Positions 1-64,000 of a stretch of 64,000 nucleotides of DNA are shown here, piece after piece; the first letter of the stretch is position 1, and each line of letters starts with the position of its first letter. Both the position numbers and the translations under genes were made by a program. A model generated the notes under the pieces. The model had not been told where the DNA came from. It did not search any database and saw only the letters and a list, made by a program, of their open reading frames with translations. The DNA is from Nitrospinota bacterium. Lineage in GTDB: Bacteria > Nitrospinota_A > UBA7883 > JACRGQ01. The stretch lies in assembly GCA_029881495.1 (NCBI GenBank), contig JAOUMJ010000003.1, positions 1 to 64,000 of the forward strand, given 5' to 3'.

Positions 1-2402
<2,402 letters not shown>

Positions 2403-2417
2403 TTAATAGGCGGATAT

Positions 2418-2449
2418 ACATGGGTGGGCGCACAAACGTCCACCCATGT
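2418..2449 (+). terminator. Rho-independent terminator after the isocitrate dehydrogenase gene
   Basis: A 13-bp stem (one G-T wobble) closes a 6-nt loop (CACAAA) 15 bases after the stop codon. The descending side is followed by a CTTTTAAC tract and then a run of six T. It lies between the plus-strand dehydrogenase gene and the convergent minus-strand regulator gene. Confidence 0.85.
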
Positions 2450-2497
2450 CTGCTTTTAACGGATTTTTTAAAATGTGGCGCTTGAACTATAAATGCG

Positions 2498-3880
2498 CTA
2501 ATTCTTATCTATCAGGGAAGAGATTCGTATCTCGTATGTCTTGATCTTATCCTGCAGGTTTTTTCTGGCCAGCTGGATCATCTCAGCCGTTTTGGAAATG
2601 TTCCCCTTGTTGAGGATAAGCGCTTTTTCCAGATATTCTTTTTCAAATGACTGCTTCGCCTCTTTCAAGGCGACGATCTGCTCACCTTCAATGGCCATCT
2701 GTTTTCCGGGTTCGTGGCGGATGTTGTCAGGGAGGTCGCCGATATCTATAACAGTCGTTTTTGCCAGAACGATCGCGCGTTCTATAACGTTTTGGAGTTC
2801 ACGGATATTTCCCGGCCAGTTATACCCCATAAGGGCGGCAATCGCTTTGTCGGATACGGATGAGATATTCTTCTTTACCTCAAACTTGTATTTCTCAAGG
2901 AAATATTCGACCAGAGTAGGGATGTCGTCCTTCCTATCCCGAAGCGGAGGCATTTTTATCGCGATAACATTAAGACGGTAGAAGAGATCTTCCCGGAAAC
3001 GCCCCTCTTTTACTTCAAGCGCCAGATCCTTGTTTGTGGCGGAAATGAGTCTTACATCTGTCTTTATGGTCTTAGTTCCGCCGACCCGGTCGAACTCTCT
3101 CTCCTGGAGCACCCGAAGAAGCTTGACCTGGATTGAGGGGGAGATTTCGCCGATCTCATCCAGAAACAGGGTTCCGCCATCGGCGTATTCAAACCTCCCT
3201 TTTCGCTGGGCAATTGCTCCCGTGAAGGAACCTTTTTCATGTCCGAACAGCTCGCTTTCGAGGAGGCTTTCCGGCAAAGCGGCGCAGGCGACTTTTACAA
3301 ACGGAGCGTTTTTCCGGTCGCTCGCATGGTGGATGGCGTTGGCTACAAGCTCCTTGCCGGTTCCGCTTTCCCCTTGGATAAGGATAGTTGCGTTTGTATT
3401 GGAAACAGTCTTTATAAGCTCAAATACGGCTTTTATTTGAGGGGTATTGCCGATAAATGCGTCGGGCTGTCTTACTCTTGCCAGCTCTTCCTTCAAGGCG
3501 AGGTTTTCTTTCTTCATATTTATGAGGTTCATGACCTTCTTAACCTCATTCAGGAGGTCGTCCGGTTCAAAAGGTTTCAGGATGTAGCTGTAAGCCCCTT
3601 TTTTGATTGCTTCCACAGCCGATTTGACGCTGCCATGAGCCGTTACAATAATCACCTCGGTATCGGGCCAGGTGGCTTTTATCTTTTCCATCAACTCAAT
3701 ACCATCCATGTGGGGCATCATCAGGTCGCTAAGGACTATCTGGAAATGATCGACTTCCATTTTTGCCAAGGCTTCCATGCCGGAAGTGGCTGTTTCATAT
3801 TCAATATCGTCGCTTTCCAGCATATGACCCATCAGGTCGAGATTTTCCAGATTATCGTCTACTATCAATATTTTTCGCAT
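2498..3880 (-). CDS. NtrC-family sigma-54-dependent response regulator
   Basis: This 460-residue protein should activate sigma-54 RNA polymerase after phosphorylation. A receiver domain fills residues 1-120, with phosphoacceptor Asp52 (VLSDLMMP) and conserved Lys102 (LKPF). The AAA+ domain follows with Walker A GESGTGKE at 170-177 and the sigma-54 contact loop as GSFTGA (217-222), a common variant of GAFTGA. A Fis-type helix-turn-helix ends the protein. I place the start at ATG 3880, where the receiver begins (MRKILIVDD). The frame is open further upstream but that extension has no homology and overlaps the divergent promoter region. No histidine kinase lies next to it, so its partner is elsewhere. 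It is a second candidate, besides the regulator at 45105, for activating the sigma-54 promoter at 60.4 kb. Confidence 0.93.
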   Translation of the reverse strand: MRKILIVDDNLENLDLMGHMLESDDIEYETATSGMEALAKMEVDHFQIVLSDLMMPHMDGIELMEKIKATWPDTEVIIVTAHGSVKSAVEAIKKGAYSYILKPFEPDDLLNEVKKVMNLINMKKENLALKEELARVRQPDAFIGNTPQIKAVFELIKTVSNTNATILIQGESGTGKELVANAIHHASDRKNAPFVKVACAALPESLLESELFGHEKGSFTGAIAQRKGRFEYADGGTLFLDEIGEISPSIQVKLLRVLQEREFDRVGGTKTIKTDVRLISATNKDLALEVKEGRFREDLFYRLNVIAIKMPPLRDRKDDIPTLVEYFLEKYKFEVKKNISSVSDKAIAALMGYNWPGNIRELQNVIERAIVLAKTTVIDIGDLPDNIRHEPGKQMAIEGEQIVALKEAKQSFEKEYLEKALILNKGNISKTAEMIQLARKNLQDKIKTYEIRISSLIDKN

Positions 3881-3966
3881 ATGGGCTAGATGATATATTA
3901 TCCGGCTGTTATAGTAAATCCTGCAAAAATTGATTGAGAACAACAGATAAAGGAGATTATTTAGGC

Positions 3967-5079
3967 ATGAACCAACTGCTAAATCTGATTAATGCAACGG
4001 TGCTGGTAGCCGACGACACGAAAAGTGACAGGGAGATGCTGGTCGAGCTGTTTAATGATCTGGAGGCCAATACTTTTGTGGGGGAGAGCTTGGATAGCGC
4101 CCTTAATTTGGTAGAGAAGCATAGATCCAGGATCGATATCATATTGGTCGACCTGAATCATCCTGAAAATGACAGCATAAGATTCATTAAGAAAATACGG
4201 GCGATTCCCGAACTGAATCCAACATCGATAATACTCCTTTCAAATTCCGATATGTCGCATGAAACATTGGCGCTTGGCGTTGAATCCGGGGCGAACGATT
4301 TTTTAAGAAAGCCGATCAATCAGCTCGAACTGGTTTCAAGGAGCCTCTCAATGCTGCGCCAGAAAAAGCTGCACGAAAGAAATATAGATCTCCAAAGGGA
4401 ACTTGAGTTGGAAGTGGTGGAAAGGAACATTGAGCTGGAGCAGACCAAGGATGCCGCGCTGTTCGGTTTTGCGAAACTAGCGGAAGCCAGGGACCCTGAC
4501 ACCACTACACATCTTGAATGCGTGCGGGATATTTGCGCAGAGGTATCCAGGCTTTTATATAAGGCCAGGATTTATAAGGACCAGATAAACGAAAAATTCA
4601 TTAGTGATATTTATAAGGCGGCTCCACTGCATGACATCGGGAAAGTCTCAATTCCTGATAGCATTCTATTGAAACCGGGCGCCTTAACGCCGGAGGAGTT
4701 TGAGTTTATGAAGAAACATTCCGCCATCGGAGCGGAGACACTAGAAAAGACATCGGCGCACCTGCAAAACAGCTCATTTCTTGCCATGGCCAGGGATATT
4801 TGCCACTATCACCACGAAAGGTGGGATGGAAAAGGATATCCTAAAGGCTTGAAAGGGGAAGAGATACCTCTTGCCGCAAGAATAATGTCGCTTGCAGACG
4901 TTTTCGACGCTCTTGTTGCGAGGAGGGTTTATAAGGACCCTCTCCCGGCTGGGCAAGTAGCGGAGATCATCAAGGATTATTCGGGAAAGAATTTCGATCC
5001 GGTCATCGCTGAACTCTTTTTGGAGAATATTGAAGTTTTCCATATGATCAAAAACAGACTGGAAAGGGATGATGCTTAG
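3967..5079 (+). CDS. Response regulator with HD-GYP domain (probable c-di-GMP phosphodiesterase)
   Basis: An N-terminal receiver domain (residues 10-125, phosphoacceptor Asp62, Lys115 in LRKPIN) is joined by a coiled linker of about 35 residues to an HD-GYP domain. The HD pair is His222-Asp223 (PLHDIGK), and downstream lie the histidines of CHYHHERWDGKGYP (about 279-292) with an intact GYP triplet. Active HD-GYP proteins degrade cyclic di-GMP, so this is probably a signalling output for motility or surface growth. The ATG at 3967 is chosen because the receiver fold begins there and an AAGGAG lies upstream with a rather long 12-nt spacer. An upstream TTG at 3934 would add 11 residues. It is divergent from the NtrC-type regulator, and its 3' end overlaps tilS by 11 bases. 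Confidence 0.92.
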   Translation: MNQLLNLINATVLVADDTKSDREMLVELFNDLEANTFVGESLDSALNLVEKHRSRIDIILVDLNHPENDSIRFIKKIRAIPELNPTSIILLSNSDMSHETLALGVESGANDFLRKPINQLELVSRSLSMLRQKKLHERNIDLQRELELEVVERNIELEQTKDAALFGFAKLAEARDPDTTTHLECVRDICAEVSRLLYKARIYKDQINEKFISDIYKAAPLHDIGKVSIPDSILLKPGALTPEEFEFMKKHSAIGAETLEKTSAHLQNSSFLAMARDICHYHHERWDGKGYPKGLKGEEIPLAARIMSLADVFDALVARRVYKDPLPAGQVAEIIKDYSGKNFDPVIAELFLENIEVFHMIKNRLERDDA

Positions 5080-6451
5080 AGAAAAGGTCGGAACCTTTAT
5101 CAGGGAGAACCGGCTGTTTGCGAAAGGGGATGCCGTAACGGTTGCGTTCTCAGGCGGGCCGGATTCAACGGCACTTCTGGTTATTCTGAATGAACTGAAG
5201 GACGATTTCGGCATTTCGCTTTCGGCGACACATATCAACCATGGCCTAAGAGGTAAAGAATCGGAAGATGATGAGGCGTTCGCGATTGAAACGGCAAGGA
5301 AATTATCTCTGGCGATTCATGTAAAAAGGATCAATGTCGGAAAATTCAGAAAAGGGTGGGGCGGGTCGATACAATCTGCTTCAAGGGAGTTAAGGTATAA
5401 GGTATTCTCCCACCTGGTACAAACCGGCGTCGTTAATAAAGTGGTTACGGGACATACGGCGGATGACTCCGTTGAAACGGTATTGATGAATATCCTGAGA
5501 GGAACAGGCATCCATGGTCTCTCAGGCATACAGACCGTAAGGGATGGCTATATTTTACGGCCTCTCATTAATATCTGGAAAAGTGAGATTCTTGAGTTTC
5601 TCGAAGATAAGCAGATACCTTTCAGGGTTGATTCATCCAATTTCAGCATGAAATATACACGGAACAGCATCAGGGAAGACCTCCTCCCATTACTGCAGAA
5701 ATACAATCCCGAAATCAAAAGATCGATCAAAAGGTCGTCTTCTGTAATGTCCGATCTCCGGAATTTTCTGATGAAGGCCGGCAGGGAGGGGTTTGAAAAA
5801 ACCTGTTTAGAAAGTTTGCCTGGAAAAAGCATCATACTTGATTGCGAGAAGTTGAGAGGTATGGATAGGGCAGTACAGATGGAGATAGTAAGGTATTCGG
5901 TTGAATTGGCTACCGGAGGGGGGGCTGAGATATCATTTGACCATTTCGAGGATGTTTTGAAGCTTGCTCTCGGTAACGATAGCGGAGAGACCCACATTCA
6001 CGGAATAAAAGGGGTAAAATCCTCGAACAGGCTTTATCTGAAAAACAGCCAGGTCGCCTCGGTGCCGTGGTATTCATACGACTTTATAAGCAAAGGTGAT
6101 ATACAGATAAACGAAACCGGCTCTATAGTTCATGTTGAGCCTGTGCCGGCTCCTGATCTGGTATTTGACCAATCATGCAAAAGGATTTTTATCGATGCCG
6201 ACGCCTTGCCGAAGAACGCGGTAATAAGGAACAGGAGGGATGGGGACAGTTTTCGCCCAATGGGATTAGATGGAATTCAGAAGCTGAAAAAATTCTTTAT
6301 AAATAACAAGATCCCCAGGTGGGAACGGGAAAAATTACCCCTGCTAGTTTCGGGGAAAAGAGTGCTATGGATACCAGGCTACAGGCTCTCCGAGGATTTA
6401 CGTATACGGGAGGGGGCAAGAAACATCCTTTGTATTGATTACAGGGATTGA
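5069..6451 (+). CDS. tilS: tRNA(Ile)-lysidine synthase
   Basis: TilS uses ATP to attach lysine to C34 of the CAU-anticodon tRNA-Ile, converting its decoding from AUG to AUA. The 460-residue protein has the N-type PP-loop signature SGGPDST at about residues 28-34, the GHTADDSVETVLMN stretch around 130-145, and the typical C-terminal TilS segment with RPMG and KKFFINNKIPR (about 400-420). It overlaps the HD-GYP gene by 11 bases and uses one of two adjacent ATG codons (5069 or 5072) with GGAAAGG just upstream, so it is probably translationally coupled. It ends 21 bases from the convergent cyclic-nucleotide-binding gene. Confidence 0.94.
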   Translation: MMLREKVGTFIRENRLFAKGDAVTVAFSGGPDSTALLVILNELKDDFGISLSATHINHGLRGKESEDDEAFAIETARKLSLAIHVKRINVGKFRKGWGGSIQSASRELRYKVFSHLVQTGVVNKVVTGHTADDSVETVLMNILRGTGIHGLSGIQTVRDGYILRPLINIWKSEILEFLEDKQIPFRVDSSNFSMKYTRNSIREDLLPLLQKYNPEIKRSIKRSSSVMSDLRNFLMKAGREGFEKTCLESLPGKSIILDCEKLRGMDRAVQMEIVRYSVELATGGGAEISFDHFEDVLKLALGNDSGETHIHGIKGVKSSNRLYLKNSQVASVPWYSYDFISKGDIQINETGSIVHVEPVPAPDLVFDQSCKRIFIDADALPKNAVIRNRRDGDSFRPMGLDGIQKLKKFFINNKIPRWEREKLPLLVSGKRVLWIPGYRLSEDLRIREGARNILCIDYRD

Positions 6452-6472
6452 ATAAATTGATCGTCCGCGGAT

Positions 6473-6934
6473 CTACATGAACTCCTTTGGAACACTGCTG
6501 TAGATTTTCAGCTTTTTAGCGAGAGAAGAGCCCATGTTTTTGTAGAATTTGACCTGGGTTTTTTCCGGAAGGTCCCGTATCTTCAATCCGTCGATCACAT
6601 AAACCACCGTTTCGTTCATGCTCAGCATGCTGGCTGTCCTTTGGCCATCAAGGAGTATTGCCATCTCGCCAATGCAGTCCCCCTCTTCAAGAGTGTTCAG
6701 AAGCTGTTTTCTTCTATCCTTCTTGTATTGTTTGATTATCCCTACGCTCCCTTTGATGATGACGTAAAGGTTGCTGGCTATGCTGTTCTCTTTTGAGATA
6801 TATTCATGGTGTCCGAACTTTTTTATCTCCCCCATTTTGATAACAAGCGTTATTTCGTCGTCATCGAAATCGGCAAAAAAGCTGACCCCTTTTAAAAGCA
6901 TTTTCCAGCTTTCAATATCAGAATCCTCTATCAT
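6473..6934 (-). CDS. Cyclic-nucleotide-binding-domain protein, second copy
   Basis: A 153-residue protein that is almost entirely one cNMP-binding (Crp/PKA regulatory-type) beta-roll. The core runs from about residue 18 (FADFDDDEITLVI) to 125, with the phosphate-binding cassette visible as GDCIGEMAILLDGQRTAS, including the conserved Glu and Arg. There is no DNA-binding helix-turn-helix and no enzymatic domain. The short C-terminal helix ending SSLAKKLKIYS resembles the end of its neighbour at 6918-7415. The start overlaps the end of that neighbour by 17 bases, so the two are probably co-translated. The function is unknown; likely roles are a cNMP sensor subunit or a regulatory partner of an unidentified protein. 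Confidence 0.85.
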   Translation of the reverse strand: MIEDSDIESWKMLLKGVSFFADFDDDEITLVIKMGEIKKFGHHEYISKENSIASNLYVIIKGSVGIIKQYKKDRRKQLLNTLEEGDCIGEMAILLDGQRTASMLSMNETVVYVIDGLKIRDLPEKTQVKFYKNMGSSLAKKLKIYSSVPKEFM

Positions 6935-7415
6935 GTTCCTTGTACCAGTCTGAAAGCCAGATAGTCTGTTGTGCCGTGGTCAGACTTATGGCTTTCAGTT
7001 TTTTGGCCAGGTATATGGCCAGCTGTTTATAGAATTTTGTCTGCGCCTTTTGACTCATGTTTTCTATTAAAGCACTTTCTAGCGTGAACATGAAAGTCTC
7101 TTCAGAGGCAATGATTGTTGCGGTGCGCTTCTCCTTGAGGAGGGTGGCTATTTCTCCTATTACATAACCCGCTTCAAGAGTGCCGATCTGCGTTTTGTTC
7201 TGCATGGCGCTATCTTTCACGATACTCACCCTCCCTCGGAGAATTATATAGAGACGGGAGGATGGGTCTTTCTCCCTAATTACGTACTCGTGCATCCTGT
7301 ATTTCCGCCCTTCGCCGAATTTTAGAAATTCGTCAAGTTCGGCATCATCGAAAGGGGAAAAAAAGCTTGTTGCCTTCAGCAGTGTTTTCCATTTTTCACC
7401 GGATGTAATTTCCAT
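6918..7415 (-). CDS. Cyclic-nucleotide-binding-domain protein, first copy
   Basis: A 165-residue single-domain cNMP-binding protein, clearly related to the next gene. Both begin with a W-K-x-LLK segment followed by FFxxFDDxE, both carry a phosphate-binding cassette (here GYVIGEIATLLKEKRTAT), and both end in KFYK-(N)6-LAKKLK. The pair looks like a tandem duplication. No DNA-binding domain is present, unlike Crp or Fnr. The gene lies 27 bases beyond the end of trpA on the same strand, so it may be the distal part of the trp transcript or have its own promoter. The role is not recognisable from sequence. Confidence 0.85.
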   Translation of the reverse strand: MEITSGEKWKTLLKATSFFSPFDDAELDEFLKFGEGRKYRMHEYVIREKDPSSRLYIILRGRVSIVKDSAMQNKTQIGTLEAGYVIGEIATLLKEKRTATIIASEETFMFTLESALIENMSQKAQTKFYKQLAIYLAKKLKAISLTTAQQTIWLSDWYKEHDRGF

Positions 7416-7442
7416 AAAACTTTATATCCTGGAAAAAGCCAG

Positions 7443-8246
7443 TTATTTAATTTTATCGATAGCTCGCCTAAGACTCTCTACAAATTTTATCCCACTTTTA
7501 AACTTTGTTGAAGCAGAACCGCCTTCCCCGAGTATTTTCACAAGAGCGCTCCCTATGATTACCCCGTCGGTGATTTTCCCTATCTCATATGCCTGCTTTG
7601 GATTGGAAATGCCGAATCCGCATGCTACAGGGAGGTTCGTAACTTTTCGGATGAGAGCAACCTGATTCCTTATCTCGGAAATATCCGGTTTCTTATTCCC
7701 GGTAATCCCCTTCACGGAGATGTAGTAGAGGAACCCGCCGCTCGATTTGCCGATTTTTCTAAGCCGCTCCTCCCCGCTTGTCGGGGCGGCGAGAAAGATG
7801 GCGTGTATCCCGTATTTCTTGAATATCGGGATGATGCTCTTCGCTTCTTCGGGTATCAGGTCCGGCAGTATCAGACCGTCAACACCTGCCTTTGAGGCCG
7901 CAACGGCAAACGCCTCTATGCCGAAGTTATAGACAAGATTATATGCTGACATAAGCACCAGCGGTTTGTCGGTCTGTTTACGGACGGTTTTAACCATCTC
8001 AAGGATATTTGCGATCGAAACCCCTTTTTTCAGAGCCCTGATAAAGGAACTCTGGATAGTAGGTCCATCGGCCAGCGGATCTGAAAAGGGGACGCCGATC
8101 TCGATGATGTCAGCGCCGGCGTCAAAAAGCGGAGGTATCAGCCTAGCTGTGGTTTTAATATCCGGATCCCCGGCGGAGAGGAAGAGTATCAGCGCTTTCC
8201 GCTTTTCAGCTTTGAGCCGTTTAAAGGTTGCGTCTATTCTGTTCAA
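7443..8246 (-). CDS. trpA: Tryptophan synthase alpha subunit
   Basis: TrpA cleaves indole-3-glycerol phosphate to indole and glyceraldehyde-3-phosphate and channels the indole to TrpB. The 267-residue TIM barrel shows the catalytic Glu in IIEIGVPFSDPLADGP and the downstream Asp of the same motif, the family signature, and a phosphate-binding GFGISNP segment near residue 210. It appears to start with TTG at 8246, 3 bases after the trpB stop codon, with an AGGG directly upstream. The tight spacing indicates translational coupling with trpB and trpB2. Confidence 0.95.
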   Translation of the reverse strand: MNRIDATFKRLKAEKRKALILFLSAGDPDIKTTARLIPPLFDAGADIIEIGVPFSDPLADGPTIQSSFIRALKKGVSIANILEMVKTVRKQTDKPLVLMSAYNLVYNFGIEAFAVAASKAGVDGLILPDLIPEEAKSIIPIFKKYGIHAIFLAAPTSGEERLRKIGKSSGGFLYYISVKGITGNKKPDISEIRNQVALIRKVTNLPVACGFGISNPKQAYEIGKITDGVIIGSALVKILGEGGSASTKFKSGIKFVESLRRAIDKIK

Positions 8247-8249
8247 GCC

Positions 8250-9443
8250 CTATACCCCCATGTTGTGAAGCTGTCCGACGTCCTTATCCCCCCGGCCCGA
8301 AAGACATACTACGATAATTTTGTCCTTGCCGAGCTTTGGAGCTATCTTGCTTACTTGAGCTATCGCGTGAGAAGACTCCAGGGCTGGCATTATCCCCTCC
8401 AGCCTGCTAAGCATTCTGAATCCCTCTATCGCTTCCTTGTCGGAAACGGTAACGTATTCAGCCCTGCCGGTACTTGCGAAAAAGCTGTGTTCTGGGCCGA
8501 CACCGGGGTAATCAAGTCCTGCCGATATGGAATGGGTAGGGGCTATCTGTCCGTTTTTATCCTGCAACAGGTAGCTGAGATTTCCATGAAGTACCCCTTT
8601 TCGCCCTCTGGAGATGGTCGCACCATGTTTGCCCGGGGCGTTCCCAGTCCCGCCAGCCTCAACGCCGATCATCTTAACGGTTTTATCGCTAAAAAAGGGG
8701 TGAAATAGGCCGATAGAGTTGCTCCCTCCCCCTACGCAGGCAACCAGCACGTCAGGAAGCTTTTTTTCCGTCGAGAGAAGCTGTTTTTTGGTCTCCTGTC
8801 CTATTACAGACTGAAAATCCCGCACCATCATAGGGAAAGGGTGCGGTCCTACCACCGACCCTATTATGTAGTGGGTGTCCTTTACGGAGGCAATCCAGTC
8901 CCGTAACGCCTCGTTCGTAGCATCTTTCAGGGTCTTGCTTCCGGAGGTGACCGGTATCACTCTGGCGTTCATCAGCTTCATCCTGTAAACATTCAGGCTC
9001 TGCCGTTCAATATCATCGGTGCCCATGTATACGTCGCACTTTAGGCCGAAGAGGGCGGCAGCAGTCGCAGTTGCCACACCATGCTGTCCAGCGCCGGTTT
9101 CCGCGATAACTCTCCTTTTCCCCATTCTGAGCGTGAGGAGTCCCTGTCCGATTGTATTGTTGATCTTGTGTGCGCCCGTATGATTCAGGTCTTCTCGTTT
9201 TAGATATATCTTTGCCCCGCCCAGGTGCTCCGTCAGGCGGCTGGCAAAATATAAGGGGGTAGGGCGCCCCACATAATCTTTTAAAAGAGAGGCGAGTCTA
9301 TGTTTGAATTCGGGATCTTTTCGCGCCCTGTTATATTCGGCTTCAAGTTCTTCAAGAGCGGGGAGGAGTGTTTCAATAACATACCTCCCCCCGAACTCTC
9401 CAAAATACCCATGCTTGTCAGGAAGGGAGCTGCCTTTTGCCAC
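8250..9443 (-). CDS. trpB: Tryptophan synthase beta subunit (TrpB1 type)
   Basis: TrpB condenses indole with L-serine to tryptophan using pyridoxal phosphate. The 397-residue protein is of usual length for the TrpA-dependent TrpB1 class. It carries the Schiff-base lysine in HTGAHKINN (Lys93) and the PLP phosphate-binding loop VGGGSNSIG around residue 240. It starts with GTG at 9443, 6 bases after the stop codon of the trpB2 paralogue. The neighbouring trpA provides its natural partner. Confidence 0.95.
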
Positions 9444-9449
9444 TGTAAC

Positions 9450-10817
9450 CTAAACTGACGGAAGAGCCGCAAGCGAACTTGCCAGCAACTTGTCGTCAAG
9501 AGAGTAATCCTGAAGCTTTTTGGCAAAATATGCGTCGTATGCTGCCATATCAAAGTGTCCATGTCCCGAAAGGTTGAAGACAATTGTCTCCGCCTTCTTC
9601 TCTTTTTTGCACCGCATCGCTTCCGCGATCGCACCTTTGACCGCGTGAGCAGATTCCGGCGCGGGAATTATCCCTTCGGTTTTAGCGAAAGCAACCGCCG
9701 CCTCGAAAACCTCGATCTGGTGATAGGCTTGCGCTTCAATGACCTTGTCGTGATAAAGCTGGGAAACGATTGGGGCATCCCCATGATATCTAAGTCCGCC
9801 GGCGTGGATTCCCGGCGGTACAAAAGAGCTCCCTAGTGTGTACATCATTGCCAGCGGCGTGAGGCCGGCGGTATCGCCGAAATCGTAGGCGAATTTTCCC
9901 CTTGTGAGGGTTGGGCACGCGGAAGGCTCGACAGCGACCATTCTGATCTTTGCGCCATCGTTCTTTTCCGGAAGGAAAGGGAGTGCGAAGCCCGCAAAAT
10001 TGCTCCCTCCGCCGCATGACGCAACAAGAACGTCCGGTTTCACTCCGGCGATCTCAAGCTGTTTCTTCGCTTCAAGACCGATGATAGTTTGGTGAAGGAG
10101 AACGTGGTTCAAGACAGAACCGAGAGAGTACTTGGTGTCGTCATGCGTAGCCGCGTCCTCTACCGCTTCGGAAATGGCTATCCCTAGTGATCCCGGGGAG
10201 TTTGGGTCGTTGGCCAGTATCTTTTTCCCGGAATTTGTAAGCGTGGTTGGGGATGCGTAGACCTTGGCGCCCCAGGTTTCCATCATCGACCGCCTATACG
10301 GTTTCTGTTCGTAGGAGACCTTGACCATGTAAATGGAGCATTGCAGGCCGAAATGGGAACAGGCGAGGCTTATGGAACTACCCCACTGGCCCGCGCCCGT
10401 TTCGGAGGCTATCCTTTTTGTGCCGACCATTTTATTGTAGTAGGCTTGCGGAACCGCCGTGTTCGGCTTGTGGCTCCCTGCAGGGGATTCCCCTTCGTAT
10501 TTATAGAAAATCTTAGCAGGCGTATCGAGAAATTTCTCAAGGTTGTATGCCCTGTGGAGGGATGTGGGCCTCCAGAGGGTAAGGACGTCAAGAACGTCAT
10601 CCGGGATGTCTATCCATCGTTCGGAACTTACTTCCTGTTCGATAAGCGGCATCGGAAAAAGAGGCGCAAGATCATCAGGGCCTACAGGCTGTTTGGTGCC
10701 CGGGTGCAAGGGTGGAACCGGCGGGTTTGGCATATCCGGAATAACGTTATACCATTTCCTCGGTATGTCTTTTTGTGCCAGAACGATTTTCTTCTCTTTC
10801 AATTTGCTCTCCCCCAT
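9450..10817 (-). CDS. trpB2: Tryptophan synthase beta-like protein (TrpB2 type)
   Basis: A 455-residue PLP enzyme of the TrpB2 class, which is longer at the N-terminus than TrpB1 and usually acts without a tightly bound TrpA, possibly as an indole-salvage tryptophan synthase. The PLP lysine is Lys117 in [11 protein letters not shown], and the phosphate loop is [10 protein letters not shown]. The start is uncertain. ATG 10817 has no Shine-Dalgarno, whereas a GGGGGAG directly after it is well placed for a TTG at 10802 (protein starting [10 protein letters not shown]). It is the first gene of a trpB2-trpB-trpA operon, downstream of a promoter at 10837-10866. Confidence 0.93.
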
Positions 10818-10836
10818 ATTATTGAATTGAGCCCGT

Positions 10837-10866
10837 ATATTACCTGAATTCTTTACTTTCAGGCAA
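10837..10866 (-). promoter_or_regulatory. Putative sigma-70 promoter of the trpB2-trpB-trpA operon
   Basis: On the minus strand a TTGCCT (10866-10861) is followed after 18 bases by TAATAT (10842-10837), a fair match to the -35 and -10 consensus. It would start transcription at about 10830, just ahead of the trpB2 start codon. It overlaps the divergent plus-strand promoter at 10852-10880, so the two may interfere with each other. Confidence 0.5.
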
Positions 10867-10880
10867 GTTTTCGTTACAAT
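10852..10880 (+). promoter_or_regulatory. Putative sigma-70 promoter for the small gene at 10908
   Basis: TTTACT (10852-10857) and TACAAT (10875-10880) are separated by exactly 17 bases. The inferred start at about 10887 lies 9 bases upstream of the AGGAG ribosome-binding site at 10896-10900. It overlaps the divergent trp promoter. Confidence 0.6.
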
Positions 10881-10907
10881 ACTTCTAGAAAAATTAGGAG
10901 TAGAAAA

Positions 10908-11195
10908 GTGTCAGTTATAATCCAGGGAAGTGTTCAGGGAAAGCTTGGAGAAGATACTCCAAACGTTCTGGCCGCGACAGGGGACAAGCCAAACCACAAA
11001 AGACAGGCGTCCGGATTCATGAAGCTCGTTACTGATAACAATGCGAAGGTTGCCGAAGCGCACAGCACCCTTTACCAGACGATAAAGCCGAAAAATACAG
11101 CTGAGATCGTAGCCATGACCGCAAGGACCGCCATGGACGCTACTCCCGGCCAGCTCGAATCGGGAAAAGGCAACAAAATAGCATCCAGGGCGTAA
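10908..11195 (+). CDS. Small hypothetical protein (95 residues)
   Basis: I do not recognise this protein. It starts with GTG at 10908, with AGGAG 7 bases upstream and a good sigma-70-like promoter, so it is probably expressed. The 95-residue product is hydrophilic, without signal peptide, membrane segment or cysteine. It is rich in Ala, Thr, Lys and Asn, with a middle part that could form an amphipathic helix (residues 35-75). The DHH phosphoesterase gene follows 36 bases later on the same strand and may be co-transcribed. Confidence 0.65.
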
Positions 11196-11231
11196 GCTCT
11201 CCTTTTGCATAACGACTCAGGATAGTTTCAA

Positions 11232-12614
11232 TTGCGTTATTTTCTTGTAATTGACAGCTTTAATATTATTACCTCTATTCAATCGTTTATTCCCAAAGAC
11301 GATGATGTCATTATCTGCTCTCCTGATGATGAATTTTGCCGGACAAGATCTGAAGATGGACGCGTTATTCTGAACCTGGATTCCATAGAATCATATGGAC
11401 TGAATTCAAGGGACAGGGTAGTGGTGAACATCTTCAAGGAACCCAACATCGAAAGCGTTATCGCCAGATTACGCTCGTTTTCTTCTGATGTGCCAATACT
11501 GTTATTGAGCCAGTTCGACATGCAGGATATCAGCAACAGGGACCCAAGCATTGATACGTTCAGGATAAGCGATATGTTGAAAGAAGGGGTGCAGGAAAAA
11601 TGGCGTCACCTGAATATCAAAAGGAAGGTTCGGAACCTTCGTAACGCCGTTGATCCGGCAAAGGAGCTTCTGATTTTAACTCAGGATGACCCGGATCCCG
11701 ATGCCATTGCGAGCGGCATGGCGCTAAGGGAGGTGTTGGGAAGGGATTTTGAAAGCGCACCGATAGTCACCATGAAAAAGGTCTCCCGCAACGAAAACGT
11801 AAACATGATCAACCTTCTCGGTATTGCAGTGAAGGAAGTTTCGGAAAAGACACTCCTCGAAGCGGATCAGATAGCGATGGTCGATGTACAGCCATCTGTT
11901 TTCCAGCTAGATTTCTCTTCGAATTTGAAAATTATTGTGGATCATCACCCTGGAGCTAAGGATTACTCTGTTCCGTTCCAGGATATCCAGGTTGAGTTCG
12001 GAGCAACATCGAGCATGTTCACGGAGTATCTGCTGGCCGAGGGTGCGGAGTTATCCACCAATCTATCAACTGCGCTTTATTATGGAATAAAAACTGATAC
12101 GCTTCTTTTTGGCCGTGAAGTCTCGAAATACGATTTTATTGCGTTTTCCCGCCTCTGGCACAAGGCGAACCATACGCAGATATCCCGCATGGAAAGGCCC
12201 AACCTGAAACAGGACGACATCGGGATGTACATCAAGGCGTTGAAGGATTATGAAATCAAGAACAGATCCCTTTTTGTTCCGCTTGGGAAGGTTCAAAAGG
12301 ACAACATCGTTCCACGTTTGGCGGATTTCGTCGTCCAGATAGGGAATACGGAGTTTATCGTGGTATGGGGAATAATCGGCGAGGAAGTGACTTTCTCGGC
12401 CAGGTCGCTGTCGCCGAGGATCCACGCGGGCGAGGTGATGCAGAACTCTTTTCAGATGATAGGGAGCGCAGGGGGGCATCAGTCAATGGCGAGGGCTACA
12501 GTTCCGATGAAAAAGCTCAGAAAAGAATTAAAGGCAATGACGAACCGGAGCATGAAGGAAAAGATCATATCCCGGATACTGAATAACATTGCGGAACAGA
12601 AAAACAGTATATAA
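11232..12614 (+). CDS. DHH/DHHA1 phosphoesterase (NrnA/RecJ-like) with N-terminal regulatory-type domain
   Basis: A 460-residue protein with an N-terminal Rossmann-like region (residues 1-110, similar in pattern to TrkA-N domains), a DHH domain from about 145 and a DHHA1 domain to the end. The metal-binding motifs are visible as DDPDPDAIASG (152-162), the DHH triplet in VDHHPG (237-241), and GSAGGHQSMARA near residue 420. Such proteins hydrolyse short oligoribonucleotides, pAp or cyclic dinucleotides; the exact substrate cannot be read from the sequence. The start is a TTG at 11232 with AGGA 9 bases upstream. It is distinct from RecJ because there is no OB-fold extension. Confidence 0.82.
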   Translation: MRYFLVIDSFNIITSIQSFIPKDDDVIICSPDDEFCRTRSEDGRVILNLDSIESYGLNSRDRVVVNIFKEPNIESVIARLRSFSSDVPILLLSQFDMQDISNRDPSIDTFRISDMLKEGVQEKWRHLNIKRKVRNLRNAVDPAKELLILTQDDPDPDAIASGMALREVLGRDFESAPIVTMKKVSRNENVNMINLLGIAVKEVSEKTLLEADQIAMVDVQPSVFQLDFSSNLKIIVDHHPGAKDYSVPFQDIQVEFGATSSMFTEYLLAEGAELSTNLSTALYYGIKTDTLLFGREVSKYDFIAFSRLWHKANHTQISRMERPNLKQDDIGMYIKALKDYEIKNRSLFVPLGKVQKDNIVPRLADFVVQIGNTEFIVVWGIIGEEVTFSARSLSPRIHAGEVMQNSFQMIGSAGGHQSMARATVPMKKLRKELKAMTNRSMKEKIISRILNNIAEQKNSI

Positions 12615-12685
12615 ACGTCTGCCGGAGGATCGCTATCATATCTGAAGAGAAGAAAACGGAGAATGTATCAGTTCCAGGTGACAGG

Positions 12686-13174
12686 ATGGGGCCGTTCTTC
12701 CTCTGGATCAATAAAGCGACCATTTATATTCTCGCAATTACGTTTCTTCTCGGTGTAATATCCCGGCCCGGTTTCGATTTTACCGGAGCACATTCCTTGA
12801 CAGGTCTTTCCGCCTCAGTCCTTGGACTGTTCGGACTTGTTGCGATTATGTTTTTCCTTTTGGCTACAGGGGGATATATGAAAGAACTGCTGAAAGGGGG
12901 GAGTGACGAAAAGGAATTTTCCAGGCGTATCGCTTCCCTGAAGATGAGTGTATACCCCTGGTGTACGCTTGAAATAGCTCTGCTGATAGCAGTCACTGTT
13001 GCAGGTGGGGGATTGCTCTCCGGCGCCCCGGTTTACTGGCACCATTTGGCGCTCTCAATCCTCACGCTTGCCGCTTATATCAAGACATACAAAATCTCAA
13101 AGATAAGTTTTCTCGAGAACAGGGAACTGCTTAAAAGTGTGCTGGAAAAGAAGAAAGATATACCAAAGCCTTAA
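12686..13174 (+). CDS. Hypothetical four-helix membrane protein, DUF1634-like in layout
   Basis: A 162-residue protein with about four hydrophobic segments (residues 12-30, 42-64, 92-112 and 118-135) and a charged C-terminal tail, so an inner-membrane protein. The layout resembles small DUF1634-type membrane proteins, but I cannot confirm this. The ATG at 12686 has AGGTGA 4 bases upstream. A much better Shine-Dalgarno, GGAGG at 12624-12628, precedes an in-frame stretch with no ATG, GTG or TTG at the right distance, only ATC (12635) and ATA (12638). This may mean a rare start codon and about 16 extra residues. It follows the DHH gene by 71 bases. Confidence 0.6.
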   Translation: MGPFFLWINKATIYILAITFLLGVISRPGFDFTGAHSLTGLSASVLGLFGLVAIMFFLLATGGYMKELLKGGSDEKEFSRRIASLKMSVYPWCTLEIALLIAVTVAGGGLLSGAPVYWHHLALSILTLAAYIKTYKISKISFLENRELLKSVLEKKKDIPKP

Positions 13175-13263
13175 ACTTCCAGCAGACGATCAGGAATAGC
13201 CAGTCAACTGGCGGAATATAAAGTAATTTGCGCTCGGGAAATATTTAAATCGTCAGAAAGGGA

Positions 13264-16200
13264 TCAGGCTGTTTTCAATTCGTCGGGAAGAACCATATCG
13301 GTTTCAACCATATCAACCGAGAGTACCTGCGAGATACCGGGCTGTTGCATGGTGATACCATAAAGCCTGTCTGCGAAGGCCATGGTCTTTTGGTTATGCG
13401 TGATGACCATGAACTGAGTAGTTTCCGCAAAGTCTCGCAAAATATCTTTAAACCGTTGAATATTTGATTCATCCAGTGGCGCGTCGACCTCGTCCAGAAG
13501 ACAGAACGGCGACGGCATAACCATAAAAACTGAGAAGAGGACGGATACTGCGGTCATCGCCTTTTCCCCTGCGCTTAGGAGGGTAATATTCTGCCTCTTT
13601 TTACCTGGAGGGCGAATTATGATATCTATTCCTGTCTCAAGCATATTTGATTCGTCCATTAAAATCATGTCGGCCTCTCCGCCGTTGAACAGTCTTTTAA
13701 ATACAACCTGGAAGTTGGCCCGAACCTGCTCAAAAGTATCCTGGAACAGTTTTCTCGATGTTCGGTTAAGTTTATCAATTACTTTCGATATATCATCTAT
13801 AGACTGGGTGAGGTCATCGCGCTGGGTTGTCAGGAATGTAAGCCTCTCCATCACCTGGTTGTAGTCCTCAATTGCGGAAAGGTTTACGTCTCCGATCTTG
13901 GACATTGAATCCCTTAGTTCGGCATAGCGCTCCCTGCACTCTTCTATGTTGAAACCGCTCAGATCGAACGTCTTTACGGTATCAATGTTGAAATTATGCT
14001 CCTCTATCTTCTCGGAAAGGGAGGATATCTTAACAGTCGTTTCTGAATTCTTGATTCGGGCTTCGCTTAGTGTGTCTTTTGTAAGATCCAGAGAATCATG
14101 TGAACGTTTGAGATGGTCTTCCTTGTCCCCGATCTGACCTCTGGCATTTTCGAGAGTTTCGTTCAGTTCAGTAAGTTTTCCGGTGAGACTATCTTTTTTG
14201 GCGAGGCCGTTGTGGATAGCCTCTTTCGCCAGTTCAATTTCTTCCAGGAGTTTCGATTTTTTAGCATTTGCGGATTCAATTTCCCCCTGCATTGCGGCAA
14301 TCCGCGAGGTGAGATCCGATATTCCGGTCTCAAGGCGGTTCTTTTCTGAAGTCAGCATGTTGAGATCACCTTTAAGGGAGGTAAGCTCTATCTCCATATT
14401 TGAAATCAATTCCGCAAGGCCGGCAATTGTGCCTCTCGATTCCTTTTCGGTTTTTTGAAGCTCGGCCAGTTCAGCGGCAATTGCGCTCTTCCTGTCTGTC
14501 AAATTAGCAATTTCACCTGAAAGGTTGCTGATGTCGGATTCAAGTCTTCTCTTTTCGTTATCGAGCGATTCGATCTCATTTTGGAAAGTATTTATTTTTT
14601 CGGACTGGCGGCGCATCTCCAGGTCGATAGCCTCAACGTCCCTTTTTTCATGGACCAGGTTGAGCTCCTCATCCTTAAGGAGTTTTTCCTTCTGCTCTTT
14701 CCGCGATTCGGATTCTGCAAGCTCGGCGGTAACTTTTTCAAGTTCCGATACCAGGGTTTCGGTCATCGCCTTGTTGTCTGCCAGCGATTTGGAGAGCTCT
14801 TCGATGGCCCGTTTCCGTTCGAGTATCCCTTCGCTTGCATTGCCGGATGTTCCCCCGGAAATTACACCAAAACGATCAACAACATCGCCTCTTGCGGTTA
14901 CGAAGGTAAGGTCATTATTTGCCCGCAATCTTATGGCGGTCTGGATATCCTCAACGAACACGACGTCGAACAGGAGACGTTTTAAAAGCGGACGAAGATT
15001 TGGCTCGGTTTCGATCAGTTCGGTGGCATGTCCGATAACCCCGTTCCCTTTTGGGATATCGGCGATCTTTCTGTCATCAAGGAATTCAACGGGGAGGAAC
15101 GTGCTTCTGCCAAGCCGGTTTTTATGCAGCAGCTCAATAGCTTCGACGGAGTCCTCAGGTTTTGAGATAAGGAGAGCCTGTAACTTGTTCCCAAGAAGAA
15201 CCTCAAGAGCAGTTTCGAATCTCTTGTCTACCTTAACTTTTTCAAGGAGAGTCCCATGAAGTTTTGACCTGATGTCACTGTTATCCTCGCCAAGCTGAAG
15301 GAGCGATTTGATGCCGTCCTGATACCCTTCAAGCGATCTATCCACTTCGGTGATAGATTCGAGCCTTGCGCCAATCTCGGTAACTTTAGTTTTCTGGTCG
15401 ATTACCTGGTTTTCCTTCTCTTTTTTATCCCCTGCGAGTTTTTGCAGTTTTTCGGTCAGTTCCGAATTTTCGGATTGAAGCTGTTCGAAGCGGGCGCGCA
15501 CTTCCGCTTCGTTCTTTAGTTTTTCGCTCTTTTTCAGGGTCAAGTCGGCGAGATGTTTCTCCGTCTCTTCCTTTTCACCTAAAGTTTTTTTCCGTCGCCC
15601 TTCAAGGATTTCGATTCTGGTTCTGTCAGAAGCGAGGTCGTTCCCTTTTTGGGAGAGCTGGCTATTTAACTCGGCGATCTCGGTCTCCTTGGAGTCTATT
15701 TGCGAGTTGATCTCCTCCATTCCGGACTGCCCCGAATTCAGGCTGTTCTTTTTTGCCTCAAGTTTTGCGGTTTTATCAGATACTTCGTTTAGTAGTTCAG
15801 TTCTATTTTTGTCTTTTTCCTCAAGAGAGGCGCTCATCTCCTTCGATCTTGCATTCATCTCGGCAATATCCGCCTCAAGGCGCTTCACACGTGTGGAAGA
15901 TTCCTCTATCTGGCTGGTGAAAAGAGCTATTTTGCCTTCGCTGTTCTCTACCATGGAAGTTATTTTGAATTCCTCTTCCTTTACCGAGGCTAGTTCTCTG
16001 GAGTTCTCATCAATTGTCGATTGAATTGAGATAAGGTTGTTTTTCCTCGTGGAGATGTCTGTTTCCAGCGAAACACGAACCTCTTCAAGTCTCTTTATCT
16101 CTTCCTCTATCGTGGCCTGAAGACTGTTCAATCTCTTCCATTCATCGGAGGCTGTGGCAAGGAAAAGTTGATCCATTTCATCTTTGTACTGCTTATATCT

Positions 16201-16851
16201 TTCAGCTTTGTTCGCCTGTCTTTTAAGTGAGTTTCGCTGACGCTCAAGCTCGTTAATGATATCGGTTACACGCTCAAGGTTTGTCTTGGCGGCGGTAAGC
16301 TTGTTCATTGCGGCATGTTTGCGGTGTTTATATTTCATTATCCCGGCGGCTTCTTCGATGATGAAGCGGCGCTCTTCGGGTTTGCTGGTGACTATTCTCT
16401 GCACCTGGTCCTGCTCAATGATGGAAAATGCCCTGGTGGAAATACCGGTATCAAGGAAGAGGTCGACAACATCCTTGAGACGGCACTGCGTTTTGTTTAT
16501 CAGGTATTCACTTTCACCGCTTCGGTAGAGGCGTCGAGTGACGGTTATTTCGTTAAATTCCGCCAGCTCCGGTATTGAGATCTTTCCCGCCACGTCGGAG
16601 ATAGTTATCGAGACCTCGGCCATGCCTGCCTGCTTCCTGCTGGCTGACCCGGAGAAGATAAAATCCTCCATCTTGGCGCCACGAAGCATCTTGGCGCGTT
16701 GTTCGCCAAGAACCCATCGTATTGCGTCGGAGATGTTGCTCTTGCCGCATCCGTTGGGACCGACAATAGAGGTTATCCCTTTTCCAAAACTTATCTTCGT
16801 ATGATCAACAAACGATTTAAAGCCGGTGAGCTCAAGACTTTTAAAAAACAT
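13264..16851 (-). CDS. smc: Chromosome partition/condensin protein SMC
   Basis: SMC dimers, with ScpA and ScpB, compact and help segregate the chromosome by ATP-driven loop extrusion. The 1195-residue protein has the full architecture: Walker A GPNGCGKSN at 31-39, a long coiled coil (about 170-500), a hinge (about 505-670, beginning near SLEGYQDGI), a returning coiled coil (about 680-1020), and a C-terminal head with signature LLSAGEKAMTA and Walker B CLLDEVDAPLD. No ScpA or ScpB is seen in the window. It is convergent with the membrane-protein gene at 12686. Confidence 0.97.
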   Translation of the reverse strand: MFFKSLELTGFKSFVDHTKISFGKGITSIVGPNGCGKSNISDAIRWVLGEQRAKMLRGAKMEDFIFSGSASRKQAGMAEVSITISDVAGKISIPELAEFNEITVTRRLYRSGESEYLINKTQCRLKDVVDLFLDTGISTRAFSIIEQDQVQRIVTSKPEERRFIIEEAAGIMKYKHRKHAAMNKLTAAKTNLERVTDIINELERQRNSLKRQANKAERYKQYKDEMDQLFLATASDEWKRLNSLQATIEEEIKRLEEVRVSLETDISTRKNNLISIQSTIDENSRELASVKEEEFKITSMVENSEGKIALFTSQIEESSTRVKRLEADIAEMNARSKEMSASLEEKDKNRTELLNEVSDKTAKLEAKKNSLNSGQSGMEEINSQIDSKETEIAELNSQLSQKGNDLASDRTRIEILEGRRKKTLGEKEETEKHLADLTLKKSEKLKNEAEVRARFEQLQSENSELTEKLQKLAGDKKEKENQVIDQKTKVTEIGARLESITEVDRSLEGYQDGIKSLLQLGEDNSDIRSKLHGTLLEKVKVDKRFETALEVLLGNKLQALLISKPEDSVEAIELLHKNRLGRSTFLPVEFLDDRKIADIPKGNGVIGHATELIETEPNLRPLLKRLLFDVVFVEDIQTAIRLRANNDLTFVTARGDVVDRFGVISGGTSGNASEGILERKRAIEELSKSLADNKAMTETLVSELEKVTAELAESESRKEQKEKLLKDEELNLVHEKRDVEAIDLEMRRQSEKINTFQNEIESLDNEKRRLESDISNLSGEIANLTDRKSAIAAELAELQKTEKESRGTIAGLAELISNMEIELTSLKGDLNMLTSEKNRLETGISDLTSRIAAMQGEIESANAKKSKLLEEIELAKEAIHNGLAKKDSLTGKLTELNETLENARGQIGDKEDHLKRSHDSLDLTKDTLSEARIKNSETTVKISSLSEKIEEHNFNIDTVKTFDLSGFNIEECRERYAELRDSMSKIGDVNLSAIEDYNQVMERLTFLTTQRDDLTQSIDDISKVIDKLNRTSRKLFQDTFEQVRANFQVVFKRLFNGGEADMILMDESNMLETGIDIIIRPPGKKRQNITLLSAGEKAMTAVSVLFSVFMVMPSPFCLLDEVDAPLDESNIQRFKDILRDFAETTQFMVITHNQKTMAFADRLYGITMQQPGISQVLSVDMVETDMVLPDELKTA

Positions 16852-17004
16852 TAAACCTCAAATTGGAAAGAGTTTTTCTCATATTTTCAGGTGATTATAT
16901 GGATGATGGAGGGTCAAGTAAAGCGAAAATATCAATATATTGTGGCTAAAAATATTCATCGCACTAGATATTGTGACAATATATTGAAATATAAAGGCAT
17001 ATCT

Positions 17005-17952
17005 CTATGTAAGATGACTATAGCCAATCCCTCCAACAGAAATTTCGTTGTTCTCAGTATCTCTCACAACGAATCCTTTTTCCACTACCTCCCCGATTTC
17101 AGTCACGTTTGATGAGAATCGTTTCAAAAGTATTATTTTGTTTTTCGGGACTGTGAAGAGGAGTTCGTAATCCTCACCAAAACCGATCATGTGGGGGGTC
17201 GGGTTTGTTTTTTTCAGTTCCGGTTCTATTGGAAGGCTATCCCAGTTTAGAACGACGCCTACACCTGATTCAGAAGCGATATGTGCCATATCCTGAAATA
17301 TGCCGTCGCTGATATCAATGCACGAGTTGGCGATACCTTTTTTTGAGAGATATATCCCAAGCTCGCACTTTGGTGAAGGGTTCGCCCATCGTTTCAGAAG
17401 ATAATCATCCGGCCTTAAACCCTTTTTAAACTGCTGATAGGCAAGTGATGACGCGCCGATAGTTCCGCTTACGAAGATCGAGTCTCCAACCTTCGCCCCC
17501 TTTCTGGAAAGAATAAATCCTTTTTTCACCCATCCGGTAATTGTGAGATGTATTGAAAACTCAATAGAGGAGGTGATGTTCCCCCCGGCTAGTGAAACGT
17601 TGTACCTTTTGCAGTCGTTACGAAAGCCGTCCAGTATTCCATCGACAAGTTTTTCGTCGATATCTGCCGGAAGCGCGAATGTCAGCCAGGCGTAATATGG
17701 AGGAAGAGCCCCCATGGAGGCCAGATCGGACAGGTTTACCCTAAGTACCTTGCGTCCAATTTCGACTGGTGTGAAGTATAGGCTGGAAAAATGGTTTCCG
17801 TCGACGAGGGAATCGACGGTTGTCACCTGGAGGAGATCTTTTGGCGGTTTTATTACTGAGCAGTCGTCGCCGATAGGGAGAAGAAGATTCCGGTTCTTCG
17901 AATGCCCCTTGAATTTTTTCTTTATGGATTCAATGAGCTCAAATTCTTTCAT
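17005..17952 (-). CDS. thiL: Thiamine-monophosphate kinase
   Basis: ThiL phosphorylates thiamine monophosphate to thiamine pyrophosphate with ATP. The 315-residue protein shows the N-terminal IGDDCSVI motif (about residues 27-34), the metal-binding TTVDSLVDGNHF segment (around 44-55), SLAGGNI in the middle, and CIDISDGIFQD near 210. These are hallmarks of the PurM/ThiL fold. It stands alone between smc and gltD, in the same orientation as both, with no TPP riboswitch-like structure apparent upstream. Confidence 0.93.
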   Translation of the reverse strand: MKEFELIESIKKKFKGHSKNRNLLLPIGDDCSVIKPPKDLLQVTTVDSLVDGNHFSSLYFTPVEIGRKVLRVNLSDLASMGALPPYYAWLTFALPADIDEKLVDGILDGFRNDCKRYNVSLAGGNITSSIEFSIHLTITGWVKKGFILSRKGAKVGDSIFVSGTIGASSLAYQQFKKGLRPDDYLLKRWANPSPKCELGIYLSKKGIANSCIDISDGIFQDMAHIASESGVGVVLNWDSLPIEPELKKTNPTPHMIGFGEDYELLFTVPKNKIILLKRFSSNVTEIGEVVEKGFVVRDTENNEISVGGIGYSHLT

Positions 17953-18139
17953 CAGGCGCTTTCCAAAACAAAGGATTTACAGAATTTCACTTGGCTGAAA
18001 GGATAACATTGACAAAAGCGGTTTGGAACTTCGATATCACCGGCATTAACAGTGAATTGATATTCTGTCATGTAATTTCCGTGTGATTACAAAGAGATAC
18101 AGGCTAAATATTAAAGCATTGCAAGAGCGAAGTTCGCGT

Positions 18140-19606
18140 TCAGGCCAGGTTGCCGAACGGTTTGTTCTTCGATTCGAGTCTGCTTTCGCCGCCTCTCAGG
18201 AATTTATCGACTTCCCTTGCGCATTCACGCCCTTCGGATATCGCCCATACGACAAGCGACTGCCCTCTGCGCATATCACCGGCGGAAAAAACACCTTCAG
18301 CCGAAGTGCGGTAGTTGTCGTCAGTTTTAACATTCCCTCTCTCATCTTTTTCAACGCCCAACTCCTCAAGCATTCCTTTCGGGTCTGCGTAGAGGAAGCC
18401 CATTGCGAGAAAGGCGAGGTCAGCTTTGTATAGAGACTCACTGCCTGGAACCTCTTCAAACTTGGTATCGCTTATCCAATTGATCTTTACATGCCGTACG
18501 CCGGAGAGATTTCCGTTTGCATCCTTGACAAATTCCTTGGAAAGAACGGACCACTCGCGTTCACACCCTTCTTCCTGGGAAGTGGAGGTGCTCAGCATTT
18601 TTGGTCCCGGGTGCGACGGCCAAGGGGTCTTATCGGTTCTGGACTCCGGTGGTTTCGGCAGGAGTTCTATCTGTGTGACGGAGGCGGCGCCGTGGCGAAT
18701 GGAAGTGCCGACGCAATCGGAGCCGGTATCGCCACCACCGATCACAAGGACATGCTTTCCTTTTGCATGAATTTCCTCTTCGGGTGATATAGCATCGCCT
18801 GCAACACGTTTATTATTCTGTTTCAGGAATTCCATGGCGAAGTGTACCCCTTTCGCATCGCGTCCCGGGATGGGGAGATCTCTTGGTACCGTAGACCCGC
18901 CCGTAAGGACGATCGCGTCGAATTCTTCTCGCAGGTTTGCAACCTTCACATTGACACCGACGTGGGAGTTCGTGACGAAAAAGATACCTTCATCTTCCAT
19001 CAGCTTTACTCTTCTATCGATGACCTTTTTATCGAGTTTGAAATCGGGAATACCGTATCGTAAAAGCCCGCCAACGCGGTTATCCTTTTCGTATACGGTT
19101 ACACGATGACCAGCCTTGTTCAGCTGATCCGCAACGGCAAGGCCGGCGGGACCGGAACCTATAACAGCCACGGTTTTACCAGAGCGCTTTTTCGGCGGTT
19201 TTGGACTCATCCAGCCTTCCTGGTAGGCATGTTCGATAATGGAGAGCTCTATATTTTTTATTGAAACGGCTTCATTGATCAATCCAAGCACGCAACCCGA
19301 TTCGCAAAGGGCAGGGCATACACGCCCTGTAAACTCTGGAAAACTGTTGGTGCTAAGGAGGCTTTTTAAGGCTTCTTCCCATTCGCCTCGATAAACATGG
19401 TCATTAAAGTCCGGGGCGATGTTATGTACAGGGCAATTCGGGTGGCAAAAAGGTGTACCGCAATCCATGCACCTTGCCGCCTGTGTTTCTATCTCCTCTT
19501 TGGAGAGAGGGACCATGAATTCAAAAAAGCCTTTAACCCTTTTCTCTACAGGTTCATATCCCGGATTTTTCCTGTTGAATTCTCTAAAACCGCCATGTTT
19601 ACCCAT
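18140..19606 (-). CDS. gltD: Glutamate synthase (NADPH) small subunit
   Basis: GltD takes electrons from NAD(P)H through FAD and iron-sulfur clusters to GltB, which makes glutamate from glutamine and 2-oxoglutarate. The 488-residue protein has the N-terminal cysteine motifs [14 protein letters not shown] (about 42-55) and CPALCESGC (about 97-105), the FAD-binding [13 protein letters not shown] around 153, the NAD(P)H-binding [11 protein letters not shown] around 290, and a C-terminal [14 protein letters not shown] motif. It lies 27 bases downstream of gltB on the same strand, so it forms a gltBD operon. It is related in fold to DsrL at 54999 but lacks the C-terminal ferredoxin domain. Confidence 0.95.
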
Positions 19607-19633
19607 ATTGCTTTACCTCGATGCCATATCGGT

Positions 19634-22600
19634 TTAACCCGCCATGGTTTTAATAAGTTCCTTTTCTTCAGCCATCTCGGCCAACGCCCGTTTATAATCC
19701 TTTGGCATGACTTTTATGAATTTGGCAACGGAGCTGTTCCACTTGGCCAATACTTTTCTTGAAGTGTTGCTGCCGGTAAAGTTGTGATGTCTTTCAATCA
19801 TCCCCTTTACCTCCTCGATTTCGGCAGGATCTGAAAGTCTTTCCAGGTCCACCATTTCGGGATTGATCCGTTTTTTGGACATACCGTCGGTTTCGAGAAT
19901 ATAGGCAATGCCGCCGCTCATGCCGGCGCCGAAATTCTTCCCTATGCTTCCGAGGATGATGACTCTCCCGCCGGTCATGTATTCGCATCCGTGGTCGCCA
20001 ACCGCTTCAACAACCACTTTCGCGCCTGAATTCCTGACGCAGAAACGTTCGCCTGCAATGCCGCGGATATAGACCTCACCATTCGTCGCGCCGTAAAGCG
20101 CTACGTTTCCAACGATAACATTTTCGTGTGCGTTGAATGTCGAATTTTTAGGAGGGTAGAGGATTACCTTGGATCCCGAAAGACCTTTGCAGAAATAATC
20201 GTTTACCTCTCCTTCAATTTCGAATGTAACCCCTTTTGCGCCGAATGCGGAGAAACTCTGCCCAGCGGAGCCGTTCGCCTTTATGTAGATGGTATCGTCC
20301 GGGAGCCCTGCAGCCCCGTATCTTCGGGATATCTCGGCTGACAGCATCGTCCCTATCGTCCTGTTGATATTCCTTATTTTTATTTCCCCTTTGACCTTTT
20401 CACCCTTTTCCAAGGCTGGTTTTGCCATCTCGATAAGCTGGTGGTCCAGCGCGTTTTCGAGTCCGAAATCCTGTTCTTCTACACAGTATGAGGCACAGGA
20501 AGGGGATTTCGCTTTGTGTAAAAGGTTGTCCAGGTTCATATGTTTCGCTTTCCAATGGGAAACATTGCTACGCATCTTGAGTTTATCCACTCTTCCGACC
20601 ATTTCATTCACGGTTCGGAATCCGAGCTGAGCCATATGATTTCTCATTTCCGTTGCGAGGAAGGTGAAGTAGTTCACCAAGTATTCCGGTTTGCCGGTGA
20701 AAAATGCACGGAGGTCCTTGTCCTGTGTTGCTATCCCTACAGGACAGCTGTTCATGTGGCATTTGCGCATCATTACGCAACCGCTCACGATAAGGGCGGA
20801 TGTTGCTGCGCCCCATTCCTCGGCTCCGAGAAGTGTTGCCACTGCGACATCATACCCGGTAAGTATGCGGCCATCGGTTTGAACAACGATCCTGCTCCGC
20901 AAGTCGTTGCGCATGAGCACCTGATGTGTTTCGGCGAGTCCAAGTTCCCAGGGGAGCCCGGCATGTTTTATGGAGCTTTGTGGAGAGGCCCCTGTGCCGC
21001 CGTCATGCCCTGATATCAGGACTGCTTCCGCGTGACCTTTGGCGACGCCGGCGGCAATGGTTCCGACGCCGATTTCCGAAACTAGTTTTACGTTGATCCT
21101 TGCCTTTATATTCGAGTTCTTGAGGTCGAATATTAGCTGTGCAAGATCCTCGATCGAATAAATATCGTGATGAGGAGGAGGGGAGATGAGTCCTACCCCT
21201 GGGGTAGAATTCCTGGTCTTTGCGATAACCTTATCCACTTTATGCCCCGGCAACTGCCCCCCTTCACCAGGTTTTGCTCCCTGCGCCATTTTTATCTGTA
21301 TCTCGTCGCTATTCACCAGGTAGTGTGACGTTACTCCGAATCGCCCGGAGGCAACCTGCTTTATGGCAGATCTGGCGGAATCGCCGTTTGGAAGAGGGGT
21401 AAACCTTGCGGGATCTTCGCCCCCTTCGCCGGTATTGCTTTTTGCGCCCAGCCTGTTCATCGCGATAGCGATCGTTTCATGCGCTTCCTTGCTAATCGAG
21501 CCGAACGACATCGCGCCTGTGAAGAACCTCTTTACAATGCTTTCGACCGGTTCGACCTCTTCGACAGGAATCGGTTCATTGTTTGCAAACTCAAGGAGGC
21601 CGCGGATCGTATTCAGCTGGATCGTATGGTTGTTCATTGTTTCCGTGTACTTCTTGAACATACCAAAATCGTTCATGCGAGTTGACTGTTGAAGGAGATG
21701 GATGGTTTCCGGATTGAAAGAGTGATGTTCTCCTCTTGCTCTCCAGCTGTATTTTCCGCCATGCTCAAGCCTGATGCTTCCTACCTCGTCTTTCCTGGGA
21801 TAGGCGTAACGATGTCTCATCAGTGATTCAGTTTCGATAATGTCAATCCCGACACCGCCCAGTCTTGACGCGGTTCCTGAGAAATATTTGTCGATAAACT
21901 CTTTTTTCAGGCCAACCGCTTCGAAAATCTGCGCCCCTATATACGATTGAATGGTGGAAATCCCCATTTTTGAGAGGATCTTCAGTAAACCTTTGTCGAT
22001 CGCTTTCATGTAGTTGTCGCGCGCCATCTTTCTGGTGATCCCCGGTTCAAGCTGTTCATTGAGCCTTAGATCCTCGATTGTTTCAAGCGCAAGATAGGGA
22101 TTTATTGCGCTCGCACCGTATCCGAGAAGGGTAGCGAAATGGTGGACTTCTCTCGCTTCACCAGATTCCACGATGATACTGCACCTGGTTCTTACACCGT
22201 TTCTTATAAGATGGTAATGCACAGCCGAGACTGCCAGAAGCGTCGGGATTGGCGCGTATTTATCATTGACCGTCCTGTCGGAGAGAATAAGGATGTTTTT
22301 TCCCTTTGCAACTGCGTCAGTTGCCTTGCGGCAAACTTCATCTATCGCTTTTTCGAGATTGTGGTTTCCACCTTCGGCTCGAAAGACGATCGGGATCGGC
22401 TCCGCGTGGAAGAACGGAATATTTACCTGTTTGAGCCTTTCAAGCTGATGATTGGTAAGTATTGGATGAGGAAGTTCGATGACGCGGCAATGCTCCTTTG
22501 CTTCTGTCAGTATCTGGCCTTGAGCGCCTATGAAAGATACAAGCGACATAACGGACTCTTCTCTTATGGAATCGATCGGCGGATTTGTCACCTGCGCGAA

Positions 22601-24172
22601 CAACTGGTAGAAGTAGTTGAAAAGGAGTTGCGGTTTGTCCGAAAGAACAGCCAGTGGAGTGTCGTTACCCATGGAGCCGATAGGTTCCGAACCGTTGTTG
22701 GCCATAGGTAACAGGATCATCCTGATATCTTCGAGTGTGTTGCCGAAAACCGATTGCCGGCGCACAAGGGTGTTATGGTCCGGTTGATGCGGGGACCTGA
22801 CTTTCTCAAGCTGGCGGAGTTCAAGTTTCCCTTCGGCCAGCCATGTTGAGTATGGGGCCGTGTCGGCCATCAGCTCTTTAATTTCCTCATCCGGGATGAT
22901 CCTATGCTCCTCCAGGCTCGCGACGAACATCCGCCCCGGCTGTAGCCTGCCGTTGAGGACGATTTTTTCCGGCGGGAACTCAAGCACGCCAGCTTCGGAG
23001 CCCATTACCAAAATGTTGTCGTCCGTCAAAAGGTATCTGGAAGGGCGCAAACCGTTTCGGTCGAGAGTTGCGCCTATCACCTTGCCGTCGGTAAAGGCGA
23101 TGGACGCGGGGCCGTCCCACGGCTCCATCATCGTCGCGTGGTATTCATAGAAAGCCCTCTTCTTGGGGCTCATCTCCTTGTCGTGCGCCCATGCTTCGGG
23201 GATTAGCATCATCATTACATGCGGAAGTGAGCGACCATTCATAACAAGTAGTTCTACTGCGTTATCTATGATGGCAGAGTCGGACTGCGTGTCGTCGATG
23301 ATAGGTTTCAGCTTTTCCAGTTCATCGTCGGTAAAAACGTCTGATTTAAAAACAGCTTCCCTGGCGGCCATTCTGTTGATGTTCCCCCTCAAGGTGTTTA
23401 TCTCGCCGTTATGGGCAAGATATCTGAAGGGCTGTCCCAAAGGCCAGCTGGGGAACGTGTTAGTGGAAAACCTGCTGTGCACAAGAGCGAGGGCCGATGT
23501 AAAAGTCTCGTCGCTAAGATCCCGGAAATACTCCATGACCTGAGGAGAGGTGAGCATCCCCTTGTAGGCTATCGTCTTGTATGAAAGCGAGGAGATGAAA
23601 TAGTCTAGGGAACCTTCTATTCCGCTATTGAGCACTTTCTTTTTTGCGTATTTGCGAATTACGAAAAGCCGTCTTTCAAATCCCATGGGATCAAGGTCAT
23701 TGCTCTTTTTAATGAAGACCTGGGCCATGTGCGGTTCCACGTCACGCACCATTTTGCCGAGACCGCTGTTGTTTACAGGAAGGTCGCGCCAGCCGAGCAC
23801 TTCCTGTCCCAGCTCTTTCACGCAGTTTTCAAAGATTTCCTTTATTTTTTCGCGGCTATCCTTTTTCTTCGGGAGGAAAATGATACCTGCCCCGTACTCG
23901 CTGAATTCCGGCAATGTTATGCCAATGGACGAACACTCCTTTTTCAGGAATTGATGAGGCATCTGGACAAGAATTCCCGCTCCATCGCCGGAATTTTTTT
24001 CGGCTCCTACTGCTCCCCGGTGTTCAAGGTTTTCAAGTATCTCAATCCCTTTTCTCACAATCCAGTGAGACTGCTCACCATTAAGGTTCGCAATAAAACC
24101 TACCCCGCAAGCGTCATGTTCATAACGAGGGTCGTATAGACCGATATTCTTTTGTTGATTCCGTTTGTCCAT
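19634..24172 (-). CDS. gltB: Glutamate synthase large subunit
   Basis: GltB hydrolyses glutamine at its N-terminal amidotransferase site and transfers ammonia to 2-oxoglutarate at the FMN site. At 1512 residues it is full length. The class II amidotransferase nucleophile is visible in HDACGVGFIANL (Cys22); because the Cys is internal, this form may need N-terminal processing at that point. The FMN/3Fe-4S region appears around residue 1090-1150 (CVMMRKCHMNSCPVG), followed by the right-handed beta-helix (GXG repeats such as GATNGEVYIRG and GSIGKNFGAGMSGG). A 756-base intergenic region with a perfect 16-bp palindrome precedes it. Confidence 0.96.
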   Translation of the reverse strand: MDKRNQQKNIGLYDPRYEHDACGVGFIANLNGEQSHWIVRKGIEILENLEHRGAVGAEKNSGDGAGILVQMPHQFLKKECSSIGITLPEFSEYGAGIIFLPKKKDSREKIKEIFENCVKELGQEVLGWRDLPVNNSGLGKMVRDVEPHMAQVFIKKSNDLDPMGFERRLFVIRKYAKKKVLNSGIEGSLDYFISSLSYKTIAYKGMLTSPQVMEYFRDLSDETFTSALALVHSRFSTNTFPSWPLGQPFRYLAHNGEINTLRGNINRMAAREAVFKSDVFTDDELEKLKPIIDDTQSDSAIIDNAVELLVMNGRSLPHVMMMLIPEAWAHDKEMSPKKRAFYEYHATMMEPWDGPASIAFTDGKVIGATLDRNGLRPSRYLLTDDNILVMGSEAGVLEFPPEKIVLNGRLQPGRMFVASLEEHRIIPDEEIKELMADTAPYSTWLAEGKLELRQLEKVRSPHQPDHNTLVRRQSVFGNTLEDIRMILLPMANNGSEPIGSMGNDTPLAVLSDKPQLLFNYFYQLFAQVTNPPIDSIREESVMSLVSFIGAQGQILTEAKEHCRVIELPHPILTNHQLERLKQVNIPFFHAEPIPIVFRAEGGNHNLEKAIDEVCRKATDAVAKGKNILILSDRTVNDKYAPIPTLLAVSAVHYHLIRNGVRTRCSIIVESGEAREVHHFATLLGYGASAINPYLALETIEDLRLNEQLEPGITRKMARDNYMKAIDKGLLKILSKMGISTIQSYIGAQIFEAVGLKKEFIDKYFSGTASRLGGVGIDIIETESLMRHRYAYPRKDEVGSIRLEHGGKYSWRARGEHHSFNPETIHLLQQSTRMNDFGMFKKYTETMNNHTIQLNTIRGLLEFANNEPIPVEEVEPVESIVKRFFTGAMSFGSISKEAHETIAIAMNRLGAKSNTGEGGEDPARFTPLPNGDSARSAIKQVASGRFGVTSHYLVNSDEIQIKMAQGAKPGEGGQLPGHKVDKVIAKTRNSTPGVGLISPPPHHDIYSIEDLAQLIFDLKNSNIKARINVKLVSEIGVGTIAAGVAKGHAEAVLISGHDGGTGASPQSSIKHAGLPWELGLAETHQVLMRNDLRSRIVVQTDGRILTGYDVAVATLLGAEEWGAATSALIVSGCVMMRKCHMNSCPVGIATQDKDLRAFFTGKPEYLVNYFTFLATEMRNHMAQLGFRTVNEMVGRVDKLKMRSNVSHWKAKHMNLDNLLHKAKSPSCASYCVEEQDFGLENALDHQLIEMAKPALEKGEKVKGEIKIRNINRTIGTMLSAEISRRYGAAGLPDDTIYIKANGSAGQSFSAFGAKGVTFEIEGEVNDYFCKGLSGSKVILYPPKNSTFNAHENVIVGNVALYGATNGEVYIRGIAGERFCVRNSGAKVVVEAVGDHGCEYMTGGRVIILGSIGKNFGAGMSGGIAYILETDGMSKKRINPEMVDLERLSDPAEIEEVKGMIERHHNFTGSNTSRKVLAKWNSSVAKFIKVMPKDYKRALAEMAEEKELIKTMAG

Positions 24173-24324
24173 GCAATTCTTTCTTCTGTCACACCTTAAT
24201 TAAAAGAAAATATTTAAAATTCATTTATAACTTGATCCGTGCATTTGCTTTGCTCGGACCCCCCAACAATCGGCTCCACTAGTATTGCCTCCAAATTGGA
24301 CTAACTACTTTACGAATTACCAAC

Positions 24325-24340
24325 AACATTTGCAAATGTT
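24325..24340. promoter_or_regulatory. Perfect 16-bp palindrome upstream of gltB
   Basis: AACATTTGCAAATGTT reads identically on both strands. It lies about 150 bases upstream of the gltB start codon and about 590 bases upstream of aprB, in non-coding DNA, as expected for a dimeric regulator's operator. The binding protein is unknown. Confidence 0.45.
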
Positions 24341-24858
24341 CTCTTTGAAATCTTTTATAACAGGTTGATAGACAACCAGTTTTAGCGATGCGGCAGGATC
24401 ATATCCCTTTTTCAATCCGGTATTATCGTTTTGTCAGGGCCGGATTTCATGCCGATTTTCTATAGATGCGGCCACCTGGGATCGGCAAGATTCAAAAAAC
24501 GGAAAAAACAATATCTCCCAAGCCTCAAATTTCTTTAATCACCCATCCGCAGTATCTCAAGTAGGAGCTTTATGCCTCAATTTGAATGCCGGTAATTGAT
24601 ACGCGTGTAATAGAGGTCCCTGCAATTGCTGGATTATCAACGTAAAAGAAGCTACCAAAAAAAAAATTGTATGTGACATAAAAAACTTTATTGTGATATT
24701 TACCAGTCAATTTCTTTCCGCTGGTGTAAAATTGAAATCGGAAGCAAAAACAATGACCCATTAATTGTATGGGGCAGAGATTTAGTGGACTTGCTTCCGT
24801 AAGTGTTTGGTTTGTTTGTGTTTAGTATGGGGGTAAGTTTTCATTGTATATGAAGGCA

Positions 24859-24884
24859 AATACTGTTCAAAGAAAAGCAGTATT
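24859..24884 (+). promoter_or_regulatory. Inverted repeat in the aprB leader
   Basis: AATACTG (24859-24865) and CAGTATT (24878-24884) form perfect 7-bp arms around a 12-base A-rich spacer. They end 44 bases before the aprB start codon. It could be an operator or a hairpin in the messenger leader. Confidence 0.4.
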
Positions 24885-24928
24885 GAATGGGGATATAAGG
24901 ATTATAACTTTGTTGGGAGGATACTGAA

Positions 24929-25375
24929 ATGCCTAGTTTTGTAATAGCGGAAAAATGCGACGGCTGCAAGGGGAGAGATAAAACAGCCTGCATGTATGTC
25001 TGCCCGCATGACCTGATGAAACTCGATACGGGGATGAATAAAGCATTAAACCAGGAGCCTGAGCAGTGCTGGGAATGCTACAACTGCGTAAAAATATGCC
25101 CTCAGCAGGCGATAGAGGTTAGAGGTTACTCAGACTTTGTGCCGATGAGATCAGCGGTAATACCTCTGCGAGGGAGCGATTCGATAATGTGGACCGTCAA
25201 GTTCAGAAATGGACAGATAAAAAGATTCAAATTCCCTATCAGGACCAAACCTGAAGGTTCAGTAGATCCATACGCTGGTACTGGCGACGCGGACATTTCA
25301 AAGATTAAACAACCTGGGTTTTTTACTCATCACGCGGCTGGTGTAAATATGCCTACACCTGACAGCAAAAAGTAG
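24929..25375 (+). CDS. aprB: Adenylylsulfate reductase, beta (iron-sulfur) subunit
   Basis: AprB carries two [4Fe-4S] clusters that wire the AprA flavin to its electron partner. The 148-residue protein has two cysteine sets: C10, C13, C21, C25 and C47, C50, C53, C57 (CWECYNCVKICP). It ends in a long C-terminal tail that in the known enzyme wraps around AprA. The start codon is preceded by TTGGGAGG with a suitable spacer. It is the first gene of the aprBA-qmoABC-sat operon. In a sulfur oxidiser the complex would run from sulfite plus AMP to APS. Confidence 0.96.
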   Translation: MPSFVIAEKCDGCKGRDKTACMYVCPHDLMKLDTGMNKALNQEPEQCWECYNCVKICPQQAIEVRGYSDFVPMRSAVIPLRGSDSIMWTVKFRNGQIKRFKFPIRTKPEGSVDPYAGTGDADISKIKQPGFFTHHAAGVNMPTPDSKK

Positions 25376-25387
25376 GGGGATAGGAAA

Positions 25388-27337
25388 ATGGCTGAATTCA
25401 AATATACTGCGAAACCTGAAATAGTAGAAATTCACACAGACATCCTTTTAATAGGCGGGGGAATGTCAGCCTGCGGAGCGGCATACGAAGCCGCCCGCTG
25501 GGCAAAAGGGAAGAATGTAAAGATAACCATGGTCGATAAGGCGGCTGCGGAAAGAAGCGGCGCCGTGGCTATGGGTCTTTCTGCCATAAATACATACCTC
25601 GGTGAGAACTCGCCTGAAGATTATGTAAGGATGGTACGCACCGACCTGATGGGTATCATTCGCGAGGACCTCGTATTCGATCTTGGCAGACACGTTGACG
25701 ATTCTGTTCATCTCTTTGAGGACTGGGGTCTCCCCATCTGGAAAACTGACGACGAAGGGAAGGGACATGACGGTTCCTACAAGGGAAAATCCCTGCGTGA
25801 AGGTGGAAAGCCGGTCAGGTCGGGCCGATGGCAGGCGATGATAAACGGAGAATCGTACAAGGTAATCGTCGCGGAAGCGGCCAAGAAGGCGCTTGAAGAT
25901 AACAGGAAAGAGACCGGAGTGGAGCAGAACCTCTTCGAACGTCTCTTTATAGTAAAGGTACTTCATGATGCAACAGAGGATAACAGGATAGCCGGCGCAT
26001 GCGGCTTCAGCGTTCGAGAAAACAAGGTTTATGTATTCCATGCAAATGCGGTAATGCTGGCGACAGGCGGATGCGTAAACGTATTTAAGACTAGGTCTAC
26101 CGGTGAAGGTCAGGGGCGGGCATGGTTCCCGGTCTGGAACGCCGGTTCAAACTACGCAATGGGCGCGGAAGCGGGCGCGGAGCTGACCATGATGGAAAAC
26201 AGGTTCGTTCCTGCCAGATTCAAGGATGGATACGGCCCTGTTGGCGCATGGTTCCTCCTCTTCAAGGCGCAGGCAACAAACTCGCTTGGCGAAGACTACT
26301 GCGTGACCAATCTGGAAGACGCGAAAAAACTCTACGGCAAGTACACGGAAAAGCTCGGCACATGCATGAGAAACCACATGATGTTGCAGGATATGAGAGC
26401 GGGTAAAGGTCCAATCCTTATGCGCACCGACGTGGCGATGAAAAAGCTGGCAGAGACAATGACTCCGAAAGAAATAAAGCATCTTGAGGCCGAAGCGTGG
26501 GAAGACTTCCTCGATATGACGATCTCCCAGGCAGGAGTTTGGGCCGCTAACGATATCGAGCCGGATAAGAAACCTTCAGAATTGATGCCTTCCGAACCTT
26601 ACCTTCTTGGCTCTCACGCAGGTTGTGCAGGCCTTTGGGTAAGCGGACCAGACGATTTCGGCCCGGAAGAGTGGTCGTGGGGTTATAACAGAATGACAAC
26701 AGTCAAGGGATTGTTCACGGCCGGCGATGGCGTAGGAGCATCGGGGCATAAATTCTCATCCGGTTCGCATGCGGAAGGGAGAATGGCGGGCAAGAGCATG
26801 GTTGCCTGGGTTCTTGATCACAAGGATTACAAGGCAAAGGCTGTTGAAAACGCCGAAGATGTCGCGTACGAGATCTACAAGCCTCTCGAAACTTTCGCGC
26901 AACATAAAGGTTATACAACCGCGCCGAACGTAAACCCGAATTACATCAAACCGAACATGTTCCAGGCCAGACTGCAGAAAATCATGGATGAGTATGTCGG
27001 AGGTATCACACCGTCATATACGACCAGTAAAACTCTGCTGGAAGCAGGCATGGGATACCTTGAGGTTCTCAAAGAGGACAGCAAGCTCCTGGGCGCCGCA
27101 GACCTGCATGAACTCCTCCGCGCATGGGAAAACTACCACAGGCTGATAGCGGCCGAGGCTCACGCAAGGCACATTCTCTTCAGGGAAGAGACAAGGTACC
27201 CTGGCTACTATTACAGGGGAGACTTCCTTGCGCTGGATGATGAGAACTGGAAGTGCTTCGTAAATTCGAAGATGGATCCTAAAACCGGTAAATGGGAAGT
27301 GTTTAAAAGGGAATACAAACAGCTTATCGCCGATTAA
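25388..27337 (+). CDS. aprA: Adenylylsulfate reductase, alpha (FAD) subunit
   Basis: AprA is the catalytic flavoprotein interconverting APS with sulfite and AMP in the cytoplasm. The 649-residue protein has the N-terminal FAD dinucleotide fold GGGMSACGAAYEAA (about 22-36), conserved substrate-side stretches such as RSGAVAMGLSAINTY and NRFVPARFKDGYGPVGAW, and a C-terminal FAD motif TAGDGVGASGHKFSSGSHAEG (spread over about 440-460). It starts 12 bases after aprB. A hairpin separates it from qmoA. The sequence alone does not prove direction, but the neighbours (SoeABC, DsrEFH, SQR) favour oxidation. Confidence 0.97.
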   Translation: MAEFKYTAKPEIVEIHTDILLIGGGMSACGAAYEAARWAKGKNVKITMVDKAAAERSGAVAMGLSAINTYLGENSPEDYVRMVRTDLMGIIREDLVFDLGRHVDDSVHLFEDWGLPIWKTDDEGKGHDGSYKGKSLREGGKPVRSGRWQAMINGESYKVIVAEAAKKALEDNRKETGVEQNLFERLFIVKVLHDATEDNRIAGACGFSVRENKVYVFHANAVMLATGGCVNVFKTRSTGEGQGRAWFPVWNAGSNYAMGAEAGAELTMMENRFVPARFKDGYGPVGAWFLLFKAQATNSLGEDYCVTNLEDAKKLYGKYTEKLGTCMRNHMMLQDMRAGKGPILMRTDVAMKKLAETMTPKEIKHLEAEAWEDFLDMTISQAGVWAANDIEPDKKPSELMPSEPYLLGSHAGCAGLWVSGPDDFGPEEWSWGYNRMTTVKGLFTAGDGVGASGHKFSSGSHAEGRMAGKSMVAWVLDHKDYKAKAVENAEDVAYEIYKPLETFAQHKGYTTAPNVNPNYIKPNMFQARLQKIMDEYVGGITPSYTTSKTLLEAGMGYLEVLKEDSKLLGAADLHELLRAWENYHRLIAAEAHARHILFREETRYPGYYYRGDFLALDDENWKCFVNSKMDPKTGKWEVFKREYKQLIAD

Positions 27338-27354
27338 TCCTCGGAAATTTGGTA

Positions 27355-27385
27355 ACATGGAGGCCTTTTATATGGGCCTCCATGT
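27355..27385 (+). terminator. Hairpin between aprA and qmoA
   Basis: A perfect 11-bp stem (ACATGGAGGCC with GGCCTCCATGT) closes a 9-base loop. It lies 17 bases after the aprA stop and 36 bases before qmoA. There is no strong T-run after it, so it is more likely a partial terminator or a structure protecting the aprBA message, as both parts of the operon are on the same strand. Confidence 0.6.
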
Positions 27386-27421
27386 TCAATATGTTTATTT
27401 GAATCATCTGCAGGAGGAATT

Positions 27422-28261
27422 GTGCAATCGGGAAAACCGGTAGTTGTTATTGGCGGCGGGACTAGCGGCATTACAGCCGCGGTGGAGGCGGCAGAAGCCG
27501 GCACACAGGTTATTCTCCTTGAGAGAGAGGCATATCTCGGCGGTCGCGTATTCCGCATGAATAAATATTTCCCGAAACTCTGCCCTCCGCAATGCGGGAT
27601 GGAGATAAATTTCCAGCGGATAAGGTCCAATCCGAATATCAGGGTCATCACTTCCGCGACCGTTAAATCTGTCAGCGGAAGCGCGGGAAATTTCAAGCTT
27701 GAAATATCAACGGCAACAAACCCAGTAAACAATAAATGTACAGCCTGCGGCGACTGCGTTCCTGTTTGTCCCGTTGAGACCGTGGACGATTTCAACTATT
27801 CGATGTCAAAAAGAAAAGCGGTTTACATGTCGCATCCGATGGCGTATCCGAACAGGTTCATTATCGACATGAAAACCTGTAAAGGGGCCGAGTGCTCCAA
27901 GTGTGTCGATGCATGCAAGTACAAGGCGATAGAATTCGGGAAACCGGCGGAAGAAATGAGTATCGACGCCGCATCGGTGGTAATAGCGTCGGGGTGGAAA
28001 CCGTATGACGCGGGAAAAATAGAGAACCTCGGTTTTGGAAGCTTTAAAAACGTAATTACCAACGTAATGATGGAGCGTCTTGCGTCCCCCGGAGGACCTA
28101 CCGGCGGGAAGATTACTAGGCCTTCGGATGGAAAAGAAGTCAGAAAGGTAGCTTTCGTTCAATGTGCTGGATCAAGGGATGAGAACCATCTCCCATACTG
28201 CTCCGCAGTATGCTGTCTTGCTTCCCTGAAGCAGGCTACCTATGTGCGAAGCAATCCCTGA
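27422..28261 (+). CDS. qmoA: QmoA, quinone-interacting membrane-bound oxidoreductase subunit A, N-terminal part (frame broken)
   Basis: QmoA is an HdrA-like flavoprotein of the QmoABC complex that links AprBA to the quinone pool. This 279-residue part has the FAD fold GGGTSGITAAVEAAEAG (about 12-28), QCGMEINFQRIR, and two cysteine clusters, CTACGDCVPVC (about 101-111) and C-x5-C-x2-C-x3-C near 150. It starts at GTG 27422 after a strong AGGAGGA. The frame hits a TGA just after ATYVRSNP, exactly where homologues continue with PDAEVIIFYID-like sequence; that sequence is present in the next frame (28242-28673). It is therefore a full-length qmoA interrupted by a frameshift, which may be a sequence error. 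See the next entry. Confidence 0.85.
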   Translation: MQSGKPVVVIGGGTSGITAAVEAAEAGTQVILLEREAYLGGRVFRMNKYFPKLCPPQCGMEINFQRIRSNPNIRVITSATVKSVSGSAGNFKLEISTATNPVNNKCTACGDCVPVCPVETVDDFNYSMSKRKAVYMSHPMAYPNRFIIDMKTCKGAECSKCVDACKYKAIEFGKPAEEMSIDAASVVIASGWKPYDAGKIENLGFGSFKNVITNVMMERLASPGGPTGGKITRPSDGKEVRKVAFVQCAGSRDENHLPYCSAVCCLASLKQATYVRSNP

Positions 28262-28673
28262 CGCGGAGGTGATCATTTTCTATATTGATATGAGAACACC
28301 CGGCAAGTATGAAGCCTTCATGAAAAAGGTGTCAGGCGATGAAAAAGTGTCGCTCGTAAAGGGGAAGGTCGCAAAAATCACTGAAGACTCGTCGACAAAA
28401 GAGGTAATACTCTCCGCGGAAGATGTGATGGGCGGGGAAAAGATCGAGTATCGAGCGGATCTGGCGGTTCTTGCAACAGGGATGGCGCCAAGCCTCAATG
28501 GCGAGGCAAAAAACCTGATGGTACAAACCGATGAAAACGGATTCATTCTCACTGATAAACTTCCCGACGGCATATCGGTAGCAGGCGTTGCCGAAAGACC
28601 GGTGGATGTAGTCGCTTCGGTAATGGGGGGGACAGCCGCCGCGCTTAACTCCCTGCAGTGGGGTGGGAAATGA
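28242..28673 (+). CDS. qmoA: QmoA, C-terminal part in the +1 frame
   Basis: This frame continues QmoA without loss: from about 28248 it reads EAIPDAEVIIFYIDMRTPGK, the HdrA-type segment expected right after the broken upstream part, through a nucleotide-binding end (AVLATGMAPS, then GVAERPVDVVASVMGG). The ATG at 28242 is out of context for a real start, has no Shine-Dalgarno and overlaps the upstream frame, so it is not an independent gene. Two missing bases or one extra base near 28242-28255 would restore a protein of about 415 residues, the usual QmoA size. The end overlaps the qmoB start as ATGA. Confidence 0.8.
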   Translation: MCEAIPDAEVIIFYIDMRTPGKYEAFMKKVSGDEKVSLVKGKVAKITEDSSTKEVILSAEDVMGGEKIEYRADLAVLATGMAPSLNGEAKNLMVQTDENGFILTDKLPDGISVAGVAERPVDVVASVMGGTAAALNSLQWGGK

Positions 28674-30820
28674 CTGAAACCAACGGCACAATAAACAGCT
28701 ATGTTTGTACCGGATGCGGTATAGGCGAAAGCCTGGATGTTCCAAAACTCTGCAAGGTTCCGGTAGAGCACTCAGGTCTTCCGGAAGCAAAAACGCACCC
28801 GTCGCTCTGCAGTGACGAAGGGGTAGCGTTCCTAAAACAGGATGTAAGCGCGGGCGCAAACAAGATCGTGATTGCCGCCTGTTCAAAAAGGGTATTCTCC
28901 GAGAAGTTCGACTTTGGCCCGTCCGTTATGGTCGAGCGTGCGAACATACGTGAAGGGGCGGTATGGATCAGTGAGCCGAACAACGAGAATACTCAGCTCC
29001 TCGCCGAAGATTACTTCCGCATGTCGGTTGTGAAATCGGGGAAGAGATCGCTTACTACCCCTTACATTCAGGAACTGGACAAGAAGATACTTGTAATCGG
29101 CGGAGGTATTGCGGGGCTTTCGTCGGCGATACAAGCTTCAAGAGCCGGAAAGAACGTCGTGCTTGTCGAAAAGGAGAGCAAGCTCGGGGGATTCATGAAC
29201 CGGTTGAAGAAAAAACTCCCCTCGGGCGATGATTCGCTAAATCCTGCCGAGACCGGAATCAGCGGGAAGATAACATCGGTTGAGAACGATCCCAAGATCG
29301 ACGTGAAACTGTCAACCGAGATAGAATCTATTTCCGGCCAGCCAGGAATGTTTGACGTGACGATGAACTCAAGTGGAAAGAGCATTACCATTCGCGTAGG
29401 GGCGATTATCCAGGCAACCGGCTCAAAGCCATACGATCCTCAAAAACTTTCGCATCTTGGATATGGGAAGAAGAATATAGTTACGAATATTGAGTTCGAG
29501 GATATGGCTGTCAAAGGTGAGATCGTGCGCCCATCGGACGGCGGAAAAATAAGATCCGTTCTTTTCGTTCAGTGCGCCGGCTCGCGTGATGAAAAACATC
29601 TTCCGTACTGCTCTTCTTACTGCTGTTCGACCACCCTGAAACATGCGGTCTATCTGCGTGAACAGGATAAGGATATAAAGATATATATCGTCTACAAGGA
29701 CATAAGAACCCCAGGCAAATACGAACTCTTCTACAAAAAAGTTCAGGAGGATGATGGAATCTTTTTCACGAAAGGCGAGGTAGCCTCAGTGGAAGAGGGT
29801 GATGGCGGAAGCGTGAACATCACTGTAAAGGAGACACTCCTTGGGGGTGAGATAACTATAAAAGCCGACATGGCGGTGCTCGCAACAGGTATGGAGTCAT
29901 CGGCGAAAAATGGCGGGGCTCTTAAACTCAAATACAGGCAGGGGCCGGAACTGCCGGAATTGGCGTACGGTTTCCCTGATTCGCACTTCATCTGTTTTCC
30001 ATATGAGACAAGGAGAACCGGAATATACGCAACAGGGACAGTGCGACATCCGATGGACAGTCGTCAGGCCGAGATCGATTCCGCTGGAGCTGTACTCAAG
30101 GCGATCCAGTGTCTGGAACTTTCGTCTACAGGAAAATCGCTTCATCCACGTTCGGGCGATACCAGCTACCCTGAGATAGCAATGGACAGGTGCACACAGT
30201 GCAAGAGGTGCACCGATGAATGTCCCTACGGGATGTACGACGAAGACGAAAAGGCGAATCCGATACCGAATCCTTTGCGTTGCAGAAGATGCGGCACATG
30301 TATGGGAGCTTGTCCGCAGAAGATAATCTCGTTCAAGGATTACCATGTAGATATGTACAGCGAAATTATCAGAGCTTCAAGTATGCCCGGTGAAGAGGAG
30401 GAGAAGCCGAGGGTGCTTATTCTTGCGTGTGACAACGATTCTGTGCCTGCTTTCGACATGGCTGCCGCCGAACGATTGAAGATCAGCCCTTTCGTGAGGA
30501 TCGTTGCGCTTAGATGCCTCGGTTCAATGAGCATGGTATGGCTAAGCGACGCATTCTCGAAAGGTTTCGACGGCGTGATCCTGATGGGATGCAAACATGG
30601 GGACGACTACCAGTGCCATAACGTGAAGGGGAGCGAGCTTGCTAACGAGCGAATGGGGAAACTCGAAGAGACGCTCGGAAGGATGGCTATTGAACCACAG
30701 CGCGTGCAGTTTACACCGGTTGCGATAGGGGATTACAAAAAGCTTCCTGGGATAATCGACGAATTCATGAAAATGATAGACGAAGTAGGTCCGAATCCGT
30801 TCAAGGAGTTCGGAGAATAA
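28670..30820 (+). CDS. qmoB: QmoB, quinone-interacting membrane-bound oxidoreductase subunit B
   Basis: QmoB is an HdrA-like FAD protein with a C-terminal MvhD-like domain. The 716-residue protein begins at the ATG overlapping the qmoA stop (ATGA), preceded by GGTGGGA. It has an N-terminal cysteine-containing part (CTGCG at 13-17), an FAD fold around 143-160 (GGGIAGLSSAIQASRAG), the HdrA-type QCAGSRDEKHLPYCS segment, two ferredoxin motifs (CTQCKRCTDECP and CRRCGTCMGACP, about 507-555), then the MvhD-like domain with CLGSMSMVWLSDAFSKGFDG and MGCKHGDDYQC. It probably receives electrons from AprBA or passes them to QmoA and QmoC. Confidence 0.94.
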   Translation: MTETNGTINSYVCTGCGIGESLDVPKLCKVPVEHSGLPEAKTHPSLCSDEGVAFLKQDVSAGANKIVIAACSKRVFSEKFDFGPSVMVERANIREGAVWISEPNNENTQLLAEDYFRMSVVKSGKRSLTTPYIQELDKKILVIGGGIAGLSSAIQASRAGKNVVLVEKESKLGGFMNRLKKKLPSGDDSLNPAETGISGKITSVENDPKIDVKLSTEIESISGQPGMFDVTMNSSGKSITIRVGAIIQATGSKPYDPQKLSHLGYGKKNIVTNIEFEDMAVKGEIVRPSDGGKIRSVLFVQCAGSRDEKHLPYCSSYCCSTTLKHAVYLREQDKDIKIYIVYKDIRTPGKYELFYKKVQEDDGIFFTKGEVASVEEGDGGSVNITVKETLLGGEITIKADMAVLATGMESSAKNGGALKLKYRQGPELPELAYGFPDSHFICFPYETRRTGIYATGTVRHPMDSRQAEIDSAGAVLKAIQCLELSSTGKSLHPRSGDTSYPEIAMDRCTQCKRCTDECPYGMYDEDEKANPIPNPLRCRRCGTCMGACPQKIISFKDYHVDMYSEIIRASSMPGEEEEKPRVLILACDNDSVPAFDMAAAERLKISPFVRIVALRCLGSMSMVWLSDAFSKGFDGVILMGCKHGDDYQCHNVKGSELANERMGKLEETLGRMAIEPQRVQFTPVAIGDYKKLPGIIDEFMKMIDEVGPNPFKEFGE

Positions 30821-30841
30821 TGAGACGGGAAAGGAGTTAAC

Positions 30842-31954
30842 GTGAGTTCCGGTCAATTCGTATCGCCAGACATGGAATTTATCGCGCAGCTGAAAAGTGC
30901 CGGCGCGGATGCGTTTAAAAAATGTTTTCAGTGCGCCACATGTACTTCCGTCTGCGGAGTATCGCAGGGGAGTACCCCCTTTCCGAGAAAAGAGATAGCG
31001 CTTGCACAGTGGGGACAGAAGGATAAACTCCTTTATGATCCCGGCGTATGGGTCTGCCACCAGTGCGGTGACTGCACAAAACATTGTCCGCGAGGGGCGG
31101 ACCCTTCCGCGGTTCTTTCCGCGATTAGGGGGATAGGATACAGGGAGCTCGCTGTCCCTGCGGTGCTCGGCAAATTCATGTCGTCACCGTCGTACCTTGT
31201 TCCGTTGCTAGCGGTTCCGATCGCCGTCCTTCTTCTCGTGATCATGGTTGTGAATGGAATTTCACTCCCCGAAGGTGATGTTGTTTTTTCAAAACTGATG
31301 CCGATCGCGGTGATAGACTCCGTGTTTCTCCCGGTCGCGTTCTTCGCTGTTGTAACGGCTCTTTTGTCGATAATGAAATTCTGGAAAAAAATGTCCATCA
31401 ATACCGGGAAAGAATCGAACGTCGTATCGGGTTTGATAAAAACGATCATGGATGTGATACTTCACAGGAGGTTCAGCAAGTGCGAGACAAACAGCCAGCT
31501 GAACCTTTCGCATCTCCTTACCTTTTACGGTTTCATCGCCCTTTTCATAACGACAAACATGGTGATGGCCTACCACTACCTCTTCGGCATAGAGACGCCG
31601 CTTTCACTGGGTGATCCAGTCAAGATACTGGGTAACGTGGGAGCGGTGCTTATAACGCTGGGATTGGCATGGACCATCTTCAGGCGGCTGACAAATCCGA
31701 AAGCCTCCGGCAAGGCGACATACACTGATTGGACATTTATAATAGCCTTGACGCTTACGGCGCTAACAGGCATAGGGGCGGAGCTGTCGAGGCTTGGCGG
31801 CATGGCTGGAATTGCCTATACCGTTTATTTCATCCACCTTGTAATGGTCTTTTTTCTCTTTGCGTATATGCCTTTTTCCAAGTTCGCGCACATCCTGTAC
31901 AGGACTACCGCGATGGTTTTCTCAAACGGTATTAAAAGCTCGGAGGGCAGATAA
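30842..31954 (+). CDS. qmoC: QmoC, membrane subunit of the Qmo complex
   Basis: QmoC joins an HdrC-like iron-sulfur domain to an HdrE-like cytochrome b membrane domain and is the quinone-reacting part of the complex. In this 370-residue protein the clusters are C28, C31, C34, C38 and C72, C75, C78, C82 ([12 protein letters not shown]). About six transmembrane helices follow from residue 115, with histidines in TM segments able to bind haem b (for example NLSHLL and VMAYHYL). The start is GTG 30842, preceded by AAGGAG. The stop overlaps the sat start by one base. Confidence 0.94.
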
Positions 31955-33177
31955 TGTCTAAACTTGTGAATCCCCATGGTTCGAAAAAACTGAAATGTCT
32001 CCTCCTTTCCGGAGAGAAACTGAAAAGCGCTAAGAAAAAGGCCGAAAAGCTGAAACAGATTCGGATGACTTCCAGGGAAACCGGCGATCTCATCATGATG
32101 GGCATTGGAGCGTTCACGCCGCTGGATGGGTTCATGGGTAAAAAGGACTGGAAGGGTGTCTGCGAGAAGATGAAAATGGTGAACGGCCTCTTCTGGCCCA
32201 TCCCGATAACCATTTCCGTTTCCCGCGAGGAGGCCGCCAAGATAAAAAATGGGGAGTCTGTCTCGCTGGTGGATGATGAAACTGACGAGCTTATGGGGAG
32301 CATGGTCGTAAAGGAAAAGTACGAACCTGACCTTAAATTCGAATGCAAGCACGTATTCAAGACAAACGACATGCAGCATCCGGGAGTGGCGAACGTCATG
32401 GCACAAAAGCCTGTAAATCTCGGAGGGCCGGTAAAGGTCTTCAGCGAGAGCTATTTTCCGCAAGAGTTCAAAGGGCTTTACATGAGACCGGAAGAGACCA
32501 GGAAAATTTTCGACAAGAAGGGGTGGAGCAGTGTTGCGGCGCTTCAGCTAAGAAACCCGATGCACCGCTCCCATGAATACCTTGCGAAAATCGCGATAGA
32601 GATAGCCGACGGCGTATTCATTCACCAGCTTGTCGGGAAATTGAAACCTGGAGATATCCCCGCGCCTGTGAGGGTAGAGGCGATAAACGTGCTTACAGAG
32701 AAATATTTCGTAAAGGACACCTATCTGATGGGGGGATATCCGCTCGACATGAGGTATGCCGGACCGAGGGAGGCTCTACTGCACGCGCTCTTCCGGCAGA
32801 ACTTCGGATGTTCTCACCTCCTGGTCGGGCGAGACCACGCAGGGGTAGGGGAGTATTACGGCCCGTTCGACGCGCACAAGATATTCGACGAGATACCGAA
32901 AGACGCGCTTGAGATTCGCCCGCTGAAGATCGACTGGACGTTCTACTGCAGGAAGTGCGACGGTATGGCCTCCATGAAGACCTGTCCGCATGCGCCTGAA
33001 GACCGGGTTCTCCTTAGCGGAACCAAACTGCGGAGCATGTTGTCGAATAACGAGCCTGTCTCATCGGAATTCAGCAGGCCGGAAGTTCTTGAGGTTTTGA
33101 AGAGATATTACGACAACCTCGAAGAGAAGGTCGAAATAAAGCTCCATAAGTACTCCGAAGGTGAGAAGGTTACATAA
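31954..33177 (+). CDS. sat: Sulfate adenylyltransferase (ATP sulfurylase)
   Basis: Sat interconverts APS plus pyrophosphate with sulfate plus ATP. In a sulfur oxidiser it forms ATP and releases sulfate at the end of the AprBA route. The 407-residue monomer is of the homo-oligomeric Sat type (not CysDN): it has [13 protein letters not shown] (about residues 195-207) and [15 protein letters not shown] (about 289-303), the two nucleotide-binding signatures. There is also a C-terminal [15 protein letters not shown] motif (Zn-type cysteines). It begins within the last base of qmoC, so it is co-translated with the Qmo genes. Confidence 0.96.
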
Positions 33178-33338
33178 GTATTCATAGAGAGATAAAGGTA
33201 TCAAGCGTAAAAGGGAAGAGATTTTGAAAACCGATTTTCAGAAGATATAATAAGCGGATACGATTTTGCTCCTTGATAGTGGCGCAAAATTTGGTGTAGT
33301 AAATAAGGAATTATTAACCAGCCGGGAGGTAAAAAGGG

Positions 33339-33707
33339 TTGAGGGGTCTACAAGGGTTAAAGCGGTCTTTATCCATAATAATGGCTTTCTTGATGTTTCC
33401 GCTGAACGGCACCGCCTATTCCGCTACTCGCGCCGAGAACATCAAGACAATTGAAATGTATCTGAACCTCGACTCAAATGATATCGGGATAGCCGAAAAC
33501 GGTGAAACCGACGAATGGATCATCAAAGAGATAAACGGACTGAGTTCGGATCAGCTGGAAAACCTGGTTGCGAAGGCCGAGGCGCAATCTTACCAGGCAA
33601 GCGATTCGGGCGGAGACTCTCACTTCTGGAGAACCTTTTTCATAACCTGGCTGGTAGTATTGGTTGTAATGACCGGGGGCTTATTCTACCTGTTCGGGGT
33701 CATTTGA
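33339..33707 (+). CDS. Small exported or membrane-anchored protein downstream of sat
   Basis: I do not recognise this 122-residue protein. It starts with TTG at 33339, nine bases after GGGAGG. Residues 5-28 form a signal-peptide-like stretch (basic LKRS, then a hydrophobic core, possible cleavage at SAT), and residues 98-121 form a C-terminal transmembrane helix. The middle is acidic and hydrophilic, with repeated Glu/Asp and no Cys or His clusters, so it is not a cytochrome. It follows sat by 161 bases on the same strand and may belong to the apr-qmo-sat transcript. It could be a small subunit or assembly factor. Confidence 0.65.
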   Translation: MRGLQGLKRSLSIIMAFLMFPLNGTAYSATRAENIKTIEMYLNLDSNDIGIAENGETDEWIIKEINGLSSDQLENLVAKAEAQSYQASDSGGDSHFWRTFFITWLVVLVVMTGGLFYLFGVI

Positions 33708-33712
33708 CCTCT

Positions 33713-33733
33713 ACTGAAATAACCCCTTTCAGT
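33713..33733. terminator. Inverted repeat between convergent genes
   Basis: ACTGAAA and TTTCAGT form perfect 7-bp arms around a 7-base loop in the 54-base gap between the small gene at 33339 and the minus-strand SQR gene. A short T5 run starts 11 bases after the repeat on the plus strand. A weak bidirectional terminator is plausible. Confidence 0.45.
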
Positions 33734-33761
33734 ATCCGCAGAGCTTTTTATACCTTCCGGA

Positions 33762-35033
33762 TCATTTAACTCCGGCATCTTCAGCATGCGGAGAAAAATC
33801 CTTCCCGTACCGGCTCATCTGCGCCGGGAGGAGGGGATCGCCAGGGAGATGGCCGGTTAGGAGCATGTTCCAGTAAACCCATTTGAATCCCATTTTGCCG
33901 AGATGGTTCAGGTGGCTCTCCTTTAACAGCGAAAATGGGCCGACACCCGGCACGGGGAATGTCCCGGCTAGAGGCTCAGTATCGTAATTAAAATCAAACA
34001 AAAGAGCCTTGTGGAATCCCGATTCGATAAAACAGTTAGAGTGCCCGTCATAATCGGGCAGGGGCTTTTCCCCTTTCAGCTCTCTAAGGAAATTTTCAAC
34101 GATAATTTCAGCTTCAAAATGGGCGACCGAGCCCGCTTTGGAGGTCGGGACATTCGTGTTATCGCCAAGCACATAGATATTGTCCGCCTTCTGGCTCTTC
34201 AGCGTATGCTTGTCCGTAAGGGCAAAACCGGCTCCGTTGCCGAGGCCGGAGTCTTCGATGACCTCCGGGCCGAGATTGGGCGGTATGGAGACAAGCAGGT
34301 CGTAAGGAACGCTTTCGCCGGTAAATGAGAAGATGGTTTTACTTTTGCCATCGACCCTTCCGATGGTGAAATTCGGAATTATTTTGATGTTCTTCTCCGC
34401 AGCAATTTCGTTCAGCACCCTTGTCGCTTCAGGTTTGGTGAATGCTCCGGTAAGGGGGGTTACAAGGTCGATTTCAACCTTGTCCCGCATGTTTCTCTTG
34501 TGGAAATAGTAGTCGGCAAGAAAGACAAATTCGATCGGAGCGACTGGACATTTGATAGGCATTTCGGCAATGTTCAGAACAACGCGTCCCCCTTTGAAAT
34601 TTTCAAACGATTTTTGGAGGGAGAGCGCGCCATCAAGGGTGTAGAAGGTGTTCGCATGCTCGCCGAAAGCCTCTTCCATCCCTTCAATCTCAGATGGTGC
34701 AACATGTGTTCCGAGGGCAAGAATCATCCAGTCGTAGTCGTGGACACCTTTATCCGTTTCGACGCGATTGTTTTCATGGTCGATAAGTTTTATCTCTTCA
34801 TTCAGGAAGGTCACCCCTTTTGGAAGCGGTTTTGTTATCGGTTTTGTGACATCCGCCCGAGTTTCATAGCCATACAGCTTGAATGGCAGGAAAAGGAAAC
34901 CAGGCTGATAGTAATGCTCGGATGCCTTGTCGATCATCGTAATGGACCACTTTTTAGGATCGAGCTTTTTCGAGAGTTGGTTTGCGATTATCGTACCGCC
35001 TGTGCCTGCGCCTAGTATCAGCAACTTTTTCAT
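33762..35033 (-). CDS. sqr: Sulfide:quinone oxidoreductase family flavoprotein
   Basis: SQR oxidises sulfide to polysulfide or sulfane sulfur with FAD and passes electrons to quinone at the membrane surface. The 423-residue protein has an N-terminal FAD fold GAGTGGTIIANQL (about 8-20) and the usual SQR acidic motif after it. Two cysteines sit where SQRs carry their redox-active pair: Cys162 (IKCPVAP) and Cys334 (YDGHSNCFIE). A C-terminal hydrophobic region with LPGDPLLPAQ may sit on the membrane. There is no signal peptide. It sits convergent to the sat end and upstream of soeABC, in line with a sulfide-oxidising role. Which SQR type it is cannot be fixed here. Confidence 0.82.
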   Translation of the reverse strand: MKKLLILGAGTGGTIIANQLSKKLDPKKWSITMIDKASEHYYQPGFLFLPFKLYGYETRADVTKPITKPLPKGVTFLNEEIKLIDHENNRVETDKGVHDYDWMILALGTHVAPSEIEGMEEAFGEHANTFYTLDGALSLQKSFENFKGGRVVLNIAEMPIKCPVAPIEFVFLADYYFHKRNMRDKVEIDLVTPLTGAFTKPEATRVLNEIAAEKNIKIIPNFTIGRVDGKSKTIFSFTGESVPYDLLVSIPPNLGPEVIEDSGLGNGAGFALTDKHTLKSQKADNIYVLGDNTNVPTSKAGSVAHFEAEIIVENFLRELKGEKPLPDYDGHSNCFIESGFHKALLFDFNYDTEPLAGTFPVPGVGPFSLLKESHLNHLGKMGFKWVYWNMLLTGHLPGDPLLPAQMSRYGKDFSPHAEDAGVK

Positions 35034-35184
35034 CTGAAACCCCTTTCAACGGATTTTTTAAACCCTTTTGTCTGTCTACTTTTAAAGAGACATTTCCGCA
35101 GTGATGGATTCGAAGTATTTTTTGGAAAAATAGAACCGGAAAGCTGAAATAAGTTGAAGTGAGAAATGAATAGTTTAGGTGTAA

Positions 35185-35724
35185 CTACCAGAAAAGCGGA
35201 TACTTGCGGCTTGGGGCAAGGTTGTTTACCACCAGGGCAACCAACAGCAGAAGGGTGGCCCCAAGCGCTACTGGAATCAGTGCGTAAAAGTAGCCTAGAT
35301 CATGTATGGCAGGGGAGCCTATTACGGCGATAAGTGCGGTTGCCCCTCCGGGGGGGTGCAAGGTATTGGTGAGAAGCATGATCGCAACCGAAACGGAAAC
35401 AGCAATCGATCCGGCAAGCCAGATGACATTGCCAAACATCTTGAAGCAGAATACCCCTACCAGGGCCGATAGCACATGACCGCCGAAACAGTTTCTCGGC
35501 TGTGCCAAAGGTGAGTGGATCGCCGCGTACAGGAGTACGGCAGAGGCCCCAAAAGAGCCGATTATCAGGGTCATATCCATCCCTTCAAACCAGAATGATG
35601 TAAGCCAGCCGCAAAGGCCGATGCCGATGGCAGAGCCGAGCCATGACCAGAAAACCTCTACCATACCGGGGAAAACGTGGGGCTTCCCGTATCCGTGCAT
35701 CTTCTCAAAAAAATATTTCAACAT
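35185..35724 (-). CDS. HPP-family membrane protein
   Basis: A hydrophobic protein of about 180 residues with the HPP-family signature LHPPGGATALIAVIG near its middle-end, and about four transmembrane helices. HPP proteins are inner-membrane proteins; some members are linked to nitrite transport, and others have no assigned role. ATG 35724 is taken as the start; an in-frame TTG at 35733 would add three residues and neither has a strong Shine-Dalgarno. It stands between the SQR gene and soeC in the same orientation, possibly as a distal gene of soeABC. Confidence 0.82.
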   Translation of the reverse strand: MLKYFFEKMHGYGKPHVFPGMVEVFWSWLGSAIGIGLCGWLTSFWFEGMDMTLIIGSFGASAVLLYAAIHSPLAQPRNCFGGHVLSALVGVFCFKMFGNVIWLAGSIAVSVSVAIMLLTNTLHPPGGATALIAVIGSPAIHDLGYFYALIPVALGATLLLLVALVVNNLAPSRKYPLFW

Positions 35725-36022
35725 AATGAGCAATCCAAAAAAACTAATATGAAGGATGAATTATATGTTTATGAAAGCCTGCGGTCAAACAGCTAGCGTT
35801 TTTGATATCGAGAATTTGTCAGGTGAAAAGCTGAATAAATGATTGGGGTTGTCCATCCCGGGCGAACAACCCGTTCCCGGCGGCGCAGTTCCCAGAAAAC
35901 AACCGCCTTCGTCAGTTAGAAATATAGTTGACCCTTAAGGGAGAATCAAGGGGAGGGCGAAAGAGACGTGGGAGATGACGAGGGGGGAGTTTGAAGAATT
36001 TAAACAGGAGGAGAGATATGCT

Positions 36023-36994
36023 TCAGCTCTGTGAGCTAAGGATCGGATTGCTCGCCATGTTTTTTCTGAAGTTGCCATAATATAGATTCTGTATATGGTT
36101 CCCCTGGATGAAGAAAAGGCTTCTTTCGATCACAAGCCCGGCTGTTATAAGCACAAGAGTCAATCCCGTTGAAAACGCGCTCGGGACAAAAAAGAAAAGG
36201 AGAATAAAGGGGAGCACAAATATTAAAGTAATTGCCAATAATTGGCGCGTAACTATTTGTATATTTGTAATGGGGAAGAAGTATTCTTTCGTATTGAAAT
36301 GCGCGTATGAAGTCCCCCAATCGAGGATTTTTATCTGCCCGACGGAAATTCCGAGTGCGTTATTTTCGGTGATCGGCTGATAGTGACGCGCATTATAAAC
36401 ATACGCGGAGATCTTCATTACCAAAGCGACAGCGCCGGTCGTGAATGTGATGTTCAGTACCAAATCAAAAACCGCTTTGTCCATTCCTGCAAGTGCCAAT
36501 CCAGCAAGGGCGGCGATAAATCCCGATGTAAGTCCAAGCAGGAAAAAATTGATAACGGTATACGCGTTCGCCCACTCTTTGATAAATCTGATCTTGGCAT
36601 AGAGCATTGAAGTCGAGAGGTAGAGGCCGAGACTTGAGAGAACGCCCAGAACGCCTGCGACCCTTCTCGTATTTTCAGGCGAGCCTGTGTAGAAAAGGAA
36701 TGTGTACGCAAAAACGAAAAAGAGGAATGCAGGGGCGAATATCATCTCCCTGGAAAGCCATGACTGTTTCCATTTGCGAAACGCCTTGTAGCCCCTGGAA
36801 GGATTTCCAAGGTGGAACGTTGATGCCAGTATCCCCAGGGAAGGGAGGATGAACGACATCGCAAGAGATATGTATACAAAATCTCCTGACAATCTTTCCA
36901 TATATAGAAAATCGAGAAGTACCAGCAGGATAAACAGCCCCTGTCCGATTCCAGAAAGAACCGACAGCAGTACAAGTGAAATTTCAGGATGCAT
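36023..36994 (-). CDS. soeC: Membrane anchor subunit of the sulfite-oxidising molybdoenzyme (DmsC/SoeC-like)
   Basis: SoeC-type subunits anchor the cytoplasmic molybdoenzyme and hand electrons to quinone. The 323-residue protein has about eight transmembrane helices and matches the DMSO reductase anchor (DmsC) pattern, including the N-terminal MHPEISLVLLSVLSGIGQGL and the HLGNPSRGYKAF loop. It starts at ATG 36994 with AGGAG 7 bases upstream and lies 9 bases after soeB. It is distinct in length and pattern from the NrfD-type DsrP at 48548. Confidence 0.88.
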   Translation of the reverse strand: MHPEISLVLLSVLSGIGQGLFILLVLLDFLYMERLSGDFVYISLAMSFILPSLGILASTFHLGNPSRGYKAFRKWKQSWLSREMIFAPAFLFFVFAYTFLFYTGSPENTRRVAGVLGVLSSLGLYLSTSMLYAKIRFIKEWANAYTVINFFLLGLTSGFIAALAGLALAGMDKAVFDLVLNITFTTGAVALVMKISAYVYNARHYQPITENNALGISVGQIKILDWGTSYAHFNTKEYFFPITNIQIVTRQLLAITLIFVLPFILLFFFVPSAFSTGLTLVLITAGLVIERSLFFIQGNHIQNLYYGNFRKNMASNPILSSQS

Positions 36995-37003
36995 CTTTTT
37001 CTC

Positions 37004-37735
37004 CTATGGAACGGCCCAGTCTTCCGATGTTTTTGTGTCATCAGGGGTTGTTTTCTTTGGTTCGAGCTCAACGACAGCGTGTCGCTGTACTTCAAGCTCT
37101 TCCTTGTCGAGTTTGATTTCCTTGCGTCTTTTCGGGAGATAGTGGTTTGACGGATTTGTGCCGGCTTCGCTCATTGCCCTGTATCCATGTCCGCTTTTGA
37201 TAGCCTTTGATGCTTCGCTTTCCGGATCGTCAATATCGCCATAGGTTCTGGCGTTTGCGGGGCAAGCAAGAACGCAGGCGGGTTTGCGTTCATTCTCTGG
37301 AAGGTCTTCGTTGTAGATCCTGTCAGCGCAGAGCGTGCATTTCTTCATCACGCCGTCGAATTCGTCAAACTCCCTGCATCCGTATGGGCAGGCCCATGAG
37401 CAGTATTTACATCCGATGCAGTCGTCATAATTTACAAGCACCACCCCGTCTTCCGTCCTTTTCAGGGAGGCTCCGGTAGGGCATACCTCCACGCAAGGGG
37501 CGTCCTTGCAGTGCATGCACGATTTTGGGAAATGGATGACTTCCGTTTTCGGGAATTTTCCCACTTCGTAGGTCTGCACGCGGTTGAACCAGACCCCGGA
37601 AGGTTTATCGCCGTAAGGTTCGTTGTCCGTGAGCGGACCGAATTTACCCGCGCTGTTCCAGGCCTTGCAGTTCGTGGCGCAGGCGTGGCATCCAACGCAT
37701 TTGTTGAGGTCTATAACCAGGGCCAATTGTGTCAT
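37004..37735 (-). CDS. soeB: Iron-sulfur subunit of the sulfite-oxidising molybdoenzyme (SoeB-like)
   Basis: A 243-residue DmsB/NrfC-like protein that relays electrons between the SoeA molybdenum site and the membrane subunit. Four cysteine clusters are visible: CVGCHACATNC near the start, CMHCKDAPCVEVCP, CIGCKYCSWACPYGC and CTLCADR-(N)-ACVLACP. These bind four iron-sulfur clusters. The C-terminal region (GHGYRAMSEAGTNPSNHYLP) matches the SoeB pattern as I know it. No signal peptide, so it is cytoplasmic. It begins directly at the end of soeA. Confidence 0.9.
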   Translation of the reverse strand: MTQLALVIDLNKCVGCHACATNCKAWNSAGKFGPLTDNEPYGDKPSGVWFNRVQTYEVGKFPKTEVIHFPKSCMHCKDAPCVEVCPTGASLKRTEDGVVLVNYDDCIGCKYCSWACPYGCREFDEFDGVMKKCTLCADRIYNEDLPENERKPACVLACPANARTYGDIDDPESEASKAIKSGHGYRAMSEAGTNPSNHYLPKRRKEIKLDKEELEVQRHAVVELEPKKTTPDDTKTSEDWAVP

Positions 37736-40633
37736 TTACTTTTTTCGCTCCGTCAATATTTCCCTGATGATCTTCGGCGCTGTGACCATATGTTTCAGCT
37801 TCTTTAACGGCTTGAACTGCGGCCAGTGCCCGCTCTCGTCGGCCTTGTATATTTTGACTCTCAGGTCGTACCATGCCGCCTGCCCGGTAATCGGATCGGA
37901 ATTCGATATTCTCGTGCCGTCTTCGTGGTCCAGCTCTTCGGTTATCAGATGGTTGAGGAGGAATCCTTTTTTGGCCTCATCGGCATCGGGGGAGAGGTTC
38001 CAAGCCCCCGGATATTTGCCGATGGCGTTCCATGTCCATACGGTATCCGGCTGAACAGCCTCGGAATATTTTACCTGTACCCTTATCTTTCCGATTGGGG
38101 ATTCGACCCAGGCCCAGTCCATATCGTTGATGCCAAGCTCCAGTGCGCGGTCACCGTTCATGTAAAGGAAGTTTTGCCCGGCGATCTGCCTCAGCCAGGC
38201 GTTCTGGCTATCCCACGAGTGATACATAAATGGAGGTCTCTGTGTGATAGCCGAGAAGTTATATTTCTTCGTGTCTATCTTTGTATGCTCAATCGGCTCA
38301 AACCAGAAGGGGAGCGGATCGAAGTATTTCAGGATCCTTTTTTTCTGAATTTCTGTTTTCGGTTTTCTGCTGTTGCCGATACCTTTTGCGGCAAGGCGGA
38401 AGGACTGAAGCGGCTGTGAGTAGAAAGACATTATCAGCTGGTCGTTCTCTCTTATCAATTTGTTCTTCTGGGCCCAGTTGAGATACTCCTGATTGATGTT
38501 CCGGTTGTACTGCATTGAAGGTTTCAGTTCGTGCTGGTAAAAGCTTTTGTTTTCGATATATCTTTCCCACTGGTCGGGGTTTGGTTCGCCAACCATGCTT
38601 TTGGAGCCATCCTTCCCGCGCCAGCCGGACAGGAAGCCTATCCCCGCGCCAGGCTCCGGTTCCCATCCGGTGATGAACTCCTTGTAGGTCTTGAAACGAG
38701 GCTTCCCTTCGGCGTCGCAGAAACCCTGCATCCCGATAGCATTTGCCAGGTCGATGAGTGTCTGCTGGAAAGGTACGCATTCCCCTTTCGGTTCAAGTAT
38801 CGGGTGCCTGATGGCATCGCCGGTTTTATCGTATTCGCTGATGGGCCTGTCGAGCATTGAAATGACGTCGTATCGTTCGAGATAGGTAGTATCCGGGAGG
38901 ACCAGATCGGCAAATGCAACCTGCTCGCTGTAGAAAGCGTCGCTGACTACGATGAAAGGGATCTTGTATTCGCCGTCATCCCCTTTGGCCTTGAGCATCT
39001 CAATCACGCCGCTGGTGTTCATTGTGGAGTTCCATGCCATGTTTGCCATGAATAGAATAAGGGTATCTATGGGGTACGGATCCCCCTTGTAGGCGTTTGT
39101 AATTACGTTTTGGAGCATTCCATGCGCCGTAAGCGGAAATTCCCAGCTGAAAGCCTTGTCGATCCTTACCGGTTTTCCGTCATTATCCACCAACAGGTGG
39201 TCGGGGTTGCTCGGAAAGCCAAGCTCCGGGTTCGGGAGCGGCGTATTCGGTTTAATCAGATCGGGGGTGTTGATCGTTTTGGGGCAGGGGGGGATAGGCT
39301 TCGGAAAAGGAGGTTTAAACCTGAAACCGCCCGGCCTATCAATGATGCCGAGCAACATCATGAAGATGGAGAGACCGCGTACGGTCTGGAATCCGTTTGA
39401 ATGTGCGGCAAGACCTCTCATGGCGTGAACAGATACAGGGTTGCCGGTAGTTGTTTTATGTTCTTTTCCCCATACGTCTACCCACTCCACTGGGAGGGTG
39501 ATGGTATGGTCCCTGGCTGTTTTGCCGATCTCAAGCGCGATACGCTCTATCTGTTCTGCGGGGATACCGCATATTTTTGAAGCCTTTTCGGGGGTGTAAT
39601 CCTCCTTGACCCGTTCAACCATAAGTTGGAAACCGGTCTTCAATGTTTTACCGTCGGGGCTTTTGAACGTCCCCTCAAGGGCAGGTTCTATCCCTTCAAG
39701 ATGAGCTTCCTTGATGGAGCCGGATTTAGTATCCCATACCACTTGCTGCTGGTATTTGATCTGTTTTTCAGGCTGAAGATAGAACATACCTTCATCCTCT
39801 TTCCCTTCATCCTGCACTACGAGGTAGGCCGCGTTGGTATGCGTGAGGAGGAACTCCCTGTCATACATCCCGTTTTTCAGAAGTACATGCACCATTGCCA
39901 GTATAAAGGCTCCGTCCGTCCCCGGTTTTACGGGAACCCATTCATCGGCGATCGCACCGTACCCGCTTCTCACCGGATTTATCACTACGACCTTTCCGCC
40001 GTTCTCCTTTATTTTTGAAATTCCGATCTTCAGCGGATTCGAGTCGTGGTCTTCGGCAACGCCGAAAAGCATGAAATACCTTGTCCTGTCGTAATCCGCG
40101 CCGCCGAACTCCCAGCTTGTGCCGCCGATAGAATAAATCATCCCTGTGGCCATATTTACGGAGCAGAAACCGCCATGCGCGGCAAAATTCGGCGTACCGA
40201 ACTGTTTTGCCCAGTAGGAGGTAAGCGCCTGCATCTGGTCGCGACCGGTAAAGAAGGCAAGTTTCTTGGGGTCTTCGGCCCTTATTTTTTTTAGCCGGGG
40301 AACAAGTATTTTCATTACTTCGTCCCACGATATTTCTTCAAATTCAGCTTCCCCTCTCTCGGCCCCTTTTTTCCTGAGGAGAGGCTTTGTTATCCTGGCA
40401 GGACTCAGCTGTTTCATCACGCCAGAGGAGCCCTTTGCGCAGATAACCCCCTTATTTGTAGGGTGGTCGGGATTTCCCTGAATGTATCGAATTTGACCAT
40501 CTTGTGTGGTAACCTTTATCCCACATCGACAGGCGCACATATAACAGGTGGTGTACTTTATATCCTCGCCGGGATTTAGTCTGTGGCCGTCCTTAAAGGT
40601 TTTTTCTGTCGGTATGTTTTGCATATTAAGCAA
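37736..40633 (-). CDS. soeA: Molybdopterin oxidoreductase, sulfite dehydrogenase type (SoeA-like)
   Basis: SoeA-type enzymes oxidise sulfite to sulfate in the cytoplasm. The 965-residue protein has an N-terminal [4Fe-4S] motif (C30, C33, C37, C65), then the DMSO reductase-family body. A cysteine in HGGFCSVNMATG (Cys157) is at the usual molybdenum-ligand position. There is no Tat signal, so it is cytoplasmic, as in characterised SoeABC and unlike periplasmic polysulfide reductases. The TTG at 40633 has GGAAAG six bases upstream; the ATG at 40624 is an alternative. The gene is first in soeABC and divergent from a LysR regulator. A polysulfide or thiosulfate reductase is a possible alternative, but the cytoplasmic location and neighbours favour Soe. 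Confidence 0.86.
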   Translation of the reverse strand: MLNMQNIPTEKTFKDGHRLNPGEDIKYTTCYMCACRCGIKVTTQDGQIRYIQGNPDHPTNKGVICAKGSSGVMKQLSPARITKPLLRKKGAERGEAEFEEISWDEVMKILVPRLKKIRAEDPKKLAFFTGRDQMQALTSYWAKQFGTPNFAAHGGFCSVNMATGMIYSIGGTSWEFGGADYDRTRYFMLFGVAEDHDSNPLKIGISKIKENGGKVVVINPVRSGYGAIADEWVPVKPGTDGAFILAMVHVLLKNGMYDREFLLTHTNAAYLVVQDEGKEDEGMFYLQPEKQIKYQQQVVWDTKSGSIKEAHLEGIEPALEGTFKSPDGKTLKTGFQLMVERVKEDYTPEKASKICGIPAEQIERIALEIGKTARDHTITLPVEWVDVWGKEHKTTTGNPVSVHAMRGLAAHSNGFQTVRGLSIFMMLLGIIDRPGGFRFKPPFPKPIPPCPKTINTPDLIKPNTPLPNPELGFPSNPDHLLVDNDGKPVRIDKAFSWEFPLTAHGMLQNVITNAYKGDPYPIDTLILFMANMAWNSTMNTSGVIEMLKAKGDDGEYKIPFIVVSDAFYSEQVAFADLVLPDTTYLERYDVISMLDRPISEYDKTGDAIRHPILEPKGECVPFQQTLIDLANAIGMQGFCDAEGKPRFKTYKEFITGWEPEPGAGIGFLSGWRGKDGSKSMVGEPNPDQWERYIENKSFYQHELKPSMQYNRNINQEYLNWAQKNKLIRENDQLIMSFYSQPLQSFRLAAKGIGNSRKPKTEIQKKRILKYFDPLPFWFEPIEHTKIDTKKYNFSAITQRPPFMYHSWDSQNAWLRQIAGQNFLYMNGDRALELGINDMDWAWVESPIGKIRVQVKYSEAVQPDTVWTWNAIGKYPGAWNLSPDADEAKKGFLLNHLITEELDHEDGTRISNSDPITGQAAWYDLRVKIYKADESGHWPQFKPLKKLKHMVTAPKIIREILTERKK

Positions 40634-40664
40634 TGTTAGCTTTCCGGTGTGAAAAATAGCAACG

Positions 40665-40699
40665 CATTAATTCTGATAAAACGATAAATAAAATTAATG
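40665..40699. promoter_or_regulatory. Inverted repeat between soeA and the LysR gene
   Basis: CATTAATT (40665-40672) and AATTAATG (40692-40699) are exact reverse complements with a 19-base AT-rich spacer. The site is 32 bases upstream of soeA and 58 upstream of the lysR start, where LysR-type regulators bind to control the divergent target and themselves. Confidence 0.55.
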
Positions 40700-40756
40700 G
40701 TAGGATTTAGACGATGAGATGTAATTGCCCGGTAAATGGTATAGGGAATAGATTGA

Positions 40757-41692
40757 ATGCTTGATTTTAAATATAAGGTTTTCCTTTCTGCCGGAAGGCT
40801 GTTAAGTTTTTCAAAGGCGGCAAAAGAGATTTCACTCACACAGCCGGCAGTCAGCTTCCAGATACGGCACCTCGAGGAGGAGCTAGGCACACGGCTGTTT
40901 CTGAGGTATCCAAACAGAATAGAGCTTAGCCCTGTTGGTGAAATGCTCCTCAAGGAGCTTGAGCAGATGGAAGGGTACGCGGAGCAGGCACATCAACGGG
41001 TAATGAAGAAACTGGATAAATTCTGGGGTACCGTTGAAATTGGTGCATCAACAACGGTAGGCGACTACTTCCTTCCCCCTGTTCTAGCGGATTTCAAAAC
41101 AGAATATGACGAGGTGGGGCTAAAGGTACTTGTGGGAAATACCAACGAAGTTCTTGGCTATCTGGCAGACGGGCTCGTTGATTTCGCCATTGTCGAAGGC
41201 CCGGTAAAAACAAGGCAATGGGAAGTACAGGCCGCTTTTCTAGATGAGCTGGTCATCATCGCACCGAGGGATTTCTACTGCATGGGTGACGGGTATATAA
41301 CTAAAAAGCAACTGGCAGGCCAGCCGTTCATTTCCAGGGAACCAGGCTCCGGCACGCGGGCGGTAATCGACAGCATCAAGGATGGTGAAAAACTGCTTGT
41401 TCCTAAGTCAAATATAGTACTTGAGCTTGGTAGCAATACGGCGATAAAAAGGGTAGTGGAGTCCGGGCTAGGGATTTCCATAGTATCCAAAATGACGATT
41501 GCGCGCGAAGTTGCTAATAAATCCCTGTCAGTGATTCGAGTAAAGGATTTCCCAATCTACAGGCAGATATCGTTCGTGTTCAACCGCGGGGTGGAGAAGA
41601 CCGATCTGGTCACAAAGATGGTCAAATTATGCGAGCAAAGGGCACGGGAGGTCGGATTGGAAAACGCAGAGGGAAAAAATAACGTCTATTGA
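40757..41692 (+). CDS. LysR-type transcriptional regulator, divergent from soeABC
   Basis: A 311-residue LTTR: an N-terminal winged helix-turn-helix (residues 1-60: SFSKAAKEISLTQPAVSFQIRHLEEELG pattern, key part SLTQPAVSFQI) and a substrate-binding-like effector domain (about 90-295). It is divergent from soeABC with an inverted repeat between, so it probably regulates soeABC and itself. The effector cannot be read from sequence; a sulfur compound such as sulfite or adenylyl sulfate is a plausible inference. An SLC13 transporter lies downstream, but in its own transcription unit. Confidence 0.92.
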   Translation: MLDFKYKVFLSAGRLLSFSKAAKEISLTQPAVSFQIRHLEEELGTRLFLRYPNRIELSPVGEMLLKELEQMEGYAEQAHQRVMKKLDKFWGTVEIGASTTVGDYFLPPVLADFKTEYDEVGLKVLVGNTNEVLGYLADGLVDFAIVEGPVKTRQWEVQAAFLDELVIIAPRDFYCMGDGYITKKQLAGQPFISREPGSGTRAVIDSIKDGEKLLVPKSNIVLELGSNTAIKRVVESGLGISIVSKMTIAREVANKSLSVIRVKDFPIYRQISFVFNRGVEKTDLVTKMVKLCEQRAREVGLENAEGKNNVY

Positions 41693-41811
41693 CGCTTGTC
41701 AGGTGACATGCCGTTCGGTTCCATAAAATCTCCGCAAGCCTCATAACCGGTTTCATCTGTCTGCAATACGCATCCGGACCGGGCTAATTCCATATTTTTT
41801 AACGAAAAAAT

Positions 41812-41839
41812 ATTGATATAGAAAAAATCGCTTATCAAT
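41812..41839 (+). promoter_or_regulatory. Inverted repeat upstream of the SLC13 transporter
   Basis: ATTGATA (41812-41818) and TATCAAT (41833-41839) are exact inverted 7-mers in an AT-rich gap, ending 53 bases upstream of the transporter ATG. An operator for an unknown regulator is plausible. Confidence 0.4.
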
Positions 41840-41892
41840 GTTAAATTCTACGGATAATAGCAACATTGGATAATTATCCTGACGGAACAAAG

Positions 41893-43701
41893 ATGGAATT
41901 GACAACAGACATGATCCTGGTGATGGGGTTGATAGGCCTCGCCATTTTTCTGTTTGTAGTAGAGTGGATAAGGGTTGATGTTGTCGCAATCCTCATAATG
42001 GTGCTCCTTCCATTGTTCGGTCTTGTTGAACAAAAACATGCCTTCATAGGGCTTGGGAGTAATGCGGTTGTTGCAATAATCGCCGTCATTATTCTTGGAG
42101 CGGGGCTGGATAAAACAGGCGTTATAAACCGCATTGTGTCGCCGGTAGTCCGCTTTGCCGGGAAAAATCCGAACAGGATAATTGTCGCCATCTCCTCAAC
42201 CGTAGGAACCATTTCAAGTTTTATGCAGAACATAGGCGCGGCGGCGCTTTTTCTTCCGGCGATAAAACGGATCAGCAAATCGATGAATATCTCAATATCG
42301 CGTCTTCTAATGCCTGTCGGTTTTGCCGCGATCCTTGGGGGAACGATAACGATGGTAGGATCAAGCCCTCTCATTCTCCTGAATGATCTTCTAAGGCCGC
42401 TTAATTTGGAACCTTTTGGCCTCTTCGATGTAACTCCGATCGGCTTGGCGTTGCTGATCTCTGGTATCGGGTATTTCGTGCTGTTCGGCAAATTCGTCCT
42501 GCCTCAAGGAGACGAAGATTCTGAAGAAGCTTTGCTGGAAGAGAGTATTACCCAGCATTATGAATTTCTTGGCGAGCCTTTTGAGCTTCGGACGCCGAAG
42601 GGCTGGAAGAGTATTCCGCACACTCTTAGAGAGATACGCACAAACTACGGGATAAGCGTAGTTGCCATTGCCGATCAAGACAAGGAGTATACCCTCGCGC
42701 CTGGAAGGGAGAGCGTGCTGGTACCGGAAATAGATATTGGCGTATATGGCAAACCGGAAAACGTAAAGAGGTTTGCTGATGAAAACGGAATCATACTGAA
42801 GGAATCGCTCGACTTTTTTAAAACACTCCTCTCTCCTTCGATGTCAGGTACCGTCGAAGCTGTAGTCTCGCCGCATTCGCAAATGGAAGGAAAAACTCTG
42901 CTGCATTTCAATTTCAGAAAGAAATATCACCTGGTCCCGATGGCAATTTACAGAAGCAAGACTGAGATCTTTCAATCAAACCTTAGCGATGTGATATTGA
43001 AGGTAGGGGATGCTGTTCTTTTACACGGTTCATGGGATCGACTAAAGATTCTTGAGAAAAACAAGAACTTTATCATCGCAAGCCCCATTGAAACAGAACC
43101 TCTCAGGCCTGAAAAGTCTCATCTTGCGGTTTTGTGGTTCGCCGTTTCATTGTCCATGGTCATCTTCTTCAATATACAGCTCTCTGTTTCCCTTATGACC
43201 GGGGCTCTTGGAATAATAATTACCAAGGTGATTACAATTGACGAAGCTTATCAATCCGTGGACTGGAGGACGGTATTTCTCCTTGGTGGCCTTATCCCGC
43301 TCGGTGTTGCAACGGAAGAAACAGGAACCGCTGAATGGATCGCTTCAAATATTTTCGATTTGGTCGGCATCGTTTCACCGATAACACTGCTACTGATAAT
43401 TGCGGTTCTGACTTCCTGCTTTACTCTCGTAATTTCGAATATAGGCGCTACCGTTTTACTAGTTCCGCTTGTAATTAATCTAGCCATGAAGACCGGTACG
43501 GATCCAAGAATGGCCGCCCTGATGGTGGGCATTGCGGCATCAAACTCTTTCATACTGCCGACTCATCAGGTTAATGCGCTCTATATGGGGCCGGGAAGAT
43601 ATAGAAGCATCGACTTCATTAAGGCTGGCACTATCCAAAGCATTATCTTCATTGTAGTGACAACAGCCATGATGTACCTTTTCTACGGTGTTCAGCACTA
43701 A
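41893..43701 (+). CDS. SLC13/DASS-family transporter with TrkA-C (RCK_C) domains
   Basis: A sodium- or proton-coupled anion transporter of about 602 residues. N-terminal (residues 1-205) and C-terminal (410-600) hydrophobic halves with about 11-12 transmembrane helices flank a hydrophilic insert, containing an RCK_C/TrkA-C region (about 310-400; SPHSQMEGKTLLHFNFR, ending VGDAVLLHGSWDRLKIL). Homologues of this layout move sulfate, dicarboxylates or other oxyanions. In this neighbourhood sulfate or sulfite export or uptake is likely, but not proved. Start is ATG 41893 with ACGGAA upstream; an in-frame TTG at 41866 would add nine residues. Confidence 0.86.
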   Translation: MELTTDMILVMGLIGLAIFLFVVEWIRVDVVAILIMVLLPLFGLVEQKHAFIGLGSNAVVAIIAVIILGAGLDKTGVINRIVSPVVRFAGKNPNRIIVAISSTVGTISSFMQNIGAAALFLPAIKRISKSMNISISRLLMPVGFAAILGGTITMVGSSPLILLNDLLRPLNLEPFGLFDVTPIGLALLISGIGYFVLFGKFVLPQGDEDSEEALLEESITQHYEFLGEPFELRTPKGWKSIPHTLREIRTNYGISVVAIADQDKEYTLAPGRESVLVPEIDIGVYGKPENVKRFADENGIILKESLDFFKTLLSPSMSGTVEAVVSPHSQMEGKTLLHFNFRKKYHLVPMAIYRSKTEIFQSNLSDVILKVGDAVLLHGSWDRLKILEKNKNFIIASPIETEPLRPEKSHLAVLWFAVSLSMVIFFNIQLSVSLMTGALGIIITKVITIDEAYQSVDWRTVFLLGGLIPLGVATEETGTAEWIASNIFDLVGIVSPITLLLIIAVLTSCFTLVISNIGATVLLVPLVINLAMKTGTDPRMAALMVGIAASNSFILPTHQVNALYMGPGRYRSIDFIKAGTIQSIIFIVVTTAMMYLFYGVQH

Positions 43702-43822
43702 TTAAGATTAGTTGATCAAATACACCAACATATGGTGTGTTTACCTGCTAAAATATGGCGCAAAAGCCATATTATCAAGAATAGCCCTGGTTGATTTCAT
43801 TTATGCCTATATATATCAATGC

Positions 43823-43840
43823 GATACATGCCAATGTATC
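43823..43840 (+). promoter_or_regulatory. Inverted repeat upstream of the PAS histidine kinase operon
   Basis: GATACAT and ATGTATC form perfect 7-bp arms around GCCA, about 150 bases upstream of the kinase start. It could be a regulator site for the kinase-regulator-tusA-dsrE2 operon, or part of its leader. Confidence 0.35.
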
Positions 43841-43992
43841 CGGTACGAACCTTGCTTTAAATTGGTACAATATAAGTGCAAAGGCGAAAAACATATCTTT
43901 TTTACCATAGGTATTGCACCTTTTCGGCATTTACTGGCTCTAAGAACTGATGTGGTAAGAATAGGTCGCCTGGTTGGGGGTAATTGTGTTGG

Positions 43993-45108
43993 ATGTATGG
44001 CATGAATGATAAATTCTCTGATGAATTGGGTTCGGTGAGTTCCCTTATTTCCAAGCCTGAGAATAGCCCTATACTTCAATCTATCTTTGACGGTCTTCCA
44101 GACGGAATAATCGTCATAGACAAGTTCTTCAAAGTGGTAATGGCCAACAAGGCCATGCAAACCCTACTTGACAAGCCAAGCAACGAACTGGAGGGGAAGT
44201 ACTGTTTCTATATCTGTCACGATACCAACAGGGTATGCGGAGACTGTCAGGCGGAGAATGTTTTCATGAATATGCACCCTCCTGCGCGGATCAGGAAGTG
44301 TTCGAAAGATAACAATGAGAACCGGCAGTACGAAATACTGAATTTCCCAATACGCAATATGAACGGAGAAGTTCATTACATGATCGAGTACATAAGGGAT
44401 ATAACGAATCTGCAAAATATTGAGAAAGAGCTGATGGAAACCCGGCGTCTCTCAATTATCGGAGAAATGGCGGCAAAGACGTCACATGAGATACGAAATC
44501 CGCTCAACGCCATGGAAGGAGCCGCTCACTATCTCCTTGAAGAGTATAAGGATGATCAAAAGATTCAGAAATTCGTGGGTCTTATCAGGGAGCAGATTCT
44601 GAGATTGAACGATGTGACGACGAATCTTCTCATGAAAGCCAAACAGAAATACAAAGGCGAAAAGGATCAAATAAGCACGGTACTGGTCAAGTCAATTGAA
44701 ATAGCCCAATATGCGCCCAACGGCAAAGAGGTGGAAATTGAGCTCTTCCTCGATGAAACGCTCCCAGCTGTTTATTTCGATCCATCGGCCATGCAGGAAG
44801 TTTTCGTAAACATACTGAAAAACGCAATGGATGCCGTCCAGGAAAATGGAAGAATAGAGGTCGTTGGCCAGATGCGGCAGAGAAGAGGCGAGGATTTTGT
44901 CGAAATAAGCGTTATCGATAACGGAGAGGGGATTCCGTTTCATAAAAAGGATCAGGTTTTCGATACATTTTTTACAACGAAGGCAAATGGAACCGGACTC
45001 GGCCTGGTAATTGTAAAAGACATTATGAAGGCACATGGCGGTTATATCTTTATCGACAGCGAACCGGGCGGAGGCACCTGTGTCGTATTAGGGTTGCCCG
45101 CACAATGA
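43993..45108 (+). CDS. PAS-domain sensor histidine kinase with a cysteine-rich sensor
   Basis: A 371-residue soluble kinase. The PAS domain (about 30-140) carries four cysteines, C71, C75, C82 and C85 (CFYICHDTNRVCGDC), plus C103, a pattern seen in some redox- or metal-binding PAS domains. The HisKA domain has phosphoacceptor His165 in KTSHEIRNPL, and the HATPase domain shows NILKNAMDAV, DNGEGIP and GTGLGLVIVKD. No membrane segment, so it reads a cytoplasmic signal. The start is chosen at ATG 43993, after a GGGGGT; TTG 43984 and ATG 44002 are alternatives. It overlaps the next regulator gene by 4 bases and lies upstream of tusA-dsrE2. Confidence 0.9.
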   Translation: MYGMNDKFSDELGSVSSLISKPENSPILQSIFDGLPDGIIVIDKFFKVVMANKAMQTLLDKPSNELEGKYCFYICHDTNRVCGDCQAENVFMNMHPPARIRKCSKDNNENRQYEILNFPIRNMNGEVHYMIEYIRDITNLQNIEKELMETRRLSIIGEMAAKTSHEIRNPLNAMEGAAHYLLEEYKDDQKIQKFVGLIREQILRLNDVTTNLLMKAKQKYKGEKDQISTVLVKSIEIAQYAPNGKEVEIELFLDETLPAVYFDPSAMQEVFVNILKNAMDAVQENGRIEVVGQMRQRRGEDFVEISVIDNGEGIPFHKKDQVFDTFFTTKANGTGLGLVIVKDIMKAHGGYIFIDSEPGGGTCVVLGLPAQ

Positions 45109-46508
45109 AAAATGATCTCCTTCGGACTCCAATACTTCTGATCGATGACGAGGAAGCGATTCTTGAGGTAATGTCCGTTAATCTCGAAAAGAAAAACCAC
45201 ATAATTGAAACCGCAAAAACCGGTCAAGAAGCGATCTCCAAGGTCTCGGAAAAAGATTACTCGACAATCATTCTTGACTATGCGTTGCCGGACATGAACG
45301 GACTTGATGTCCTGTCAGCCATCAAGAAAAAACGGCCAAATGTGCCGATAATCATGATAACGGCCTACGGCACGATAGAGATGGCCGTTTCCGCCATGAA
45401 AGCCGGTGTATTCAATTATCTTGTAAAACCGATCAATTATGAAGAGATGGAACTCATAGTGGACAAAGCGGTCGAACATTACAGGCTGATAGTAGAAGTT
45501 GGAACATTGCGAAAACAGCTGGATGACAGTTTTGGTCTCGACAATATTATAGGCAAGGGCACGGAAATGCAGAAGGTATTCGAAAAGGTGAAAATGGTTG
45601 CCGAGACCGATGCTACAGTGCTTATAAGGGGCGAGACCGGAACAGGAAAGGAGCTTATCGCGCGCGCTGTTCATAGCAAAAGCCTGAGATCCCGAAACAG
45701 TTTTATACGAATCAACTGCGCCGCAGTCCCGGCAACACTCCTCGAAGCAGAACTTTTCGGACATGAAAAGGGGGCTTTCACCGGAGCGATAAAGCAAAAA
45801 CCAGGAAAATTTGAACTTGCCAATAAGGGGACGATCCTGCTGGACGAAATAGGGGATGTATCCATGGAGATGCAGACCAAGTTGTTAAGGGTTTTGCAGG
45901 ATGGAGAATTTGACAGGGTAGGGGGAACAACAACTTTGGTCACGGACGCAAGAGTTATCGCCACGACAAATAAAAACCTTGAAGAAGCAATAAAGGAAGA
46001 AAAATTCAGGCTAGACCTGTTTTATAGATTGAATGTTATCCCAATAAATGTTCCCCCTTTGCGTGAAAGGAAGGAAGATATTCCGCTTCTCATAAGTCAT
46101 TTTATTCATAAATACTGCGGAAAAAACAATATGGCGATAAAGGAAGTGCCGCCGGCATTGGCCGCTTCGCTCATTCAATATTCGTGGCCCGGAAACGTAA
46201 GGGAGCTGGAAAACGTTATCGAAAGAGCGGTCGTCCTTTCACGCGGCAAACAGCTTGAAAATGTGGAGATAGTAGAAACAACCGCGAAAAAGAATGGAGC
46301 GGGCAACTTGAATTTAAACGAAACGAATTTCCAGACTGCCAAGAAAAAGATAATCGAGTCTTTTGAGGAACAGTACCTCGATAGCATGCTGAAAAAGCAT
46401 AAGGGAAACATAAGCGCATCTGCAAGAGAATCGGGGCTCGACTATAAAAATTTCCATACGAAACTGAAGAAATACAATATCCGCAAGAGAGAGTTTGAAG
46501 ATAATTAA
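45105..46508 (+). CDS. NtrC-family response regulator, partner of the PAS kinase
   Basis: A 467-residue sigma-54 activator: receiver (phosphoacceptor Asp58 in IILDYALP, Lys108 in LVKPIN), AAA+ domain with Walker A GETGTGKE at 176-183 and an intact GAFTGA loop (223-228), and a C-terminal Fis-type helix-turn-helix (about 435-465). It starts in ATGA overlap with the kinase, so the two form a cognate pair. The GAFTGA motif shows that it can engage sigma-54. The best promoter of that class seen here lies upstream of dsrE at 60399-60414. Confidence 0.95.
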   Translation: MKNDLLRTPILLIDDEEAILEVMSVNLEKKNHIIETAKTGQEAISKVSEKDYSTIILDYALPDMNGLDVLSAIKKKRPNVPIIMITAYGTIEMAVSAMKAGVFNYLVKPINYEEMELIVDKAVEHYRLIVEVGTLRKQLDDSFGLDNIIGKGTEMQKVFEKVKMVAETDATVLIRGETGTGKELIARAVHSKSLRSRNSFIRINCAAVPATLLEAELFGHEKGAFTGAIKQKPGKFELANKGTILLDEIGDVSMEMQTKLLRVLQDGEFDRVGGTTTLVTDARVIATTNKNLEEAIKEEKFRLDLFYRLNVIPINVPPLRERKEDIPLLISHFIHKYCGKNNMAIKEVPPALAASLIQYSWPGNVRELENVIERAVVLSRGKQLENVEIVETTAKKNGAGNLNLNETNFQTAKKKIIESFEEQYLDSMLKKHKGNISASARESGLDYKNFHTKLKKYNIRKREFEDN

Positions 46509-46547
46509 ATAACTAATTATTCATAAATGCTAAAAAGGAGGGAAAAG

Positions 46548-46775
46548 ATGAACGTAGTAAAGAAACTGGATTGCAAGGGGATGAGTTGTCCGGAACCTAT
46601 TCTGAACATCAAGATGACGATGGGGCAGATCAAGTCGGGTGAAATTGTCGCAATGGAAGCGACTGACCCCGGCTCAGTAAACGACATGGCATCATGGGCA
46701 AAAAGAACCGGCAATGAAATAGTGGATCAAAAACAGGACGGAAAAGTGTTCACTTTTTTTGTCAAAAAGAAATAA
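46548..46775 (+). CDS. tusA: TusA-family sulfur carrier protein
   Basis: TusA carries sulfane sulfur as a persulfide on a conserved cysteine and passes it between rhodanese, DsrE2 and DsrEFH. The 75-residue protein has the signature CPEPIL (Cys14). The ATG at 46548 follows AAGGAGG closely; an earlier in-frame ATG at 46527 lacks such support. It sits between the regulator and dsrE2. In sulfur oxidisers tusA is typically next to dsrE2, as here. Confidence 0.93.
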   Translation: MNVVKKLDCKGMSCPEPILNIKMTMGQIKSGEIVAMEATDPGSVNDMASWAKRTGNEIVDQKQDGKVFTFFVKKK

Positions 46776-46787
46776 AGGGGGGGCATT

Positions 46788-47279
46788 GTGAGCAGTAACG
46801 GAAACAAAAAAATAACGATAATAGCCGCAAATGGTTCGCTGGACCAGGCATATCCTCCATTGATCCTCGCAAGCACGGCAGTTGCGATGGATATGGAGGC
46901 GTCCATTTTTTTTACATTTTACGGTCTTGACATAATCAAGAAAAACAAAAAGCTGTATGTTTCGCCGATTGGAAACGCGGCTTCGCCTCCTCCAATCAAG
47001 GGCGTTCCTATCGGGGTGCCGAATATCCTTGGCGTATTGCCCGGTATGACCGCAGTTGCCACGATGATGATGAAAAGCTGGATGAAAGGGGCGAACGTAG
47101 CCAGCAAAGACAAGCTCCTTGAACAGTGCTTGAAATTCGGAGTGCGGATGATCGGTTGCCAGATGACAATGGATGTCATGGGCGTAAAGAAAGAAGAACT
47201 GATAGATGGAATAGAGATCGGCGGAGCCGCAACATTCCTGGATGTAGCGGCAGAGGCTGATATAACACTTGCATTCTAG
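46788..47279 (+). CDS. dsrE2: DsrE2-like sulfur transfer protein
   Basis: A 163-residue DsrE/F-like (peroxiredoxin-family) protein, 12 bases downstream of tusA, with a GTG start after a G-rich ribosome-binding site. The family's fold is indicated by the N-terminal ITIIAANGSLDQAYPPLILA and by MEASIFFTFYGLDII. Cysteines Cys122 and Cys134 (LEQCLKFGVRMIGCQMTMD) are candidates for sulfur carriage; the C-x11-C spacing is family-like. A hydrophobic stretch (about residues 72-95) may form a membrane contact. It would hand sulfur to or from TusA on the way to DsrEFH and DsrC. Confidence 0.88.
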   Translation: MSSNGNKKITIIAANGSLDQAYPPLILASTAVAMDMEASIFFTFYGLDIIKKNKKLYVSPIGNAASPPPIKGVPIGVPNILGVLPGMTAVATMMMKSWMKGANVASKDKLLEQCLKFGVRMIGCQMTMDVMGVKKEELIDGIEIGGAATFLDVAAEADITLAF

Positions 47280-47323
47280 CATCACGATCTTGGCAAACAA
47301 TCTTGCCGTAAATGAAAACTGAG

Positions 47324-47350
47324 ATCCGGGCCTTTTAAAAAGGCCCGGAT
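47324..47350 (+). terminator. Strong rho-independent terminator after dsrE2
   Basis: A perfect palindromic hairpin: ATCCGGGCCTTTT pairs with AAAAGGCCCGGAT, followed by TTTTC. It ends the kinase-regulator-tusA-dsrE2 operon and separates it from the convergent dsr cluster. Confidence 0.85.
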
Positions 47351-47553
47351 TTTCATAATCATGTTCGAAGCTTATATTGGGTCTTATCGAATCACTTGGA
47401 GATATTTTTTCCGATGCATTATGGCAAAGATGCGTTGTTCACTTTTGCAGGAATCTTTGTACGGCAATTCCGAGTCCGTATATATAAAACCAATCTATAG
47501 CCGAAACTTTTTGTTGAACCGGGCGTTATGCAGTTAATGACAATTTGAAATAA

Positions 47554-48477
47554 TTACTTTATTGCATTTTCAAGCATATCGTTGATCGCGTCCGGCGTAG
47601 TGATTATCTTTGTAAACGTTACCATGGTCAAGGCCGGCCAATGTATCGCAATCCTGAATCTTCCATGAAGCATCGTTGCCTTGTTTCCCTGAAGTACAAA
47701 CTCATAAGGGAGCGCCGCCAAATGGCTCTCGCCAATAATGGGGAGGAAAAATTTCTCCCCTCTGTCGGGATCTGTCAATGCAACTCCGAACACAGCGGTT
47801 TGTGATGATTCGTCGACTATTGAATATACCTTTTTGACGCCCCCTTTGTTCGCAGATAGCGAAGACTCAATTTTGGCGAGTCCTTCCTGGAACGTTTGAA
47901 ACTTTCCAAGAAGCACAGGATTGTCAAAGTACTCCATTCCAAACATATAGTGATAGTGTTCCAGATCGCTCGTAGAAACCGAACCTCCAAAAGGGGTGAA
48001 CTCCGAACCGACTTTGCCAAGCGCCGCCTTAACATCGGAGGCCACCTTGCTTAATTGAGCATTGTTTGGCTTGTAACTCGACATCAGGTATCCCCTGAAA
48101 AGGTATTCAGGGTTTACCATCGAAATTTCAGTCTTCCCGCCGGTAGAAATGATGCCTACTTTAAGCGCGGCGGCAAGAAGACCTCGATCTTTTACCTTTA
48201 ACACGGTAGCTATAAGGTCGTCTCTGGTATATGCAATAACTCTCATATTATCACTATCTTCCGGCTTATATTCGCCAAGAACCTTGAAGTTGCCTGCAAG
48301 AAGCGCTTCTTTCACACCGGTGGCGGCGGCGTCCACGTTTCCGCTGAATACACCAACTTTAAGATATGGTGAAAGATTCTGTTCTGCCCCTGCGTAATGA
48401 GGAGAGAAGAGCAGAAATGCAAGCGCTATGAAAGGGATGTATCGCTCTAGATTTCGAAACAATGAAAAAGATAACAT
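47554..48477 (-). CDS. Exported protein of unknown function downstream of dsrP
   Basis: I do not recognise this 307-residue protein. Residues 8-31 form a signal peptide with cleavage at HYAGA-E, so it is periplasmic or exported. The mature part looks like a two-domain alpha/beta protein (a first half with VGVFSGNVDAAATGVKEALLAG, a second half with a His-rich HYHYMFGMEYFDN around residue 180). It contains no cysteine and no haem-binding motif. The ATG at 48477 has GGGGGAG 8 bases upstream. It lies 70 bases downstream of dsrP in the same orientation and is probably the last gene of the dsr transcript, although it is not part of the canonical dsr set. Confidence 0.7.
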   Translation of the reverse strand: MLSFSLFRNLERYIPFIALAFLLFSPHYAGAEQNLSPYLKVGVFSGNVDAAATGVKEALLAGNFKVLGEYKPEDSDNMRVIAYTRDDLIATVLKVKDRGLLAAALKVGIISTGGKTEISMVNPEYLFRGYLMSSYKPNNAQLSKVASDVKAALGKVGSEFTPFGGSVSTSDLEHYHYMFGMEYFDNPVLLGKFQTFQEGLAKIESSLSANKGGVKKVYSIVDESSQTAVFGVALTDPDRGEKFFLPIIGESHLAALPYEFVLQGNKATMLHGRFRIAIHWPALTMVTFTKIITTPDAINDMLENAIK

Positions 48478-48547
48478 GATTTTTCTCCCCCAAAAAAATG
48501 AAAATCGACAGGAATTGAATTAAGAAAGCTTTTTTAAATGTGAATTG

Positions 48548-49759
48548 CTATGCCTCCGGTAAGGTTTCCCTGTTCTCTTCCTCTTTGGTAACCGGCAGCA
48601 TCTCAAAAAACTTGATCGCAAAGAGATAGATTAGCAATACTAAAGCGCCTATACCGACAGAAAAGAGAATCTCGGCGGTGCTTACGCAATAGTTGGCAAG
48701 CAATCCATCCTGAAAACTGCTGGTAATGTTGTATCCCGGGAAAAGTTCCAGGGGCAATACCTGACCAGGTATTACGATAATGTATCGTTCTGCCAGAACG
48801 CCAATAACTACCATGACGCAGGCAACGATAATCCATTTGACCGATTTGCCGGCGGGAGAGAGGAGCAGAAGGAGAGGGAATATGTTCCCCAAGCCGACCA
48901 TTCCAAGCCAGAATATCAACGAGATCTTTCCACCGTCAAAAAGGAGGAAATGTTGCAGTTCATAGTTTTTCGGGATATACGAACGTGTGATGTTTTCCAC
49001 GAAAAGGAAATAGGTCACTATCATTATAAAACCGGCAAGGTATCTTGCAAGTTTCAGCACTATCTTCATATCAAGGTATCGTTCTGAATATCTGAAAGTT
49101 GCCAACAGCACCAAGATCATCAATGCAGTTCCAGAAGAGAGCGCAGCAGCGATAAAACTGGGCGGCAGAAGAGGGGAGTGATAAAGCTCCCTTGCGCCGA
49201 CAAATCCGAAGATTGCTCCCGTTCCGCTATGAACCAGCACCGCCCAGAAAACAGCTGATATACCAAGAAGTTTTTCGAGCTTCTTCTTTTCAGCGAACAT
49301 CGCCCAGAGATAAACGATGCCGATTCCCATATAGACCGAATAGAGGACGCCGTTAAGTGAGAACATCGATCTCGGCTGGAAATGGAAGAAAGGGATAAAG
49401 AGCCGTTCCGGTCTTCCCCAATCGAGAATAATTGAAAGTAGTGCGCCGACTATAAGGACAACCGCAAGGAGAGCGGCGATCCTTGAGAATGGCTTGAATT
49501 CAGTCATGCCGAAAACTGACGAAAGGGCGGAAAGAACAAGGGAACCGGCGCTAAGGCCTATGAAATATACGGCCATTACTATCGGGAGCCCCCAAGGAAT
49601 CTGGTTTGTCATTCCGGTTATGTAGTGCCCTTCATGTTCCATCATGAAAGATGCCCACGCTCCTCCAAGCGCCAGTAGGAATAGGAATCCGGCGAACATC
49701 CAGAACCCTTTTGAAGTCCCTTCAATAGCCGTGAAAAACAGGTTTCTCTTTTCCATCAT
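48548..49759 (-). CDS. dsrP: DsrP, NrfD-like membrane subunit of DsrMKJOP
   Basis: DsrP is the integral membrane subunit that, with DsrO and DsrJ, exchanges electrons between the quinone pool and the periplasmic side of the DsrMKJOP complex. The 403-residue protein has about ten transmembrane helices and the NrfD pattern, with an N-terminal NQIPWGLPIVMAVYFIGLSAG and internal charged residues facing the membrane. It overlaps the dsrO stop by 4 bases (ATGA). Direction in this cluster: E, F, H, A, B, L, N, C, M, K, J, O, P. Confidence 0.94.
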   Translation of the reverse strand: MMEKRNLFFTAIEGTSKGFWMFAGFLFLLALGGAWASFMMEHEGHYITGMTNQIPWGLPIVMAVYFIGLSAGSLVLSALSSVFGMTEFKPFSRIAALLAVVLIVGALLSIILDWGRPERLFIPFFHFQPRSMFSLNGVLYSVYMGIGIVYLWAMFAEKKKLEKLLGISAVFWAVLVHSGTGAIFGFVGARELYHSPLLPPSFIAAALSSGTALMILVLLATFRYSERYLDMKIVLKLARYLAGFIMIVTYFLFVENITRSYIPKNYELQHFLLFDGGKISLIFWLGMVGLGNIFPLLLLLSPAGKSVKWIIVACVMVVIGVLAERYIIVIPGQVLPLELFPGYNITSSFQDGLLANYCVSTAEILFSVGIGALVLLIYLFAIKFFEMLPVTKEEENRETLPEA

Positions 49760-50508
49760 ATCCCCCTGTAATAGACCTTCGGCTCAAGGCCGAGGTCCTC
49801 TCGAATCCGTTTAGGAGCATGCTCTTTAATATATTTTGAGATATCGCTGTTTGGGTCGTTAAGATTGCCGAAGATCATCGCCTTTTCACCTTCACGATCG
49901 CAGGCGGTAACGCATGCAGGGAGTTGCCCGTCATCTATAAGGTGCACGCAGAAATTGCATTTTTCAACAACCCCCTTGGAGCGTATTGGCACTTTCGGGT
50001 TTGTCCAATCTCTTGTTTTTTTGAAGACGAAAGACCTCGCTTTGTAGGGGCACGCGATCATGCAATACCTGCAGCCGATACAGCGGTGCTTGTCGACAAG
50101 CACAATGCCGTCTTTCCTGGTAAATGTCGCCGCGGTAGGGCAGACATGCTGGCACGGCGGATGTTCGCAGTGATTGCAGAGAAGAGGAAGCGATATCTTT
50201 TTTTCAGGAGCGTTCTTCGGTGAAATGGTCGCCTTCCGGATCCAGTGCGCGTCTATTTTCTCGTCGCCAAAGAGCGGGACGTTATTTTCTTTTCTGCAGG
50301 CGGAGGTGCAGGCGGTGCAATCTTCCTTGCAGAGGTTGGTATCGATAACCATTCCCCATCTGTTTTTATCGGAAGCAGAACTATCATTAGCGCGCGCTTC
50401 GGCTTTTTGGGTGAACAGCGTAATGCCAGGGGCTATCGCCGTGCCGACAAGCAACGCGCTCCCTTTCAAGCCTTCCTTTAAAAATGAGCGCCTGTTAATT
50501 TCCGTCAT
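49756..50508 (-). CDS. dsrO: DsrO, periplasmic iron-sulfur subunit of DsrMKJOP
   Basis: A 250-residue ferredoxin-like protein that carries electrons between DsrJ and DsrP on the periplasmic side. It begins with a twin-arginine signal (NRRSFLKEG, hydrophobic stretch to about residue 37), so it is exported folded with its clusters. Cysteine motifs: CKEDCTACTSAC (about 58-69), CNHCEHPPCQHVCP, CIGCRYCMIACP and CNFCVHLI plus CVTACDREG, for four [4Fe-4S] clusters. It follows dsrJ by 15 bases. Confidence 0.94.
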   Translation of the reverse strand: MTEINRRSFLKEGLKGSALLVGTAIAPGITLFTQKAEARANDSSASDKNRWGMVIDTNLCKEDCTACTSACRKENNVPLFGDEKIDAHWIRKATISPKNAPEKKISLPLLCNHCEHPPCQHVCPTAATFTRKDGIVLVDKHRCIGCRYCMIACPYKARSFVFKKTRDWTNPKVPIRSKGVVEKCNFCVHLIDDGQLPACVTACDREGEKAMIFGNLNDPNSDISKYIKEHAPKRIREDLGLEPKVYYRGI

Positions 50509-50523
50509 ACTCTTTCCTCATCC

Positions 50524-50880
50524 CTACTTGTAGTAATGGCAATCGAAACATTCAGGGTTCGCGCCAACGTATTCGTGGCACCTGTCGCAGAACTCTTCCC
50601 TGCTAGTGTGACAACTGCTGCAGTTGTGCAGGGAGTGCGAGATCTTCCTTACACCTTCGCGTACAGCCTCATCCCTGGAGTTTTTAAGGACTATCATATG
50701 GTTGGCCCGCATGTAGGCTGTCTCTTCCACGCATTTGCTACCGGCTTCGGCAGGTATTACGAGATTAGGCCCCGCTTTTTTTTCCGAAAAGGCGCTGGAG
50801 CCAAATGTATACAGGAGGGGCGTTGCCAGCAGAGCTAGCACGATTGCCAGTATCGCTATTGAACCCGATTTTGTATTCAT
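50524..50880 (-). CDS. dsrJ: DsrJ, periplasmic triheme cytochrome c
   Basis: A 118-residue protein with an N-terminal uncleaved or cleavable signal (residues 7-27) and three haem-binding motifs CSSCH, CDRCH and CFDCH in the C-terminal 30 residues. A cysteine at about residue 50 (SKCVEETA) may be the unusual His/Cys axial ligand known for DsrJ. It is the periplasmic end of DsrMKJOP. It lies 6 bases after dsrK. Confidence 0.95.
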   Translation of the reverse strand: MNTKSGSIAILAIVLALLATPLLYTFGSSAFSEKKAGPNLVIPAEAGSKCVEETAYMRANHMIVLKNSRDEAVREGVRKISHSLHNCSSCHTSREEFCDRCHEYVGANPECFDCHYYK

Positions 50881-50886
50881 TTAACG

Positions 50887-52389
50887 CTACTCACCTTTTC
50901 CGCCAAGCACGATGGCGTTACTTACCAGTTGATGTACGCCCATTACCGCATCCATCGAAATATCATGATAGGGGAGAACCTTGGTGAACTGCGCCTTGCA
51001 TATGGCGCAGATCATCGCCATGGCGTTCACCTTTTTGCCATCCATGACGTCCTTTAGCGCCGCAACGCGAGGGGAGACCCCTTTCACACGAATCTCCATC
51101 AGTTCATCCGTGAGAAGACCGCCGCCACCGCCACAGCAGAATGTTTGCTCTCCGGTGGTCCTCGGATCCATCTCCACGAAATTGTTGCAGACGCTCTTTA
51201 GGACTTCACGAGGAATGGAAAGCTGGCCACCTTCACGATCGCCCATTCTGCTCCCTCTTGCTACGTTGCAGGAGTCGTGATAGGTGACTACAAATTCGTC
51301 GTTTGCGCTCTTATCGATCTTCAAGGCCCCTCTTTTGAGGAGATCGTTCGTAAATTCGCAAATGTGCTGTGGATATTGGTAGTTCGGATCGAGAAAATCA
51401 AATGGGCCGTTAAGGGTGTTCCAGAATGAGTATGCGACGCGCCAGGCGTGTCCGCATTCCCCGACAACTATCCGTTTTGCCTTCAGCTGGCGAGCGGCAT
51501 CTACTATCCTTTGCGCTATTTTCCTCATCTGTTCGTAGTTCCCCATGAACAGACCGAAATTCGCGAATTCGGAAGCATATGAACTGAAGGTGAAGCTTAT
51601 GCCTGCCTGGTGGAAAACCTTAGCGTACCCGGCAAGAGAATCAATATGGGGCGAGGAGAAAAAATCTGCCGAAGGTGCAATTAAAAGAACTTCCGCTCCT
51701 TCAACGTCAAGTGGGAATTTTACATCCACCCCAGTTGTCTCCTGCACGTCCTCTTCCATGAAGTCGAGGGTGCTTTGGAGCGCCGGTTTTGGAATTCCAA
51801 GGTTGTTGCCAAGCTCATGCACCTTACCCATGATCTCAAGCGAATACTTTTGCCCCACGCCGACGGACTGCATCAGTTCCCGTGCCGCCATGGTAATTTC
51901 CGCCGTGTCTATTCCAAAGGGGCAGAATACAGAACATCTTCTGCATTCGGAGCATTGAAAGAAGTATGAATACCACTCCTTGAGAGTTTCTTCCGTCAAC
52001 TCTTCGGCTCTGGTGTATGAGCCGAAATATTTGCCCCCTGTCGTGAAATATTTTCTATATATCTTTCGGAGGAGTTCCTGTCTCCCTACCGGCATATTGT
52101 TCGGGTCGCCAGTCGTTAGGAAGTAGTGGCATTTATCCGAACAGCTTCCGCATTTAACGCAGATCTCCATGTAGAGTTTCAGAGATTTATATTTTTGAAG
52201 AAGCTCTTCAAATTTTTTCAGCAATACTTCCTGCCAGTTGTCCACGAGCTTTTCAGGAAAGCCCATCGCCCTCATGTGGTCTTCGCTTGCAGGGTGGCAT
52301 TTCAATCCGGCTGTAGCGCCAGGTTTTACCGCGGGAGTGGCCAGAATCGGGCCATCATATATGGGAAGGTCGTATTTCTCGTTTGCCAT
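50887..52389 (-). CDS. dsrK: DsrK, heterodisulfide reductase-like catalytic subunit
   Basis: DsrK is an HdrD-like iron-sulfur protein that is thought to act on the DsrC cysteine pair (disulfide or trisulfide). The 500-residue protein has two ferredoxin motifs (CVKCGSCSDKC at about 77-87, CSECRRCSVFCP at about 145-156) and two CCG-type motifs: a single-Cys form in YHDSCNVARGS and the full FCCGGGGGLL near residue 415, for the special [4Fe-4S] site. It begins immediately after the dsrM stop codon. Confidence 0.95.
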   Translation of the reverse strand: MANEKYDLPIYDGPILATPAVKPGATAGLKCHPASEDHMRAMGFPEKLVDNWQEVLLKKFEELLQKYKSLKLYMEICVKCGSCSDKCHYFLTTGDPNNMPVGRQELLRKIYRKYFTTGGKYFGSYTRAEELTEETLKEWYSYFFQCSECRRCSVFCPFGIDTAEITMAARELMQSVGVGQKYSLEIMGKVHELGNNLGIPKPALQSTLDFMEEDVQETTGVDVKFPLDVEGAEVLLIAPSADFFSSPHIDSLAGYAKVFHQAGISFTFSSYASEFANFGLFMGNYEQMRKIAQRIVDAARQLKAKRIVVGECGHAWRVAYSFWNTLNGPFDFLDPNYQYPQHICEFTNDLLKRGALKIDKSANDEFVVTYHDSCNVARGSRMGDREGGQLSIPREVLKSVCNNFVEMDPRTTGEQTFCCGGGGGLLTDELMEIRVKGVSPRVAALKDVMDGKKVNAMAMICAICKAQFTKVLPYHDISMDAVMGVHQLVSNAIVLGGKGE

Positions 52390-53130
52390 TTAGTTTCCTC
52401 CCCCTCTGTTTGCCCAAGGATTCACCCATCGCACTTCACGCACGTTCTCAACCTGCATCCGCGTCGGGCTGAAGAATATCCCGCCTGAATGGAGAAGTTT
52501 GCTGAACGGGAAATATCCCGCCAGCAGAAGCACGAGTGAGTAGTGCGTGATGAACAGTGTGCTTTCCGGAATGTTCACTGGGCTAAGCGTGATCAGTCCG
52601 ATTATGAATGCCTTTATGGATGCCACGTCCGGGTGAAAAAGGAGTTTTAGAGCGATGCCGCTGAGAGCTATAAGCAACAGCAGAAGGAGAGCGAATATAT
52701 CGGCCCCGGATGTTATGAAATTCAACCTGTCAACGTATCGCCTCATTATCCAGAGGAATATGAGCGGTACCGGCAGCAGAAGGCCGGCGACAACTCCAAT
52801 TGGCTGTATGAACGCAATGGAACAGCTGAGAGGTTCCACGAAATACCTGAGGTGCCTTAGGAATACCAGAAGGAGTATCAGGTGAAGGGTGTATCCTCCG
52901 AGCCAAGTCCACCTGTTGCCCCTGAAAACGCTCTCGAATGTCGCTATCAGCCTGGCATTTTTTAATATTACACCGACGGCTGTGGTTGGCTGGGGTGTTG
53001 TCGCAATATTCAAAGGTGACGGCGTAACCGCGTAACCCCAAAGCTTATAAATGAGGCCGCCGAAGAATACCGCGGCGACCATGTAGCTTAGGGCGATATA
53101 CACCACAGACAGAGCAGATAACTCTCCCAT
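52390..53130 (-). CDS. dsrM: DsrM, cytochrome b-like membrane subunit (short form)
   Basis: A 246-residue membrane protein with about five to six transmembrane helices, homologous to the HdrE/NarI-type haem b subunit; conserved histidines occur in LHLILLLVFLRHLRYF and in the last helix region (ITHYSLV). It passes electrons between DsrK and quinone. The length is like that of sulfur-oxidiser DsrM as I remember it; sulfate-reducer forms are often longer. It starts after AAAGGTTGG and lies directly upstream of dsrK. Confidence 0.93.
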   Translation of the reverse strand: MGELSALSVVYIALSYMVAAVFFGGLIYKLWGYAVTPSPLNIATTPQPTTAVGVILKNARLIATFESVFRGNRWTWLGGYTLHLILLLVFLRHLRYFVEPLSCSIAFIQPIGVVAGLLLPVPLIFLWIMRRYVDRLNFITSGADIFALLLLLLIALSGIALKLLFHPDVASIKAFIIGLITLSPVNIPESTLFITHYSLVLLLAGYFPFSKLLHSGGIFFSPTRMQVENVREVRWVNPWANRGGGN

Positions 53131-53159
53131 ACCAACCTTTCAGCAGAAAATTTCTATTT

Positions 53160-53492
53160 TTATACGCAACCGGTAGGTTTCGGCAGGCCAGCTATTTTAC
53201 AAGCCTGTTTTGCCGGTCCGGCCGGGTAAAGTTCGTAAAGATACTTTGTGTTCCCTTTTTCCTTGCCAAGTTTCTTGCCGAGTTCTTTCGTAAGAATACG
53301 TATCATCGGGGCGATCTTATATTCCTTGTAGTAATCACGAAGGAAATTTACAACTTCCCAATGGGCTTCAGTCATATTCAGTCCTTCGGACTTTGCCATT
53401 TCGTCGGCTATCTCCTGGTTCCAGTCATCAAGGTTTTTCAGGTATCCCTCTTCATCTGTTTCAATTGTCTTGCCAGCTACTTCCATCGACAT
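53160..53492 (-). CDS. dsrC: DsrC sulfur carrier protein
   Basis: DsrC carries the sulfur atom that DsrAB oxidises, bound between its two conserved C-terminal cysteines. The 110-residue protein ends in CKIAGLPKPTGCV: Cys98 and Cys109 are the two conserved cysteines, so it is a true DsrC and not a TusE-like one-Cys form. It starts after GGAGGGATAACT. It is between dsrN and dsrM, as in several reverse-Dsr clusters. Confidence 0.97.
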   Translation of the reverse strand: MSMEVAGKTIETDEEGYLKNLDDWNQEIADEMAKSEGLNMTEAHWEVVNFLRDYYKEYKIAPMIRILTKELGKKLGKEKGNTKYLYELYPAGPAKQACKIAGLPKPTGCV

Positions 53493-53511
53493 AGTTATCC
53501 CTCCAATCAGG

Positions 53512-54972
53512 TTAAATGGTTACTTTTTCCAAACTTGTCTCTTTGCTTAAAGAGAAAAGTGATTTTGGCAGTTTTGAATAATTGATTCGTTTTGCGAAGT
53601 TGACGAATCCTTCAGCCCAGTTCGTGCACCCGAGATGATGCAGGTGACAGAAGGAGGCTGTTACGTTTTTATAGACGATACCGTCATGCTTGCCGTCTAT
53701 CCCGTTCCCTCTTAACACATCAAACGCGAAATCGGTATGGGATGAATTCACCACTTCGCCATAATGGAATTCATGCGCCTTCATTTCACCTACACAGGTG
53801 ATCCATGGAGACTTTCCCGTAGATTTCAATGTCATATAGCCGTGCCCCTTTGGGCGTTTTCTTATGATAACTTCGCAGTCAAGCGCGCCTACCATCGGAG
53901 CGGTGACGTTTTTCCACGATACCGATTTCGCAAGGTATATTAGGCCGCCGCATTCAGCATGAACAGGCATACCGTTTTCAATGGAGAGCCTTATATCCTC
54001 GCGAAGCGATTCGTTCATCCCTATTTTTTCCATGAACGCCTCTGGAAATCCTCCGCCGACGTAAAGGGCATCGATATTTTCAGGGAGCCTGCCATCCATG
54101 AGACTGTTGACAGGGACAAGATTTGCTCCCGCGCTACGCAATGCTTCAAGATTCTCGGGATAGTAAAAGGTAAATGCCTTATCCTTCACTACGCCGATAG
54201 TGACAGAAGGGGTAGGGAAGGTCGCGCTCTTTACAGGTTCGAAAGCCATTGGCTCTGCCGAGCTGGCGATTTCGAGTATCCTGTCGAGGTTCACAGAGGC
54301 GCCAACCACTTTCGCGATCTCCTTCACGGCAGGGTATAGCCCCATCTCTTCGCCAGCAGGCATGAGTCCGAGATGCCTTTCCAGAACCTCCATCTCTTTC
54401 GATTTGCGGATAACTCCTAGTATCTCCATATCGCAATACTTTTCTATCACGGCGCGCAGTTTTTGCTCATGTCTGGCGCTCGCAACCTTATTCAAAATCA
54501 CGCCGGCAATCCTGATATCGGGCTCAAAAGCCTTGTATCCAAGGAGGAGAGGAGCTACGCCGCGCGTAATCCGGCTGGTGTCCAACACTATCACGACAGG
54601 AGCATTTAGGTGTCTCGCAAGGTTCGCGGTAGATCCTTCGCCGTCTACTTCTATAGAGTCGTAAAGACCCTTGTTCCCTTCGATGATATTAACATCCGAG
54701 TTCCTCGAGTGTCTGGAGAATACGTCCAATACGCCATCCCAGCCGGTCATGAAATAATCGAGATTGTGGCACTCCTTCCCGGCGGCGGTTGAGAGCCAGC
54801 CGGGATCTATATAATCAGGCCCTTTCTTGTATGGCTGGACGTTTATCCCCCGTTCCGCCAGGGCGGCGCATATCCCTACTGTGGTTACAGTTTTCCCTGA
54901 ACTTTTATGCCCGGCGGAAATAACCACTCTTGGGCAGTTGCGAGTAAGGTCTGATTTCATATCAATATCCAT
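53512..54972 (-). CDS. dsrN: DsrN, cobyrinate a,c-diamide synthase-like amidase
   Basis: DsrN belongs to the CbiA family and is thought to amidate sirohydrochlorin for the siroheme amide of DsrAB. The 486-residue protein has the ATP-binding P-loop GHKSSGKTVTTVGICAAL (about 21-38), an YKKGPDYIDP segment, and a C-terminal glutamine amidotransferase domain with HAECGGLIYLA (nucleophile Cys). I chose ATG 54972, after CAAGGTG, 26 bases downstream of dsrL; the longer open frame upstream runs inside dsrL and is not coding. It follows dsrL and precedes dsrC. Confidence 0.92.
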   Translation of the reverse strand: MDIDMKSDLTRNCPRVVISAGHKSSGKTVTTVGICAALAERGINVQPYKKGPDYIDPGWLSTAAGKECHNLDYFMTGWDGVLDVFSRHSRNSDVNIIEGNKGLYDSIEVDGEGSTANLARHLNAPVVIVLDTSRITRGVAPLLLGYKAFEPDIRIAGVILNKVASARHEQKLRAVIEKYCDMEILGVIRKSKEMEVLERHLGLMPAGEEMGLYPAVKEIAKVVGASVNLDRILEIASSAEPMAFEPVKSATFPTPSVTIGVVKDKAFTFYYPENLEALRSAGANLVPVNSLMDGRLPENIDALYVGGGFPEAFMEKIGMNESLREDIRLSIENGMPVHAECGGLIYLAKSVSWKNVTAPMVGALDCEVIIRKRPKGHGYMTLKSTGKSPWITCVGEMKAHEFHYGEVVNSSHTDFAFDVLRGNGIDGKHDGIVYKNVTASFCHLHHLGCTNWAEGFVNFAKRINYSKLPKSLFSLSKETSLEKVTI

Positions 54973-54998
54973 TTTACACCTTGCAAGCGGATTACGCG

Positions 54999-56798
54999 TT
55001 ACAATCCCATTCCCATTTCGATATAGCCGCATGGACACGCTTCCGCACAGATATGGCAACCGTTGCATCGGGTATAATCGGTAAACATCGTTTTTCCTTT
55101 TGGCCGATCGATATCTTTGCTGATAGCCTCGCGCGGACAGTGAACACGGCACTGGTCACAGACAAAACAGAGTCCGCAACTCATGCATCGTTTCGACTCT
55201 GCGATAGCGTGTTCCATGCTGAGCGTTTTTTTGATCTCTTCGAAGCCGGTTGTGCGCACGTTGACAGGGAGTTCTTCTTCTTCGTGCCGCTCCATGGGAG
55301 GATAGTAATCCCTCCTCATTTTGTTGAAACTGATCGGGCGAACCTGCGGTCTTGCGCGGTACTCCCTCTTGCTCAGGAAATCGTCCATCGCTTCAGCGGC
55401 AATGCGCCCCTGACCAACCGATTTTGTCGAGATACCTAGGCCGAGAGCGTCCCCCCCCGCGAATATGCCCTTATGACGTGTTTCGTGATTTTTATCGGCT
55501 TCAACCCAGCCATGCGCGTTGGCAATTTCAGCCAGACCTCCCGGCAGTTCCGGCGCCTGACCGATACCTACAATGACTGTGTCGGCATTAACGGAGAATT
55601 CCGAACCTGGAATTGGTTCTGGCCTTCTTCTGCCAGATTTGTCCGGCTCGCCCAGCTGCATCCTGACGCATTTGATAGCCGTAGCCCGGCCATCCTTTAC
55701 GGCAAATTCAATGGGCGCGGCAAGGAATTCCATTTTGATCCCTTCCTTGATGGCTTCATTAACGTCTTCAGCGATTGCGGGCATTTCTGCCTGTGTTCGC
55801 CTGTAGAGTATTGTCACGTTCGCCTTTTCCATCATCCTTTTCGTTACACGCGCGGAATCAAGCGCGGTTTTGCCGTCTGTCGCGCTCATTTCATCATCCG
55901 AAGAGCTCAGGAGGCGAAGAGACGTTCTCGCGGCATCAACAGCCGAATCGCCGCCGCCGATAACGACGACGTTTTTACCTATCTCGACTTTTGCGCCAGA
56001 TTTGACCCTGTTGAGGTAGCTTGCGCCTGTGAATACGTTCGCTGAATCCTCGCCGTCAATTCCGATGGTGACCCCTTTATGAGCTCCGATCGCGAGATAT
56101 ACTGCGTCATAATCCTTTTTGATTTTGTTGAAATCAATATCAACGCCGATTCTCGTATTGCATTTCAGCTCAATGCCAAGGTCGAGTATGTTCTGGATCT
56201 CCTTGTCCAGGATATCGACCGGCAGCCTGTATTGGGGGATGCCGTAGCGAAGCATACCGCCAGGTTTCTCGAACCCCTCATAGATAGTCACCTTGTAGCC
56301 GCGTCTGGCCAGCTGGTAGGCGCAGGAGAGGCCGGAAGGACCAGAGCCGATAACGGCAATCTTCTTGTTGTTGCTCTTCTCGACAAGCTTTTTAAATTTC
56401 AGGCCGCGCTTCAAGCCATGATCCCCGATATAACGCTCGAAGTTGTTGATAGCCACGGAGCCATCCTCAAGATGCTGTCTGTTGCACCCCTTTTCGCAAG
56501 GGTGGGGGCATATCCTCCCATGAGTCGCCGGCATCGGATTCTTATCAGTCAAGATGTACCAGGCTTCATCAAAGGAAGCCTGTACATCCCTCTTGTAGAT
56601 ATCGCTCTGCGCGACCTGGGTAAGGTATCCTCGTATGTCCTCGCTACTCGGGCATTCGCTCCTGCAAGGAGGAAGACTCTGAACGTAGACCGGACATTTC
56701 CAACTCTGCCCATTGGTAACTACTATCTTTTCAGGGTCGCCTTTCCTTAGTAAGGAATCGTCGAAGACCTTTCCGGGCTCAATTATCGTTGTTTTCAT
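54999..56798 (-). CDS. dsrL: DsrL, NAD(P)H:acceptor iron-sulfur flavoprotein partner of DsrAB
   Basis: DsrL is a GltD-like flavoprotein that exchanges electrons between NAD(P)H and DsrAB, and is required for sulfur oxidation in Allochromatium. The 599-residue protein has N-terminal cysteines (CPVYVQSLPPCRSECP, ICPHPCEKGC), FAD fold GSGPSGLSCAYQLARRG (about 151-167), nucleotide fold GGGDSAVDAARTSL, and a C-terminal two-cluster ferredoxin (CMSCGLCFVCDQCRVHCP and CNGCHICAEACPCG, about 540-592). It lies 25 bases after dsrB, where sulfate reducers would instead have dsrD. I cannot tell the DsrL subtype. Confidence 0.93.
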   Translation of the reverse strand: MKTTIIEPGKVFDDSLLRKGDPEKIVVTNGQSWKCPVYVQSLPPCRSECPSSEDIRGYLTQVAQSDIYKRDVQASFDEAWYILTDKNPMPATHGRICPHPCEKGCNRQHLEDGSVAINNFERYIGDHGLKRGLKFKKLVEKSNNKKIAVIGSGPSGLSCAYQLARRGYKVTIYEGFEKPGGMLRYGIPQYRLPVDILDKEIQNILDLGIELKCNTRIGVDIDFNKIKKDYDAVYLAIGAHKGVTIGIDGEDSANVFTGASYLNRVKSGAKVEIGKNVVVIGGGDSAVDAARTSLRLLSSSDDEMSATDGKTALDSARVTKRMMEKANVTILYRRTQAEMPAIAEDVNEAIKEGIKMEFLAAPIEFAVKDGRATAIKCVRMQLGEPDKSGRRRPEPIPGSEFSVNADTVIVGIGQAPELPGGLAEIANAHGWVEADKNHETRHKGIFAGGDALGLGISTKSVGQGRIAAEAMDDFLSKREYRARPQVRPISFNKMRRDYYPPMERHEEEELPVNVRTTGFEEIKKTLSMEHAIAESKRCMSCGLCFVCDQCRVHCPREAISKDIDRPKGKTMFTDYTRCNGCHICAEACPCGYIEMGMGL

Positions 56799-56823
56799 GC
56801 AATACTCCTGCTTCTGGAATAGG

Positions 56824-57906
56824 TTATGTCCTTACATGTGACGACATGTTAAATGTTGACCTTGCGGCAGGGCTGTCGTCAATGTGGTACTTCGTGAATT
56901 CAAATCCTGTTTCCTCAAAGAAGCGGGGCCAGCCGACCCTGTCGATCCACTCACCAATCCGTTCCCAGGGTTTGGCGCCTTTTCTGTACGCATTTAAAAT
57001 CTTGTCTACCGCTTCGGTTACTTCGGGCCAGCGCGGCGGATTGTTCGGGAGACCGAAAACTGCCAGCTTCATGAAGCTTGGTCCTTTTCTGGTGCTGGAA
57101 GACTTTCCTCCAACAAAAATGGAAATCGTATCCGTATCCGAATCGCGGATTTCCATTGCCGGGCACTGACCGTGGCAAGCGCCGCAATACATGCACTTCT
57201 CTTCTACAACCTCTACAGACTGCTTCCCATTCACAATTTTCGGCCTGATAGCGGCAACAGGGCATATGGCAACGACCTTGGGGACTTCGCAGTTCGGAAC
57301 ATTGTTATGGTCAATCCTCGGCGCGTGATGATGCTGCATGTTGAACGCGATATCAGACTGTCCACCGCAGTTTATTTGGCAACATGATGTCGACATGCGA
57401 ACGCGGTTGGGGAGATTCTCGTTTTTGAACTCATCAATGAGATGATCCATCATCGCTTTTACTGAACCGGCGGCATCCGTATTCGGAAGGTTGCAATGGA
57501 GCCACCCCTGCGTGTGAAGTATGTTCGAGATGGAAGGGCCGGTACCGCCTATCGGGAAGCCAAGTGTTTTCTCGACCTCTTTTATGAGAGGTTCAATATT
57601 GGATTCTTTCGCAAGTCCGAACTCCAGATTGTTCCTCGTAGTGAAGCGAACAAATCCTTCCGAGTATTTGTCAGCAATATCGCAAATTTGCCTTATCTTG
57701 TGGACGCTTAACGTCCTTGGCGAACCTGCGCGAACTGTGAAGAGTTTGTCGCCGTTTTCAGCCACATGTACAAGTACGCCCGGCTTGATCCTTTCATGGT
57801 ATTTCCACTTGCCGTAGTTCTTCTTCATCAATGGATGAAGATATTTCGTATAGTCGGGTGCACCGTTATCGCGCGGCGCAAGTTTTTGACCAGTTGTTGA
57901 ACTCAT
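56824..57906 (-). CDS. dsrB: Dissimilatory sulfite reductase, beta subunit (reverse type likely)
   Basis: A 360-residue siroheme sulfite reductase subunit. Visible: the siroheme/[4Fe-4S] cysteines in STSCCQINCGG (about 175-185), the ferredoxin-type CMYCGACHGQCP near 245, and the substrate-side RFTTRNNLEFG around residue 90. With DsrA it forms an alpha2beta2 enzyme that, in an oxidiser, turns DsrC-bound sulfur into sulfite. The start codon follows GAGGGA, which overlaps the dsrA stop. DsrL follows directly. Confidence 0.97.
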   Translation of the reverse strand: MSSTTGQKLAPRDNGAPDYTKYLHPLMKKNYGKWKYHERIKPGVLVHVAENGDKLFTVRAGSPRTLSVHKIRQICDIADKYSEGFVRFTTRNNLEFGLAKESNIEPLIKEVEKTLGFPIGGTGPSISNILHTQGWLHCNLPNTDAAGSVKAMMDHLIDEFKNENLPNRVRMSTSCCQINCGGQSDIAFNMQHHHAPRIDHNNVPNCEVPKVVAICPVAAIRPKIVNGKQSVEVVEEKCMYCGACHGQCPAMEIRDSDTDTISIFVGGKSSSTRKGPSFMKLAVFGLPNNPPRWPEVTEAVDKILNAYRKGAKPWERIGEWIDRVGWPRFFEETGFEFTKYHIDDSPAARSTFNMSSHVRT

Positions 57907-57909
57907 AGC

Positions 57910-59181
57910 TTATCCCTCAACTTTCTCGTTACTGACAATATCTTTGTTCATCACCGAAGGATTCCTCTTTTTCTCCCCGCCGAAATTTGACGGAGCAAGC
58001 TCCTCAAATTTGATGTACGGGCTTACCCTTGGTTCGCGGACCATTCTTGGATCTGGCTTGATGCCTACATTCTCAAGGAAAGTGCCGAGCCCAATGCGCG
58101 CGATGAATTCGCCGACACGCTCATGCTCAAGACCGTTATCGGCCCAGAAATCCCATATCCTTTCAATAAGCTCGGTGAGCTTATCCCAGTCCTCTTTCGT
58201 TTCGAGTTTCATGAAAGGAACCAGAACAGAACCCATCGTGTCGCCAATCTTAAGCGTTCGTTTTCCGCCAATAAGTATTGTTACACCCTTGTCCTTGCCG
58301 GGAGCCAAAGCCCTGTTCATTACGTTGATGCAGTGCATGCAGTGAACGCACGAGTCATCGTCAACGACCATCTTCTTGCCGTCGAGCTTCATGCAATTCG
58401 CGGGACAGCGGCTGATTACAACGTCCTTCACGTATTCTTCGCCGTTTTTATCGATGAATTTCGCTACTTCGGCCTGGTCTATCAGCATCGGTCCGCGCCA
58501 AGTACCTATGATAGGCATATCGGAGCGCTGCATGGAGTTTGCGCAGTCGTTCGCGCAACCGGAGAGTTTGAATTTGTACTTGTAGGAGAATTCAGGCCTG
58601 TGAAGGAAGCCGATGAATGTATCGGTAATGTGTTTTGTCACGCCCATGGTGTCGTAGCAGGCCATTTCACATCGTGCCTGTCCAACGCAGCAGGCGAGGG
58701 TCCTCATCGCGGCACCCGAACCACCGATGTCCCACCCTTTTTCCATCAGCGCTTCGCCGGCGACGAATGTCTGCTCCGTGTTTGAACCTAGCATCAGGAT
58801 ATCGCCGGTCATACCGTGCAGCTGCATGATGCCTGCGCTATGTTTTTCGCTGATATCGCAAAGCTCGCGCAATGCGTCGGTGGAGTATACGAAACCGGGC
58901 GGCTCGATAACGCGTATGGTATGGAATTCCTTAATATCAGGATATTTGTGACCAAGTTCCGAAAGGCGGGCAATAACGCCGCCGCCGTACTGAGGAAGGT
59001 TGACTAGCGTTCCCTGCCAGTAGTTCCACCTGTTTTCGTAGGATTCTTCAAGCTGATCCAGTAGCTGGTCAACCGAAGGTTTTTCCTCTGCCAAGCCCTT
59101 CAAATCGGTCACAAAGCTGGGCCATGGACCGCTTTCAAGTTGATCTAGCAGGGGCCTTTTCTTATTTTTTGTCTTTGCCAT
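57910..59181 (-). CDS. dsrA: Dissimilatory sulfite reductase, alpha subunit (reverse type likely)
   Basis: The 423-residue catalytic alpha subunit. Counting from GTG 59211, siroheme-cluster cysteines are visible in LACCVGQARCEMAC (about C174-C185) and SGCANDC (C219, C223), and the ferredoxin motif is CPANC ... CVHCMHCINV (about 280-308). I place the start at ATG 59181, which has GAGGG at the right distance and begins MAKTKNKKRPLLDQLESGPW like known DsrA. The GTG at 59211 would add ten residues. It sits downstream of dsrEFH rather than at the head of the cluster. Confidence 0.96.
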   Translation of the reverse strand: MAKTKNKKRPLLDQLESGPWPSFVTDLKGLAEEKPSVDQLLDQLEESYENRWNYWQGTLVNLPQYGGGVIARLSELGHKYPDIKEFHTIRVIEPPGFVYSTDALRELCDISEKHSAGIMQLHGMTGDILMLGSNTEQTFVAGEALMEKGWDIGGSGAAMRTLACCVGQARCEMACYDTMGVTKHITDTFIGFLHRPEFSYKYKFKLSGCANDCANSMQRSDMPIIGTWRGPMLIDQAEVAKFIDKNGEEYVKDVVISRCPANCMKLDGKKMVVDDDSCVHCMHCINVMNRALAPGKDKGVTILIGGKRTLKIGDTMGSVLVPFMKLETKEDWDKLTELIERIWDFWADNGLEHERVGEFIARIGLGTFLENVGIKPDPRMVREPRVSPYIKFEELAPSNFGGEKKRNPSVMNKDIVSNEKVEG

Positions 59182-59274
59182 ATTACCCTCACTTATAGAA
59201 GTTTCTGTCACTGCCTGAACAATTAACTATCAACAAACCGTCTCACAGGACGGCAACTACACTAATAAACAACG

Positions 59275-59568
59275 CTATATCCACGGGGCAACATTATGCT
59301 TCTCCGCCAAGTCTACGAATCCCGCATAATCTACAATCTTTACCCCATCTATTACTGATGCGATCCCTCTTGCCTTCAGGTCTGGCCCTAGAGCGTAAAT
59401 TTCGAACTTGCCGAGAGCCTCTTTCAATTTCTTTTCATATGATGTCCCTTTTGAAGCGGCGTATACACCATCCTCGATAAGCAGTATCGGCGTATCCTTG
59501 ATGGCGTACTGAAGGCATGAATCAAGGTGCCCAAAAAGGAACGGTGATTTATTTACGGTAAATAGCAA
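59275..59568 (-). CDS. dsrH: DsrH/TusB-like sulfur transfer subunit
   Basis: The smallest subunit of the DsrE2F2H2 sulfurtransferase. The 97-residue protein has a cysteine at about residue 18 (LDSCLQYAIKD), in the position of the conserved DsrH Cys, and the family pattern LLIEDGVYAAS. TTG 59568 is the start, with GAGGGGTGA upstream. It is 14 bases after dsrF. Confidence 0.9.
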   Translation of the reverse strand: MLFTVNKSPFLFGHLDSCLQYAIKDTPILLIEDGVYAASKGTSYEKKLKEALGKFEIYALGPDLKARGIASVIDGVKIVDYAGFVDLAEKHNVAPWI

Positions 59569-59582
59569 TTCGTCACCCCTCT

Positions 59583-59981
59583 TTAAAATGGAAACAGGAC
59601 ATCCTGCTCCTGCATTAATTTTGTAACTTCGCTTTTGTCGACGACCTCGACTTCAAGTAGAAGATCCTCAACAGTAAGGCCTCTATTCTCAAGTGACTCC
59701 TTTTCGACATATATTTTCTCTATTCCATATCCTGGGAGTACCCTGAATGTGGTCGAAAAATCTTTCGCTCCAATCTCTTTTGGATCCTGGCCTTTCTTTA
59801 TGGCATAAACACCATCATCGAGAAATACAGCGGAAAGGTCCTGATCGTAGGCGGCAACGATGAGCATTACCTCGAGACCCTCATAAGGATTGATCGTTCC
59901 ATGAGGGGCCTTCCTCATAACGAACATCATCTTTTTAACTATTTCGTCGCTTGATTCTTCAATTTCTTCCGGATTTGCCAT
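59583..59981 (-). CDS. dsrF: DsrF/TusC-like sulfur transfer subunit
   Basis: A 132-residue subunit of DsrEFH, with the family pattern KMMFVMRKAPHGTINPYEGLEVML near the start and AVFLDDGVYAIKKGQ in the middle. It has an acidic N-terminal extension of about 16 residues (EEIEESSDE) and no cysteine, as expected for a structural subunit. It starts after GGGGAT, 3 bases past the dsrE end. Confidence 0.9.
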   Translation of the reverse strand: MANPEEIEESSDEIVKKMMFVMRKAPHGTINPYEGLEVMLIVAAYDQDLSAVFLDDGVYAIKKGQDPKEIGAKDFSTTFRVLPGYGIEKIYVEKESLENRGLTVEDLLLEVEVVDKSEVTKLMQEQDVLFPF

Positions 59982-59984
59982 CTT

Positions 59985-60344
59985 TTAATCCCCAAAGGTC
60001 ACTAATCGGTCGGTTGATATAGCCAGATCTGTCAATTGCCCAAGTCCTGATATTCTGGTTCCTTTAATTAGGTTATCGTCTATCAAGCCCCGTCTTTTGC
60101 CAGCGGCGATGCAAACAACAATATCTATCCCTTTTTCCTGAGCAAGTTTGGACCACTTTTCCTGAACGTTCCTATCGTCCTGAGGCGGATCGCCAAATGA
60201 AGTAGCGTTGTTAACGCCATCGTTATAGAGGAAAACTCCTGAAACTTCGTGCCCCTTTTCAAGGGCAGCGATAGCAAAATTGTATGCCGAGTCTGAAGAC
60301 TGGTGCTGATACGGTCCTTCAAGTATCAAAATACCGAATTTCAA
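59985..60344 (-). CDS. dsrE: DsrE/TusD-like sulfur transfer subunit
   Basis: DsrE carries the active cysteine that accepts sulfur from TusA and passes it to DsrC; DsrEFH is found in sulfur oxidisers and is absent from most sulfate reducers. The roughly 119-residue protein has FGILILEGPYQHQSSDSAYNFA near its start, and the active cysteine in DIVVCIAAGKRRG (about residue 77), as in known DsrE. The start is TTG 60344, judged by family start and by GTGGGGGT just upstream; GTG 60356 is the alternative. It is the first gene of the dsr cluster and lies just downstream of a sigma-54 promoter. Confidence 0.92.
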   Translation of the reverse strand: MKFGILILEGPYQHQSSDSAYNFAIAALEKGHEVSGVFLYNDGVNNATSFGDPPQDDRNVQEKWSKLAQEKGIDIVVCIAAGKRRGLIDDNLIKGTRISGLGQLTDLAISTDRLVTFGD

Positions 60345-60398
60345 CTTTACCCCCACTTTTCTACAATTAAAAATTGCTCTATGCTGAACTAGTAAAAG

Positions 60399-60414
60399 GC
60401 AATATCAGTGCCAA
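60399..60414 (-). promoter_or_regulatory. Sigma-54 (-24/-12) promoter of the dsr cluster
   Basis: On the minus strand TTGGCAC (60414-60408) is followed after 5 bases (TGATA) by TTGC (60402-60399). This fits the TGGCAC-N5-TTGC consensus of sigma-54 promoters exactly in sequence and spacing. The start of transcription would be near 60387, about 30-45 bases before the dsrE start codon. Confidence 0.8.
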
Positions 60415-60540
60415 TTCCCTCCATAATTCAATGTTAATCCTGAATAATGTAAACGGCTCATTACTATATGAATATTCAATGCATTCTTAGCATCATAAAA
60501 TATGACGTGGTTTTTGTATTTATAAAAGGTATTGTCTTTA

Positions 60541-60570
60541 TACCATTGGTAATATGGTGAAAATACCATA
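60541..60570. promoter_or_regulatory. Tandem palindromes, candidate activator binding sites
   Basis: TACCA-T-TGGTA (60541-60551) and TATGGT-(6)-ACCATA (60553-60570) are two adjacent inverted repeats sharing the same TACCA half-site. They lie about 130-170 bases upstream of the sigma-54 promoter, the usual distance for enhancer sites of NtrC-type activators. Confidence 0.55.
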
Positions 60571-60887
60571 GCAAGGCGGATGTTTGAGATGTTTCGTAAT
60601 AAATGCGCCATTTATTAACCTCGTTTTACTTTAAAAATTTAATGGTGTTTTTCGATCCTTGAATTTGAATGGAGAGACCTTGGATACCATACAGGTTTTG
60701 AATGAAAAAATGAGAACGTAGGATCGCTGAATACATCATCACTTCTTTCTCCTGTATTTTATCGTTGTTGTCATTATACACCTAGTATCAATATTTTTAA
60801 ATTCAGAATCAAAACCTGCCTGACAGCCAATTTGTAATATCTTCAACTGACCCCACTCAAGTCTTATTGCAACAGTATGTTAGAATG

Positions 60888-60913
60888 TTTCTTGAAACTA
60901 CATAAAATATAAT
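60888..60913 (+). promoter_or_regulatory. Putative promoter of the membrane-protein operon, with overlapping repeat
   Basis: A perfect -10 TATAAT lies at 60908-60913, 18 bases ahead of the AGGAG at 60932. The -35 region is weak but contains GTTTC-TT-GAAAC (60888-60899), an inverted repeat that may be an operator. Confidence 0.45.
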
Positions 60914-60948
60914 TTACAAGTCACCTTAGATAGGAGATGTTTTTACTG

Positions 60949-62493
60949 ATGAAAGAAGCTATTTTAAATATTATCCCCGGTTCTCCGGTACTTTCAGCAC
61001 TGATTTTCATAATTGTGCTGGACATCGTGCTATATATGGCAAGAAAACCTGTGCATCGAGGCATAAAGTCGATAAGCTTCATATTAAAAAACGCGATGAG
61101 GATCACTTCTCATTCCGTACTGCTTGCAGAAAATCAGCTTCAAAAACGCAACAGAGATGTTCTGCTCGCCGCTGGTATCGACGCCACGGAAAGACTCATG
61201 GAGAGGGAATTCAGAAGAGTGGAGGAGACACTGAAACGAGACCTGGAAGGGTATCCGGCAATTCAGAGAAATATGGCAGAGCTGATAGCAAAGATCGATG
61301 AAGATTACAGAATAAGCACCGAGGTACCACCTTCTCCTCCGGAATGGGTAAAGGTGGTGCAGTCTGTTTCCATAATCCCTGCTTCTGACACAATGGTAGC
61401 CAGAATGCTAGGCGAGATACGCTCTACGCTGATCCAGCAGGAGAAGAATGCCTTAAGCACTTACCGGGAGTCCACAAGCAAAAGGCATTCTATGCTGCGA
61501 AAAATGATGCCTTACTGGAGGAAGCTCTCTGAAACATTGGCGCATGTCGACGCATCCATATCTGGTATTCTCAAAAGGTCAAGCCATATAGACCGGCAGA
61601 TCCAGGATTTTGAGGATATTCGAAAAGGATCGGAAAAAGCTGTTCGGACTCTATCCTCCTCGTCAATGACGCAGTTCACCATATCGGGACTGGTGCTTTT
61701 AATAGCGCTGGGGGGGGCGATGGTGAACTTCAATCTCATCGCGTTGCCTATGTCGGAGATGGTTGGGGGGGCTAGTTTTATAGGTCCATTCAAGGTATCG
61801 AGTATTTCCGCGATGGTGATCATTCTTGTCGAAAGCGCGATGGGTCTGTTCCTCATGGAATCATTCAGGATAACCAGGCTGTTTCCTATCATTGCCTCAA
61901 TGGACGACAAGCTGAGAAGAAGGATAATGGTTGCCGCCTTTATACTCCTTTTCGTATTGGCATCTGTTGAATCGTCTCTCGCTTTCATGCGCGACAGGAT
62001 AGCGGCGGACATTCAATCCTTAAGGTCGGCTTTGACCGGCCTGGAGCCGCAGGAGCCGACACAGGCAAGCTGGATACCGATGGTCGGTCAGATGGTGATG
62101 GGCTTTATCCTGCCGTTCGCCCTCATGTTCGTTGCCATACCTCTTGAATCGTTCATACACTCATCAAGGACCGTGCTTGGAGTAGTGCTTGCATGGTTAT
62201 TAAGAGCCTTCGCTTATTTGTTGAGGCTGTTCGGGAATATTGTGAAATCGTTCGCCGATTTTGTCATGGCCGCCTACGACCTTTTCATTTTCCCCCCTTT
62301 ATGGCTTGAAGACCTTGTGAAGGGAAACAAAGTTGAATCGGATAATTCTGATATCGGTTCAGATCCGGAAGTCATCAAGGACGTGATAACTTTCAAGGAT
62401 GAGAACTCGGTTTCCGCAGAAAAAAATGACGAAGATGGAGATGATACAGGCGTTTTCGAAACCGTAAAAAAAGGAAAGAATGATAAAAAATGA
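60949..62493 (+). CDS. Hypothetical membrane protein with long cytoplasmic coiled-coil region
   Basis: I do not recognise this protein of about 514 residues. Counting from the first ATG, residues 15-35 form an N-terminal transmembrane helix, followed by a charged, helical region (about 45-245) with many Glu, Arg and Lys. Then come about five more transmembrane helices between 246 and 445, and an acidic C-terminal tail rich in Asp and Glu. The layout is not MotA or TolQ. ATG 60949 lies 12 bases after AGGAG; ATG 60937 directly abuts it. It overlaps the next, lipoprotein, gene by four bases (ATGA). The two must be translated together and are likely partners. Confidence 0.75.
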   Translation: MKEAILNIIPGSPVLSALIFIIVLDIVLYMARKPVHRGIKSISFILKNAMRITSHSVLLAENQLQKRNRDVLLAAGIDATERLMEREFRRVEETLKRDLEGYPAIQRNMAELIAKIDEDYRISTEVPPSPPEWVKVVQSVSIIPASDTMVARMLGEIRSTLIQQEKNALSTYRESTSKRHSMLRKMMPYWRKLSETLAHVDASISGILKRSSHIDRQIQDFEDIRKGSEKAVRTLSSSSMTQFTISGLVLLIALGGAMVNFNLIALPMSEMVGGASFIGPFKVSSISAMVIILVESAMGLFLMESFRITRLFPIIASMDDKLRRRIMVAAFILLFVLASVESSLAFMRDRIAADIQSLRSALTGLEPQEPTQASWIPMVGQMVMGFILPFALMFVAIPLESFIHSSRTVLGVVLAWLLRAFAYLLRLFGNIVKSFADFVMAAYDLFIFPPLWLEDLVKGNKVESDNSDIGSDPEVIKDVITFKDENSVSAEKNDEDGDDTGVFETVKKGKNDKK

Positions 62494-63140
62494 AGAAAAT
62501 ATCGCATGCTTTCCTTTTATTTTCCCTGTTTATGCTTACGTCATGTTTTCAGACCGCGCAAAACCACACCAGAGGCGTATACATGCTTCTCGATACCTCG
62601 GGGACATATGCCGAGGAGATACAGAAGGCACAATCGATAATCAACTATCTTCTAGGAACACTTCAACCGGGCGACACAATGGTAGTCGCCAGAATTGACA
62701 GCGGCAGTTTCAGCGAAAAGGATATTGTCGCAAAAGCAACATTTGACAGCAGGCCTTCCGTGGCGAACAAGCAAAAGCGGGTATTCCTTCAGACGATACA
62801 GGATTTCGCCAGCACGGTGAAAGGGAGCAAATATACCGACATCAGCGGCGGACTTCTCCAGGGGGTCGAATTCCTTAATGAAAAAGGGGTCGGGAAAAAG
62901 GTCATCCTGATTTACTCCGACTTGCAAGAAGAACTGCCAAAGGGGCATGTTCGGGATTTTCCGATGGAACTATCGGGATTCGTAGTAGTCGCCCTGAACG
63001 TGACAAAACTTAGAGGAGATATCAAGGATCCGAAGCAGTATCTCGACAGGATCGAATATTGGCGCGACAAGGTAGAGTCCAACAGGGGAGAGTGGAAGGT
63101 TATAAACGATCTCGACAGGCTTGAATCTATTTTTGAATAA
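62490..63140 (+). CDS. VWA-like lipoprotein
   Basis: A 216-residue protein with a lipoprotein signal (LTSC, Cys19), so it is probably membrane-anchored outside the cytoplasm. From residue 30 it looks like a von Willebrand factor A domain: YMLLDTSGTY holds the MIDAS DxSxS/T variant (Asp35, Ser37, Thr39), there is a YTDISGGLLQGVEFL segment with a Thr/Asp pair near 116, and a KKVILIYSDLQEE strand near 135. VWA domains bind a metal and partner proteins. It overlaps the membrane protein gene by ATGA and is followed 76 bases later by an ABC transporter. Confidence 0.75.
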   Translation: MKKISHAFLLFSLFMLTSCFQTAQNHTRGVYMLLDTSGTYAEEIQKAQSIINYLLGTLQPGDTMVVARIDSGSFSEKDIVAKATFDSRPSVANKQKRVFLQTIQDFASTVKGSKYTDISGGLLQGVEFLNEKGVGKKVILIYSDLQEELPKGHVRDFPMELSGFVVVALNVTKLRGDIKDPKQYLDRIEYWRDKVESNRGEWKVINDLDRLESIFE

Positions 63141-63216
63141 TAACTGTTTTTTCCGCTTGCGATAAAAGAGAGTTTTTGTTTATTTTCCAGCCTCGATTGA
63201 ACGAACTATTAATTGA

Positions 63217-63984
63217 ATGGCAAATAACGTGGTTGAAGTAGTCGGCTCTAACAATAGCATTCTCGATATTGAAAACTTAACAAAAGTATTTGGCAAGCTT
63301 ACTGCGGTCGACGATCTGTCACTTTCAATTCCTTCAAAAACGATTTTCGGTCTGCTTGGCCCGAATGGGGCAGGGAAGACAACGCTTATCAGGATGATTG
63401 CCGGGCTAGTTCATCCAACAAAAGGGAAGATACGACTATTCGGCAATTTGCCGCCTGAAAGCCTGAAAGCAAGGGGGCAAATCGGATATATGCCTCAGGA
63501 CATCTCCATCTATCCCGGCCTTTCCGTGCTGGAGAACATATATTTCTTTGGAAGGATATACGGACTCGAAAAGGAAAAGCTCATACGCAACGCGGAAGAG
63601 GCGCTTGAATTCGTAGAATTGTCCGCCAAACGTAACACTCAGGTATCCGAGTTATCTGGTGGAATGGTGAGAAGAGTATCTCTTGCGACAGCATTGGTTC
63701 ACAAGCCGAAATTCCTGGTATTGGATGAACCTACAGCAGGTGTCGATCCTCTGCTAAGGCTAAAGATATGGACCCTTCTTGAAGAGTTGGCATCGGAAGG
63801 CACGTCAATACTTATTACGACACACCACATCTCCGAAGCGAGGGAGTGCGGTAATGTTGTTTTCATGAGAAACGGCTCACTCATTGATCAAGGGGCGCCT
63901 CAAAGTATCATGGATAAGTACTCGGCAAGCGATCTTGAATCTGCTTTCGTTAAAGCTACTGAGGAGAGAGGTAACTCCGTGTGA
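63217..63984 (+). CDS. ABC transporter ATP-binding protein
   Basis: A 255-residue ABC ATPase with Walker A GPNGAGKTT (about 49-57), signature LSGGMVRR (about 147-154), Walker B FLVLDEPTAGVDP (about 167-179) and the switch histidine in ITTHHISEA. It is similar to subunits of ABC-2 type exporters (lipids, polysaccharides, drugs). The stop codon overlaps a GTG that begins the next gene. The context with a lipoprotein and membrane protein may be coincidental. Confidence 0.92.
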   Translation: MANNVVEVVGSNNSILDIENLTKVFGKLTAVDDLSLSIPSKTIFGLLGPNGAGKTTLIRMIAGLVHPTKGKIRLFGNLPPESLKARGQIGYMPQDISIYPGLSVLENIYFFGRIYGLEKEKLIRNAEEALEFVELSAKRNTQVSELSGGMVRRVSLATALVHKPKFLVLDEPTAGVDPLLRLKIWTLLEELASEGTSILITTHHISEARECGNVVFMRNGSLIDQGAPQSIMDKYSASDLESAFVKATEERGNSV

Positions 63985-64000
63985 ATATCAGGTGGATAGC
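63981..64000 (+). CDS. Start of an ABC-2 type permease gene (cut by the window edge)
   Basis: The GTG at 63981 overlaps the ABC ATPase stop codon (GTGA) and reads MNIRWI before the window ends. The ATGA-like coupling and the start sequence fit the membrane subunit of the exporter. Only six codons are visible. Confidence 0.5.

Follow-up and report, generated by a model that had tools for sequence, protein, structure and literature searches.

The dsr gene cluster in the window, the 64,000-nucleotide stretch of a Nitrospinota genome analysed here, appears to be read from a sigma-54 promoter, a conclusion that is well supported by comparison with related genomes. The promoter is preceded by a palindrome that also lies upstream of a neighbouring pair of genes encoding a histidine kinase and an NtrC-type response regulator, and this pair is likely the activator of dsr. 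Taken as a whole, we consider it probable that the kinase and regulator drive sigma-54 transcription of both the dsr operon and their own promoter. Promoter, activator site and candidate sensor-activator pair are all placed at single-base resolution. Bacterial control of the Dsr pathway is poorly understood, and the promoter together with the shared activator site suggests that in this family the pathway has a dedicated on/off switch.

The genes of the cluster follow the order dsrEFHABLNCMKJOP (Table 1). The GTG at 60356 is no more than the mechanical ORF start of dsrE, and the TTG listed in the table is the likely one. The gene content is that of an oxidative (reverse) Dsr pathway, with dsrEFH and a dsrL-like gene present and dsrD absent. 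A search for dsrD that was positive in G046 and G063 did not find the gene in seven family genomes. Reverse-type dsr genes have been reported for the Nitrospinota class UBA7883 (PMC10839748). This content favours an oxidative direction but does not fix it, because DsrL can also serve reduction (PMC10839748). The window's DsrA shares about 44-52% identity with its proteobacterial counterparts and, for the most part, 65-71% with those of family and class-mates. Identity to the DsrA of G008 and G004 is 47-49% and to that of G005, G009 and G010 about 69-70%, yet G005 and G008 are congeneric; dsrAB seems to have been swapped beneath a conserved dsrEFH promoter. Just after dsrP, the minus strand (47554-48477) encodes a 307-aa protein with a signal-like start and no Pfam or NCBIfam match.

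Table 1. Coordinates of the predicted regulatory elements and genes in the window
Feature	Position	Strand	Basis
Predicted sigma-54 -24/-12 element TGGCACTGATATTGC, dsr promoter	60399..60413	-	Pattern match; shared by 11 dsr promoters (9 genomes)
Predicted transcription start (+1)	60387	-	Inferred from the -12 position (C of GC at 60399)
Putative activator palindrome TATGGTATTTTCACCATA (minus-strand reading)	60553..60570	.	Conserved; lies 157 bp 5' of the -24 element
Second palindrome copy, exact	43754..43771	.	5' of the kinase and regulator genes; genome-wide search
Sigma-54-like site CGGTACGAACCTTGCT, putative regulator promoter	43841..43856	+	87 bp from palindrome start
Histidine kinase (PAS, HisKA, HATPase)	43984..45108	+	Domain search; invariant PAS Cys motif
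NtrC-type response regulator (receiver, sigma-54 AAA with GAFTGA, HTH_8, a Fis-type HTH)	45105..46508	+	Domain search
dsrE	59985..60344	-	TIGR03012 over cut-off; likely TTG start 60344 after GGGGG
dsrF	59583..59981	-	TIGR03010
dsrH	59275..59568	-	TIGR03011
dsrA	57910..59211	-	TIGR02064
dsrB	56824..57906	-	TIGR02066
dsrL-like NAD(P) oxidoreductase	54999..56798	-	Named by position and domains
dsrN-like (cobyrinate amidase type), likely start 54972	53512..54972	-	Sequence reading
dsrC	53160..53492	-	TIGR03342
dsrM	52390-53130	-	Name by order and sequence
dsrK	50887-52389	-	Name by order and sequence
dsrJ	50524-50880	-	Name by order and sequence
dsrO	49756-50508	-	Name by order and sequence
dsrP	48548-49759	-	Name by order and sequence

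Read on the minus strand, the dsr promoter element fits the consensus TGGCAC-N5-TTGC exactly, as the sequence-only reading had claimed, and 12 bp separate the GG at -24 from the GC at -12, the spacing that sigma-54 needs. That reading had placed the element at 60399-60414; the site is indeed there, but the element proper spans 60399-60413 and position 60414 merely adds the preceding T. The expected distance from dsrE was also borne out, with the predicted start, near 60387 as in the sequence-only reading, 43 nt 5' of the likely dsrE start codon. This is the sole exact consensus match in the window (0.10 expected), and within the 220 bp that follow the palindrome its score was equalled by only 1 of 600 dinucleotide shuffles. 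Genome-wide pattern searches, controlled with the reversed pattern, returned 11 exact matches in 2.82 Mb versus 6 for the control, so the exact match taken alone is not compelling and barely exceeds what chance gives. Among the remaining matches, some precede flagellar-type genes, named by reading (flgFG-like in L009, flhF-like in L012), which fits ordinary sigma-54 use.

In our comparison, it is conservation rather than the exact match that decides for a real promoter. The relatives compared were G001-G010, members of the same family of uncultured groundwater Nitrospinota. The element precedes dsrE in all eight of those with a readable dsr promoter (G002, G003, G004, G005, G007, G008, G009 and G010), and in G002 and G007, which share a genus, it also precedes a separately placed dsrA. 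Together with the window genome this makes 11 dsr promoters in 9 genomes, with the family consensus YGGCAYNNATATTGCC. When five genera were aligned on the element, its 16 nt were 84% identical versus a nearly random 22-38% in adjacent windows, and the palindrome was 68% identical versus 25-38% in its surroundings. The element is thus kept in homologous dsr clusters of the family, where the sequence-only reading had proposed to look for it. It was absent before dsrE of G011 and G012, and promoter elements were absent from more distant class-mates that have dsrA and lack the kinase. In genus g6 (L067, L068, L075 and L077), the 5' leader between promoter and dsrE contains GCTATGG ... CATAGC, an inverted repeat that is imperfect in G008 and absent from the window; it is possibly a hairpin or a second operator.

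The palindrome, with the consensus TATGGYN6RCCATA, lies 154-181 bp before the -24 element in 11 of 11 dsr promoters, with one mismatch in G004. In the window genome it occurs exactly in two places only, before dsrE and before the kinase and regulator pair. The reversed palindrome occurs in four, so the number is ordinary in itself; it is the positions that are unusual. Only one promoter had an IHF-like site in the stretch that separates palindrome and sigma-54 element. Further targets in the window genome were rejected among the 13 of its 21 one-mismatch palindromes that were examined, none of which has a convincing sigma-54 site or comparable promoter nearby. An extra palindrome in G009 (C24) falls within a repeat-protein ORF, and those of G001 and G006, located within or next to ORFs of a hydrogenase region where the promoter layout does not match, were discounted. 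The palindrome is unlikely to serve the divergent gene at 60937, since in relatives it accompanies dsr whatever lies upstream.

The second palindrome copy precedes the two-component genes at a nearly fixed distance from a sigma-54-like site, 86 or 87 bp in seven of seven regulator promoters (exactly 86 bp in G003, G004, G005, G008, G009 and G010; 87 bp in the window genome, where the sigma-54 site is weaker, CGGTAC...). The palindromes of G004 and G010 have one mismatch each, and none was found upstream of the G007 kinase. In the regulator promoters of four relatives (L086, L097, L098 and L099; palindrome at 1501) an extra half site, CCATAT-NN-ATGG, follows the palindrome, which suggests two regulator dimers. 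The regulator itself has the receiver, the AAA+ domain with GAFTGA and the Fis-type HTH of the NtrC type. The kinase has no evident membrane segment by sequence reading, and five Cys in its PAS domain are common to eight kinase orthologs; in the window they form the pattern C-x3-CH-x6-C-x2-CQA, plus one Cys further on. The first gene of the regulator operon in G003, G004, G005, G008, G009 and G010 encodes a protein of the TauE family (assigned through PF01925 in L098 and by resemblance in the others), which the window operon lacks.

An unlikely alternative is that the sigma-54 promoter is real while some other enhancer-binding protein binds the palindrome and controls both dsr and the two-component operon, the latter being a target rather than the activator. 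The window genome encodes about 16 strong sigma-54 activator domains that could supply such a protein, and G002 has the dsr promoter with no kinase ortholog found, although that genome is fragmented and its congener G007 has the kinase. Against this, kinase presence tracks the promoter across the family. Kinase orthologs, at 55-59% identity, were found only in G003, G004, G005, G007, G008, G009 and G010, all carrying the dsr promoter element, and the best match elsewhere is 37% or less; both the kinase and a dsrA ortholog are missing from G001 and G006. Furthermore, kinase and dsr share a contig in the window genome, G005, G007, G008 and G009, and a palindrome before a regulator's own genes is the classic layout of autoregulation.

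We therefore retain the neighbouring pair as the candidate activator, and the mechanism that we propose is the following. The kinase would phosphorylate the regulator, which would then bind the palindrome about 157 bp upstream of the dsr promoter and, through DNA looping, drive sigma-54 polymerase into the open complex at the -24/-12 element, which would act as the working promoter of a single dsrEFHABLNCMKJOP transcript. The same regulator would bind the second palindrome and activate its own operon. We infer both the binding of the palindrome by this regulator and the nature of the signal, probably a sulfur- or redox-related cue from the cytoplasm that is perceived at the Cys-bearing PAS domain. 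More tentatively, the system may be a dedicated, self-activating switch whose soluble five-Cys PAS kinase responds to sulfur or redox chemistry in the cytoplasm, namely to persulfide, to sulfite or to the state of an Fe-S or metal site. Its targets would be the dsr operon and, in most of the relatives, also a sulfite exporter of the TauE type. Expression of dsr would then be tied to a likely sulfite exporter.

The presence of rpoN, which the sequence-only reading had named as a check, was confirmed in part: the genome has a single gene (G000 C6, about 90.7 kb; L001:1492-2971, minus strand), but in this assembly one frameshift, located in the linker that precedes the DNA-binding domain, splits it into two overlapping frames. 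In relatives the frame is uninterrupted and mostly 479-492 aa, except for copies truncated at contig ends or by N. If the frameshift is real, the dsr promoter may be silent in the window organism though conserved in the family; a second rpoN was not found. We regard this, too, as improbable, slightly more so than a different activator, considering that both halves of rpoN are otherwise well conserved and retain the RpoN box, that about 16 activators and the flagellar-type sites remain, and that indels can occur in draft metagenome assemblies. A chance match of the element, with dsr transcribed from an ordinary sigma-70 promoter instead, is very improbable, because strong conservation and fixed architecture in 9 genomes outweigh the modest genome-wide excess of matches, and the sigma-70-like sites at 60773-60801 are about as many as chance predicts (4 found, 3.7 expected) and lie >370 bp upstream. 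The proposal of an enhancer-dependent sigma-54 promoter before the dsr cluster, made from the window alone, is thus supported by the distance to dsrE, by conservation, by the presence of rpoN, subject to its frameshift, by the activator palindrome and by the candidate two-component activator.

Sigma-54 control is known for other sulfur-oxidation systems. In Acidithiobacillus caldus, TspS/TspR control the sox-II cluster and resemble the present pair in being a kinase and sigma-54 response regulator beside a sulfur-oxidation cluster, with a palindromic activator site and sigma-54 dependence (PMC6335251). Their target is sox and here it is dsr; their activator site, TGTCCCAAATGGGACA, is unrelated to the palindrome found before dsr; and their proposed signal is periplasmic thiosulfate, in contrast to the kinase without evident membrane segment described above. 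According to PMC7315123, citing Li et al. 2017, FisR is a sigma-54 activator of the sulfide-oxidation genes sqr/pdo in Cupriavidus and Acinetobacter, with a TauE exporter in its operon as in most relatives here; it is a one-component regulator of sqr/pdo, unlike the two-component pair at dsr. In Thioalkalivibrio, the thiocyanate dehydrogenase cluster likewise adjoins a kinase and sigma-54 Fis regulator pair and sigma-54 control is suspected, but the enzyme system is another and the link is inferred from expression (PMC5744179). The domain architecture of the window pair resembles AtoSC, NtrBC and ZraSR, and its best NCBIfam matches are AtoS and AtoC, but the regulator scores far below the curated cut-offs (AtoC 453/714, NtrC 425/559 and ZraR 373/760 bits) and the pair does not belong to these equivalogs.

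Desulfovibrio vulgaris has dsr genes and many sigma-54 activators, and the main texts of its sigma-54 regulome and response regulator map do not mention dsr genes (PMC4641369, PMC3333781); nor does a cross-phylum sigma-54 survey mention dsr. We found no report of sigma-54 control of dsr in the open-access literature searched, in line with the earlier remark that no such control was known to be established. The mechanism is of a known kind, and what is new, as far as we found, is its dsr target together with the activator site and the proposed sensor.

Among the best 80 DsrE loci of GTDB genomes, a sample of the closest DsrE relatives only, the palindrome occurs only in the four Nitrospinota loci, three of which have the sigma-54 element at threshold; the fourth, L131, falls just below it and its palindrome is identical to that of G007. 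Wider use across dsr clusters was rejected within this sample. Sigma-54-like matches just upstream of dsr genes in L143 and L186 are isolated, imperfect and without palindrome. Within uncultured Nitrospinota, promoter and palindrome may make regulation of the Dsr pathway predictable.

Other genes of the window lie close to the regulator. The interval that separates the dsr operon from the regulator genes encodes a DsrE2-family protein (PF13686; 46788-47279). The regions 37736-40633 and 40757-43701 hold a molybdopterin oxidoreductase, possibly SoeA-like, and a divergent LysR-type regulator, adjoining a citrate/sulfate symporter-type permease.
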